Of a stretch of DNA of 64,000 nucleotides, positions 1 through 64,000 are shown piece after piece. The notes below the pieces were generated by a model. The model saw only the letters and a list, made by a program, of their open reading frames with translations. It ran no database searches and was not told where the DNA came from. The stretch comes from Phytopythium helicoides. Lineage: Eukaryota; Oomycota; Peronosporomycetes; Pythiales; Pythiaceae. The first letter of the stretch is position 1. Each line of letters opens with the position of its first letter. The position numbers and the translations under genes were made by a program. Where the stretch lies: NCBI GenBank assembly GCA_024867545.1, contig JANFNE010000025.1, forward strand, positions 310,001 through 374,000, in the 5' to 3' direction.

Positions 1-383
1 TGGGCAAAGAAAGCCGGACCAACCGTTGTTCAGTCGTCGCAGGGTAGGTCCACCCTCGCACTCCCGGGTTTGGGCCGGCCCGCTCCCTCCCCCCTCTCCT
101 TCCAACCCGACCCACCCATCCTTCCCCTCTTCATCAAAGTATCCCTTCCCCAATCCTGGGCCGGGCCATAAATCATGTTCCACCACACAACCCGACCCGC
201 CCCTCTCCCAATCAAGGTTTTTCACCGTTGATACGCGTGGTGCCCGAGGTTTATTCCCCCCGCGCGCATTGCCGCCGCCTTTCTCTTCCTGACGCAGGCC
301 GCCACAGTCGGAAACCTCGCCGCGAGGGGAAGCGCTCGGCGTCCGTTGCCTCGAACCGCGCGCCACAGAGCGCAGCGCCAGCC
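1..383. other. Upstream region of the IQ/PX gene
   Basis: Pyrimidine-rich, C-tract-containing sequence with no supportable coding frame. It leads directly into the ATG at 384. The long open frames across it on both strands lack domain content and arise from low stop-codon frequency. Confidence 0.5.
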
Positions 384-2524
384 ATGTACTCGTCGTACTG
401 GAAGCCTAACGACGGACGCGAGTCCACGGTGCTCACGGACCACGAGGCGCTGCACCGAGATGAGGCGACGCACAAGAGCATCCAGTCGGACGAGACCAAG
501 CTGCGGCCGCTGGATCTGGAGACCATTATGAGCTCCAAGGCCGCCGTCAAGTACTGGTACCTGCACCGCCCCAAGACCATGGAGTACGTGCACAAGAACG
601 CCACCAAGATCCAGTCGGTCGGCCGCGCCTTTCGCCGTGCGCCAGCTCCGAAAGAAGGTGCGACGCGCGATGCGGCTGTAGATGGGGGGAGGGAGAGTGT
701 AGACGGTTGGGTGCTGACAGTTTGCGTTGATGAATGGCAGTATGGCGCCGAGTACGTCGCGGAGATGGCGCGTCGCCACGACGAGAAGCGTGAGCGCGAG
801 AAGCTCGCGGAGCTGTCGGACGAGGAGCGCGCAGCGCGTCTGGCAGAGGACGCAGCGTACGACGCGCGCGTCGAGGAGTCGCGCCGCCTGCGCCGCGAGC
901 AGATCGAGCGCGAGCGCCTTGCTGAGGAGGAGATCCGCATGCAGCAGGCGCGCGAGCGTGAGGAGCGCATCCTCATGGCCGAGGCCGCTGCCGAGGAGGA
1001 GCGTCGCCACCAGGAGGAGCTTCGCCGCGAGCGCGAGGCCGAGAGGCTCGACTTGCTGCGGAGCGCGCTGAGCGCGAGGAGGAGGCTCGCATCCGCGAGC
1101 AGGAGCGTCTGGCTGCAGAGGAGGCGGCTCGCCTGCAGGCGGAGGAGGAGGCTCGGATTCAGGCCGAGGAAGCGGCTCGTCTTGCCGAGCTCGAGGCGCT
1201 TCGCATTGCTGAGGAAGAGCGTCAGCGTGAGGAAGAGGAGCGTCTGCGTCAGGAAGAGGAAGAGCGTCTGGCGGAGGAGGAGCGCAACCGCCTGATCGCG
1301 GAGGCTGCTGCGATCGCTGCTGCCGAGGAGGCTGAGCGCATTCGCCTCGAGAAGGAGGCGGAACAGGAGCGCCTTCGTCTCGAGGAGGAGGCAGAGCAGG
1401 AGCGTATTCGCATTGCGGATGAGCGTCGCCGCGAGGAGAAGCGCGCCAGGGAGGAGCGTCGCCGTGCTGAGGCTGCGCTTGAGGCTCAACGTGCTGCGGA
1501 AGAAGCCGAGCGTGCTCGTCTGCAGCGCCTGGAGGAAGAGAGGAACGAGAAGTACGAGCAGTCCCTGTCGAAGGATGTTCCTGTGCTGGTCAAGCGCCGC
1601 GGTCCGGGCCGTGTTGTCAACTACGACAAGGAGAACGACACGTATGTCGTTCGCATGGACAACGCCATGGGCGGTATGACCATCACGGTCAACAGCAGCG
1701 ACGTGAACCTTGATGACGACCGCATTCTGTCCCCGCGCACGAAGGTTGATACGCCGTTCGGAACGGGTGAGATTGTCGGGTTGGACCCCCACGTTGGCTG
1801 CTACGCTGTCAACACGGAGATCAATGCTCCGGATGGCGAACAGTTCCTCGCCTTCGTGCAGATCAGTGATCTGCAGGTTCATACTGCGGAGGAAGAGGAG
1901 CGCGCTATTGTCGAGAACCCATCGATGCCGAGTGCGTACCACTCGATACTTCCCTGCCGACTACTGTTGCTAACCTCTGTGCTTTGTGTGTTGACTTGCA
2001 GTCCCGGATGAGATCGGTTTGGTATCGGCGCGTATCGTTGACAGCCGTATTGTGAATCGCACGGGCAAGAAGTTTATCCAGTATAAGCTCGAGATCCGCA
2101 CGACCAACTACGGCACGGTGTACTGCTGGAAGCGTTACAGCACCTTCCGGTACGAAGCAATATCCTTGGCCAACGTTGTTACTGCGCTCGATTTTTAACT
2201 AGGACGTGTGCTTGCTGCTTTGACAGTATGCTGTGCGATCGCCTTGTGAAGGAGGCTGGCGTGCGTCGCAAGGACATTCCGGAGCTTCCCCACCGCCATA
2301 TTGTGGGCAACTACTCTCAGAAGACGATTAGTGAGCGTGCGGAGAAGCTCAACTTGTTCCTGACGGCTGCCGTGAAGGCCGAGCACCTCCAGTGGGGTAT
2401 TCGTGTTGATGACCAGATTGCGGTTTACAAGCGTCGCGTCAAGCGCCAGACCATGGCGGCTGCTCCCACTAGCTCGCGTTCGAACGGTGGCGGCTCCCGC
2501 AGCATTTTCTCTCGACGACGGTAA
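384..2524 (+). CDS. IQ-motif, coiled-coil and PX-domain protein (apparent frameshift)
   Basis: Probable phosphoinositide-binding membrane-trafficking or cytoskeletal adaptor. The start at 384 begins MYSSYWKPNDGRES. An IQ-like segment (ATKIQSVGRAFRR) lies near codon 75, followed by about 280 residues of E/R/A-rich coiled coil, two SH3-like segments (VPVLVKRRGPGRVVNYD and TKVDTPFGTGEIVGLD), and a C-terminal PX domain with RYSTF and a PELPHRH segment, ending in a serine/arginine tail. Introns: about 658-740 (boundaries uncertain), 1932-2001 and 2150-2226; the last two keep the PX frame exactly. The coiled-coil frame changes near 1043, as if one base were missing. The 563-codon open frame on the other strand mirrors the GAG-rich coiled coil. 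Domain order is seen; function is inferred from the PX and IQ families. Confidence 0.75.
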
Positions 2525-3286
2525 ATGCTGATGTGAAGATTGCGATTTGCTGATGAAAGGCGGCAGTCGCTGTGAATAGCCGGCGAGCACATGTCGAGTG
2601 CTTGCCTCAGGATTGGTGTGTCTGTGAAGCGCCCGTGTTATGGAGCGCATGCAGAGTAAGGGAGGGTGGGTCCAGCGGTCCCGTTGGTAGGTCTGGCTGG
2701 GCTCACTCGCTCTAGGGAATTACTTTTTTTTTCATAGAGAATCCTGCCTTTTGAACATTCTTGCCATCGATGGTCACAGCAGTGAACCCCGAGGAAGACC
2801 CAGTCCAAACAAAATAGCTCCGCCTACATGTTTCGAACGCAGGAAACTTCACAAACTGATGCTTTTGTAAAGTGGTGAATTGGTAGATTGGAGGGGTTGC
2901 CGCCTCGAATGGTGTCTCAGCCATTACGTGGATGCGAGTGGAGTAGTTCTGTGATAACCATGGCGAAGTCTGCACAGCAACACGAAACGCTGGGCTATCA
3001 GTTCGAAATCACATGGTGACTATTTCGACGCGAGGTACAAACAATCGCCTTTGTATGCAGTGACATCCAATTGGTTGTCCTGTGCCATCGCTCGACACGC
3101 CTTCATCTCATTATCCCGCTGTTATACGTCTCTTTAGGTTGCTTGGAAAGCTGAGGTCAAGTCAAGACCACAAAAAAGGATGGCTTCGCTCACGGATCGT
3201 GACTCATAGTACTGGTATATACCGGTAGTGTAGCCACCAGTGACTCGTGATGAAGCTATTTTCTTCCTCGACATTCTCACAGCATC
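2525..3286. other. Intergenic region
   Basis: About 760 bp with no supportable gene. It holds a T-tract near 2725 and an 18-bp near-perfect palindrome at 3210-3227 (TACTGGTATATACCGGTA, one mismatched pair), about 60 bp upstream of the ankyrin start codon. Confidence 0.5.
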
Positions 3287-5276
3287 ATGGCGGGAGCACA
3301 CGCGTGTCTGACGAGTGTCGCGGTCGTGAGTCGAGAGATTGAAGGCATCCGTGGCGTCGAGCTGCTCGTCAGCGACTTCCTGGACGCGAGTGTAATGTGG
3401 ACGATGCCAAGAGCGTGTTCGAAGAGTTCGAGTGGCGTGGTGAGATTGTTGAGGCGAATAGCAGCTCGAGAAGACCCCGATATGGACCCGTTGCTGAAGC
3501 GCTGGAATTTCACAAGGTGTCTTGTAAAGGCTGTCAAGAAGGGAGACTTGGAGGCTGTGAAATGGCTTGTGGAGGAGTATTTGCCTGAGGAGAGGATTCG
3601 GAAGCCTGTTCTAATAGCAGTGAGGTATTCCCGACTGGAGATTTTGCAGTGGTTGCATGCAAATCACAATGAGCGCGTGGTGTGGGATCCGTCGATGAGA
3701 ATGCAGGATGGTCTGAAGAGATGCACCAACTTGGAGACGCTCCAATGGGTTCACAGAAACGTTGTTCCAATTGACCACGAAGCGAAGGATCTACTGGTGA
3801 AGGCTGCCGTTCGCTGGCAGCTGGTTGACCGAGTCGATTGGCTCCACTCCCTTGATTTGCCGTTTGTGCAGCCGGATTTGAATCTTGCAACACTAATCGG
3901 CGATATCCCGATGGTGGAATGGATCCGGAACCACACGGATGCTCAATTCACGGAAGAATTATTGGATGCAGCAGTGCGTTCCAGAAACATTGGCTTGGTC
4001 CAATGGTTCTACAATAATTGCGGTTTCTCTACGGTATCCGCTAGCGTAGTTGCTATCGGCATCATGAGAGTCATCAATAATGCAGGAAGCGGAGATACAA
4101 AAATCGTCGATGAGTTCATCACTTGGGTGTTGGAACATCTGACACTAACCAACAAAGAGGGTTTAGCGCGTGCAATCGACTTTGTCGCAAGTCTCGGCTC
4201 TCTTCAAGTTATACAGACAATCCACAAAATCTCAGGTGCTGGCTTGTGCTCTACAGCTGCTATGGATTCGTCTGCGAGGAATGGGCGACTCGAACTGGTC
4301 AAATGGCTTCACGAGAAACCGAAGCGAAGGATGCACTCCTGTCGCGATGGATGGTGCTGCAGGAAATGGACACCTCGAAGTCGTCAAGTTTTTGCACGAA
4401 CATCGGAATGAAGGGTGTACATCAGCAGCAATGGACGGCGCCGCTGAAAATGGTCATCACACAATTGTCAAATGGCTGCACACAAATCGAAGCGAAGGTT
4501 GTACTCCTCAAGCAATGGACCTCGCTGCTGCAAATGGACATCTCGCGATCGTCGAATTCCTCCATGAGAATCGGACGGAAGGGTGTACCACGAAAGCCAT
4601 GGATTGGGCTGCAGGTAACGGACATCTCGAAGTGGTAAAATGGCTGCACGAGAATCGAAGTGAAGGGTGTACTTTTGAAGCAATGAACAAAGCTGCTGCA
4701 AATGGTCATCTCGAGACAGTGAAGTGGTTGTACGATAATCGAGGTGAAGGATGCATTGATAGTGCCTTACACTACGCGACAAAGAATCGTCAGCATGAAG
4801 TCGCTCGGTGGCTGTATCGACGCAAGATAAACGACGAGTCGTGGTTGAAGGACTCGAATGATGGCAAGTTCAACTATTTGATCCGAGTGTTGAACTGGGA
4901 CGATAAGATCGCGACCGAGGGAGCAGATGGCGCGATCAGTTGGGCTATCAAGTGGGTACACACGAAAGCTGAAGTCTCCTGGCTGTTACAACAACTTCCA
5001 GACCACGAGTTCAGCTCCGATTCCATGGTCTCTGCCATTGTTTCGAACAAGCTCGACGTTGCAATGTTGCTTGCGAAGGACGGACGCTTTGCATGTGACA
5101 TCAGGTGCTTTCAACATGCCCATCGTCTCATGCATGTGGAGCTGTTTCAATGGCTCGTGCGTAATTTCGCCGACTCTGTAATCGAGGCAAATGAGTTCAT
5201 CCAACAAACTGCGATAGACAATCTGTTCATGCGAGACGCTCTCAACGAGCTTGTGCAGTTGACTGTGAGCATTTAG
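3287..5276 (+). CDS. Ankyrin-repeat protein, one frameshift
   Basis: Typical oomycete ankyrin-family protein, likely a protein-protein interaction scaffold of unknown partner. The N-terminal part (MAGAHACLTSVAVVSREIEG...) runs from 3287 in one frame. From about 4316 the conserved repeats continue in another frame to the TAG at 5274. At least six repeats of about 33 residues of the form AA.NGHLE(V/I)VK(W/F)LHENR.EGCT are visible at about 4310-4760, followed by degenerate repeats. The frame change falls inside a repeat at AAA 4316-4318, where one extra A explains it, so the two open frames (374 and 368 codons) are halves of one gene of about 660 codons. Three decayed relatives lie downstream at 8308, 15623 and 31338. 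The indel may be an assembly error or early decay. Confidence 0.75.
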
Positions 5277-6301
5277 TTCGTATACAGTGACATTGAATGC
5301 CTTTTCTACGGAGGAGCTCCACCTCATGCATATAAATATGCTGCGCTGTTCATTACGACTACAACTCAAGAGTATGTTCTTTTGTCGACACTGTAATACC
5401 TTGCCCCTCAGCCTATCGAGGTATTCAGTAGTGGTTTGGACCCAACCTCTCTGATTCCCTTCCCCGGGGTGCACACCTTCGTCGATCGTATCCGGAAACA
5501 CGACTTGTTCATGGGAAACACGCTCTCCAACACGGATAGATCAGATCTCCCCTTTCACAAACACGCTCTATTCTCTTGAATAATCCCAACGCGCTTCATA
5601 CAGGAAGAGGATATTCAAGTGCAAACTGCACTTTGTCGACAGACGCTCGCAGGTCGTTGTAATGAGCGTGCGCCAGCCTTACTACTTTTTTTCTTCGACG
5701 GATGCAAAGACATTAGAGTATGGCATGATCGGTTATTCCCCCATGCACGAGCTTCCCAGCAAGTCAGCGGCATCGACGAAGCATTCTTGGCGCCACACTC
5801 TGATTTCTTGATGGCAACGCTTTTTTGCTAAGTGCAGTCCAAACTCCCCAACTCCATGTTCAACCTGACCGCTCCAGTGCAGGCGCCCGGCGCATGACGT
5901 CGCTTGTCGGTCGCTACGACGATAGTGGGAGGCGACCAGCAGCCAGTATAACGCTATCTGCTAGTTATTATCTCCATCTCTATACCACTTATCAAAGGTA
6001 GTCACTCTATGTACCCATACAATCTCCAAGTAAATCGTCCCCATCACGTTCTCGAAAACGAAGCATCCCTGTGCATTCCATCACTTCCCGAAGGTTCCTT
6101 CGTCCTGCGCGCCAATCGCGAACTTGAACAGCTGCGCGTCGTTCCGTCCTTGCAAATGCACTTGGTTTCACTATACCGCAGGCGCCGCCACGGCCGACGA
6201 GCGGCTCATTTCCCAAAGATCAGCGCGGGCAGCACGTCGACCGCCGCCGGTCGCCGCCCACGCCAACTCGCGAGCTCCTCCCCGTCCTCCCGCGCCGGTT
6301 C
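5277..6301. other. Intergenic region
   Basis: About 1 kb between two same-strand genes. A TATA-like CATATAAATATG sits near 5329. Short open frames here have no recognisable domains and I do not support them as genes. Confidence 0.45.
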
Positions 6302-7738
6302 ATGCGCCCAGTTGTCTCGCCAGTCGCCACGGATGACGAGCGCGCGCCTGCAGTGAAGCGCTGCCTCGCGTGCGGAGCCAGCGGCGTCGCCAGCCGATGC
6401 GGCGGCTGCCGACGCGTTTTCTTCTGCGATCGCGAGTGCCAGCGCCGCGCGTGGGCCGAGCACCGCGCCGAGTGTTTCAGGATACGAACGGAGACGCAGC
6501 AGGCTGAGGCTGTGAGGATACCTGACGCCGAAGACACTGAGGTTGGCGAGCAGCAAGAGCATGTTGAAGATGAGGAAAAGCTGGAGGAGCAGGTTGAGAT
6601 GGAGACTGTTGTGCAAGTCGCGGAGAGCGCTGCTGCTGCACACAAGAAGAAGAGCAAGAGCAAGCACAAGCGCAAGAAGGCGCGCAGCAAGAGTCTGCAC
6701 CTGCCTAGTGGTGCGGGGTGCCCGACAAGCGGTGGTGGGCAGCGAGGAGACGGCGACAGCTCGTTGGACGCAAAGAAGCGCCGCTCCGTGTCACTCGGCG
6801 CCAGGAAGCACGTCATGTGGGGAAAGGTGCTCGCGAGGGAGTTTGAGCGCTTTCCTGGAGGCGGCAGCGCGGTTCCGTACGACGGGACGTGGGCGCTGGG
6901 CCTTGGATCTCCTGTGGCCGACGTGACGCTCGGCAGCGTGCTTGAAGTGGAGGAACTCAAGAACGAGGAGCTCAAGCTGCGCGCCAAGGATCTGCCCAAG
7001 ACGCAGCGTGCGCTTGTGCGCGAGGGCGAAACGCGGCAGTTCGACTATCGACGTGGTGTTGACAACCCGCTGTTTTCCCGACTGACCGAACGTGAGCGCA
7101 AGCAGCTCTTCATCGCTGAGAAGATGCCGTCGCCACTTCTTCTGTCTAAGTCTCCCCCCAAGCATGAACACCAAAACCACAATCATCACGGTCGCCGACG
7201 GAAGAACTCGGTGTCGGCATCGCCAGTGATCACGGCGATGAGTGCACCGTTTGTTCTTGACGATGCACCACTGGACTCGCCTGATTTTGCTTGCGTCTCG
7301 GTCGAGCAGCTCCAGGAGTTTGCCAAAATCCGCGACTCGCGCGACGAGGAATGTGGCTGTTCGTGTGGCGACCTCGTCAAGAAGGTTGGCAAAATGCACG
7401 TCAAGAAGCTTGTCACATTTTTGCACGAGCGCGGCGTCGAGGACACGCAAGGGTTGGGGAAGCCGCAGTTAATGGCCCTGGCCAAGAAGGTCGCAGGCGA
7501 GGAGAAAAACTGCCAGACCCCTGGCAGCGACTGCGAGTGCGCTCGCAACGGCGTTCCGTGCCACTCGGACGTCTGTTTAGGTTGCGCTGGCGATTGCTAC
7601 AACCCATTCAACTGCTACCAGTACAAAAAAGACGAGGTGCGCGCGTACCGCAAGCAGATGATCGCCGCTTGGAAAGCCCAGCACGACGACTCGGAAACGC
7701 TCGGTGAAGCCTTGGGTCCAGCTGTCCAGGTCGCATGA
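6302..7738 (+). CDS. MYND zinc-finger protein with Cys-rich C-terminus (intact copy)
   Basis: A 478-residue protein. The N-terminal MYND finger is canonical, with ligands C21, C24, C33, C36, C42, C46, H54 and C58. A glutamate-rich stretch and a lysine/arginine-rich nuclear-localisation-like tract (KKKSKSKHKRKKARSKS, about residue 115) follow. Next is a motif KHVMWGKVLAREFERFPG that resembles an unnamed motif widespread in stramenopile proteins. The C-terminus has a SAP-like helical segment and a cysteine cluster (CECARNGVPCHSDVCLGC) resembling CXC or pre-SET zinc clusters. Likely a nuclear, chromatin-associated or transcriptional adaptor (inference). This is the only copy in the window with its own N-terminus; duplication homology starts at about codon 18, at 6355. 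Confidence 0.85.
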   Translation: MRPVVSPVATDDERAPAVKRCLACGASGVASRCGGCRRVFFCDRECQRRAWAEHRAECFRIRTETQQAEAVRIPDAEDTEVGEQQEHVEDEEKLEEQVEMETVVQVAESAAAAHKKKSKSKHKRKKARSKSLHLPSGAGCPTSGGGQRGDGDSSLDAKKRRSVSLGARKHVMWGKVLAREFERFPGGGSAVPYDGTWALGLGSPVADVTLGSVLEVEELKNEELKLRAKDLPKTQRALVREGETRQFDYRRGVDNPLFSRLTERERKQLFIAEKMPSPLLLSKSPPKHEHQNHNHHGRRRKNSVSASPVITAMSAPFVLDDAPLDSPDFACVSVEQLQEFAKIRDSRDEECGCSCGDLVKKVGKMHVKKLVTFLHERGVEDTQGLGKPQLMALAKKVAGEEKNCQTPGSDCECARNGVPCHSDVCLGCAGDCYNPFNCYQYKKDEVRAYRKQMIAAWKAQHDDSETLGEALGPAVQVA

Positions 7739-8307
7739 GCGTAGCTGCAGTTTGGCGATAGCAGATTGTCTGCATGTGAATACACGGTATGTGCATTCGC
7801 CACACTTTCCAAACGTCCATCAGAACTATGATGTATAGGATGTCAATAAGCTTCTGTGGTGGTGACATTGGTCATGCCACGCAACGACACAAAGTGAGAG
7901 TTGTTCACTGTCAGCTCGTCCTTGAAGTGAACAAAACTTTCAAGCAAGAGCTATTAGTAATGTAAGCTACTTGCACTTACTCAGAACGCTTGATTGCTTG
8001 TCCCGCACTCGGATGTAGTAAACGCAGACCAGCAATCCAGTAATGACAAGTTTCACAGTTGATGTTCTTTTGTCACGGAGAGATTCTTGCTGACTTGGCT
8101 TTATGCATCAGTTTGCGACCGCTTTATTCTTCAAAACATTTGGGGCATAAGAGCAGCGGCTCATCGTCGTTCATCGCAACAGCTACAGCGTGGCGTGTGT
8201 CAATGCTTCAGTGGGATGACGTGGAACATACCGGTGGGGTAAATGAAGCTACAAGAACCTCATCTCTCGTCGAGGTCGTCCAACATCGCACGCATGCTTG
8301 CGAAGAA
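7739..8307. other. MYND 3' flank and ankyrin-remnant 5' flank
   Basis: Duplicated noncoding sequence, repeated near 15054-15622 and 30766-31337. No gene supported. The third copy has an extra CAG triplet near 31204. Confidence 0.6.
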
Positions 8308-9595
8308 ATGGCGGCAGAATTCTCGTGTCTGACAAGGTCGCAGTAGTGAATCGAGAGGTTGGAGGCATCAGTGACGTCGAGCTGCGCACCAGCGGCTTCC
8401 TGGACGCGCGTTCATTGTGAACGATGCCAAGAGCGTGTTCGAAGAGTCCTGACGACTGGAATTTTACGCTGTGACTTGAGAAGGCTGTTGAAAAGGGGGA
8501 CTTGAGGGTTGTGAAATGCCTTGTGGAGGAGTATTTGCATGGAGGTCTTGCAGTAGCTACATGCGAATTACTGGGAGCGCGTGGTGTGGGATCCATTGTC
8601 GGTGCTACAGGATTTTGTGGGGCATGCGCCAATTTGAAGACGCGTAAATGGGTGCATGACCACGTTGTGCCACTCGACCAAGTGGCAAAGGATACATTGA
8701 TGGAGACTGGTGTCCGCAGGCAGCTCGTCAATAGAATGGAGTGGCTATTCTCTCTCAGTTTGCCATCATTGCAACCCTATTAGGGTATGGCGGTGCGTAC
8801 CGGGAACGTTGCGATGGTGAAATCCATCCGGGACCACACGGGTATTCAATCACAGAGGAGTTGTTGGACGCACAAAACGGATATCTCGAGGCGGTAAGAT
8901 GGCTGCACGAGAATCGAAGTGAAGTATGAACAAAGCTGCTGCAAATGGTTATCTGGAGACAGTGAAGTGGTTATACGAGAATCGGCGCGTAGGATGTAGA
9001 TATTCTGCGTTGCATTATTCGACACAAAATCGCCACTATGAAGTCGTGCAATGGTTGCATCGCCGCATGATAAGCGACGAGTCGTGGCTGAAGGATTCAA
9101 AGGACGGCAAGTTCAGCTATTCGATCCAAGAGCTGACGTGGGATGCCGACATTGCGACCGAATCGCGAGCACAGAGCTTGACTCGCAAGGCTGTTCAAAG
9201 CTATACAATGGGCGAAGTCTCCTGGCTGTTGCAGCATCTTCACAGACTACCAGTTCAGCTGGGTTACAATATTCATGCAACCCCAGGCAACAAAGTCGAC
9301 ATCACAATGCTTCATTCCAAGGATGGACAATCACATGTAAGTGTTGCCTGCTTGAGACAGGCATTTTGTCGGCATTTTGTCGTCATTTCGTCGTCAACAT
9401 ATCGAAATGATCGCACGGTTTGTGCGCGATTTCTCTGACTCTATCCCTGAGTTTATCGAGCAAAAAGCGATAGACGATCTTTTCCTACAAGGTGCAATCC
9501 ACGAACTCGAACAGCTTGTAGGAAGCCTCGCGTCATATCTGAAACCCAGGTTTCAGTGTACTCTCGCATGGTACGCTTCAATCGTCGTAAGCTAG
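8308..9595 (+). pseudogene. Decayed ankyrin-repeat gene, copy 1
   Basis: The nucleotide sequence parallels the start of the ankyrin gene at 3287 (ATGGCGGCAGAATTCTCGTG at 8308), but frameshifts and stops appear within about 15 codons. Recognisable fragments include VKCLVEEYLHGG, KWVHDHVVPLDQVAKDTL, AAANGYLETVKWLYENR and VVQWLHRRMISDESWLKDS in changing frames. The repeat region is much reduced. This copy keeps the middle section at about 8776-9007 that copies 2 and 3 have lost. No intact product is expected. Confidence 0.8.
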
Positions 9596-10072
9596 CATTT
9601 TCTCGCAAGTCAAGTTTCATGCTATCTTTTACCTGGACGGGAGTGTAAGTGGCGAACAAATAATATGAAAGTTGAGATTCACAAAGCTTGCTGCTGCTGC
9701 TGCTGCTACTGCTACGCAATGTTTCCGTGACTAATCCTATGCAGAACCTGCACGAGCGAAACATTCAAGTGAATGGCTAACCGTGAGGAGGTGGTTGAGG
9801 GGTAGAGAGCAAGTTTCTGGCTGCGTGAACACCAAAGAAACTCGCAGAGGTTCGAGCGTGTAGCTTTCTCGGGATCCTACAACGAGCTTCAAATTTGCCC
9901 ATTCATCACCAAAGAAGCTCTGCTCGTAGAAACAATGAGACTAACTGGGATGGAAACGGAAATCATAAACCGGTTGTTCAAATCACTCACATGCGTCATG
10001 CAAAAAGACTGCCTGCCACATCTGACAAAATCCCAGCCACGCCTACACAAACTCACACTCCTCATGCATACC
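9596..10072. other. Intergenic region with CTG microsatellite
   Basis: About 480 bp between the ankyrin remnant and the 3' end of the ALDH copy. A short (CTG)n tract lies near 9690-9710 and is one unit longer in copy 3. No gene seen. Confidence 0.5.
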
Positions 10073-11459
10073 CTACGGAAGCGAATCATCTGGGCGCTTG
10101 ATAATGATCGTCTTGGTCTCGAGGTAAGCTTGCAGACCGGCCTCGCCCAGCTCACGGCCAATGCCCGAGTCCTTGAAACCACCGAACGGCGTCATCGTGT
10201 CAAACTTGTTGTAGCAGTTGACATACACCGTGCCCGTACGCAGTCCATTGCAGATCTTGATCTGCGCCTCCAGGTTGTTGGTCACGAGACCAGCGCCAAG
10301 GCCGTAGTTCGAGTCGTTGGCACGCTCAATGACCTCGTCAATGGTCTTGAACTTGAGGATCGTCATCACGGGACCGAAGATCTCCTCGCGAGCGATCGTC
10401 ATATCATCCGTCACGTCCGCGAAGATCGTCGGCTCAATGTACCAGCCCTTCTTGCCCACGCGATGGCCACCCGTCACAAGGCGAGCTCCCTCCTTCTTGC
10501 CCTCCTCAATGTATCCGAGGATCTTCTCGAACTGGGTCTCGTCGATCTGCGGACCCTGCTCCGTGTTGGGGTTGAACGGGTCGCCGACGCAGCGCTTGGC
10601 TGCAATCTCACCCGAGCGGCTCACGAACTCGTCGTAGATCCCCTCCTGCACGTACACACGCGAGCCAGCAATGCAGCACTGGCCCATGTTGAAGAACAGT
10701 CCGAGCTGCGACTGCGCAATGGCCAGGTCGATGTCGGCGTCGTTGAGGATGATGTTGGGTGACTTGCCGCCGAGCTCGAGCGTCACGCGCTTGAGGTTGC
10801 TCACGTGCGACGTGCGCATGATCTGGTAGCCGACCTCGGTCGAGCCCGTGAAGGCGACCTTGTCGACCTTGGGATGCTGCGCCAAGTGGCGGCCAGCCGT
10901 GGCACCCATGCCAGGAACGATGTTGACAACACCCTTGGGGAAGCCAGCCTCGACAATGAGCTCACCGAGACGCAGAGCCGTCAGCGGCGTCTGCTCGGCA
11001 GGCTTGAGCACGACCGTGTTGCCAGCAGCAAGAGCGGGGCCGAGCTTCCAGGCCGCCATGGCGAGCGGGAAGTTCCACGGGATGATCTGTCCGCAGACGC
11101 CCACGGGCTCCTTCTTGGTGTAGGCGAAGAAGGGCCCCGACACGGGGAGCGTGTTTCCCTGGATCTTGTCGGCCCAGCCAGCGTAGTACCGCAGCGTGCC
11201 GGTCACGAGGGCGATGTCGGCAGCCTTGGCGACCGCGCACGGCTTGCCGTTGTCGAGCGCCTCAAGCGCAGCCAGCTCATCTGCATTCTTCTCCACGAGG
11301 TCCGCGAGCTTGTAGATCAGGTGGCCACGAGCCGCGGGGTCCATGGTGCGCCACGGGCCATGGTCGAAGGCTTCACGGGCCGCAGTCACGGCCAGATCGA
11401 TGTCTCCCGTCGTGGCCTCGGCCACGTCGGCGATCTTCTCCTCCGTCGCGGGGTTGAAC
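10073..11459 (-). pseudogene. Aldehyde dehydrogenase, N-terminally truncated copy 1
   Basis: This copy carries the ALDH frame from FNPATEEK to the natural stop, so about 28 N-terminal residues and the start codon are missing relative to 32878-34347. Upstream of the breakpoint the frame meets a TAG in foreign junction sequence, and no ATG is positioned to replace the start. All catalytic elements remain (PWNFPL, GSTEVG, LELGGK, NMGQCC). A change from leucine to proline appears in DHGPWRTM. Probably nonfunctional unless started within the frame or through a 5' exon. Confidence 0.8.
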
Positions 11460-11825
11460 CCATCGAGATGGCGGGTCTACGCCAGTTCAATAGCTGAAAA
11501 CTGCGAGGCAGGCGATCTACCTTCGTACTACATCATTTTCAGCAAATGTTTCAGCTGCTGTTCGAATTCCTCTACGTTGATCAGTGCTGGCAATAGAGAT
11601 AGAACCGACAGGAATTTTTCGATTTTGACGAATCAAAAACGTTCTAGCTGTTGATATTTGACCAATGGAATCAGCGAATCGAGACGATTCAGCCAATACC
11701 GTTCATTTCTGAAGCCGCCCCTGGAAGCCCCACACCAGAAAATCGGGTCGGCAATAAGTATAAGACCGCTAGGCCGCTAGCTCACATTTTCATCGTGTTT
11801 CACATTTTCATCGTGTTTCATGCGT
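11460..11825. other. Junction insert, left part with 18-bp tandem repeat
   Basis: Foreign sequence joined to the truncated ALDH. It has no gene. An 18-bp unit (CACATTTTCATCGTGTTT) occurs twice in tandem at 11783-11818, but once only at the second junction near 18862. Confidence 0.6.
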
Positions 11826-12138
11826 TTAGTAGCTAGTCTTGCAACCACACATCTCCAGCACCTGTCCAATGCGTTTAGGCATCGACTTCACGAGTTTAAT
11901 GAGCTCGTCTTGGTCGATTTTGGCCCACTCTAACTCGATGGCAGTTTTCAGCTCTTGAATCGTCTGAAACTGGCGCCCGCAAGCGTAGACCCGCCTCACA
12001 AGGATGCTCCAGACATTCTCGATGGGGTTCAAGTCGGGAGACTTGGCCGGCAACGGTCGTAGCTAGATATTTTTCTCTTGTAGCCATGCATTGCTGTGCC
12101 TCGAGACATGACTCGACGCGTTATCTTGCATGAAGAGC
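11826..12138 (-). mobile_element. Tc1/mariner transposase C-terminal relic, copy 1
   Basis: The reverse strand encodes the second and third acidic motifs of a DDE transposase: MQDNASSHVSRHSNAWLQ, then SPDLNPIENVW. There are 34 residues between the Asp of QDN and the Glu of IEN, matching DD34E Tc1-type elements. An in-frame stop interrupts the stretch after QEKNI, and nothing upstream of the second Asp remains. It is an inactive fragment of about 105 codons. A duplicate lies at 18888-19200, and its 5' part founded the 455-bp array. Confidence 0.85.
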
Positions 12139-12145
12139 GCCTTCC

Positions 12146-12914
12146 CTATTTTTTAAATTCCGTCTCGATAGTGTAGCCGTGGTAGTGATCAGCCACAGCT
12201 GTCTTGATCGCGCACTTGACACGATATTTACCCTCGCTTACTTTTGGTATCATCTCTTCGTGTGTCTCGATTTTTTGTGAAAAGCCGTGTGTCGTCCCAT
12301 ACTTGTGCAAAGTCTGAAGCCCCTCATCGCAAACTAATTCCAGGAGGTACAGGGTAGTTGGGATGAGTGTTCCCATCAGTTCATAAGCAGCGTGGAAGAT
12401 TCCTCGTGCAGTGAAAAACATTGTTTGTTTGCCCTGCCCCTCGTAGAGGAAATGTTGCCCTTCTACGAATCCCCGGGTTCTGGAAACCTGGGCAATTCGG
12501 AACTCGAACGCCTTTGCAACATCGACAACTCGAAACAAAATTTCGTCAAAAGTTTGGCGGCCACGAATCATGACATCTGTTGGGCAGCCCAGCACGTCGA
12601 CAAAAAGTCGTTTCACCTTCAGATCTTTCTGGGTTAAGTTGCGTTTTGGTCGAGTTATGGTTAAGTTTCGCAACTTCGGTTGCAACTGGTGATACCACGG
12701 GGGATCGTCCCACGTCAACATCGAGAGTAGCGACTTGCTACTGTCTCGCTCGGTGGGCGAGTACTGGGGCAACAGGAGCTCGATAGGCGGGTACTTGGTC
12801 GGCAGGGGCTCGGTCAGCAGCGGAGGGGCCTCGACAGATGCCCCGCTCAGCCGCCATTGGCTTGACGGAGACTGCGTGCTCGGCAAGGCGAGTGCCTTGA
12901 TCCGGAGCAGCCAT
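12146..12914 (-). CDS. Unrecognised protein X, single-copy form
   Basis: I do not recognise this family. The main frame ends at 12146, with a first in-frame ATG at 12721 (191 codons). An ATG at 12914 (MAAPDQGTRL) reaches it if one base in the CC at about 12893 is discounted, giving about 255 residues. The N-terminal third is Pro/Ser-rich. The rest holds VKRLFVDVLG, VVDVAKAFEFRIAQVSR, GQGKQTMFFTARGIFHAAYE and a C-terminal basic tail. The segment from VVDVAKAF to FTARGIFHAAY faintly recalls BRO-N/MSV199-type DNA-binding domains, by eye only. It lies 7 bp from the Tc1 relic on the same strand, so it may be transposon cargo or host sequence beside an insertion. Confidence 0.55.
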
Positions 12915-13004
12915 TGAGACTGCGCATAGGATCGTTAGCTCACATGAAACCGCCCGCCCGCGACAAAGCACCAACATACCTTCATCTTTCTTTCATACCT
13001 CCTT

Positions 13005-13321
13005 TGTGATGGGTTACACAGTACTTTGGCACGAGGAAGCGTGCAATGCAAGTTTGACTTGCTTTTAGTATAGGTTAAAAGATAACCAAATACACTTGCG
13101 CCGTTCAAGGCAAAAAGGAGACTGTATTTATGTATGCATTAAAGCGTTCTTGAAATGGGTGGTTCCTAAAACACACAATGCAAAACTACTTGGCTAAAGT
13201 ATGCAAGGCTCATGGGAGCCACTCAACCTCCGGCTCGTACTTAGCCGGAGGGCAATGGGTACACAACCCAGTGTAGCCATCGGCCGCACACATGGGTACG
13301 TACCCGTGTAACCCCGTTACA
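13005..13321. mobile_element. Solo LTR, copy 1
   Basis: A 317-bp element starting TGTGATGGGTTACAC and ending GTGTAACCCCGTTACA, so its ends are imperfect inverted repeats with TG...CA-type termini. It is flanked by the direct repeat TCCTT (13000-13004 and 13322-13326), as expected of a 5-bp target-site duplication. Internal hairpins include CCTCCGGCT/AGCCGGAGG at 13227-13251 and a near-palindrome around 13299. No coding sequence for an internal retroelement region is present, so LTR-LTR recombination is inferred. Confidence 0.7.
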
Positions 13322-13446
13322 TCCTTCCTGTCACATCTCCTTTCTGGTTCTGAACGGTTGCTTCGTTCGCGTGCTTCAACGTGTCGACATTTCGAACGCC
13401 ACAGTTGGGAGTTAGATTATGTCGACTATTTAAATGTTTTAAAAAT

Positions 13447-13551
13447 ATGTCGAAAATGATGGTCTTTTTTTGAAGCCCTGACGCTCCCATGTTTTCATAA
13501 AAAGGTCATCTATTTTTAGAAGGGTTTAAAAAAAGCCATCCTTTTCGACAT
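13447..13551. mobile_element. MITE-like 105-bp inverted-repeat element, copy 1
   Basis: The ends are long imperfect inverted repeats: left ATGTCGAAAATGATGGTC and right, read in reverse complement, ATGTCGAAAAGGATGGC. The similarity continues through a T7 tract to about 35 bp. Too short to code; it would fold into a hairpin. I could not confirm a target duplication, so assignment to a particular superfamily is open. Confidence 0.5.
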
Positions 13552-13559
13552 AACGTAAA

Positions 13560-13655
13560 ATGGCACGGGCTGGACCTGCACTCGCAGAGCTCGACGAGAC
13601 CATCGACGAGACCATCGACGAGACCATCAACGAGACCATCGACGTGATGATCTGA
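13560..13655 (+). CDS. Mini-ORF with DETI repeats, in frame with the truncated MYND gene (copy 1)
   Basis: A 31-codon ORF, MARAGPALAEL followed by DETI-DETI-DETI-NETI-DVMI. It is built from a 12-bp tandem repeat (GACGAGACCATC) at 13593-13640. It ends in TGA at 13653, and the next codon starts an uninterrupted reading frame through the MYND finger in the same phase. The ATG lies 9 bp after the MITE-like element. It could be a small peptide, an upstream ORF, or a replacement N-terminus blocked by one stop. Translation is unproven. Confidence 0.35.
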   Translation: MARAGPALAELDETIDETIDETINETIDVMI

Positions 13656-15053
13656 TCGAAGCGCTGCCTCGCGTGCGGAGCCAGCGGCGTCGCCAGCCGA
13701 TGCGGCGGCTGCCGACGCGTTTTCTTCTGCGATCGCGAGTGCCAGCGCCGCGCGTGGGCCGAGCACCGCGCCGAGTGTTTCAGGATACGAGCCGAGGCGC
13801 AGCAGGCGGAGGCTGTGAGGATACCTGACGCCGAGGAGGCTGCGGTTGGCGAGCAGCGAGAGCATGTTGAAGATGAGGACAAGCGCGAGGAGCAGGCTGA
13901 GATGGAGATGGAGACGGCTGTGCAAGGCGCGGAGAGCGGTGCTGCGGCGGCCGCACACAAGAAGAAGAGCAAGAGCAAGCACAAGCGCAAGAAGGCGCGC
14001 AGCAAGAGTCTGCACCTGCCCAGTGGTGCGGGGTGCCCGACTAGCGGTGGTGGGCAGCGAGGAGACGGCGACAGCTCGTTGGACGCAAAGAAGCGCCGCT
14101 CCGTGTCACTCGGCGGCAGGAAGCACGTCATGTGGGGACAGGTGCTCGCGAGAGAGTTTGAACGCTTTCCTGGAGGCGGCAGTGCGGTTCCGTACGACGG
14201 GACGTGGGCGCTGGGTCTTGGATCGCCTGTGGCCGACGTGACGCTCGGCAGCGTGCTTGAGGTGGAAGAACTCAAGAACGAGGAGCTCAAGCTGCGCGCC
14301 AAGGATCTGCCCAAGACGCAGCGTGCGCTTGTGCGCGAGGGCGAAACGCGGCAGTTCGACTATCGACGTGGTGTTGACAACCCGCTGTTTTCTCGACTGA
14401 CCGAGCGTGAGCGCAAGCAGCTCTTCATCGCGGAGAAGATGCCGTCGCCACTTCTTCTGGCGAAGTCTCCACCCAAGCATGAACACCAAAACCACAACCA
14501 TCACGGCCGCCGACGGAAGAACTCGGTGTCGGCATCGCCTGTGATCACGTCGATGAGTGCACCATTTGTACTTGACGATGCACCACTGGACTCGCCTGAT
14601 TTTGCTTGCGTCTCGGTCGAGCAGCTCCAGGAGTTTGCCAAAATCCGCGACTCGCGCGACGAGGAATGTGGCTGTTCGTGTGGCGACCTCGTCAAGAAGG
14701 TTGGCAAAATGCACGTCAAGAAGCTTGTCACATTTTTGCACGAGCGCGGCGTCGAGGACACGCAAGGGTTGGGGAAGCCGCAGTTAATGGCCCTGGCCAA
14801 GAAGGTCGCAGGCGAGGAGAAAAACTGCCAGACCCCTGGCAGCGACTGCGAGTGCGCTCGCAACGGCGTTCCGTGCCATTCGGACGTCTGTTTAGGTTGC
14901 GCTGGCGATTGCTACAACCCATTCAACTGCTACCAGTACAAAAAAGACGAGGTGCGCGCGTACCGCAAGCAGATGATCGCCGCTTGGAAAGCCCAGCACG
15001 ACGACTCGGAAACGCTCGGTGAAGCCTTGGGTCCAGCTGTCCAGGTCGCATGA
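13656..15053 (+). pseudogene. MYND protein gene, 5'-truncated copy 2
   Basis: The frame from SKRCLACGASG to the natural stop is open, with all eight MYND zinc ligands, the basic tract and the Cys-rich C-terminus present. The original start and first 17-18 codons were lost at the duplication breakpoint. The frame is headed by an in-frame TGA at 13653. The first internal ATG at 13815 would give a 412-residue protein without the MYND finger. Preserved reading frame suggests a recent event or residual use from an internal start. Confidence 0.75.
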
Positions 15054-15622
15054 GCGTAGCTGCAGTTTGGCGATAGCAGATTGTCTGCATGTGAATACAC
15101 GGTATGTGCATTCGCCACACTTTCCAAACGTCCATCAGAACTGTGATGTATAGGGTGTCAATGAGCTTCTGTGGTGGTGACATTGGTCATGCCACGCAAC
15201 GACACAAAGTGAGAGTTGTTCACTGTCAGCTCGTCCTTGAAGTGAACAAAACTTTCAAGCAAGAGCTATTAGTAATGTAAGCTACTTGCACTTACTCAGA
15301 ACGCTTGATTGCTTGTCCCGCACTCGGATGTAGTAAAAGCAGACCAGCAATCCAGTAATGACAAGTTTCACAGTTGATGTTCTTTTGTCACGGAGAGATT
15401 CTTGCTGACTTGGCTTTATGCATCAGTTTGCGACCGCTTTATTCTTCAAAACATTTGGGGCATAAGAGCAGCGGCTCATCGTCGTTCATCGCAACAGCTA
15501 CAGCGTGGCGTGTGTCAATGCTTCAGTGGGATGACGTGGAACATACCGGTGGGGTAAATGAAGCTACAAGAACCTCATCTCTCGTCGAGGTCGTCCAACA
15601 TCGCACGCATGCTTGCGAAGAA
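15054..15622. other. MYND 3' flank, copy 2
   Basis: Duplicated noncoding sequence corresponding to 7739-8307, with a few substitutions. No gene supported. Confidence 0.6.
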
Positions 15623-16678
15623 ATGGCGGCAGAATTCTCGTGTCTGACAAGGTCGCAGTAGTGAATCGAGAGGTCGGAGGCATCAGTGACGTCGAGCTGC
15701 GCACCAGCGGCTTCCTGGACGCGCGTTCATTGTGAACGATGCCAAGAGCGTGTTCGAAGAGTCCTGACGACTGGAATTTTACGCTGTGACTTGAGAAGGC
15801 TGTTGAAAAGGGGGACTTGAGGGTTGTGAAATGGCTTGTGGAGGAGTATTTGCATGGAGGTCTTGCAGTAGCTACATGCGAATTACTGGGAGCGCGTGGT
15901 GTGGGATCCATTGTCGGTGCTACAGGATTTTGTGGGGCATGCGCCAATTTGAAGACGCGTAAATGGGTGCATGACCACGTTGTGCCACTCGACCAAGTGG
16001 CAAAGGATACATTGATGGAGACTGGTGTCCGGAGGCAGCTCGTCAATAGAATGGAGTGGCTATTCTCTCTCAGTTTGCCATCATTGCAACCCTATTAGTA
16101 ATTCGACACAAAATCGCCACTATGAAGTCGTGCAATGGTTGCATCGCCGCATGGTAAGCGACGAGTCGTGGTTGAAGGATTCAAAGGACGAAAAGTTCAG
16201 GTATTTGATCCAAGAGGTGACGTGGGATGCCGACATTGCGACCGAGTTGCGAGCACAGAGCTCGACTCGCAAGGCTGTCAAAGCTATACAATGGGCGAAG
16301 TCTCCTGGCTGTTGCAGCATCTTCACAGACTACCAGTTCAGCTGGGTTACAATATTCATGCAACCCCAGGCAACAAAGTCGACATCACAATGCTTCATTC
16401 CAAGGATGGACAATCACATGTAAGTGTTGCCTGCTTGAGACAGGCATTTTGTCGGCATTTTGTCGTCATTTCGTCGTCAACATATCGAAATGATCGCACG
16501 GTTTGTGCGCGATTTCTCTGACTCTATCCCTGAGTTTATCGAGCAAAAAGCGATAGACGATCTTTTCCTACAAGGTGCAATCCACGAACTCGAACAGCTT
16601 GTAGGAAGCCTCGCGTCATATCTGAAACCCAGGTTTCAGTGTACTCTCGCATGGTACGCTTCAATCGTCGTAAGCTAG
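15623..16678 (+). pseudogene. Decayed ankyrin-repeat gene, copy 2
   Basis: Same relic as at 8308, but with an internal deletion: the sequence jumps from the CCCTATTAG near 16096 directly to the TTCGACACAAAATCGCC that is at about 9018 in copy 1. Fragments KWLVEEYLHGG and VVQWLHRRMVSDESWLKDS remain in different frames. Confidence 0.8.
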
Positions 16679-17151
16679 CATTTTCTCGCAAGTCAAGTTT
16701 CATGCTATCTTTTACCTGGACGGGAGTGTAAGTGGCGAACAAATAATATGAAAGTTGAGATTCACAAAGCTTGCTGCTGCTGCTGCTGCTACTGCTACGC
16801 AATGTTTCCGTGACTAATCCTATGCAGAACCTGCACGAGCGAAACATTCAAGTGAATGGCTAACCGTGAGGAGGTGGTTGAGGGGTAGAGAGCAAGTTTC
16901 TGGCTGCGTGAACACCAAAGAAACTCGCAGAGGTTCGAGCGTGTAGCTTTCTCGGGATCCTACAACGAGCTTCAAATTTGCCCATTCATCACCAAAGAAG
17001 CTCTGCTCGTAGAAACAATGAGACTAACTGGGATGGAAACGGAAATCATAAACCGGTTGTTCAAATCACTCACATGCGTCATGCAAAAAGACTGCCACAT
17101 CTGACAAAATCCCAGCCACGCCTACACAAACTCACACTCCTCATGCATACC

Positions 17152-18538
17152 CTACGGAAGCGAATCATCTGGGCGCTTGATAATGATCGTCTTGGTCTCG
17201 AGGTAAGCTTGCAGACCGGCCTCGCCCAGCTCACGGCCAATGCCCGAGTCCTTGAAACCACCGAACGGCGTCATCGTGTCAAACTTGTTGTAGCAGTTGA
17301 CATACACCGTGCCCGTACGCAGTCCATTGCAGATCTTGATCTGCGCCTCCAGGTTGTTGGTCACGAGACCAGCGCCAAGGCCGTAGTTCGAGTCGTTGGC
17401 ACGCTCAATGACCTCGTCAATGGTCTTGAACTTGAGGATCGTCATCACGGGACCGAAGATCTCCTCGCGAGCGATCGTCATATCATCCGTCACGTCCGCG
17501 AAGATCGTCGGCTCAATGTACCAGCCCTTCTTGCCCACGCGATGGCCACCCGTCACAAGGCGAGCTCCCTCCTTCTTGCCCTCCTCAATGTATCCGAGGA
17601 TCTTCTCGAACTGGGTCTCGTCGATCTGCGGACCCTGCTCCGTGTTGGGGTTGAACGGGTCGCCGACGCAGCGCTTGGCTGCAATCTCACCCGAGCGGCT
17701 CACGAACTCGTCGTAGATCCCCTCCTGCACGTACACACGCGAGCCAGCAATGCAGCACTGGCCCATGTTGAAGAACAGTCCGAGCTGCGACTGCGCAATG
17801 GCCAGGTCGATGTCGGCGTCGTTGAGGATGATGTTGGGTGACTTGCCGCCGAGCTCGAGCGTCACGCGCTTGAGGTTGCTCACGTGCGACGTGCGCATGA
17901 TCTGGTAGCCGACCTCGGTCGAGCCCGTGAAGGCGACCTTGTCGACCTTGGGATGCTGCGCCAAGTGGCGGCCAGCCGTGGCACCCATGCCAGGAACGAT
18001 GTTGACAACACCCTTGGGGAAGCCAGCCTCGACAATGAGCTCACCGAGACGCAGAGCCGTCAGCGGCGTCTGCTCGGCAGGCTTGAGCACGACCGTGTTG
18101 CCAGCAGCAAGAGCGGGGCCGAGCTTCCAGGCCGCCATGGCGAGCGGGAAGTTCCACGGGATGATCTGTCCGCAGACGCCCACGGGCTCCTTCTTGGTGT
18201 AGGCGAAGAAGGGCCCCGACACGGGGAGCGTGTTTCCCTGGATCTTGTCGGCCCAGCCAGCGTAGTACCGCAGCGTGCCGGTCACGAGGGCGATGTCGGC
18301 AGCCTTGGCGACCGCGCACGGCTTGCCGTTGTCGAGCGCCTCAAGCGCAGCCAGCTCATCTGCATTCTTCTCCACGAGGTCCGCGAGCTTGTAGATCAGG
18401 TGGCCACGAGCCGCGGGGTCCATGGTGCGCCACAGACCATGGTCGAAGGCTTCACGGGCCGCAGTCACGGCCAGATCGATGTCTCCCGTCGTGGCCTCGG
18501 CCACGTCGGCGATCTTCTCCTCCGTCGCGGGGTTGAAC
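17152..18538 (-). pseudogene. Aldehyde dehydrogenase, N-terminally truncated copy 2
   Basis: Frame open from FNPATEEK to the natural stop, with the nucleophilic Cys (NMGQCC), general-base Glu (LELGGK) and NAD-binding GSTEVG intact. Junction sequence adds a short in-frame leader (LTRHLDG) with no ATG, so a GTG at 18561 would be the first usable codon. Like copy 1 it ends at the common breakpoint. Probably not producing normal enzyme. Confidence 0.8.
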
Positions 18539-18887
18539 CCATCGAGATGGCGGGTCAACACCAGTTCAATAGCTGAAAACTGCGAGGCAGGCGATCTACC
18601 TTCGTACTACATCATTTTCAGCAAATGTTTCAGCTGCTGTTCGAATTCCTCTACGTTGATCAGTGCTGACAATAAAGATAGAACCGACAGGAATTTTTCG
18701 ATTTTGACGAATCAAAAAACGTTCTAGCTGATGACATTTGACCAATGGAATCATCGATTCGAGACGATTCAGCCAATACCGTTCATTTCTGAAGCCAACC
18801 CTGGAAGCCCCACACCAGAAAATTGGGTCGGCAATAAGTATAAGACCGCTAGGCCTCTAGCTCACATTTTCATCGTGTTTCATACGT

Positions 18888-19200
18888 TTAGTAGCTAGTC
18901 TTGCAACCACACATCTCCAGCACCTGTCCAATGCGTTTAGGTATCGACTTCACGAGTTTAATGAGCTCGTCTTGGTCGATTTTGGCCCACTCTAACTCGA
19001 TGGCAGTTTTCAGCTCTTGAATCGTCTGAAACTGGCGCCCGCAAGCGTAGACCCGCCTCACAAGGATGCTCCAGACATTCTCGATGGGGTTCAAGTCGGG
19101 AGACTTGGCCGGCAACGGTCGTAGCTAGATATTTTTCTCTTGTAGCCATGCATTGCTGTGCCTCGAGACATGACTCGACGCGTTATCTTGCATGAAGAGC
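18888..19200 (-). mobile_element. Tc1/mariner transposase relic, copy 2
   Basis: Duplicate of the relic at 11826 with the same in-frame stop and the SPDLNPIENVW box. Its 5' coding part (19138-19200, encoding MQDNASSHVSRHSNAWLQ) is also the first segment of the 455-bp array. Confidence 0.85.
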
Positions 19201-22200
19201 GCCTTCCCTATTTTTTAAATTCCGTCTCGATAGTGTAGCCGTGGTAGTGATCAGCCACAGCTATCTTGATCGCGCACTTGACACGATATTTACCCTCGCT
19301 TACTTTTGGTATCATCTCTTCGTGTGTCTCGATTTTTTGTGAAAAGCCGTGTGTCGTCCCATACTTGTGCAAAGTCTGAAGCCCCTCATCGCAAACTAAT
19401 TCCAGGAGGTACAGGGTAGTTGGGATGAGTGTTCCCATCAGTTCATAAGCAGCGTGGAAGATTCCTCGTGCAGTGAAAAACATTGTTTGTTTGCCCTGCC
19501 CCTCGTAGAGGAAATGTTGCCCTTCTACGAATCCCCGGGTTCTGGAAACCTGGGCAATTCGGAACTCGAACGCCATTGCAACATCGACAACATCTTGTAG
19601 CCATGCATTGCTGTGCCTCGAGACATGACTCGACGCGTTATCTTGCATGAAGAGCGCCTTCCCTATTTTTTAAATTCCGTCTCGATAGTGTAGCCGTGGT
19701 AGTGATCAGCCACAGCTATCTTGATCGCGCACTTGACACGATATTTACCCTCGCTTACTTTTGGTATCATCTCTTCGTGTGTCTCGATTTTTTGTGAAAA
19801 GCCGTGTGTCGTCCCATACTTGTGCAAAGTCTGAAGCCCCTCATCGCAAACTAATTCCAGGAGGTACAGGGTAGTTGGGATGAGTGTTCCCATCAGTTCA
19901 TAAGCAGCGTGGAAGATTCCTCGTGCAGTGAAAAACATTGTTTGTTTGCCCTGCCCCTCGTAGAGGAAATGTTGCCCTTCTACGAATCCCCGGGTTCTGG
20001 AAACCTGGGCAATTCGGAACTCGAACGCCATTGCAACATCGACAACATCTTGTAGCCATGCATTGCTGTGCCTCGAGACATGACTCGACGCGTTATCTTG
20101 CATGAAGAGCGCCTTCCCTATTTTTTAAATTCCGTCTCGATAGTGTAGCCGTGGTAGTGATCAGCCACAGCTATCTTGATCGCGCACTTGACACGATATT
20201 TACCCTCGCTTACTTTTGGTATCATCTCTTCGTGTGTCTCGATTTTTTGTGAAAAGCCGTGTGTCGTCCCATACTTGTGCAAAGTCTGAAGCCCCTCATC
20301 GCAAACTAATTCCAGGAGGTACAGGGTAGTTGGGATGAGTGTTCCCATCAGTTCATAAGCAGCGTGGAAGATTCCTCGTGCAGTGAAAAACATTGTTTGT
20401 TTGCCCTGCCCCTCGTAGAGGAAATGTTGCCCTTCTACGAATCCCCGGGTTCTGGAAACCTGGGCAATTCGGAACTCGAACGCCATTGCAACATCGACAA
20501 CATCTTGTAGCCATGCATTGCTGTGCCTCGAGACATGACTCGACGCGTTATCTTGCATGAAGAGCGCCTTCCCTATTTTTTAAATTCCGTCTCGATAGTG
20601 TAGCCGTGGTAGTGATCAGCCACAGCTATCTTGATCGCGCACTTGACACGATATTTACCCTCGCTTACTTTTGGTATCATCTCTTCGTGTGTCTCGATTT
20701 TTTGTGAAAAGCCGTGTGTCGTCCCATACTTGTGCAAAGTCTGAAGCCCCTCATCGCAAACTAATTCCAGGAGGTACAGGGTAGTTGGGATGAGTGTTCC
20801 CATCAGTTCATAAGCAGCGTGGAAGATTCCTCGTGCAGTGAAAAACATTGTTTGTTTGCCCTGCCCCTCGTAGAGGAAATGTTGCCCTTCTACGAATCCC
20901 CGGGTTCTGGAAACCTGGGCAATTCGGAACTCGAACGCCATTGCAACATCGACAACATCTTGTAGCCATGCATTGCTGTGCCTCGAGACATGACTCGACG
21001 CGTTATCTTGCATGAAGAGCGCCTTCCCTATTTTTTAAATTCCGTCTCGATAGTGTAGCCGTGGTAGTGATCAGCCACAGCTATCTTGATCGCGCACTTG
21101 ACACGATATTTACCCTCGCTTACTTTTGGTATCATCTCTTCGTGTGTCTCGATTTTTTGTGAAAAGCCGTGTGTCGTCCCATACTTGTGCAAAGTCTGAA
21201 GCCCCTCATCGCAAACTAATTCCAGGAGGTACAGGGTAGTTGGGATGAGTGTTCCCATCAGTTCATAAGCAGCGTGGAAGATTCCTCGTGCAGTGAAAAA
21301 CATTGTTTGTTTGCCCTGCCCCTCGTAGAGGAAATGTTGCCCTTCTACGAATCCCCGGGTTCTGGAAACCTGGGCAATTCGGAACTCGAACGCCATTGCA
21401 ACATCGACAACATCTTGTAGCCATGCATTGCTGTGCCTCGAGACATGACTCGACGCGTTATCTTGCATGAAGAGCGCCTTCCCTATTTTTTAAATTCCGT
21501 CTCGATAGTGTAGCCGTGGTAGTGATCAGCCACAGCTATCTTGATCGCGCACTTGACACGATATTTACCCTCGCTTACTTTTGGTATCATCTCTTCGTGT
21601 GTCTCGATTTTTTGTGAAAAGCCGTGTGTCGTCCCATACTTGTGCAAAGTCTGAAGCCCCTCATCGCAAACTAATTCCAGGAGGTACAGGGTAGTTGGGA
21701 TGAGTGTTCCCATCAGTTCATAAGCAGCGTGGAAGATTCCTCGTGCAGTGAAAAACATTGTTTGTTTGCCCTGCCCCTCGTAGAGGAAATGTTGCCCTTC
21801 TACGAATCCCCGGGTTCTGGAAACCTGGGCAATTCGGAACTCGAACGCCATTGCAACATCGACAACATCTTGTAGCCATGCATTGCTGTGCCTCGAGACA
21901 TGACTCGACGCGTTATCTTGCATGAAGAGCGCCTTCCCTATTTTTTAAATTCCGTCTCGATAGTGTAGCCGTGGTAGTGATCAGCCACAGCTATCTTGAT
22001 CGCGCACTTGACACGATATTTACCCTCGCTTACTTTTGGTATCATCTCTTCGTGTGTCTCGATTTTTTGTGAAAAGCCGTGTGTCGTCCCATACTTGTGC
22101 AAAGTCTGAAGCCCCTCATCGCAAACTAATTCCAGGAGGTACAGGGTAGTTGGGATGAGTGTTCCCATCAGTTCATAAGCAGCGTGGAAGATTCCTCGTG

Positions 22201-25200
22201 CAGTGAAAAACATTGTTTGTTTGCCCTGCCCCTCGTAGAGGAAATGTTGCCCTTCTACGAATCCCCGGGTTCTGGAAACCTGGGCAATTCGGAACTCGAA
22301 CGCCATTGCAACATCGACAACATCTTGTAGCCATGCATTGCTGTGCCTCGAGACATGACTCGACGCGTTATCTTGCATGAAGAGCGCCTTCCCTATTTTT
22401 TAAATTCCGTCTCGATAGTGTAGCCGTGGTAGTGATCAGCCACAGCTATCTTGATCGCGCACTTGACACGATATTTACCCTCGCTTACTTTTGGTATCAT
22501 CTCTTCGTGTGTCTCGATTTTTTGTGAAAAGCCGTGTGTCGTCCCATACTTGTGCAAAGTCTGAAGCCCCTCATCGCAAACTAATTCCAGGAGGTACAGG
22601 GTAGTTGGGATGAGTGTTCCCATCAGTTCATAAGCAGCGTGGAAGATTCCTCGTGCAGTGAAAAACATTGTTTGTTTGCCCTGCCCCTCGTAGAGGAAAT
22701 GTTGCCCTTCTACGAATCCCCGGGTTCTGGAAACCTGGGCAATTCGGAACTCGAACGCCATTGCAACATCGACAACATCTTGTAGCCATGCATTGCTGTG
22801 CCTCGAGACATGACTCGACGCGTTATCTTGCATGAAGAGCGCCTTCCCTATTTTTTAAATTCCGTCTCGATAGTGTAGCCGTGGTAGTGATCAGCCACAG
22901 CTATCTTGATCGCGCACTTGACACGATATTTACCCTCGCTTACTTTTGGTATCATCTCTTCGTGTGTCTCGATTTTTTGTGAAAAGCCGTGTGTCGTCCC
23001 ATACTTGTGCAAAGTCTGAAGCCCCTCATCGCAAACTAATTCCAGGAGGTACAGGGTAGTTGGGATGAGTGTTCCCATCAGTTCATAAGCAGCGTGGAAG
23101 ATTCCTCGTGCAGTGAAAAACATTGTTTGTTTGCCCTGCCCCTCGTAGAGGAAATGTTGCCCTTCTACGAATCCCCGGGTTCTGGAAACCTGGGCAATTC
23201 GGAACTCGAACGCCATTGCAACATCGACAACATCTTGTAGCCATGCATTGCTGTGCCTCGAGACATGACTCGACGCGTTATCTTGCATGAAGAGCGCCTT
23301 CCCTATTTTTTAAATTCCGTCTCGATAGTGTAGCCGTGGTAGTGATCAGCCACAGCTATCTTGATCGCGCACTTGACACGATATTTACCCTCGCTTACTT
23401 TTGGTATCATCTCTTCGTGTGTCTCGATTTTTTGTGAAAAGCCGTGTGTCGTCCCATACTTGTGCAAAGTCTGAAGCCCCTCATCGCAAACTAATTCCAG
23501 GAGGTACAGGGTAGTTGGGATGAGTGTTCCCATCAGTTCATAAGCAGCGTGGAAGATTCCTCGTGCAGTGAAAAACATTGTTTGTTTGCCCTGCCCCTCG
23601 TAGAGGAAATGTTGCCCTTCTACGAATCCCCGGGTTCTGGAAACCTGGGCAATTCGGAACTCGAACGCCATTGCAACATCGACAACATCTTGTAGCCATG
23701 CATTGCTGTGCCTCGAGACATGACTCGACGCGTTATCTTGCATGAAGAGCGCCTTCCCTATTTTTTAAATTCCGTCTCGATAGTGTAGCCGTGGTAGTGA
23801 TCAGCCACAGCTATCTTGATCGCGCACTTGACACGATATTTACCCTCGCTTACTTTTGGTATCATCTCTTCGTGTGTCTCGATTTTTTGTGAAAAGCCGT
23901 GTGTCGTCCCATACTTGTGCAAAGTCTGAAGCCCCTCATCGCAAACTAATTCCAGGAGGTACAGGGTAGTTGGGATGAGTGTTCCCATCAGTTCATAAGC
24001 AGCGTGGAAGATTCCTCGTGCAGTGAAAAACATTGTTTGTTTGCCCTGCCCCTCGTAGAGGAAATGTTGCCCTTCTACGAATCCCCGGGTTCTGGAAACC
24101 TGGGCAATTCGGAACTCGAACGCCATTGCAACATCGACAACATCTTGTAGCCATGCATTGCTGTGCCTCGAGACATGACTCGACGCGTTATCTTGCATGA
24201 AGAGCGCCTTCCCTATTTTTTAAATTCCGTCTCGATAGTGTAGCCGTGGTAGTGATCAGCCACAGCTATCTTGATCGCGCACTTGACACGATATTTACCC
24301 TCGCTTACTTTTGGTATCATCTCTTCGTGTGTCTCGATTTTTTGTGAAAAGCCGTGTGTCGTCCCATACTTGTGCAAAGTCTGAAGCCCCTCATCGCAAA
24401 CTAATTCCAGGAGGTACAGGGTAGTTGGGATGAGTGTTCCCATCAGTTCATAAGCAGCGTGGAAGATTCCTCGTGCAGTGAAAAACATTGTTTGTTTGCC
24501 CTGCCCCTCGTAGAGGAAATGTTGCCCTTCTACGAATCCCCGGGTTCTGGAAACCTGGGCAATTCGGAACTCGAACGCCATTGCAACATCGACAACATCT
24601 TGTAGCCATGCATTGCTGTGCCTCGAGACATGACTCGACGCGTTATCTTGCATGAAGAGCGCCTTCCCTATTTTTTAAATTCCGTCTCGATAGTGTAGCC
24701 GTGGTAGTGATCAGCCACAGCTATCTTGATCGCGCACTTGACACGATATTTACCCTCGCTTACTTTTGGTATCATCTCTTCGTGTGTCTCGATTTTTTGT
24801 GAAAAGCCGTGTGTCGTCCCATACTTGTGCAAAGTCTGAAGCCCCTCATCGCAAACTAATTCCAGGAGGTACAGGGTAGTTGGGATGAGTGTTCCCATCA
24901 GTTCATAAGCAGCGTGGAAGATTCCTCGTGCAGTGAAAAACATTGTTTGTTTGCCCTGCCCCTCGTAGAGGAAATGTTGCCCTTCTACGAATCCCCGGGT
25001 TCTGGAAACCTGGGCAATTCGGAACTCGAACGCCATTGCAACATCGACAACATCTTGTAGCCATGCATTGCTGTGCCTCGAGACATGACTCGACGCGTTA
25101 TCTTGCATGAAGAGCGCCTTCCCTATTTTTTAAATTCCGTCTCGATAGTGTAGCCGTGGTAGTGATCAGCCACAGCTATCTTGATCGCGCACTTGACACG

Positions 25201-27782
25201 ATATTTACCCTCGCTTACTTTTGGTATCATCTCTTCGTGTGTCTCGATTTTTTGTGAAAAGCCGTGTGTCGTCCCATACTTGTGCAAAGTCTGAAGCCCC
25301 TCATCGCAAACTAATTCCAGGAGGTACAGGGTAGTTGGGATGAGTGTTCCCATCAGTTCATAAGCAGCGTGGAAGATTCCTCGTGCAGTGAAAAACATTG
25401 TTTGTTTGCCCTGCCCCTCGTAGAGGAAATGTTGCCCTTCTACGAATCCCCGGGTTCTGGAAACCTGGGCAATTCGGAACTCGAACGCCATTGCAACATC
25501 GACAACATCTTGTAGCCATGCATTGCTGTGCCTCGAGACATGACTCGACGCGTTATCTTGCATGAAGAGCGCCTTCCCTATTTTTTAAATTCCGTCTCGA
25601 TAGTGTAGCCGTGGTAGTGATCAGCCACAGCTATCTTGATCGCGCACTTGACACGATATTTACCCTCGCTTACTTTTGGTATCATCTCTTCGTGTGTCTC
25701 GATTTTTTGTGAAAAGCCGTGTGTCGTCCCATACTTGTGCAAAGTCTGAAGCCCCTCATCGCAAACTAATTCCAGGAGGTACAGGGTAGTTGGGATGAGT
25801 GTTCCCATCAGTTCATAAGCAGCGTGGAAGATTCCTCGTGCAGTGAAAAACATTGTTTGTTTGCCCTGCCCCTCGTAGAGGAAATGTTGCCCTTCTACGA
25901 ATCCCCGGGTTCTGGAAACCTGGGCAATTCGGAACTCGAACGCCATTGCAACATCGACAACATCTTGTAGCCATGCATTGCTGTGCCTCGAGACATGACT
26001 CGACGCGTTATCTTGCATGAAGAGCGCCTTCCCTATTTTTTAAATTCCGTCTCGATAGTGTAGCCGTGGTAGTGATCAGCCACAGCTATCTTGATCGCGC
26101 ACTTGACACGATATTTACCCTCGCTTACTTTTGGTATCATCTCTTCGTGTGTCTCGATTTTTTGTGAAAAGCCGTGTGTCGTCCCATACTTGTGCAAAGT
26201 CTGAAGCCCCTCATCGCAAACTAATTCCAGGAGGTACAGGGTAGTTGGGATGAGTGTTCCCATCAGTTCATAAGCAGCGTGGAAGATTCCTCGTGCAGTG
26301 AAAAACATTGTTTGTTTGCCCTGCCCCTCGTAGAGGAAATGTTGCCCTTCTACGAATCCCCGGGTTCTGGAAACCTGGGCAATTCGGAACTCGAACGCCA
26401 TTGCAACATCGACAACATCTTGTAGCCATGCATTGCTGTGCCTCGAGACATGACTCGACGCGTTATCTTGCATGAAGAGCGCCTTCCCTATTTTTTAAAT
26501 TCCGTCTCGATAGTGTAGCCGTGGTAGTGATCAGCCACAGCTATCTTGATCGCGCACTTGACACGATATTTACCCTCGCTTACTTTTGGTATCATCTCTT
26601 CGTGTGTCTCGATTTTTTGTGAAAAGCCGTGTGTCGTCCCATACTTGTGCAAAGTCTGAAGCCCCTCATCGCAAACTAATTCCAGGAGGTACAGGGTAGT
26701 TGGGATGAGTGTTCCCATCAGTTCATAAGCAGCGTGGAAGATTCCTCGTGCAGTGAAAAACATTGTTTGTTTGCCCTGCCCCTCGTAGAGGAAATGTTGC
26801 CCTTCTACGAATCCCCGGGTTCTGGAAACCTGGGCAATTCGGAACTCGAACGCCATTGCAACATCGACAACATCTTGTAGCCATGCATTGCTGTGCCTCG
26901 AGACATGACTCGACGCGTTATCTTGCATGAAGAGCGCCTTCCCTATTTTTTAAATTCCGTCTCGATAGTGTAGCCGTGGTAGTGATCAGCCACAGCTATC
27001 TTGATCGCGCACTTGACACGATATTTACCCTCGCTTACTTTTGGTATCATCTCTTCGTGTGTCTCGATTTTTTGTGAAAAGCCGTGTGTCGTCCCATACT
27101 TGTGCAAAGTCTGAAGCCCCTCATCGCAAACTAATTCCAGGAGGTACAGGGTAGTTGGGATGAGTGTTCCCATCAGTTCATAAGCAGCGTGGAAGATTCC
27201 TCGTGCAGTGAAAAACATTGTTTGTTTGCCCTGCCCCTCGTAGAGGAAATGTTGCCCTTCTACGAATCCCCGGGTTCTGGAAACCTGGGCAATTCGGAAC
27301 TCGAACGCCATTGCAACATCGACAACATCTTGTAGCCATGCATTGCTGTGCCTCGAGACATGACTCGACGCGTTATCTTGCATGAAGAGCGCCTTCCCTA
27401 TTTTTTAAATTCCGTCTCGATAGTGTAGCCGTGGTAGTGATCAGCCACAGCTATCTTGATCGCGCACTTGACACGATATTTACCCTCGCTTACTTTTGGT
27501 ATCATCTCTTCGTGTGTCTCGATTTTTTGTGAAAAGCCGTGTGTCGTCCCATACTTGTGCAAAGTCTGAAGCCCCTCATCGCAAACTAATTCCAGGAGGT
27601 ACAGGGTAGTTGGGATGAGTGTTCCCATCAGTTCATAAGCAGCGTGGAAGATTCCTCGTGCAGTGAAAAACATTGTTTGTTTGCCCTGCCCCTCGTAGAG
27701 GAAATGTTGCCCTTCTACGAATCCCCGGGTTCTGGAAACCTGGGCAATTCGGAACTCGAACGCCATTGCAACATCGACAACA
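19138..27782 (-). repeat. 455-bp coding tandem array, 19 units
   Basis: Nineteen head-to-tail units of exactly 455 bp. Each joins about 63 bp of Tc1 transposase coding sequence to the 3' part of gene X. The junction reads ACATCGACAACATCTTGTAGCC: the left half matches X and the right half matches the Tc1 relic, with a one-base insert. The array starts at the copy-2 Tc1 relic and runs out into gene X at 27783. All 19 unit translations are identical, so the expansion is very recent, homogenised, or an assembly product. The corresponding first junction (about 12.1 kb) has no expansion. Confidence 0.95.
19208..19648 (-). CDS. Chimeric Tc1-X ORF, first of 19 identical copies
   Basis: A 146-codon ORF whose ATG and first 18 codons (MQDNASSHVSRHSNAWLQ) come from the transposase relic. 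It is fused in frame to gene X from DVVDVAMAFEF to the natural X stop. It differs from parental X by K to M in VDVAKAF and in losing everything upstream. The same ORF recurs every 455 bp at left coordinates 19208, 19663, 20118, 20573, 21028, 21483, 21938, 22393, 22848, 23303, 23758, 24213, 24668, 25123, 25578, 26033, 26488, 26943 and 27398. The stop of each is 14 nt from the ATG of the next on the coding strand. Function unknown; no promoter or signal peptide is evident in the unit. Confidence 0.6.
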   Translation of the reverse strand: MQDNASSHVSRHSNAWLQDVVDVAMAFEFRIAQVSRTRGFVEGQHFLYEGQGKQTMFFTARGIFHAAYELMGTLIPTTLYLLELVCDEGLQTLHKYGTTHGFSQKIETHEEMIPKVSEGKYRVKCAIKIAVADHYHGYTIETEFKK

Positions 27783-27852
27783 TCTTGTAGCCATGCATTG
27801 CTGTGCCTCGAGACATGACTCGACGCGTTATCTTGCATGAAGAGCGCCTTCC

Positions 27853-28626
27853 CTATTTTTTAAATTCCGTCTCGATAGTGTAGCCGTGGTAGTGATCAGC
27901 CACAGCTATCTTGATCGCGCACTTGACACGATATTTACCCTCGCTTACTTTTGGTATCATCTCTTCGTGTGTCTCGATTTTTTGTGAAAAGCCGTGTGTC
28001 GTCCCATACTTGTGCAAAGTCTGAAGCCCCTCATCGCAGACTAATTCCAGGAGGTACAGGGTAGTTGGGATGAGTGTTCCCATCAGTTCATAAGCAGCGT
28101 GGAAGATTCCTCGTGCAGTGAAAAACATTGTTTGTTTGCCCTGCCCCTCGTAGAGGAAATGTTGCCCTTCTACGAATCCCCGGGTTCTGGAAACCTGGGC
28201 AATTCGGAACTCGAACGCCTTTGCAACATCGACAACTCGAAACAAAATCTCGTCAAAAGTTTGGCGGCCAAGTATCATGACATCTGTTGGGTAGCCCAGC
28301 ACGTCGACAAAAAGTCGTTTCACCTTCAGATCTTTCTGGGTTACCGGCAGTTGCGTTTTGGTCGAGTTATGGTTAAGTTTCGCAACTTCGGTTGCAACTG
28401 GTGATACCACGGGGGATCGTCCCACGTCAACATCGAGAGTAGCGACTTGCTACTGTCTCGCTCGGTGGGCGAGTACTGGGGCAACAGGAGCTCGATAGGC
28501 GGGTACTTGGTCGGCAGGGGCTCGGTCAGCAGCGGAGGGGCCTCGACAGATGCCCCGCTCAGCCGCCATTGGCTTGACGGAGACTGCGTGCTCGGCAAGG
28601 CGAGTGCCTTGATCCGGAGCAGCCAT
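27853..28626 (-). pseudogene. Gene X, second copy, 5-bp insertion
   Basis: Last X in the array, with full-length upstream sequence. Compared with 12146-12914 it has five extra bases (CCGGC at 28344-28348), which split it into an N-terminal frame ending after RPKRN and a C-terminal frame of 190 codons at 27853-28425. It also differs at LGYPTDVMILG versus LGCPTDVMIRG. The 3' half is what the array amplified. Confidence 0.6.
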
Positions 28627-28716
28627 TGAGACTGCGCATAGGATCGTTAGCTCACATGAAACCGCCCGCCCGCGACAAAGCACCAACATACCTTCATCTT
28701 TCTTTCATACCTCCTT

Positions 28717-29033
28717 TGTGATGGGTTACACAGTACTTTGGCACGAGGAAGCGTGCAATGCAAGTTTGACTTGCTTTTAGTATAGGTTAAAAGATAACCA
28801 AATACACTTGCGCCGTTCAAGGCAAAAAGGAGACTGTATTTATGTATGCATTAAAGCGTTCTTGAAATGGGTGGTTCCTAAAACACACAATGCAAAACTA
28901 CTTGGCTAAAGTATGCAAGGCTCATGGGAGCCACTCAACCTCCGGCTCGTACTTAGCCGGAGGGCAATGGGTACACAACCCAGTGTAGCCATCGGCCGCA
29001 CACATGGGTACGTACCCGTGTAACCCCGTTACA
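28717..29033. mobile_element. Solo LTR, copy 2
   Basis: Duplicate of 13005-13321 at a constant offset of 15712 bp, with the same termini and the same TCCTT flanks. It was copied with the junction, not inserted independently. Confidence 0.7.
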
Positions 29034-29158
29034 TCCTTCCTGTCACATCTCCTTTCTGGTTCTGAACGGTTGCTTCGTTCGCGTGCTTCAACGTGTCGAC
29101 ATTTCGAACGCCACAGTTGGGAGTTAGATTATGTCGACTATTTAAATGTTTTAAAAAT

Positions 29159-29263
29159 ATGTCGAAAATGATGGTCTTTTTTTGAAGCCCTGACGCTCCC
29201 ATGTTTTCATAAAAAGGTCATCTATTTTTAGAAGGGTTTAAAAAAAGCCATCCTTTTCGACAT
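29159..29263. mobile_element. MITE-like inverted-repeat element, copy 2
   Basis: Duplicate of 13447-13551 with the same hairpin arms. Confidence 0.5.
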
Positions 29264-29271
29264 AACGTAAA

Positions 29272-29367
29272 ATGGCACGGGCTGGACCTGCACTCGCAGA
29301 GCTCGACGAGACCATCGACGAGACCATCGACGAGACCATCAACGAGACCATCGACGTGATGATCTGA
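29272..29367 (+). CDS. DETI-repeat mini-ORF, copy 2
   Basis: Same 31-codon ORF and same in-frame TGA, now at 29365-29367, immediately ahead of the third MYND frame. Confidence 0.35.
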   Translation: MARAGPALAELDETIDETIDETINETIDVMI

Positions 29368-30765
29368 TCGAAGCGCTGCCTCGCGTGCGGAGCCAGCGGC
29401 GTCGCCAGCCGATGCGGCGGCTGCCGACGCGTTTTCTTCTGCGATCGCGAGTGCCAGCGCCGCGCGTGGGCCGAGCACCGCGCCGAGTGTTTCAGGATAC
29501 GAGCCGAGGCGCAGCAGGCGGAGGCTGTGAGGATACCTGACGCCGAGGAGGCTGCGGTTGGCGAGCAGCGAGAGCATGTTGAAGATGAGGACAAGCGCGA
29601 GGAGCAGGCTGAGATGGAGATGGAGACGGCTGTGCAAGGCGCGGAGAGCGGTGCTGCGGCGGCCGCACACAAGAAGAAGAGCAAGAGCAAGCACAAGCGC
29701 AAGAAGGCGCGCAGCAAGAGTCTGCACCTGCCCAGTGGTGCGGGGTGCCCGACTAGCGGTGGTGGGCAGCGAGGAGACGGCGACAGCTCGTTGGACGCAA
29801 AGAAGCGCCGCTCCGTGTCACTCGGCGGCAGGAAGCACGTCATGTGGGGACAGGTGCTCGCGAGAGAGTTTGAACGCTTTCCTGGAGGCGGCAGTGCGGT
29901 TCCGTACGACGGGACGTGGGCGCTGGGTCTTGGATCGCCTGTGGCCGACGTGACGCTCGGCAGCGTGCTTGAGGTGGAAGAACTCAAGAACGAGGAGCTC
30001 AAGCTGCGCGCCAAGGATCTGCCCAAGACGCAGCGTGCGCTTGTGCGCGAGGGCGAAACGCGGCAGTTCGACTATCGACGTGGTGTTGACAACCCGCTGT
30101 TTTCCCGACTGACCGAACGTGAGCGCAAGCAGCTCTTCATCGCGGAGAAGATGCCGTCGCCACTTCTTCTGGCGAAGTCTCCACCCAAGCATGAACACCA
30201 AAACCACAACCATCACGGCCGCCGACGGAAGAACTCGGTGTCGGCATCGCCTGTGATCACGTCGATGAGTGCACCATTTGTACTTGACGATGCACCACTG
30301 GACTCGCCTGATTTTGCTTGCGTCTCGGTCGAGCAGCTCCAGGAGTTTGCCAAAATCCGCGACTCGCGCGACGAGGAATGTGGCTGTTCGTGTGGCGACC
30401 TCGTCAAGAAGGTTGGCAAAATGCACGTCAAGAAGCTCGTCACATTTTTGCACGAGCGCGGCGTCGAGGACACGCAAGGGTTGGGGAAGCCGCAGTTAAT
30501 GGCCCTGGCCAAGAAGGTCGCAGGCGAGGAGAAAAACTGCCAGACCACTGGCAGCGACTGCGAGTGCGCTCGCAACGGCGTTCCGTGCCATTCGGACGTC
30601 TGTTTAGGTTGCGCTGGCGATTGCTACAACCCATTCAACTGCTACCAGTACAAAAAAGACGAGGTGCGCGCGTACCGCAAGCAGATGATCGCCGCTTGGA
30701 AAGCCCAGCACGACGACTCGGAAACGCTCGGTGAAGCCTTGGGTCCAGCTGTCCAGGTCGCATGA
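29368..30765 (+). pseudogene. MYND protein gene, 5'-truncated copy 3
   Basis: Nearly identical to copy 2, with P to T in the Cys-rich region (CQTTGSDCEC). MYND ligands are present, the start is lost, and the first internal ATG is at 29527 (412 codons). Its upstream context is identical to copy 2. Confidence 0.75.
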
Positions 30766-33700
30766 GCGTAGCTGCAGTTTGGCGATAGCAGATTGTCTGC
30801 ATGTGAATACACGGTATGTGCATTCGCCACACTTTCCAAACGTCCATCAGAACTGTGATGTATAGGGTGTCAATGAGCTTCTGTGGTGGTGACATTGGTC
30901 ATGCCACGCAACGACACAAAGTGAGAGTTGTTCACTGTCAGCTCGTCCTTGAAGTGAACAAAACTTTCAAGCAAGAGCTATTAGTAATGTAAGCTACTTG
31001 CACTTACTCAGAACGCTTGATTGCTTGTCCCGCACTCGGATGTAGTAAAAGCAGACCAGCAATCCAGTAATGACAAGTTTCACAGTTGATGTTCTTTTGT
31101 CACGGAAAGATTCTTGCTGACTTGGCTTTATGCATCAGTTTGCGACCGCTTTATTCTTCAAAACATTTGGGGCATAAGAGCAGCGGCTCATCGTCGTTCA
31201 TCGCAGCAGCAGCTACAGCGTGGCGTGTGTCAATGCTTCAGTGGGATGACGTGGAACATACCGGTGGGGTAAATGAAGCTACAAGAACCTCATCTCTCGT
31301 CGAGGTCGTCCAACATCGCACGCATGCTTGCGAAGAAATGGCGGCAGAATTCTCGTGTCTGACAAGGTCGCAGTAGTGAATCGAGAGGTCGGAGGCATCA
31401 GTGACGTCGAGCTGCGCACCAGCGGCTTCCTGGACGCGCGTTCATTGTGAACGATGCCAAGAGCGTGTTCGAAGAGTCCTGACGACTGGAATTTTACGCT
31501 GTGACTTGAGAAGGCTGTTGAAAAGGGGGACTTGAGGGTTGTGAAATGCCTTGTGGAGGAGTATTTGCATGGAGGTCTTGCAGTAGCTACATGCGAATTA
31601 CTGGGAGCGCGTGGTGTGGGATCCATTGTCGGTGCTACAGGATTTTGTGGGGCATGCGCCAATTTGAAGACGCGTAAATGGGTGCATGACCACGTTGTGC
31701 CACTCGACCAAGTAGCAAAGGATACGTTGATGGAGACTGGTGTCCGGAGGCAGCTCGTCAATAGAATGGAGTGGCTATTCTCTCTCAGTTTGCCATCATT
31801 GCAACCCTATTAGTAATTCGACACAAAATCGCCACTATGAAGTCGTGCAATGGTTGCATCGCCGCATGGTAAGCGACGAGTCGTGGTTGAAGGATTCAAA
31901 GGACGAAAAGTTCAGGTATTTGATCCAAGAGGTGACGTGGGATGCCGACATTGCGACCGAGTTGCGAGCACAGAGCTCGACTCGCAAGGCTGTCAAAGCT
32001 ATACAATGGGCGAAGTCTCCTGGCTGTTGCACCATCTTCACAGACTACCAGTTCAGCTGGGTTACAATATTCATGCAACCCCAGGCAACAAAGTCGACAT
32101 CACAATGCTTCATTCCAAGGATGGACAATCACATGTAAGTGTTGCCTGCTTGAGACAGGCATTTTGTCGGCATTTTGTCGTCATTTCGTCGTCAACATAT
32201 CGAAATGATCTAACGGTTTGTGCGCGATTTCTCCGACTCTATCCCTGAGTTTATCGAGCAAAAAGCGATAGACGATCTTTTCCTACAAGGTGCAATCCAC
32301 GAACTCGAACAGCTTGTAGGAAGCCTCGCATCATATCTGAAACCCAGTTTTCAGTGTACTCTCGCATGGTACGCTTCAATCGTCGTAAGCTAGCATTTTC
32401 TCGCAAGTCAAGTTTCATGCTATCTTTTACCTGGACGGGAGGGAGTGTAAGTGGCGAACAAAGAATATGAAAGTTGAGATTCACAAAGCTTGCTGCTGCT
32501 GCTGCTGCTGCTACTGCTACGCAATGTTTCCGTGACTAATCCTATGCAGAACCTGCACGAGCGAAACATTCAAGTGAATGGCTAACCGTGAGGAGGTGGT
32601 TGAGGGGTAGAGAGCAAGTTTCTGGCTGCGTGAACGCCAAAGAAACTCGCAGAGGTTCGAGCGTGTAGCTTTCTCGGGATCCTACAACGAGCTTCAAATT
32701 TGCCCATTCGCCACCAAAGAAGCTCTGCTCGTAGAAACAATGAGACTAACTGGGATGGAAACGGAAATCATAAACCGGTTGTTCAAATCACTCACATGCG
32801 TCATGCAAAAAGACTGCCTGCCACATCTGACAAAATCCCAGCCACGCCTACACAAACTCACACTCCTCATGCATACCCTACGGAAGCGAATCATCTGGGC
32901 GCTTGATAATGATCGTCTTGGTCTCGAGGTAAGCTTGCAGACCGGCCTCGCCAAGCTCACGGCCAATGCCCGAGTCCTTGAAACCACCGAACGGCGTCAT
33001 CGTGTCAAACTTGTTGTAGCAGTTGACATACACCGTGCCCGTACGCAGTCCATTGCAGATCTTGATCTGCGCCTCCAGGTTGTTAGTCACGAGACCAGCG
33101 CCAAGACCGTAGTTCGAGTCGTTGGCACGCTCAATGACCTCGTCAATGGTCTTGAACTTGAGGATCGTCATCACGGGACCAAAGATCTCCTCGCGAGCGA
33201 TCGTCATATCATCCGTCACGTCCGCGAAGATCGTCGGCTCAATGTACCAGCCCTTCTTGCCCACGCGATGGCCACCCGTCACAAGGCGAGCTCCCTCCTT
33301 CTTGCCCTCCTCAATGTATCCGAGGATCTTCTCGAACTGGGTCTCGTCGATCTGCGGACCCTGCTCCGTGTTGGGGTTGAACGGGTCGCCGACGCAGCGC
33401 TTGGCTGCAATCTCACCCGAGCGGCTCACGAACTCGTCGTAGATGCCCTCCTGCACGTATACACGCGAACCAGCAATGCAGCACTGGCCCATGTTGAAGA
33501 ACAGTCCGAGCTGCGACTGCGCGATGGCCAGGTCGATGTCGGCGTCGTTGAGGATAATGTTGGGCGACTTGCCGCCGAGCTCGAGCGTCACGCGCTTGAG
33601 GTTGCTCACGTGTGACGTGCGCATGATCTGGTAGCCGACTTCGGTCGAGCCCGTGAAGGCGACCTTGTCGACCTTGGGATGCTGCGCCAAGTGGCGGCCA

Positions 33701-34264
33701 GCCGTGGCACCCATGCCAGGAACGATGTTGACAACACCCTTGGGGAAGCCAGCCTCGACAATGAGCTCACCGAGACGCAGAGCCGTCAGCGGCGTCTGCT
33801 CGGCAGGCTTGAGCACGACCGTGTTGCCAGCAGCAAGAGCGGGGCCGAGCTTCCAGGCCGCCATGGCGAGCGGGAAGTTCCACGGGATGATCTGTCCGCA
33901 GACGCCCACGGGCTCCTTCTTGGTGTAGGCGAAGAAGGGCCCCGACACGGGGAGCGTGTTTCCCTGGATCTTGTCGGCCCAGCCGGCGTAGTACCGCAGC
34001 GTGCCGGTCACGAGGGCGATGTCGGCAGCCTTGGCGACCGCGCACGGCTTGCCGTTGTCGAGCGCCTCAAGCGCAGCCAGCTCATCTGCATTCTTCTCCA
34101 CGAGGTCCGCGAGCTTGTAGATCAGGTGACCACGAGCCGCGGGGTCCATGGTGCGCCACAGACCATGGTCGAAGGCTTCACGGGCCGCAGTCACGGCCAG
34201 ATCGATGTCTCCCGTCGTGGCCTCGGCCACGTCGGCGATCTTCTCCTCCGTCGCGGGGTTGAAC
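29370..34264. repeat. Triplicated segment, copy 3
   Basis: Rightmost core. Beyond 34264 the ALDH gene continues into its genuine N-terminus, which identifies this as the original right end of the locus. Confidence 0.9.
31338..32393 (+). pseudogene. Decayed ankyrin-repeat gene, copy 3
   Basis: Same deletion form as copy 2, with further substitutions such as GATCTAACGG near 32208. No intact frame. Confidence 0.8.
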
Positions 34265-34347
34265 GTCTCGAACGTGCGGCCCGTGATCGACTGCACGAAC
34301 TCGTTGTTGATGAACAGCTTGGTCTGGTGCTTCTGGGCGAGCGCCAT
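32878..34347 (-). CDS. NAD-dependent aldehyde dehydrogenase, complete
   Basis: A 489-residue ALDH1/2-type enzyme oxidising aldehydes to acids with NAD+. Visible are PWNFPL (N157), GSTEVG (233-238, cofactor loop), LELGGK (E256, general base) and NMGQCC (C290, nucleophile); length is normal for the family. I chose the ATG at 34347 ([10 protein letters not shown]), which aligns with cytosolic family starts. The frame is open further to an ATG at 34494, adding 49 Ser/Leu/Pro-rich residues ([10 protein letters not shown]...) that could serve as a mitochondrial presequence. Only this copy retains the first 28 residues. Two truncated paralogues lie at 10073 and 17152. Confidence 0.92.
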
Positions 34348-35226
34348 CGCGGCTGGAGGTTGTGGGGGGAGGAGTAGAAGGGACTGGGGCTTGCTCGAGG
34401 CTTGGCAAAAGCAGGAATGAGCTCGAAGCGAAGGCTCCGCAGCAATAGTCCAAGCCAACTGCAAGTGCGTAGCTCTCGTCCAAGCCAACTGCAAGTGCGT
34501 AGCTCATGACCCCCCATTGCGTTCCACAATGCGAAGCCACTTGCAAGTTGAAGTTGGCGTGAACCGTGTCAAGCGGTGCCACTCCAGCTTGCGAAAACTC
34601 GTCACCGCAGGTAATCAGCGCCTGCAGGACTGGAAAAAGACCAGCAAACTTGGATAGTCTGGGATGGCGAGAGAGTGAGCGAGAGGAGAAGCACGTGCCG
34701 AGCGGCTGCTGTTTAACAGAACTCATCAGCAGCGACGCAAGTGCAACACCAACATGCGCGCAATGTAAACACGAGCGCTCCCGTGAACGCCGATGCGCGC
34801 ACACGTTGAGCCGAGTCATACCTCTATTACTACATAATATGCGCTAGAAAGATATCAATTTTGGACGAATATACAGCATATATAGCCTTCAATAACACAT
34901 AAGCGACATGGTTTACATGTTTTGCCAATCTGAAGCCAATCCTTCAACGTCGATCGGATTGGCCACAAATCCCACGAACGCATTTCTATTGGCTGAAAAC
35001 CGACATACCCATGACTCAGTTCGAGCCCCCCAGCGGGTCTGTCCTACCACTTCCACCTCAATACTCTTTTATAAAGGTCATCGAGCGTATTTTTTCTCAC
35101 AACGATCCGCCACTGAATGAACCAATATATAAAATGTAACAGGTATTCCAGCCGCCCCATGCCGGCGCGCGCTCGGATCGCATCTAATCCCGTGGCCACC
35201 AAGGACGAGCGCAGCCCGACCGCACG
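34348..35226. other. Divergent intergenic region, ALDH and CDV3-like gene
   Basis: About 880 bp. A 30-bp tandem repeat at 34448-34505 (GTCCAAGCCAACTGCAAGTG core) lies inside the possible ALDH N-terminal extension. AACCAATATATAAAATG near 35118 has CCAAT- and TATA-like elements about 100 bp before the CDV3-like start. Confidence 0.45.
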
Positions 35227-35808
35227 ATGGCCGAGCCGAACGACAAGCTGAGCTCGCTGTTCGCCAAGAAGAAGAAGAACCGCAAGAGCACGACGGTCAA
35301 CGCTAACGTCATCGCCAAGGGCATCGCCAACAGCTCGGCGCCCGCAAAGCCCGCGGCGCCTGCTGCTGCCGCTCCCGCCGCTCCCGCCAAGCCCGCGGCG
35401 CCGGCCGTGGCGGCGACGGCGACTGGCAAGAAGCTGTCGGAGCTCACGCTTGTCGACAAGGACGAGAGCGAGGACCGCGCCGCCTTCCAGTGGGCCAAGC
35501 AGCCCAAAAAGTACAAGAACATGAACGAGCCGGTGGGTGCTCGGCGGCTGGTTTGTTGAGGTGGCGAGTGAGGACTGACTGGAGGAGTGGATGGTGGCGT
35601 GAAGGAGGGCGTGGCGAGGACGTGGGAGGAGCAGGAGGAGCGCAACCGCACGGCGCGACGCATCAAGCTCGACAGCGAGCGAGCGTTCCCGACGCTGGGA
35701 GCAGACGCCAACAAGGTGCAGCTGACGGGCATGAAGATGCCCGAGGCCAAGGGCGTGGCCACCAAGAACGTCTGGGCCTCGCTCGAGCACGACGAGGACT
35801 CGGACTAG
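35227..35808 (+). CDS. CDV3-like small protein
   Basis: About 170 residues in two exons. The start MAEPNDKLSSLFAKKKKNRK resembles the lysine-rich N-terminus of CDV3 proteins. An Ala/Pro-rich linker follows, then FQWAKQPKKYKNMNEP, and the C-terminal exon has the FPTLG element (ERAFPTLGADANK), which parallels the CDV3 FPSL motif. The intron is 35533-35604 (GTGGGT...AAG) or ends three bases later at 35607; both keep the frame. Family assignment rests on motif placement only, and cellular role is not well defined even in animals. Confidence 0.55.
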
Positions 35809-37269
<1,461 letters not shown>

Positions 37270-37495
37270 TCAGGTACATAGTGTTGGAGGAGGGCCGTGA
37301 CGATCATTGGCGCTGCAGGAGCAGCAGCAGCAGAGGAAGAGGAGGCGTAACGCGGGCAAGGAACGCGATCCATGTTACTGTTTGTCTACTCTTGGGATAA
37401 TTAGGCGTGTAGCTTATATAGGGGGCGGTGCAGGCACACACGGACATGCAGCGACGCAGAGGGACGACCGGGGAGGGACGAGCAGAGTCAACAGG

Positions 37496-38245
37496 TCAGC
37501 GGCCGGCGCCGCGCAGCGCCCACGAGGCGCGCGGGAAGGCGTCGAGAGCGCCGACGCTGTCGTTCCACTGGCGCACGACGGCGTGCCAGAGCGCGGTGGC
37601 GGGCGGCTCCTGGGCCGTGGGGGCGTCGGGGTCTCCCCATACGACGCGCATGAGCGCGTGGGCGGGCGAGGGCTCGGCACCGCGGCCGAGCGCGAGCACG
37701 AAGACGACGAAGACGAGCACGAGCACGAGCGGCACGGAGCACATGACGACGCCGAGCTTGAGGTTGGAGGTTGGCGCGCGCTCCGAGAGCGGCGTGCAGG
37801 TGCGTCGGCGGCTCTTCTGCAGGCCGAGGCGGCGGCGCTCGCGCTCCTGCACCCAGTAGTTGTGCTCTTCCGCCTCCAGCTCGTGCTCCTGCGGGTTGGG
37901 GGCGTCCTGGGCCTTGGCGGGCGCCGCGAACCACACCGAGGCGTCGTCAGCAGGCGTGCGTGCTGGCAGCAGGCGCGTCTTCTCGCCCACGACGCGCATG
38001 GGCAGCGGCTGCGGCTGGTGCGGGCGCTTGAAGCGCTGCTCGGCGAGGCGCAGCAGCTTGGTGGACAGCACGACGGGCTCTTGGTGCTGCGGCTCGAACT
38101 GCGAGACGCACTGGTGCTCGGGGATGCTCGGCGGGATGTGCAGGCTGCTGCTGCTGCCCGAGCGCGAGAAGGAGCCGTAGCTGCGCGCGAGCTTGGGCTG
38201 CGCCGGGGCGGCCTGCTTGAGCTGCAGCGCGGCCGACCAGTACAT
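37496..38245 (-). CDS. Putative single-pass membrane protein
   Basis: I do not recognise the family. From the ATG at 38245 (MYWSAALQLKQAAPAQPK) the protein has 249 residues: a Ser/Gln/Pro-rich N-terminal region, a charged stretch (ERERRRLGLQKSRRR), a single strongly hydrophobic segment at about 163-186 (LGVVMCSVPLVLVLVFVVFV), and about 60 residues after it. No signal peptide. The open frame extends upstream, but the GA microsatellite just before this ATG looks like 5' UTR. It converges with DPM1, 226 bp away. Confidence 0.6.
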   Translation of the reverse strand: MYWSAALQLKQAAPAQPKLARSYGSFSRSGSSSSLHIPPSIPEHQCVSQFEPQHQEPVVLSTKLLRLAEQRFKRPHQPQPLPMRVVGEKTRLLPARTPADDASVWFAAPAKAQDAPNPQEHELEAEEHNYWVQERERRRLGLQKSRRRTCTPLSERAPTSNLKLGVVMCSVPLVLVLVFVVFVLALGRGAEPSPAHALMRVVWGDPDAPTAQEPPATALWHAVVRQWNDSVGALDAFPRASWALRGAGR

Positions 38246-38272
38246 CTCCTCTCTCTCTCTCTCTCTCTCTCC
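38246..38272. repeat. CT/GA microsatellite
   Basis: A (CT)n tract immediately upstream of the membrane-protein ATG, reading as GA repeats in its presumed 5' leader. Confidence 0.8.
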
Positions 38273-40059
38273 TTTTCGACTGGTAAAAACCGACGAACTT
38301 GCTTGCGCTCCACGCGGCTGGTTGCGATCTGCTGTGCGCCCGTCAGTCACGTGGCTGGCTGTTGGGATCGCGCGATGGATCGGACCGCTTGCCGCTTGAA
38401 CTTTGGGGGCGCCGAGACGGATCGCGACGCGCCGGAACCTTCCGCGGAGCTTCGCGGCCGGCGGAAAGGCCGCGGCAGGGGGGCGACCGGCGGGGGGAAC
38501 CGCGCGCAACTCAGGCGACTGGCGAACGCGAAATCAGGGAGCGCGCCGCGGGGATTTGGCGGCGCCGAGGCGAGAGCGTGAATGGCGCAGCAGCAGCAGC
38601 AGCAAGCAGCAGCCAGCAGCAGCCAAGAGCGAGCGAGAGCGAGAGCTTCACTCGCCGCATGGTTCATACAGTGGCATGTGCGGCTTCCTTGCCTGCCCAT
38701 GCGCATATGATGGACGCCCACGGTTCGAAAAAAAACTCAGATCCGTACTTAAGCGGAGGAGGGAGGTCCCGAATTGGTCCCGTATTGGAGGCAATCCCGC
38801 GCGATGATTGGCTGGAGGGGATGTTGACACGCCACCCGCCCATCTTCTCGAAGGGGGGTTATCAGACTTGCTAGCGACATGAACCTCGCCAACGGAATGA
38901 TCAGGAATCCCGGGAGGAGCGCCATCCCGCCCGCCCGCCACCACCAACGCGGCGGAGCTTGGTATTTCCTGCAGATCCGTTTCGTCCGCTCCGAGGGGCT
39001 GGACCGCCCATTGCGTTCCCCGTGGCTACACGGATGTGTGTGTGTGTGTGTCGCGGCTGCGGGCATCGGCCACCGCGGTTTCCGCGCCGCGAAGGCCGCA
39101 CATTTCCATGTGGCCGCGTGTCTGGCTCGGCCGCTTCAACTCGCGCCGGCCGCCGAGCCCCCGCGTGCGTGTCGCCCCACCCAGTTGAAGCAGCTCGCAT
39201 GACATGACGTCATTGACTGGCGCGCGGACGTCGAGGCTCGGAAGATCGCGAGCCGCCAGATCCAAGCGGAGACCATCCGCGACACCAAGCAGATGCGCGC
39301 CGCATGCGTGGCACCCGCTCGTCTGCGCCTTATTTTTTTGGAAAATCTGGGGGCAGCACGTCCGTTCTGAAGATCGCGGAACGAACCTATCCTATGGAAT
39401 ACTCCCACGCAATGAGATAGTTGTCCGACCTCGTGGGCGGGTCAACACATAGAAACGAGGGCGGATCCACCTGCACTGCTTGCACTGCGATACACCTATC
39501 CGTTCACTTTTGACAGAGAGAGAGCAATCACCTCCAAACCCGCAGATTCGAAAGCGCTGGCGTTCGTGCGGCTTTCCGCGATGACAGTACACAGTAGCAT
39601 GACAAAACACAACACAACATGATGGCATGATGGCATGACGAAGCCATGCATGGCTGCGGCGCTTTTCAATCCATCGCCGACGGGTCGAGTAAAGACACCG
39701 CACTCACCCGCTGGTGCCGATTACGCCACACGGAGTGGCTTCGACAATGACGTCGATGGGCGGTGCTACATACGGCGTATCTTCTCGAAGGGCTAACTGT
39801 TGGACGATGGAGAAGCATACGGGAGAGACCCATCGATGCACAGATGGTGCGTCAGGCACGCCATTCGCTCTTCAACGCATTGAGGAGCTTGCGGGACATC
39901 AACCCGTTCAGGAGGAACTCGTACAGTACGCACTGAACGCTGGACCAGGGCAACTCGTTCCTGCCAGAGCACTGCATGCATGGCATCTCAGTCGGTCGCG
40001 GGTCTATTACAGCGGTGCACCTTCCGACTCCCTGCTCACACATCACAACTCGCAGCAAC
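38273..40059. other. GC-rich intergenic region with microsatellites
   Basis: About 1.8 kb with no supportable gene. It contains CAG-rich repeats near 38584-38625 and a (GT)9 tract at 39035-39052. Several short open frames are compositional. Confidence 0.5.
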
Positions 40060-42377
40060 TCACTCATCTTCAGATTCCTCCTCGCTGTCGTCGTCGTCGT
40101 CGTCGTCGTCGTCTTCCTCCTCCGACTGCTGCAACCACTCGATAAAGTCGCGCACATCCTTCCCGCTCGCGAGATCCACGCTCTCGGCATCACCCTCGCC
40201 ATTGGTCGACGCCTCGAACCACGCGAGAATGACCTCCTCCTCGACCCACTCCAGGTCGTAAACGGACTGCAGCAAAAAGCGGAACAGCGCTCGCCACGGC
40301 GTAGCGTGCTCTTCCTGACCGCAGTACTTGGCCAGCGTCACCACCACGGCCTGCTGGTCCTCGCGGTCAACCAGACACTTCTCGATAATACTCGCCCACT
40401 TGTCAAACTTGGCCTGCGCAGCCTTGAGCACTTCGACGGCCGACTGACCCGCAGACGTGGGGATGCGGTCCAGAAGACCCGGCAGCACGGCGTCGATCAC
40501 ATCTGCAAACGACTTGTTCTGCGCAAACTTGAAACTCTTGATCTCCATAAACAGGTCGTCCACGTTGTGGCCCGCTGCATCGCCCGTAATGACGTTCTCG
40601 CGGATGATGTCGTGGAACGAGGGCTCCGCCAGCGAAGCCAGCTGCGCGGCCAACTCTTCATCATCGCCTCCTTCGCTATCCGACGAGCTAAGAGTCTCCC
40701 ACTCATCCCAGCGGTTAGCAGCCTGCTTTACTGCGTCGCGAGCACCCATCGATCGCCGCTTGAGCAGATCGAGACGCTTCTGGATCAGTCGTCGCTCTTC
40801 TTCGTCTTCGTCCAGGTCCTCTTCATCGTCGCTATCGAGCTCGGCCTCGATGCCATCATCCTCCAGAGTCCACAGACGTCCGACGCCACCCTTGCCGACC
40901 TCTTCACTGTCCCAATCACCGTTCTCATTCTTGTTGTTGGCACTCGACGTCTTCTCTGGTGCTCCGTTTTCTTCATCCTCATTCTCATCCGACGAGAAGC
41001 CATCGTCCTCCTCGACGGCAACGCTCGTGGTGACCTTGGCGAACGGTGGCAAGGTGAAACCCTCGCCGATGATCACACCGAAAGAAAGCACCGAGCCCTC
41101 GCCAATGCGCGCATTCTTGCGCACAACGACGTTATCACACAAAATGGCGTTCTCCACGATAGCTCCGTCCTCGATGACGACGTTCGACCACAAAAAGCTC
41201 CCGGTAACGCGAGCATTTTTGCCGATAACACAACCGCGACCAACCGCGCTACCCTCAATGACAGCCCCGTCACCGACAGTGGTCCCAGCACCAAGGATAC
41301 TCTCACGCCCAAACTTGCTCGTACGCGACAGCGTTACGTTGGCATCCTTGTATCGCATTCCGCGCAGGTAGGCATAGTCGGTGGCAAACTCGCCCAGGTA
41401 GTTGGCATCGGGCACCATGGGGAAGACCCAACGCTGCAGGATCGCGCGAGAAACACCCGCGTACGTGCGCGGGTCCATGACGCGCGCGGCAAACTCGTCC
41501 TGTGACGATCCGCGCAAAGAACTTCTTGCCGAGCTCGTAGTTCTGCACTTCATTGTGGAAAAAGTCGCGGCGCAGATCCTGGTAATCAAAGTCCTCTGCA
41601 AACTTGAGCAGCACCTCGGGTGAGCAAATATCAATGTAGCAGTCGAGTAGGTCGGCGCGCAGGCTTAGCTGCGCATGGTCTTCGAGGAAGACGGTGGCGA
41701 GCCGCGTCGAGCGCTTCTGCGGGTCGTCCTCGTACAGCACGATCTGCTGCGTCTGCGCGTCAATGCCGACAATGAGCTCGTCGCTGAGCGAGCGCACGTT
41801 GGCCTTTCCGGACGCGTGCTGCATGGCCGGGTTGGCGAAGGCCGCGGGCAGCTCCTTGAAGATGGACGTCATGATGCAGTTGGGGTCCGTCTTCTTGCGC
41901 GCCTTGTGCTCGGCGACGGCCGCGACGAGGTCAACGTTTGCGACGACGTCGCCCGTCATGAGGATGAAAGGGTTGCTCTGGATGAGCTGCTGTCGGTCGA
42001 TCTCGCGCAGCGCGTCTCCCGCCGTGAGGCACGTGGGGCTGGCGACGCACTGCACCTCGAGCCGCTTGGCGGCGCGCGAGCGCTCGCGCACGAACTCCTC
42101 AATGGCCTCTGCGTGGTGCGTGCAGAAGAGCACGACCTCCGGCCACGCCCGAGCTCGCCAGCAGCTCGAGCGAGTACTCGAGCATGGGCACGTTGGCCAG
42201 CGGCAGCAGCACCTTTGGCAGCTCGAGCGTGATGGGCCGGAACGTCTCGCTGAACGAGTCCGCGAACACCACGGCCTGCAGCGGCGCCTCCCGCCGCGTG
42301 TCCTCATTGGCTCCGCCGCCTGTCGCGCCCCTGGGCTTCTTGCCGCCCGCGGGTTGCTTGCCTCCACCGCGAGCCAT
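40060..42377 (-). CDS. EIF2B5: Translation initiation factor eIF2B, epsilon subunit (two frameshifts)
   Basis: Catalytic subunit of the guanine nucleotide exchange factor for eIF2. Starting MARGGGKQPAGGKK at 42377, it has an N-terminal nucleotidyltransferase-like domain (LQAVVFADSFSETFRPITLE, PNVPM-type segment, MTGDVVANVD). A left-handed beta-helix of hexapeptide repeats (about GAGTTVGDGAVIEGSAVGRG) and a C-terminal W2 domain with aromatic/acidic boxes (LEWVEEEVILAWFE, DFIEWLQQ) follow, ending in a nine-Asp tract. The frame breaks near 42140 (one extra base at CC/GG) and near 41503 (one base). Domain order is complete, so these breaks in an essential factor are more likely sequence errors than decay. 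Confidence 0.85.
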
Positions 42378-42517
42378 GGCTCGCCGCACTTTCTCGATGG
42401 TCAAGGTTCGGTGTGGGTGGCTGGCTGGGGGAAGTGGAACCTCGGATACGGCATGAGGAACTCGTCAAAGCGCATGGACTATTTTGGAGGCAGAATGGCA
42501 AGTTGAAGAGCGACGGG
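42378..42517. promoter_or_regulatory. Short divergent promoter region
   Basis: Only 140 bp separate the start codons of eIF2B epsilon (-) and the polyQ/coiled-coil gene (+), so both promoters and 5' leaders must overlap or share this space. No specific core element is identified with confidence. Confidence 0.4.
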
Positions 42518-43722
42518 ATGGCGAGCTGCGCGCCGCGCCGCGTGCCGCCGCTGGCGCTCGGGCCGCGACGCCAGCAGCAGCAGCAGCAGCAGCCGAGTGA
42601 CAAGCAGAAGAAGCAGGTGGAGCAGCCGACGGACGGCGCCAGGCAGCAGCAGGCGAAGGAGCAGGCGAAGGAGCAGGCGAAGGATGAAGAGGAGGAGGCG
42701 GAGCGGCTTGGCGAGCGCTTCCTGCGCGGGATGGCGCAGCTGGCGCGGCTCTCGCGCGTCCGGCTGGAGGAAGAGGACGGAGGCGGGAAGGCGACCGAGA
42801 GGAGGCGGTCGTCAGTGTCGTTGGGGTCTTCGTCGGTGATGAAGAAGGGCGAGCTGCTGCTCAAGCTGCAGGCGAAGGAGGTGGAGGCGGTCTCGCCGGC
42901 GAAGCCAGCGGCAACGACTTCGCCGACTCGAGGGAACGGCGGATCGCCGATGAAGAAGGAGCGAGCGGTGGTGAACGAGGCGACGGCGCCGCTGCAGGAG
43001 ATGCTGACGTTCGAGATCAGCATGCTGCTGCCGGAGCCGCTGGACAGAAGGCAGCGCGCGCTGCAGTCGCCGCTGCGGCGCAAGAGACGGCGCCGCCGCC
43101 GCCGGAAAAAGCGCATGCGTCGCGAGTGGCACGCCTCGCACGCCACTTGGGTGCCCCACATGGCCACCGACTACGCAGACGCCCAGGAAGCTGGTGCGTG
43201 GAAGCGCAGCGACGTCGTGAGACTCGCGGAGCAGATGCGCGCACTAGATGCCAGGAAAAGTGACGACCGCCAAGTGCCAAGGAGCATATCGCTTCCGCTG
43301 CTGCCGAAGCAAGCATCAGGCGTCAGTCGCCGACTGGAGCTTCGAAGATCCTGCGAAGAAGATAGCGACAGCTCGGAAGAGGAGGAAAGTGAAGATGAAG
43401 GCGAAGACGGGAGTGGCAGCGAAGAGGAATCGGACGAAGAGCAGGCAGCAGACAACAACGACATCAGTCCCGTCGGTCTGGACATGCGTCACCTGCTACA
43501 GAGCACGGGACAGCGGAAGAAAAGGACGCCTCTTGTGAGCAAGAAGAGGCATTCACGAATGAAGAGGACGAAGCGAGAGCAATTGCCGCGGCCGACGAGC
43601 GGCGTCGAGCGATGCAGCAGCACCGGCCAGCATGGATCTCGCCAGAGCTGCGGAAGTGGCTACTAGCGTCAGGGCTTTTCACGACAGCTTCAGCAGGGTC
43701 AAATTCTAAATATTGTTATTAA
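42518..43722 (+). CDS. Uncharacterised polyQ/coiled-coil nuclear-type protein (frameshift near the 3' end)
   Basis: Not a family I recognise. From the ATG at 42518 (MASCAPRRVPPLALGP) it shows a polyQ tract coded by CAG repeats, an EQAKEQAKDEEEEAERLG coiled coil, a basic tract RRKRRRRRRRKKRMRR suggesting nuclear localisation, and an acidic Ser/Glu region (EEDSDSSEEEESEDE). The frame ends at 43666 in low-complexity basic residues. From about 43504 another frame carries a more protein-like tail (HRPAWISPELRKWLLASG) to TAA at 43722. I therefore infer a one-base indel near 43500. It converges on the phosphatase gene, 92 bp away. Confidence 0.55.
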
Positions 43723-43814
43723 CCTATTCACACCCTCACGCCTCGGGCGTCACGTCACGTACACGATAGCTTCATGTGGCAGGCTCAGCCGCTTCAGTTC
43801 GCGTCGAGCTTCTC

Positions 43815-46800
43815 TTATGTCTTCCCAGACTTGTAGGTCCCCGCTGGTGGCTTGTAGCAATCAGGCAACATCTTGCGCTGCATCTCGTTAAAAGCAAACT
43901 TGTCTGCCTTGGTGTTCAGGAACACGTTCTTGCGCCGCACGCCGAACAAACGCATGTTGGAGCAGATGCGCGTGCCCTGCGTCGCTCGTAACTCTGCGCA
44001 GCAAATGCGTGTCTGCTCCAGCGTCACCGACATTGCTGTGCGATCCTTCCCACTCTTTACAGCACGTCACACGTGCGCCTCCCAGTTCTCGGCAAAAGTC
44101 CGATGAGTCCATCAGGAGCGCGACGTTCTTGCGGTAGTGGCCCTTAGGTGAGCAAATGTGGTGCTCAATCTGTACCAGCAAATCATCCAGTGCATCAAGG
44201 TTGCTAATTCGAGAGCGAGCCGTCACAGGCTTGCCGATCCGGCTCGCCAGGCGATCAGCCTCCATCTCCTCCGTACGCAGACGACGGAACAGCGCGTAAA
44301 TCTGCTTGAGCTCGACCAAGTTGTCGCGGTTGATACGCTCCTGCACCTTGACCGAGTTGGACTTGTACGCATGCACCAGGCTCTGCTTCTCGTTCACGCC
44401 CTGGGTGAACAGCACGCAACGCATGCGGAAGGGCTTTCCGCTACGAAGAACGTCCGGCACAACCGCCATATGAGCATCTGAAATACCCATCGTGACGATC
44501 AGATACCCCGTGTTTGCGCCGAGGCCGTCGGAAACAGCAGTGGTCTTGTCATACGAGTGCAGCATGTTGTCCGGTGGAGAATACTTCTTCATCGAAAAGA
44601 ACGACCCAGAACTGCCGTGTTTTCGGAACTGGATGAATACACGCCGCAGCCACTTGGCACCCGCGGCAAAGTCCTCCAGCATTCCAATTTCCTTGCCTTG
44701 CGTACTCAGTAGCGACTCAAAGTTCATCAAGTACCCGAACGTCGGCGCATTCTCGATCTGCATGCAGTGGTACTCGCTGCCGAGCACAGCGAGATCGAGT
44801 GTTGACAGCAAGCACGCAACCGCTGCAGAAAGGATCTGGCTCCCGATGATGCTGAGTCGGTCCTGTAGCTCGAGCTCGGCTTTGATGGCCGACATCGAGT
44901 TACTGCTGCTGTCAGCGCTGAGACGAGGCTGCTGCGTGGGCGTTTGGTGCTGTACACGACGTGGGTTTCCAGCGACAGGAGATGTCACCGCATTCTCAAG
45001 CAGCGGCTCCTCATCAGGTGATACCGCTGGGTTCGTAGCAGGAGTGATCACTGCACTTGACGAGGCAACACCGTTGAGTGGGTACCCACCGTTTGTGAAA
45101 CCCTTCGTATGCGCTGCTGGGCATCCCATCGTCATCGTGTGCCACACAAACGGAAGCGAGTCGATTTCGCCGTGAGCTGGCGCGAGGGTGCACAGAAACT
45201 GATCTTGCATGTTCGTTGGCAAGTACTGCCACAGGTTCAGACTCTTGTATGTGCTGCGTTTGAAAGGTGCAACCACTTCCTCCGATCCATCTTTGTCTTT
45301 AGAAGCGGCCTTGACGGACCTACCATTGCTGCCGCTCATCAGCGCGGAAAAGATTCGACGTGCTTGTTGCTCGTCGAGAAGACGCTTCTCTTGCTTCATC
45401 AAAAACTGTCGCTGCTTCATGTACTCCTCAATCTTGGTGCGGTAGTATGCTACTTCAAAGTCTTTCGCGGAGCTTTCTCCGATAGTTCGCGACTTGGACT
45501 GCTTGAGCAGTTGGCGCGTCTTCTCCAAAGCCTTCCTCTTCCAGGTAGTCGAGAAAAGCGAGCGGAAGCGCAAACGTACTGCGCGGTACACGCAGTATTT
45601 CATCTAGCGCGATGAATCGGACACCGCCACCTACCACATCACCGTTGGAGTTGAGGAAACTGTCGTTGTCCAGGAATGTTCGCGCATCGCTGCTACGAGT
45701 GTAGTCACTCGGCGCGTGCGCACCCTGCCACCGAGTCCCGGCTGCCGGAGGATGGAAGTGTGGTTGGGACGAGGAACTTGGAGTTCGCCATATCAATACC
45801 TGTCGTCGGGAGAACTGACTGTGGCGCAATGGAGCGGTATGCCTGCACAATGACAAGCACGCCATCGCCTTGATCGCCAGCCTTCTTCGCTGGAACTGAG
45901 GGGCTGCTTTGCTGGGCTTGAAATCTGCTTGTACGGTTCAGGAGACGATCAGAGAGTCACGAGCAGTCTTGTCAATAATCGGGACGGCCCGAGCCATCGA
46001 TTGCTGGAGGAAATCGTCGTCGACATTGCACCATCCGCTACCGATTGTGCTTTGGATGCTTCCAGGTGCCTGATTTAGCAAATTTTTGTGAAGATGGAAG
46101 TGGAGCTGATCAAACTGCTCAAGATCAGCTGTGATCACCACAGAGAAGGGCACGCGCGCAATCGATGACGGTGTCCCTGATACGCCGCTGAGAGTGCGCT
46201 GATTTGCCGTTGTTGACGCCGTAGAAGCTGCAGTCGCCGCGGCAGCCAGGGTTGAGAGCTTAAGGGAATCCGAGATACCGACCTCGACCATTGCCTTCGA
46301 TCTTCTCGTGCGACCGCTGACGACAACAAAGCATCCGAACTTTTCGTTGGACTGGTCGCTTGACCGCGCGAGTTTATTGCCAGCCTCCAGCATCACCTCG
46401 ATTGCCAAGGTCGTAGAGCGAGTCGCAGCCTTCGCTGCGAGCACTTCCAGTAAGTTGTGAATGGCTAAGCCGGCGCGCACCGAGCGAAGCTCCCATCCGT
46501 CTGGCATCAGCTGGACTCGAGAAACCAGTCCCGGCACCTCGTTCAGAATGGAACTCGATCGAATTGTTGTCGTCGCTGTCAGAGTCGTCGTCATCGTCGT
46601 CATCGTGCCACGATAATGACTCGACGAGATCTGCGTCGATGGCGCCAACACTGCGGCTACTCATGAGAGTGGGTGGGACCGAGCTTGTTGCTGGGCTGTG
46701 GTCGGTCTCTGAAGGACGGCAGCGGCTTTTTCCGCTGCGGCCCCATGTCCAGGGAGTGTGAGTAGCCTGCATCCGTGAGTTTTGAAGCGTGCTGGGCGTT

Positions 46801-47708
46801 GCTGTCAGCGTGGTCGTTGCTGTTGCCGTGAGCAGCCGATCGCTGTTTGGTGTCGAGCGAGGCGCGATCGCGCGAAGTAGCGATGTTGCCGATGGCGTTG
46901 GACGTGGACGAGTGGGAGAACTTCATGGCGCGGATGGAGTCTGCGAGCTCCTGGCAGGCCTCCATCCACCGCCTCTGAATGTCTCGCGACTCGGCCTCTA
47001 GCAGCAGAGTCTTCTCGTCGGTGCGCACCTGAAATCGGAAGGGTCCGTGTCCTCCCATGGCCTTGTCAAGCACGAGCGTGTCCTCCGTGATGGCGATCTC
47101 TCCCAGCAGCTCGAGCTTGTCCTCTGACCTAAAGTAGTTGAGCGACGGGAAGTCCTTCCTCAGAATGAAGAACCGCTGGCAACACACACACACACACACA
47201 TGGGGCGTCGTCAGCGTCGTCTTCCCTTCCCCACCACCCCCACATCCACACATCCACGCACCGTCTTCCAGTTGCGCCTCCAGGACCCCTGCTTGGTGAG
47301 CACGCCTGTCCTGACAACATCCTCGGCCGTGAACTTTGTCGGCGCGAGCGGCTGGTGGGCCCTCCGCACGCCGCCGTGCACCGTCTTGGCGCGGTGCTTG
47401 AGCGCGCTGAGCACCTTGGAGCGCTCCTTGGTCTCGAACACCTCGCTCTGGAACTTGCCCGAGGACGAGAACAGCAGCGCCGAGCCCCTGGACGAGCCGC
47501 CGCCGTCGAAGCTGCCGCTGCGCAGCCCCCGGTTGGAGCCCAGCGCGCCGGCGCCGCTCGCGGCCAGCGCCGCGTCGTCGTCCCAGCCGCCGCCCGGCGC
47601 CAGCGCGGCCGCCGCCATGGACAGCGCCACGGGCGACGCGGAGCCGCGCAGGCGCAGCGGGAAGGTGTCGTAGATGCAGCGCGCGTCGCCTGCCATGGCC
47701 TCGGCCAT
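43815..47708 (-). CDS. PH-C2 inositol-polyphosphate 4-phosphatase, multiple frameshifts
   Basis: Predicted PI(3,4)P2 4-phosphatase of the INPP4 type. From the ATG at 47708 (MAEAMAGDARCIYD) it has an N-terminal PH domain (VRTGVLTKQGSWRRNWKT, then RFFILRKDFPSLNYFRS after an intron, and the terminal Trp in RRWMEACQEL). An acidic linker, a C2-like region (VQLMPDGWELRSVRAG) and a large phosphatase domain follow, ending with the CKSGKDRT active-site loop and TYKSGKT at 43815. Introns: 47176-47261 (with a CA repeat next to the acceptor) and 45742-45799. The frame is broken near 46675, 46550, 45942, 45528 and 44057. Four of these look like one extra base in a 2-3 nt homopolymer, and the last lies inside the active-site codons. 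Domain order is seen; function is from the family. Confidence 0.75.
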
Positions 47709-48588
47709 GCGGGGGGACTTCCAGCTTGGCCGGCGGCCTGGAAGGAACCTGCGCGGCGGGTCGGCAGACGTGATGGACCTGTAGGAATGGATAGGAGAGG
47801 AGGACAGGTAGTTCAACGTGCGAGCCAAATGGGAGGTGGACGGACCTGTGAGAATTGATGAAGACAACCAGTCAGCGGGAAGGACGCGAGTTGGCGGAGG
47901 AGGAAGGAGGGGGGAGGGGGAAAAAAGAACCGCGCGGCAGAGAAGGGACAGAAGTGCCCGCGATGCGACGACCTCCCAGCGTCACGATGGGGAGGCGCCT
48001 GTGTGTGGAAAATGTAAGTTTGGTGATTGATTGAGGGAGGCGCGTGGAGGCGAGGGGAGGATTTTTTTTTTTTTGTGAGAGGGAAGCTTCGCCTGTATGT
48101 GACCTGCAGGGCGGCGGTTTGGGTGCACTTTGCAGACGCGTTTGTCGACGAAAAAAGTAGGCGCTCGGATTTTTTTGGTTTGTGTGGATTGTGTGTGGGG
48201 GGCTTCGAAAAAAAAAAGACTTGAACTGTACATTTGCAACGTTGTGTACGGTACACGCAGTACCCACAATTACACACGCCTGCAACGGAAAAAGCGCGAT
48301 GTGTGTTCGTACGTAAATTTCACACAAAGCGTTTGCCGTGCGGGGCTTGCACACACTTGAGCTGTTCTTGCGATCGGCGGGCACTGGAACGCGCGAGATG
48401 TATACGGTACCGTACCGTACCGCAGATATTTATCACGGCTAACTCACTTTCTTTTCGGCGAATCAATAGCGTTGTGCTGAGATAAGCTGGCCAATCGGAG
48501 AGCGCGAACGCCCACTTCAACTTGCGCGCTCTGCGTCTCTTCACGGACAAGTCCATTTTGGCTCGTTGGGGCGAGTCGCGCGTGGCTC
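47709..48588. promoter_or_regulatory. Divergent intergenic region
   Basis: About 880 bp between the divergent phosphatase and Tudor-repeat genes. Contains a T11-13 tract near 48061, a GTACC repeat at about 48406-48421, and a CCAAT-box-like GCCAATCGG near 48490, about 100 bp upstream of the Tudor gene ATG. No coding region supported. Confidence 0.45.
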
Positions 48589-51500
48589 ATGGCGCTCAAG
48601 ACGGGCATGCTCGTGGGCATTGTGGGCTCGACGGACCTGGGCGTGCTCATCCAGGTCCGCGAGGCCTCGCAGACGTGCGTCATCAAGCTCAACAACGGCA
48701 CGCTCAAGAAGAATGTGCCGCTCGCGGACGTCGAGGAGGCGAGGGACATGAGCGACACCAAGGAGAAAAAGTCCCCGATCCGCCTCGAGGCACCGAGTGG
48801 GAGTGGAGCCGGCAGCCCCAAGCCGCTGGCTTTGCCCAGTGCGTCTCTGGCAAAGTCGCCGGCCAAGCCTGGCAGCCCCAAGCCGCTCGCGCCGCTCTCG
48901 AGCGGATCCAGCCCCAAGAGCAAGTCAAACACGCTCAAAATCGGTGACAGAGTCAAAGCGAGACACTGGAAGACGGGAGACAAGTGGACATCGGCGAAGA
49001 TCACGCGCGTTCGCTCGGACGGCAGCGTTGACGTCGAGTTCGATAGTGGGAAGGACGCGACGCGGGTAGCGTCGGTCGACATCCAGGCATTGGAAGAACG
49101 TGGAAGTGCCCAGGCAAAACCTTCTTCATTGTCGTCATCTTCACTTTCACCCAAGAAATCGGCAACAACCAAGAATGCGGCAGCCGCGTTTGAGAAAGGA
49201 GACGCGATTCAAGCGCGGTACAAGAACGGCAAGAAACTGTTTCCTGGCAAGATCGCTGCCGTCAATTCGGATGGAACGTACGATATCTTGTATGACGATG
49301 GAGACACGGAGTCTCGAGTCGTAGAGACCTCAATTGAGCGAACAACGGCGAGTAGTGACACTAAAACCAGCTCCAAAACGCCAGCAAAAGCTACTTTTCG
49401 AGTGAACCAAAGCTGTGCGTGCAAAATACAAGAAGGGCACGAAGTGGTTCGCTGGTAAGATTAAGAAAGCACACTCCGATGGCACATTCGACATACTATA
49501 CGAGGACGGCGACGTGGAGCTGCGAGTTGAGCGAGAGTTTATTGAAAGTGCTGAGGAAGTAGCTGGATCGCCCAAAGAGCAACTGTCTCGAACGAAAGCA
49601 CCTTCGGGGAGCAAACAATCCACTTTGGCAGTTGGAGCTGCCGTCAAAGCTCGATACAAAAAAGGAAGCAAACTGTTTCCTGGGAAGATCACTAAAGTGC
49701 GAACCGATGGGACGTATGATATCCTATATGACGATGGGGATGCTGAGATGCGAGTAGAACGGGAATTCATTGAACCTGTGAACCAAGATGACGAAGATGA
49801 ATCTAAATCGACGCCGAGCGGGAAGGAATTAGCAGGCGGCTTCGAGGTAGGGGATCGAGTTCAAGCGTACTACAAGGGTGGTCGCAGTCTGTACTCTGGA
49901 CGAATCACCAAGAAACACTTCGGTGGGAAATACGATGTGACATACGACGATGGTGACATGGAGCAGCGCGTGCCTGCAGATCTCATTCAAGCCGTTTCAA
50001 AGTCTCCAGGCAAGATCAACAAGGACAGGCATGATAACTTCATCAAAAAATGTCGAGTTCAGCAAGGGTGATAAGGTAAAGGCAAAATACAAAGGTGGCT
50101 CCAAATATTTCCCGGGAACAATCACACGATGTCGAGAGAGCGGGACCTATGATATCAAGTACGATGACGGGGATGTAGAGTTACGCGTCGAGAAGGACCT
50201 CATTGAGACTGTCGAGACTGAAGATAATAAGGGATGTGGGTACTCCAAAGAAGCCAACCAAGTTTGACGTTGGAGATCCGGTCAAAGCACGATACAAGGG
50301 AGGTAAGAAGTTATTCGCAGGGAAGATTTTGAAGGTGAATCATGACGGAACATATGACATCAAGTACGAAGATGGAGACACCGAGACACGAGTGTCGGTG
50401 GAGCTCATCGAAAGCGTCGAAGATCTTACGTCGGATACTTCGCGTAGCAATACAAAGAGCTCGCCAGTAAAAAAGAGGCTCGAGGTTGGAGCCAAAGGTT
50501 CGCGCTCGATACAAGGGCGGTAACAAATTTTTCAAAGGAGATATTATTCTTGCTCGCACAGATGGTAGCTTTGATATTAGGTACGAAGATGGGGACAGTG
50601 AGAAGCACGTCGAAGCGGATATGATTGAGCTGGTTGACGACGGAGATGCTGCTCCGTACGAGGTCGGTCAGAGTGTGCAAGCCTATTACAAGGGTGGAAA
50701 GAAGCTATTCCGCGGCAAGATTACTCGTGTTCACTCCAATGGAACTTATGATATCAAGTACAGCGACGGAGACTCCGAGACGCGCATATCGGCGAGCCAG
50801 ATAGTAGTCGAAAAAACAGAAAAGTCTATCGTGAAGGGCTTTGCAGTCGGAGAAAAAATCAAAGCTCGCTACAAAGGGGGCAGTAAGCTGTTTTCAGGCA
50901 AGATTACCCGAGTGCACACAAACGGAACCTACGACATCAAATATGACGATGGAGATTCAGAAACCCGTGTAGATCCAGCGAATGTTGTTTCTGCAGACTC
51001 TGGTGATAATTTACAAGAGAAAGACTCGACAGAATCCCCTCGGCGGCATGAGGTGGGCGATGCAGTAAACGCGAGGTACAAGGGTGGTGCAAAAATATTT
51101 GCAGCAAAGATCTCACGTGTCAGATCGGATGGGACGTACGACTTGGAGTATACTGATGGTGATACCGAAACTCGAGTAAGGAGCGAATTTATCGAGCTCT
51201 GCACCTGCTACTATAAAGCCAAAAGGTCTGAGCTGAACGAGCTTGCGATTGGGTCAAAGGTGCGTGCTCGGTACAAGAAGGGATCAAAATGGTTTCCAGC
51301 CAAAATCACTCGAATCAGAATGGACGGCACATTTGATCTACTCTATGACGATGGAGACGAGGAGTTGCGCGTGAATATAGAATATATCGAGCCAGTAGTG
51401 AAAGCTGGCAACGAGAAAGCCTATCAAGAAAAAGAGTAAAGACGACGAAGAAGACCTATTTGGTGACGACGATGAGGATCAAGGTGTCAAAAAGAAATCA

Positions 51501-54500
51501 TCGGCAACAAATTTTAACAAAGGAGACGCCGTTGAAGCCGACTTCAAGAAGAAAGGAAAGTTTCACCGTGGGAAAATTGTCAAAGTGCATAGTGATGGTA
51601 CTTTTGACATAGAATACGATGCAGGAGCCTCCGAAAAGCGAGTAGAGCGGGGCTATATCCGCAAATCGACAGGGGTGAGCGATGACGAAGGAGCATCTGC
51701 ATCCAAAAGTCGAGCATCTGATCACCCGGATTCAAAAGATACCTCCAGCAAGAACGAGAGTAGAGGAAGTGAACGAAAGAGTACTGCACCACAAAAGCCC
51801 GGTCATAGCTCTGAAGCAGTGGATTCTCCGCGACAGTGTTTTCAAGTCGGTATGCGGGTTACACAGCAACATGGCAAGGATGCGAAGTCCAAGCGGATTG
51901 GCACTATAAAACGTATGCACCGAGACGGAAGTTGTGATGTTAGTTATCCCGATGGGAACACAACAAAGCGCTTAGACACCTCCAAACTCCTCTTGTGTTC
52001 AGATTCTGAGGACTCTGGCAGCGAAGCTAGCCCCCCAAAACATAACACTCAATCGTCAGTTTCTACGTTTCGACGAAATGAGAACGTGTTATGTAGCTGG
52101 CGACGCCCAAGCAAGTTTGCACGCGGACGCCAAACAAAGTCATGGAAGAAGGCCAAAATCGTCGCTATCCATGGAGACAATACCTTCACTGTAAGACTGT
52201 CCATAGTTGCTGCATCAAGGTGGCTGAGCTGACAGTGTTGAATAGGTTCAATACGAGGATGGTACCATGGAAGAAGACGTACCTGCAGAAGCAATAAAGA
52301 CACATAAAAAGGAGAGTAGGCGCTCCGAGGGCTCAAACGATAGCTCTAGTAGTTGTGAAAGTTTACAGCGGCCAAAGCCTCCGCAGAAACGCCGGCGGTA
52401 CGGGCTACAGCTTTGCTGGATACAATCGCAAACTTTGCTAACCATTTTGAAATGCTCACCGGGATGATGGCAGAGCTCCTCGAATACAAGCAGAGTCATT
52501 TTATTTACTCAAGCAGCTAGCGCAAACGGTAACATATATCTTAGTCAGTTACGATCGCCCTAACTCATTCGCTGATTGTCCTGTAGTTGATCGAAGAAGG
52601 TCAGATGGAGAGTCCCCAGCGCGATAACTCATGCGATGGTAGTGATTCTTCGGGCTCTAGTAGCTCGTCCTCATTATCAAGTGAAGGCGAAGCACCCAGT
52701 TCTGAGGTCTACAAGGTAAGCCACACCAAAAGTTTCCCATGAAAACGCACAATTCTTAGGTGAAGCCTACCACAGGTTGCTCGGAAACTACTTGCCAAGA
52801 GTGTGCTAAGTGGGTACCGCAGTTTATTCAGTAAGCAAGACAAGAAAAAATCTGGTAAACTGTCGCGGTCACAGATAATCGAACTCGTTCAAAAAGTGTG
52901 CAACTCAAGCCAAAGAATGGGAGTCACAGTTCAGCAAACCCAAGAATACCATAACTACGCTTGAAGATGCCAACATCACAAATGCTGCAGTCTCCCAGTG
53001 CCTTTCCGATTGGTTTGAGTCACATGACGATCTGCGAACACACAAGCGTTTTGCTTTTCCAACTTTCTTGCTCGCCGTTGCTGTTGCTAAACACAGATTA
53101 GGGGAAATTGCGTGTAGAGCGCGCGGTTGCGTCCGCACTCGACGGTCGCTTTGCGTCACAGCACGAATACCGTCGCCAGCTCCAGTTATGGCAGCAAAAG
53201 CTTGGATTTCGGGTGTTCGAGACCTTACAGCGGCTTTTCATGAGCAAGCACTCTCAAATATTATCCCGTCCCGAGTACGAGTGGCATCGCTACAAGGCAT
53301 TTTTGATGTGGCTGTTCGATCAGCAGTACCCTCAAAGCCATTAGAAGTATACCTCCAGCAGCTTGGTTTGTACCCGCACCAAACACTACTGTTTCCCGAG
53401 TTTCTTTGCTGTTATTACCAGCTCTACGGATCGGCTAGTGACTTGACTCCTTCCGTTGCTACCTGCTTCCTCTGATCTGCAGACTCTCGAGCTTCGTCCT
53501 ATAGCATTCGTGGCTTCCTGTATGTTTGCAAACGGTGATGCAGCAACTAGACGTCATGGTGACCTGGTGCGTCGTCTCTGTGTTGGACGAACACCAAGTC
53601 AGCAAGACCTCATTCTCAGATTTCGTGAAGTGTTTGAGGCGCTGTTAAATGTATCAGAGAGCTCGCGAGATGAGCCGAATCTTTTGCCAACATCGCAGCT
53701 TGCAGCGTTTCGCGTCCAAAGTCGTTGCAGACCCGACATTACTTGCACCTGCAATTGCTACACTTTGCAAGCGATCAGCATCCGTCTCCCTTGTCGAAGT
53801 ATTTGCGAGCTGCGGTTTCATTATCGATGAGCTAACAACAGCCCCAACATTAGCAAACGCAATCGAGAAGATGAGGCTTCGAACCGATATCGCCGAGGTA
53901 AGGCGCATCATTAGTCTCACTCGAAGCCTCTGCTTTAAAAATCTTGCGTTTTCCCAATAACTCGGACTATTGGCGCATCCGAGCGGATACTGACAGCTTC
54001 CAGCGGAAGATTGGGCGATATGACGGCGCGACAAGTCTTCTTGAAGCTGTGGGGCTTCGTCGAGTACAAATGTACGCATTTTGAGCTGCGTGGAGCTCGG
54101 GCAGCTGACGGGAAACGAGTCACAACACTATCGACGGTCTACACTTGATTGCCTGCGAGAGAGTTGTGTACAGCTAGATGCGGAACTCGCGCTACTGGAT
54201 GGAGTTGAGAGCGTTTCATCAGTGATTGCACGCATTGCTGAGGAGCGTGCTCGAGAGGGAGGCCACTTTCGCGCTTGAGGAGTGCCGCGGGGTTCTTAAA
54301 CATTTGGTAGCATACATTGAGACTGTGCTTAAGAATCCAAAAGATTCTCGATGTTGGCGAATTCGCCAGGCAAACACCACATTCGAGAAGCAGATTGGAT
54401 ACCTCCCGTTTGCCACAGACTTGATGGCGACCATCGGTTACGATCTCATTGAAACTACGCAAGGATACATATTCGCATTACGTGGAACAACCTCAGTGGA

Positions 54501-56006
54501 TAATCAGTCACCGGCAACTAGCAGCTACCGCTGGTTTCCCCCGCACCGCTTTCAAACTTTACCTTTTCGAGTGTCAGCAGCCAGATGGAGTGGTTCTTGT
54601 GGCGGCGGAAACAAGAAATTGACAATCTGCTCCAGGGTGAACTACAGTATTACTTCGGCCAAACGCCTTCAAGTGACGCTGCATCCCAACGAGCAATCAA
54701 AATTGCGCGCTCACCTGCTCGCGTATCAGTAGAGATTGCAAAAATGTATCCCTATGGGACAAATGCGCTCGATACATTCAATCGCACGGGAGTGCAACAA
54801 AAACAGCTCGAGATGATGCGAGAATGTTTTGACTCCCTGGATCGAAATGCTCGGGGGTACTTGAATGAAAGGGATTTCTCCCAGCTTGTTTCCTCAGTGG
54901 GTTGATGGTCCCCCTTGGCTGCGATTCGATGCTTTTGATATTGGTGGTGACGGAAATCTAGACTTTGCCGACTTTGTTGCTGCGCTGGGACCGATTTTGG
55001 ATCACGCATACGATATCACACAAACTCCCAACGACAAGCTACAGGGTCTTTACTAGCGGTTCGCCAGCAGTTGTCATTGTGTGAAGCTGTCTCATCTGCT
55101 GTTGGTCGATTGCGGCTTTCAACATCACTTGGGGAGGCTACAAAAGCTTTAGAGCTAGTCCTAATTCACCTTCATCGCCTGTTAGAAGAGCCGTCAAATG
55201 ATCAATTTTGGCGAGTGGAGCCACGCACACTGCTAGGAAACTATGCACAGCAGCTTACTTCGGTGCGAGAGATCCTCCGACTAGCTGGATTTTCGCAGCA
55301 TAGATAGCAATTCATCGAGCCAAAGCAAGCGATCATGAAACAGGTGACTTTCAAGGCTGTTCTCGAGTTATTTCCGCACCGTGTAACTTTTTCGACATCA
55401 GCGCATGACCAGCAGCCACATCGCACACCTCTCGACAGCGGGACGCTTGCATCCATGCAAACGGTGACAGCCATGCTTGCTGGACACTATCGAGGGCTAA
55501 GATTCCCGAGCGTAAGCGATGTTGGCGCTGTCTCTAGGGCCATTGGGGGCGAAGATCCCACCAGGTATCCAGATGGATGGATCCACCTGATTGAGCTTGT
55601 CTACCGTTGTGTCACAAACGTTCTAGACCATCCCGAGCAAGAGAGGTACAGGCAACTACGCACGTCCACTGAAACGTACAAGAAGATTGTGGCTAGCGTC
55701 CCGGGCGGCGAGAATATTTTTATGGCTGTCGGATTTCGAGAGACCAACACTGGTGCATTGGCTCTTCCGTTTGACGAAAACATGGTCAATCTGCAGGCTC
55801 GACACCTCGAGCTCGGAGTGAGCGTGAGCCTGCTCCGAGAAAAACCGATCGCTTCGATTCGAGTTCGCCCCACGACTGCAGCTACCACAGGTGCTGGAAA
55901 GCGACTGGCACAAACACAAACACAAACACAAACAGACCGCAGACCCAAAAGCAGTGGTGGGTTCACTCGACCAAACAAACCAAAGCGAGGAGGCACAAAC
56001 GCTTGA
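48589..56006 (+). CDS. Giant Tudor-repeat / EF-hand / PUB-domain protein, many frameshifts
   Basis: Starts MALKTGMLVGIVGSTD at 48589. About 15 consecutive SH3/Tudor-like repeats of about 50 residues follow up to about 52300, of the form VKARYKGGxKxFPGKIxxVxxDGTYDIxYDDGDxExRV. Then come an EF-like segment (KQDKKKSGKLSRSQI, about 52830), PUB-like domains near 53950-54080, 54230-54490, 55120-55310 and 55580-55745 (WRIRQANTTFEKQIG; YRQLRTSTETYKKIV), and a paired EF-hand at about 54830-55000 (DRNARGYLNERDF; DIGGDGNLDFADF). Introns: 52191-52245, 52529-52586, 52716-52775. Single extra bases at 49409-49411, 50045-50050, 50231-50233, 50494-50496 and 51416-51418, plus more downstream, split it into at least ten frames. 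PUB domains typically bind p97/Cdc48; Tudor repeats bind methylated ligands. Treating it as one gene is inference from continuous repeats. Confidence 0.65.
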
Positions 56007-57079
56007 TGCAGGACAGGAAGGGATTCCATTCGTGCCGTTGAAGAGATTCAATCAGGATCTCGTAGTCCGGCGACTGGCGATCCATTCTGCACTGCAAGCT
56101 GTTCATTCGACCTGATGGAGGTATATACAGTAGTTGACTATGGGTTTACGCTTCGAGCCCTTGAGGAGCTTCACCACTTGCATCCAAACGGAGGGAGTCG
56201 CATTCATCTCCAACCCATCACAAGATTTCGTAAATGCTGTGCAGTAGTTGCCGCTCTGCGTCACACTGAATTACGGACGATTGGTGCAGCTCGTCCACGC
56301 CTTTGCCGAGTGATAAATAGTGGAAGAACTCGAGCTGAAGCGTGTGGCGTCGAGAAACACAACACCGGCTCAAGCGCGATTAGAGCAGCTTGTTTCGAGT
56401 CCTTCGTCCAGTCGTGGAGTCGGCTCTTCCACGAGAATTGACGTCGAGTCCTTGATGGACGAGCGTCGCCATCAAACAGGATAGCCGAGGCATCCCAGCT
56501 GCGCCTGAGCAACCGAGAGCGATTATACTTGACTAAAATATGTCTGTTCGACTAATGATGATGCGCTCGCGCGAGCAATTTCGTTTAGTCATGGCGCGAC
56601 CGTGGTCGTTGACCAGTCGACTAATGTAATAGATGGCCGCGTCTAGCATTGTGCTATGCGCGTACAGTGCTGGCTGCTGCAAGCTGTCCATGCTTGTTGA
56701 CCATGTGCGCTCCGACACGATCTCCTACAGTATCGGATACAATGAGGTCACTCACGAGGCGGTCGGGTGCGTGAGCGGCAGCTGGCGCTAATCGTGTCGT
56801 CGACCAGCAAGCAAACAGCATCTCTCACCCGACCGGATCCGATCCGATCCGTACACCGCTTGCGGGTTGCTGAAGCGGGTGTCGGATGCATACCAGCGCG
56901 AGGTCGCTCCCCTACGCCGAAACTCGAGTCCGGCTGTATGGCTGTAGCATCCGAGACGCCGCAGCAACGATCCTAGCCGAGTCCACTCGTTCGCTCATTC
57001 TCCAACTTGCCGAGTCTTCCCCACTCGACTCCACTCCACTCCACTCGACTCCACCTCCCACACCGAGCACCCAGCAACC
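56007..57079. other. Pectate lyase upstream region, left arm
   Basis: Intergenic, no supported gene. A CTCCA-type tandem repeat occurs at about 57018-57055 just before the start codon and is shortened in the right arm. Open frames seen here are disrupted in the right-arm copy. Confidence 0.5.
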
Positions 57080-57872
57080 ATGGTCAAGACCTTCTCCGCC
57101 GTCACACTCGCGCTCGCCGCCTCGGCCGCCGTCGCATCCGCCAAGTCAATGCGTGCGGCATCGGCGTCCATGCCGGACGGCACGTGGCCCACGAGCAAGG
57201 GCACGGTCAAGTACAGCGAGGTGTACGTGGTGGCTGCCGGAGAGACGTTCGACGGCGGCATGAAGACGTACGAGCGGTCGGACATCACGTGTGACGGACA
57301 GACCGAGAGCGACGAGTCGACGGCTGTGTTCCAGGTGGAGGCCGGCGGCACCCTCAAGAACGTCATCATCGGCGCCAACCAGATGGAGGGCGTGCACTGC
57401 GACGACCATGACTGCACGATCGAGAACGTGTGGTGGGACGACGTGTGTGAGGACGCGCTGAGCATCAAGGGTGGCTCAGCCTCGAGCGTGTCGACGGTGA
57501 CGGGCGGTGGCGCTCGCTCAGGCCGACGACAAGGTCATCCAGCACAACGGCTACGGCACGGTCAACATCGAGGGCTTCTACGCCGAGGACTTTGGCAAGC
57601 TCTACCGCTCGTGCGGCACGTGCGGCGACCGCCAGCGCTTTGTCAACCTCAACAACGTGTACGTGGTGAACCCGGGCGTGAGCGTCGTGACGGTCAACAA
57701 GAACTACGGTGACGAGGCCACGTTCGCCAACATCAAGATCAGCGCCGACGACGACAGCTATGACATCTGCGCCTGGTCGCAGGGTACGGATGACGGCGAG
57801 CCCGAGGAGCTTGGCGCTGGTCCGTCCGACCCGCTGTGCCAGTACTCGGATAGCGACATCACGTACGCCTGA
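57080..57872 (+). CDS. Secreted pectate lyase (PL3-like), frameshifted, left copy
   Basis: Predicted calcium-dependent pectate lyase cleaving plant cell-wall polygalacturonate outside the cell. The protein starts with a signal peptide ([21 protein letters not shown]). It shows the PL3 pattern: [34 protein letters not shown] with probable calcium-binding acidic residues, [13 protein letters not shown] and [11 protein letters not shown] with the conserved Arg. Cys-rich, about 260 residues. One extra G at 57521-57522 puts the [10 protein letters not shown] part in another frame. The same extra base exists in the inverted copy. It may be a pseudogene pair, or a shared ancestral error or lesion. 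Confidence 0.8.
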
Positions 57873-58866
57873 GCGGTTCCAGCTGTTGGTGGCGTGCAGC
57901 ACTGTGTCTAGCCATGTTGACCAGGTTTGGTCTGGTCATCCGCTGGTTGGTTGAAGGATGTTTGTTGGTTGTGAAGGGCGACCGATCTTAGATAGAGTTG
58001 AGGGGCCGACCTCTCGCTTCATCGTTTCGATGTGTACACCGTGAATGCAATTCGTTGTGACTGTACATGGGAGTTGAGGGTGTTGTTGTTCTGCCTGGTC
58101 TTGTTGAAGTGATTGAGAAATGGAGCCAGCACAAACTGATAAGTGAGAAATGAGAAATGAGGATACTGGGAAAGTATGAGATTGTATGAGTTGGAACATT
58201 AGTATTGTCGATCCAAGTGACAAGTTGATGCCGATGGAGCGTGTTGAAACCATCAAGCTTTCGGCTGTGGAGCTGAAAGCCAAGGCGTAGAGGATTGAGA
58301 ACTTACAAGCTTGAGTAACTAAATCCACGGTCTTTTGTTTGGTCTGTGGTTTAATGATGAGAAAAGAACTGAAGTGACCATCAATCCCGAGAAAAATATC
58401 GCACAAGGTTTATTGAGAGCTACCTTGAACTCTTAGGATTTGATTATTCTACACCTTGGCCTTCAGCTCCACAGCCGAAAGCTTGATGGTTTCAACACGC
58501 TCCATCGGCATCAACTTGTCACTTGGATCGACAATACTAATGTTCCAACTCATACAATCTCATACTTTCCCAGTATCCTCATTTCTCATTTCTCACTTAT
58601 CAGTTTGTGCTGGCTCCATTTCTCAATCACTTCAACAAGACCAGGCAGAACAACAACACCCTCAACTCCCATGTACAGTCACAACGAATTGCATTCACGG
58701 TGTACACGTCGAAACGATGAAGCGAGAGGTCGGCCCCTCAACTCTATCTAAGATCGGTCGCCCTTCACAACCAACAAACATCCTTCAACCAACCAGCGGA
58801 TGACCAGACCAAACCTGGTCAACATGGCTAGACACAGTGCTGCACGCCACCAACAGCTGGAACCGC
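57873..58866. other. Palindrome centre between convergent pectate lyase genes
   Basis: 3' flanks of both genes with the unique 157-bp spacer at 58292-58448. The innermost arm sequences pair as GCCAAGGCGTAGA with TCTACACCTTGGC. No gene of its own. Confidence 0.8.
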
Positions 58867-59659
58867 TCAGGCGTACGTGATGTCGCTATCCGAGTACTGG
58901 CACAGCGGGTCGGACGGACCAGCGCCAAGCTCCTCGGGCTCGCCGTCATCCGTACCCTGCGACCAGGCGCAGATGTCATAGCTGTCGTCGTCGGCGCTGA
59001 TCTTGATGTTGGCGAACGTGGCCTCGTCACCGTAGTTCTTGTTGACCGTCACGATGCTCACGCTCGGGTTCACCACATACACGTTGTTGAGGTTGACAAA
59101 GCGCTGGCGGTCGCCGCACGTGCCGCACGAGCGGTAGAGCTTGCCAAAGTCCTCGGCGTAGAAGCCCTCGATGTTGACCGTGCCGTAGCCGTTGTGCTGG
59201 ATGACCTTGTCGTCGGCCTGAGCGAGCGCCACCGCCCGTCACCGTCGACACGCTCGAGGCTGAGCCACCCTTGATGCTCAGCGCGTCCTCACACACGTCG
59301 TCCCACCACACGTTCTCGATCGTACAGTCATGGTCGTCACAGTGCACGCCCTCCATCTGGTTGGCGCCGATGATCACGTTCTTGAGGGTGCCGCCGGCCT
59401 CCACCTGGAACACGGCCGTCGACTCGTCACTCTCGGTCTGTCCGTCACACGTGATGTCCGACCGCTCGTACGTCTTCATGCCGCCGTCGAACGTCTCGCC
59501 GGCAGCCACCACGTACACCTCGCTGTACTGGACCGTGCCCTTGCTCGTGGGCCACGTGCCATCCGGCATGGAAGCCGAAGCTGCACGCATTGACTTGGCG
59601 GATACGACGGCGGTCGAGGCGGCGAGCGCGAGTGTGACGGCGGAGAAGGTCTTGACCAT
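58867..59659 (-). CDS. Secreted pectate lyase (PL3-like), frameshifted, right copy
   Basis: Inverted paralogue of 57080-57872, tail to tail with it. It has a signal peptide [21 protein letters not shown], with substitutions including SAAVASA to STAVVSA, TVKYSE to TVQYSE and NPGVSVV to NPSVSIV. The catalytic and calcium-site segments are unchanged. The extra base interrupting ARS/ADDKV is here at 59217-59218. Divergence concentrated outside the core suggests either purifying selection or gene conversion. Confidence 0.8.
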
Positions 59660-60718
59660 GGTTCCTGGGTGCTCGGTGTGGAGGTGCTGGGAGTGGAGTC
59701 GAGTGGCAAAGACTCGGCAAGTTGGAGAATGAGCGAACGAGTAGACTCGGCTAGGATCGTTGCTGCGGCGTCTCGGATGCTACAGCCATACAGCCGGACT
59801 CGAGTGTCGGCGTAGGGGAGCGACCTCGCGCTGGTATGCATCCGACACCCGCTTCAGCAACCCGCAAGCGGTGTACGGATCGGATCGGATCCGGTCGGGT
59901 GAGAGATGCTGTTTGCTTGCTGATGGACGACGCGATTAGCGCCAGCTGCCGCTCACGCACCCGACCGACTCGCGAGTGACCTCATTGTAGGAGATCGTGC
60001 CGGAGTGCACATGGTCAACAAGCACGGACAGCTTGTAGCAGCCAGCACTGCACGCGCATAGCACAATGCTAGACGCGACCATCCATTACATTAGTCGACT
60101 GGTCAACGACCACGGTCGCGCCATGACTAAACTAAATGGCTCGCGCGAGCGCATCATCATTAGTCGAACAGACATATTTTAGTCAAGTATAATCGCTCTC
60201 GGTTGCTCAGGCGCAGCTGGGATGCCTCGGCTATCCTGTTTGGTGGCGGCGCACGTCCATCAAGGACTCGGTGTCAATGCTCGTGGAAGAGCCGACCGCA
60301 CGACTGGACGAAGGACTTGGAACGAGCTGCTCTAATCACGCTTGAGCCGGTGTTGTGTTTCTCGACGCCACAAGCTTGGGCTCGAGTTCTTCCACTATTT
60401 ATCACACGGCAAAGGCGTGGACGAGCTGCACCAATCGTCCGCCATTCAATGTGATGCAGAGCAGCAATTACTGCACAGCATTTACGAAGTCTTGTGATGT
60501 GTTGGAGATGAATGGGGCTCCCTCCGTTTGGATGTACGTTGTACGTTGTGCAGCTCCTCAACGTCTCGAAAGATAAATCCACAGTCAACTACTGTATATA
60601 CCTCCATCAGGTCGAATGAACAGCTTGTAGTGCGGAATGGATCGCCAGACGCCGGACAAAAATCTTGATTGAATCTCTTCAATGGCACGAATGGGATCCT
60701 TTCCTTTCCTGTCCGGCA
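59660..60718. other. Pectate lyase upstream region, right arm
   Basis: Mirror of 56007-57079 with more divergence than the coding part. No gene supported. Confidence 0.5.
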
Positions 60719-60950
60719 TCAAGCATTTGCGCCTCCTCGCTTTGGTTTGTTAGGTCGAATAGACCCACCACTGCTTTTAGGTCTGCGGTCTGTTTGTGTT
60801 TGTGCCAGTCGCTTCTCAGCGCCTGTGGCAACTGCAGTCGTGGGGCGAGCTCGAATCGAAGCGGTCGGTTTTTCTCGGAGCAGGCTCACGCCCACTCCGA
60901 GTTCGAGGTGTCGGGCCTTCAGATTGACCATGTCTTCGTCAAACGATAGT
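60719..60950 (-). pseudogene. Orphan 3' fragment of the Tudor/PUB gene
   Basis: About 75 codons matching the end of the gene at 55770-56006 (DEDMVNLKARHLELGVGVSL ... RPNKPKRGGANA, stop). The upstream part is missing because the inverted-repeat edge cuts it at about 60950. The ACAAAC repeat is contracted compared with the parent. Confidence 0.8.
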
Positions 60951-61033
60951 ATAGGTGAGCATGAGAACAACGTTCAAAACGATATATACGACCGACTGCC
61001 ACATTTATGAGGGCACTACAACCCACTTGATAC

Positions 61034-63016
61034 TTACGGGCAGCATCGCTTCGAGTGCTGCTTGCCATTCGGGTCCTCAGGGACGTCGAGCGTCGGGTTG
61101 CGGTCGAAGAAGCCTTCAGGCTTGAAGGCGAAACCCGCGTAGTCGACCGGCATGATCGGCCAATCCTCCGGGCGAGGGAAGTGCGTCAGACCGAACGTGT
61201 GCCACACGACAATGTCCTCGCCGTCGACATTGCGGTTGCCCTTGACGTACTCGGGCAAGCCAGCGCCGCCAGGATGCTGGTTCGGCGTGTATCCAGCCGC
61301 CCACATCTCGTCGCGCTCGTACTTCGTGACCCACAGGTGCTTTTTCGCAAAACCTGCACGCTTGCTGATCGAGGAGTCATCAGCAGCGGCGAGTAGAGGT
61401 TGACCTTCAGGAATGAGAACGTAAGCCGTCGGGTTTCCGACACAGTTCACCTTCTCGCTCGAGCCAACAAGCCACACACGGCCCTTGGTGTTGTCAGCTT
61501 CGCGCTGAGCCTCGCTCTCGGTGGTCAAGCGAGTCGTAATGCGCTTGAAGGCGTTACCGACCGGGTTCTCTGGCGACTTTGGCAGACGCTGCACTTGGAG
61601 CTCGTCAACGTGGCACTTGCCACCGTCGATTGCGACATCCAGACGAGCTGAGAACATGTGCTGGTGGCAAGGAGCTCCAAGGCGAGGGGCCATCTCAGTC
61701 GCAAACTCGTAGTCCTTGCCACCAGGGTGGCCTGACGTGAACACAATGCCGGTAGCCTTGCACTCCAGCTCGATCTTGCCGTCTAGGTACAGGTACCAGT
61801 AGAATCCGTAGTCGTAGTTACCGACGGTGACGAAGAACGAGATGACAAGGCGGCGCTGGCGACGAACCGTTCCCTGGCGCGTGTAGTAGTCCGTGTGCTT
61901 CCATAGCGTACCGAAGTCTTCCTCGTGGATGCACACCGCGTTCTTGATAACAAAAGGCTTGCAGAAGTCGTCGACGAGAGTCGCATCCAGGTAGTGAATC
62001 TGGCCAAGACAGTCACATCCGAGCACCAACGAGTTGGCAAGGCGACCGAATTGGTACTCGCCGGCATCAAAGTAGTTCTGCCACTCATGCGTCGGCGACG
62101 GCTCTCCGTAAGGAACGACCATCTCGGAGACGGAGGCACGGTTGAGGATCTTGCGCTTCTCTCCGTTGTGGTCGCGGTCGCGGAGTGACACGTCGTGGAG
62201 CGTGAGGCCTTCACGACCGTTAAAGCCGATGCGGACCTCCCAGTTCTGCCACGAGAGCACATTGTTTTCAACCGTGAAGCTCGCTCCTTCGGGCTGGGTA
62301 ATATGCAGAGGCTTCATGTTGGTGCGCATCTCGCCCGAGACCTTCGGGTCGAGGTAGTCGCCCGAGTCCTGGGGGATGTGTGGGTAGCCCGTGTCAATGA
62401 GCTTCAGCACCTTGCGGTTCGTCAGGTCGACGTGTGCAACAATCCCATCGATCGGGTGTGCAAACATGGAGTGCGTGCCCTCTGTGGCGTGATAGCTCAG
62501 CACACGGATCATGCGGCGACCAGACTCGTCGCCGTACTGGTCGGTGAACACACCAGCAGAAAGCGGAACGCCACGCACGAGGCTCAAGTCCGTGATGCCG
62601 CGGCGAGCCAGAGCCTCCACGTAGCCGGGATCAGCCTTGGTGATGGTCTCAGCATCGACGTAGTCCTGGTCCAGAACTGGACCCCAGCCATCCGTTGCAG
62701 GGTTCAGCTGCTTATCAACGATTACTTTGCGCGCCAGAACATCCACCACGGTCTGGCGAGCAGTGTTGGTCTCGAGGTTGAGCAGCACGACACCAATCTC
62801 ACGAACTGGGATGGGACTTCCAGGTGTAAAGGCAGCAAGAGTCGCGTGGTCGGGCTCGCGCAGCATCACATACGAGTAGCGTACGGCGTCGCCCGAGTAC
62901 CCGGCGTCCGCGAGCACTTGCTTGACGGTGACGATTTCATCGGCGGTGATCGGGTCCAGCGGGTGGAGCACAGTGGCAACTGGCGCAGGTGAAGCTTCGT
63001 TCTGGCAGCAGCTCAT
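61034..63016 (-). CDS. Copper amine oxidase
   Basis: A complete 660-residue copper/topaquinone amine oxidase, oxidising primary amines to aldehydes with H2O2 and ammonia. Visible are the quinone-forming Tyr in VGNYDYG (Y401), the catalytic Asp in YFDAGEYQFG (D317), copper ligands H451 and H453 (HQHMFS) and H612 (THFPRPEDWP). No signal peptide; both ends are cysteine-rich (MSCCQ and CCP), so location is unclear. Length is normal for the family and the frame is uninterrupted, unlike many neighbours. Aldehyde products could in principle feed the nearby ALDH, but no regulatory link is visible. Confidence 0.95.
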   Translation of the reverse strand: MSCCQNEASPAPVATVLHPLDPITADEIVTVKQVLADAGYSGDAVRYSYVMLREPDHATLAAFTPGSPIPVREIGVVLLNLETNTARQTVVDVLARKVIVDKQLNPATDGWGPVLDQDYVDAETITKADPGYVEALARRGITDLSLVRGVPLSAGVFTDQYGDESGRRMIRVLSYHATEGTHSMFAHPIDGIVAHVDLTNRKVLKLIDTGYPHIPQDSGDYLDPKVSGEMRTNMKPLHITQPEGASFTVENNVLSWQNWEVRIGFNGREGLTLHDVSLRDRDHNGEKRKILNRASVSEMVVPYGEPSPTHEWQNYFDAGEYQFGRLANSLVLGCDCLGQIHYLDATLVDDFCKPFVIKNAVCIHEEDFGTLWKHTDYYTRQGTVRRQRRLVISFFVTVGNYDYGFYWYLYLDGKIELECKATGIVFTSGHPGGKDYEFATEMAPRLGAPCHQHMFSARLDVAIDGGKCHVDELQVQRLPKSPENPVGNAFKRITTRLTTESEAQREADNTKGRVWLVGSSEKVNCVGNPTAYVLIPEGQPLLAAADDSSISKRAGFAKKHLWVTKYERDEMWAAGYTPNQHPGGAGLPEYVKGNRNVDGEDIVVWHTFGLTHFPRPEDWPIMPVDYAGFAFKPEGFFDRNPTLDVPEDPNGKQHSKRCCP

Positions 63017-64000
63017 CGGATCGGGTCGATAGCTTCGTGTGGAGGGCTAGTAGATGCGCCGGTGGAGGCAAAAGTGGAAGTGATCATTCCCGAGCGTGAG
63101 GAAGGAGCACTGGATCAGGCGCCGACGAGCCCAGGTTGGTCCAAGCTCCGCTCTAGACAAGTGAAGAGCGGACATGGGGTGAAACGAGGTGAAACGGAGT
63201 GAAACGAACGAAAGTGCTCACTGCGATCAGCAAGTGGAGGCAAGGAGTTGCGTCTCTATGCCCGCGCAGCGAGCTCTACAGTACACAGCCGCTTGGGCAA
63301 TCCATGATGGCGCACAACAGAGCACGAGAAAAACAGGCGAGTCCATCATGATTGGGATGTATCAAGGTCTACTTGGATGCGTGGATACTTCGTGTTGCCT
63401 GTCTTGGCTCGGGCTTGTGTCCCTGCGCGTCGGAGCGGTTTGAACAGTGACCACTTGGCATTCCGTTGAGCTGGTCTCTGATCTGCTGCTAACAGCCTGC
63501 GCTTTCCGATATTCTGCTCAATGCAATTGTTGGTGTTTCAGAGCAGTGGCCGCAAAGCACTTGAGATCAGTGATACCCCTCCCTCTTCTCATTCGAATTG
63601 ACACTTGACCAGTGACGTGAGCCAGGGATGAGTCTCCTGATTGCCTGCACCGGCACGAGTCCCATAAACGACCCCATCCCCTCCTCTAGTCGCCAAATGA
63701 GACTGTCGCGCGAGTTCATTGGTCGAGTCCTGCGTGACGCGCACCCAATCACCGAAGTCCCGCCGATGTAGATCTTCACCGCGACGGCGACTGCAACACC
63801 AGCACCCAAATGCATCGTCCGATGCCGTGAGGCTCCACACTTTCGCTCGCTGCGCTGACGCGTGTCGGCGTCATCGATGCATCGGCCTATCGGGCGCAAG
63901 CACAACGCTGCAGCCCTGGTTTCTCAATCACTCGCGATCGTGGTTGCGTCGTACCTTGTCGGGCCTCGGCTGCGCGGCGATCCCTTTGCGGTAAACAAAG
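63017..64000. other. Region upstream of copper amine oxidase
   Basis: No supported gene in about 980 bp. A 10-bp repeat (GTGAAACGAG-like) occurs three times in tandem at 63179-63208, about 165 bp upstream of the amine oxidase ATG. Confidence 0.5.

Follow-up and report, generated by a model that had tools for sequence, protein, structure and literature searches.

Organization of the locus

The analyzed window is a stretch of 64,000 bases of Phytopythium helicoides DNA (C19:310001-374000, on a contig of 926,936 bases). It carries three tandem copies of a block with a MYND-domain gene and an aldehyde dehydrogenase (ALDH) gene, separated by two spacers. The features of the blocks and spacers are listed below in window coordinates, with the strand where one is assigned.

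6355-11459: duplicated block copy 1, from the MYND-domain gene to the aldehyde dehydrogenase
12076-12529, minus strand: unamplified twin of the array unit in the neighbouring spacer, with two differences from unit 1, the same flanks and no added A
12146-12886, minus strand: 246-codon gene X ORF of the unamplified twin, starting with TTG
13658-18538: duplicated block copy 2, whose aldehyde dehydrogenase ORF has a shorter 5' part (469 vs. 538 codons)
18891-19214, minus strand: relic of a Tc1/mariner-like transposase (DDE_3) that contains an in-frame stop and whose upstream piece forms the left end of the unit
19138-27782, minus strand: 19 letter-identical 455-bp units, head to tail (Tandem Repeats Finder, TRF, and in-phase comparison)
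19208-19648, minus strand: 146-codon ORF of unit 1, a short Tc1-type DDE fragment fused to a gene X fragment
19592: single added A at the unit-unit junction, present in all 19 junctions, with no microhomology
27783-28236, minus strand: unit 20 (edge), 454 bp, with two internal substitutions relative to the others, running into unique gene X sequence on the right
27853-28425, minus strand: gene X piece, 190-codon ORF reaching from the unique flank into unit 20; further upstream, its frame departs from that of the single-copy twin
28717-29033: solo LTR in the array-bearing spacer, with a twin copy at 13005-13321
29370-34264: duplicated block copy 3; its aldehyde dehydrogenase extends into unique sequence (538-codon ORF, 32878-34494)

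The blocks have diverged by 0.7-1.8%, with pairwise identities of 98.73% (copies 1 and 2), 98.17% (1 and 3) and 99.32% (2 and 3). A MYND finger was matched in block copy 1; the scanned ORF of copy 3 starts further in and has no MYND match. The aldehyde dehydrogenase (32881-34494) shares 78-80% identity with its five best named matches, from Phytophthora and Globisporangium, and its top match is at 77% (120 of 7997 listed); the named matches suggest a host among the peronosporalean oomycetes in the broad sense.

The content of the two spacers is conserved except for the number of units. The spacer between copies 1 and 2 contains the transposase relic, one unit, gene X and a solo LTR, and the spacer between copies 2 and 3 has the same order with the array in the place of the unit. 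The arrangement of relic, single unit and gene X, named by the earlier note as evidence that would speak against an array, does exist, at the sister spacer (12076-12529) and not at the array locus. Flank identity is 97.66% to the left of the unit (11460-12075 vs. 18539-19137) and 99.65% to the right (12530-13657 vs. 28237-29369), and this uneven divergence suggests patchy conversion. Both solo LTRs have TG...CA ends and TCCTT on each side, as judged by eye. The query holding the LTR at 13005-13321 gave 44 matching rows in the genome, 40 of which are further LTR copies, several of them paired about 8.15 kb apart. Elsewhere in the window lies an inverted duplication (55768-60945) whose arms, about 2.5 kb long and 94% identical, each carry a 210-codon pectate lyase ORF (57080-57712, plus strand, and 59027-59659, minus strand).

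Structure and extent of the array

TRF reports a period of 455, 20.0 copies and a 99% match at 19138-28236. Units 1-19 show no differences when compared in phase, which confirms the nineteen exact head-to-tail units described earlier from the sequence; the extent proposed then (19138-27782) holds for the exact units, while the whole array comprises 20 units and extends to 28236. Nineteen exact copies of 455 bp cannot be chance. Unit 20, when read as 455 bases, differs at three unit positions (257, 438 and 455), of which 455 is the array end. The G at position 257 is private to unit 20. At position 438, which is 17 bp from the joint, unit 20 and the unamplified twin have T and units 1-19 have A. 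The array is located in the middle of the contig, its flanks continue uninterrupted, the window is free of any N, and the copy number is given as assembled.

We searched the organism's own 49.06-Mb, 100-contig assembly with the unit; all three first-look candidates were scored, and repeat counts from this search are lower bounds. The 22 matches comprise the 19 exact units, unit 20, the unamplified twin and an 83% partial match on contig C1, with no second array among the matches listed. The locus is thus homogeneous and head to tail, as expected of a satellite or tandem array (20 units, 19 identical), and it lacks the high copy number or the several loci of a satellite family, with one locus and about 20 copies among the matches listed; we therefore call it a newborn, low-copy array and not an established satellite family. 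The TRF sample of 144,511 bases, 64,000 of which are the window itself, lists seven arrays with a period of at least 80, the next largest with 8.5 copies of 120 bp, and is little measure of how rare such arrays are in the genome.

Origin of the unit sequence

The unit lies across the breakpoint at which a dead Tc1/mariner-like transposase meets a fragment of the broken gene X family, and the chimeric nature of its ORF, proposed in the earlier note, is borne out. The 78-residue downstream piece of the relic (18891-19124) scores 34.0 bits against DDE_3, above the Pfam cut-off of 28.6; the 29-residue upstream piece (19128-19214) has no Pfam match. In both spacers an in-frame stop separates the two pieces, upstream of the DDE_3 piece. 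The transposase is incomplete, with this stop and no 5' part. The downstream piece has six matches in the genome, including a relative on contig C21 (53% identity) with a 345-codon open frame and three others with internal stops.

The 246-codon gene X ORF of the twin has 37 matching rows in the genome, 22 on the contig of the array and 15 elsewhere. Among 12 aligned gene X members, one passes the Pfam cut-off of 20 for T5orf172, a GIY-YIG nuclease family, with 20.3 bits (a margin of 0.3), three match the endonuclease family phrog_681 (best E-value 2.8e-4), and two match zf-BED (best E-value 6.2e-4). The gene X member in the window matches no Pfam or PHROG family. A search of the organism's own genome with PF10544 gave no matches, a PDB profile search with gene X returned only a ribosome-biogenesis protein (E-value 0.88), and a profile of nine gene X sequences found nothing at an E-value of 0.001 or below among the 7996 database proteins scored. 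A nuclease-like function of gene X may be taken only as a lead. A T5orf172 protein is included in the table of an account of giant-virus insertions in oomycetes (PMC8204020). We do not claim a viral origin of gene X; a viral-contig scan with one paralog gave 12 pattern stretches and no relative.

The gene X piece on contig C1 has a 10-nt deletion relative to the twin. A run of 42 C adjoins this piece (L009:4467-4508) and is a possible weak point of assembly or polishing. Two other contigs carry pairs of identical gene X relatives. The pair on C90 is inverted (L034:930-2210, minus strand, and L034:4694-5974, plus strand), with a 120-bp tandem repeat of 8.5 copies between its members (L034:3072-4128); the pair on C37 is direct (L035:614-1705 and L035:3256-4347, both plus strand).

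Junctions and age of the array

All 19 junctions read GACAAC-A-TCTTG. The A belongs to neither flank, and there is no microhomology on either side. The twin has the same junction flanks without the added A. A templated origin of this base was considered, and a single base is insufficient to show it. The T shared by unit 20 and the twin at position 438, together with the uniform junctions, is consistent with a single duplication through end joining, after which the left copy underwent homologous expansion.

Had the units dated from the block duplications, 29-55 changes would be expected in 19 x 455 bp (from the identities of copies 2 and 3 and copies 1 and 2), and none is seen; under a star-like expansion the number of changes per site is bounded at 3.5e-4 (95% upper limit). 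The expansion, or the last homogenization, is therefore much younger than the surrounding blocks, in agreement with the very recent amplification or strong homogenization suggested by the earlier note. Ongoing homogenization would give the same picture as a young expansion.

Coding capacity of the unit

The 19 ORFs of 146 codons recur every 455 bp (19208-19648 to 27398-27838), with 14 nt between each stop and the next ATG. The identical ORF in every exact unit and the 14-nt gaps agree with the first description, which had left the strand unstated; it is the minus strand. The array ORF continues the frame inherited from gene X. In an alignment made by eye, its start Met corresponds to the transposase residue two before the Asp of QDNASSH, an Asp which we take to be catalytic; the C21 relative reads QHDNASIH there. 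The start Met is therefore an internal codon and not a natural start. Both differences between unit 1 and the twin are amino acid replacements, K to M and T to I, and the T-to-A change creates a second in-frame Met in the array ORF.

A coding megasatellite has a unit length that is a multiple of three and repeats in frame within one gene. The unit described here has 455 = 3 x 151 + 2 bases and a stop in every copy. Because each unit shifts the frame, a capped message would be expected to offer a single ORF. The dN/dS between the twin and the C1 copy of gene X is 0.68 over 148 codons (bootstrap 0.41-1.23), not distinguishable from 1, and the bootstrap median for the 110 codons of the array-encoded part is 0.83 (0.43-1.76). 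A value near 0.7 does not exclude weak constraint. A Pfam scan of the 146 residues yielded no family at an E-value of 1 or below, and a protein database search, in which only three candidates shared words with the query, yielded no homolog at 10 or below.

A selected coding array, with one small chimeric protein per unit and the dose set by copy number, is what the open frame in 19 units and the second Met might suggest. The internal start (by eye), the inherited frame, the frame shift at each unit, a dN/dS not confidently below 1 and the lack of any homolog or family argue against it, and we consider it extremely improbable. Expression is formally compatible with the data; a selected protein gains no support from frame, dN/dS or homology. 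The terms coding megasatellite and source of an unknown small protein, both used in the earlier note, thus find no support here. The ORF arises incidentally from the gene X frame and is probably not a selected gene.

Comparison with known tandem arrays

The oomycete Phytophthora parasitica has TE-derived satellites. According to the account in PMC7290008, PpSat3 and PpSat4 have units of 294 and 420 bp and Gypsy and MuDR ancestry; their longest arrays have 136 and 82 copies, and each family is on two scaffolds, with totals of 191 and 150 copies. The same account describes a 337-bp satellite with one PpSat1 monomer in 333 identical copies. The Phytopythium array resembles PpSat3 and PpSat4 in being a TE-derived tandem array of an oomycete; as far as they are described there, it differs in its single locus, about 20 copies, Tc1-type and gene X ancestry, and the unamplified form in the next spacer. 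Satellites are reported to arise from TEs by partial duplication of the element, then unequal exchange or rolling circle (PMC12628747, PMC6947457). The array is similar in its initial duplication and expansion route. In contrast to the cases in those reports, its unit straddles a TE-to-gene breakpoint and its founding junction has one added base, not short flanking repeats.

Near-identical tandem copies of Avr1a and a segmental duplication of Avr3a were described in Phytophthora sojae, another oomycete, with units of 5.2 and 10.8 kb that hold whole genes (PMC2661136); the unit described here has only 455 bp and carries a fragment ORF. We found no published account of the present array, or of a 455-bp Phytophthora repeat, in the open-licence literature searched. 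Yeast megasatellites are tandem repeats with long units that are open and in frame inside a gene. They share with the array a long unit with an open frame, but the 455-bp unit has a stop in every copy.

Proposed origin and alternative explanations

The array is very probably a newborn, low-copy satellite derived from a TE and a gene, and not a family of working small genes. Its unit structure, its junctions, the unamplified twin and the lack of divergence are direct observations; we infer that it is nearly neutral. An older rearrangement would have set an internal piece of a Tc1/mariner-like transposase against the broken host-family gene X, in the spacer between tandem MYND-ALDH blocks. Of the two spacers, one would then have undergone a tandem duplication of 454 bp over the breakpoint by end joining, as suggested by the absence of microhomology and the one added A. 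The T-to-A change 17 bp from the joint may stem from the same repair. The growth of the dimer to about 20 units could be due to unequal exchange or to rolling-circle or template-switch copying, and it would be recent, since 19 units are without a difference. In principle, the twin might have arisen by contraction of an array and not represent the ancestral state; this is disfavoured because units of the age of the block duplication should have diverged.

Nineteen perfectly identical units are also what polishing to a consensus would produce in a repeat; one or few real units may have been inflated or over-homogenized by the assembler or polisher. A misassembled copy number is possible. Such an artefact seems unlikely, given that the array lies mid-contig with no N, the edge unit retains its two internal differences, and the same contig resolves a 6.5-kb stretch at 99.1% identity. 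It is unlikely that the array is spurious altogether, because the added-base junction is missing from the twin and needs at least one real duplication. Two further proposals concern effects of the array and are compatible with an origin as a newborn satellite. By analogy with P. parasitica, where PpSat satellites yield sense and antisense small RNAs in similar abundance (28-38 nt for PpSat1 and 28-29 nt for PpSat2; PMC7290008), transcription of both strands might silence the array and the relatives of gene X or of the Tc1-like element. We regard this as rather unlikely: outside the contig of the array, the sole DNA match among those listed is the 83% piece on C1, and an unusual RNA fold of the unit was rejected (z-scores of -0.85 and -0.20 on the two strands). 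An Rfam scan of the window gave no match at gathering scores. From its position and the gene orientations, the array could also have lengthened the spacer from which ALDH copy 2 and MYND copy 3 diverge, taking it from about 2.2 to 10.8 kb, and so altered the expression of both genes; these two flanking copies lack 5' sequence that is present in ALDH copy 3 or MYND copy 1, and the effect appears quite unlikely. A bolder proposal would make the array a new copy-number-variable small-RNA (or peptide) locus, built from fragments of a transposase and a nuclease-like gene and silencing or dosing against its source families, with the pre-expansion form 7 kb away; we give it a very small chance.

The newborn satellite remains the preferred explanation, and the array is best read as a small, young member of the kind of TE-derived tandem family reported in Phytophthora, distinguished by the unamplified form next door. 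The unamplified form, the founding junction and the expanded array are legible within 20 kb of one contig, a clean snapshot of the start of a satellite. With these three stages on one contig, models of array birth become directly testable, in the junction chemistry, in the first mutations and in the change of copy number between isolates.
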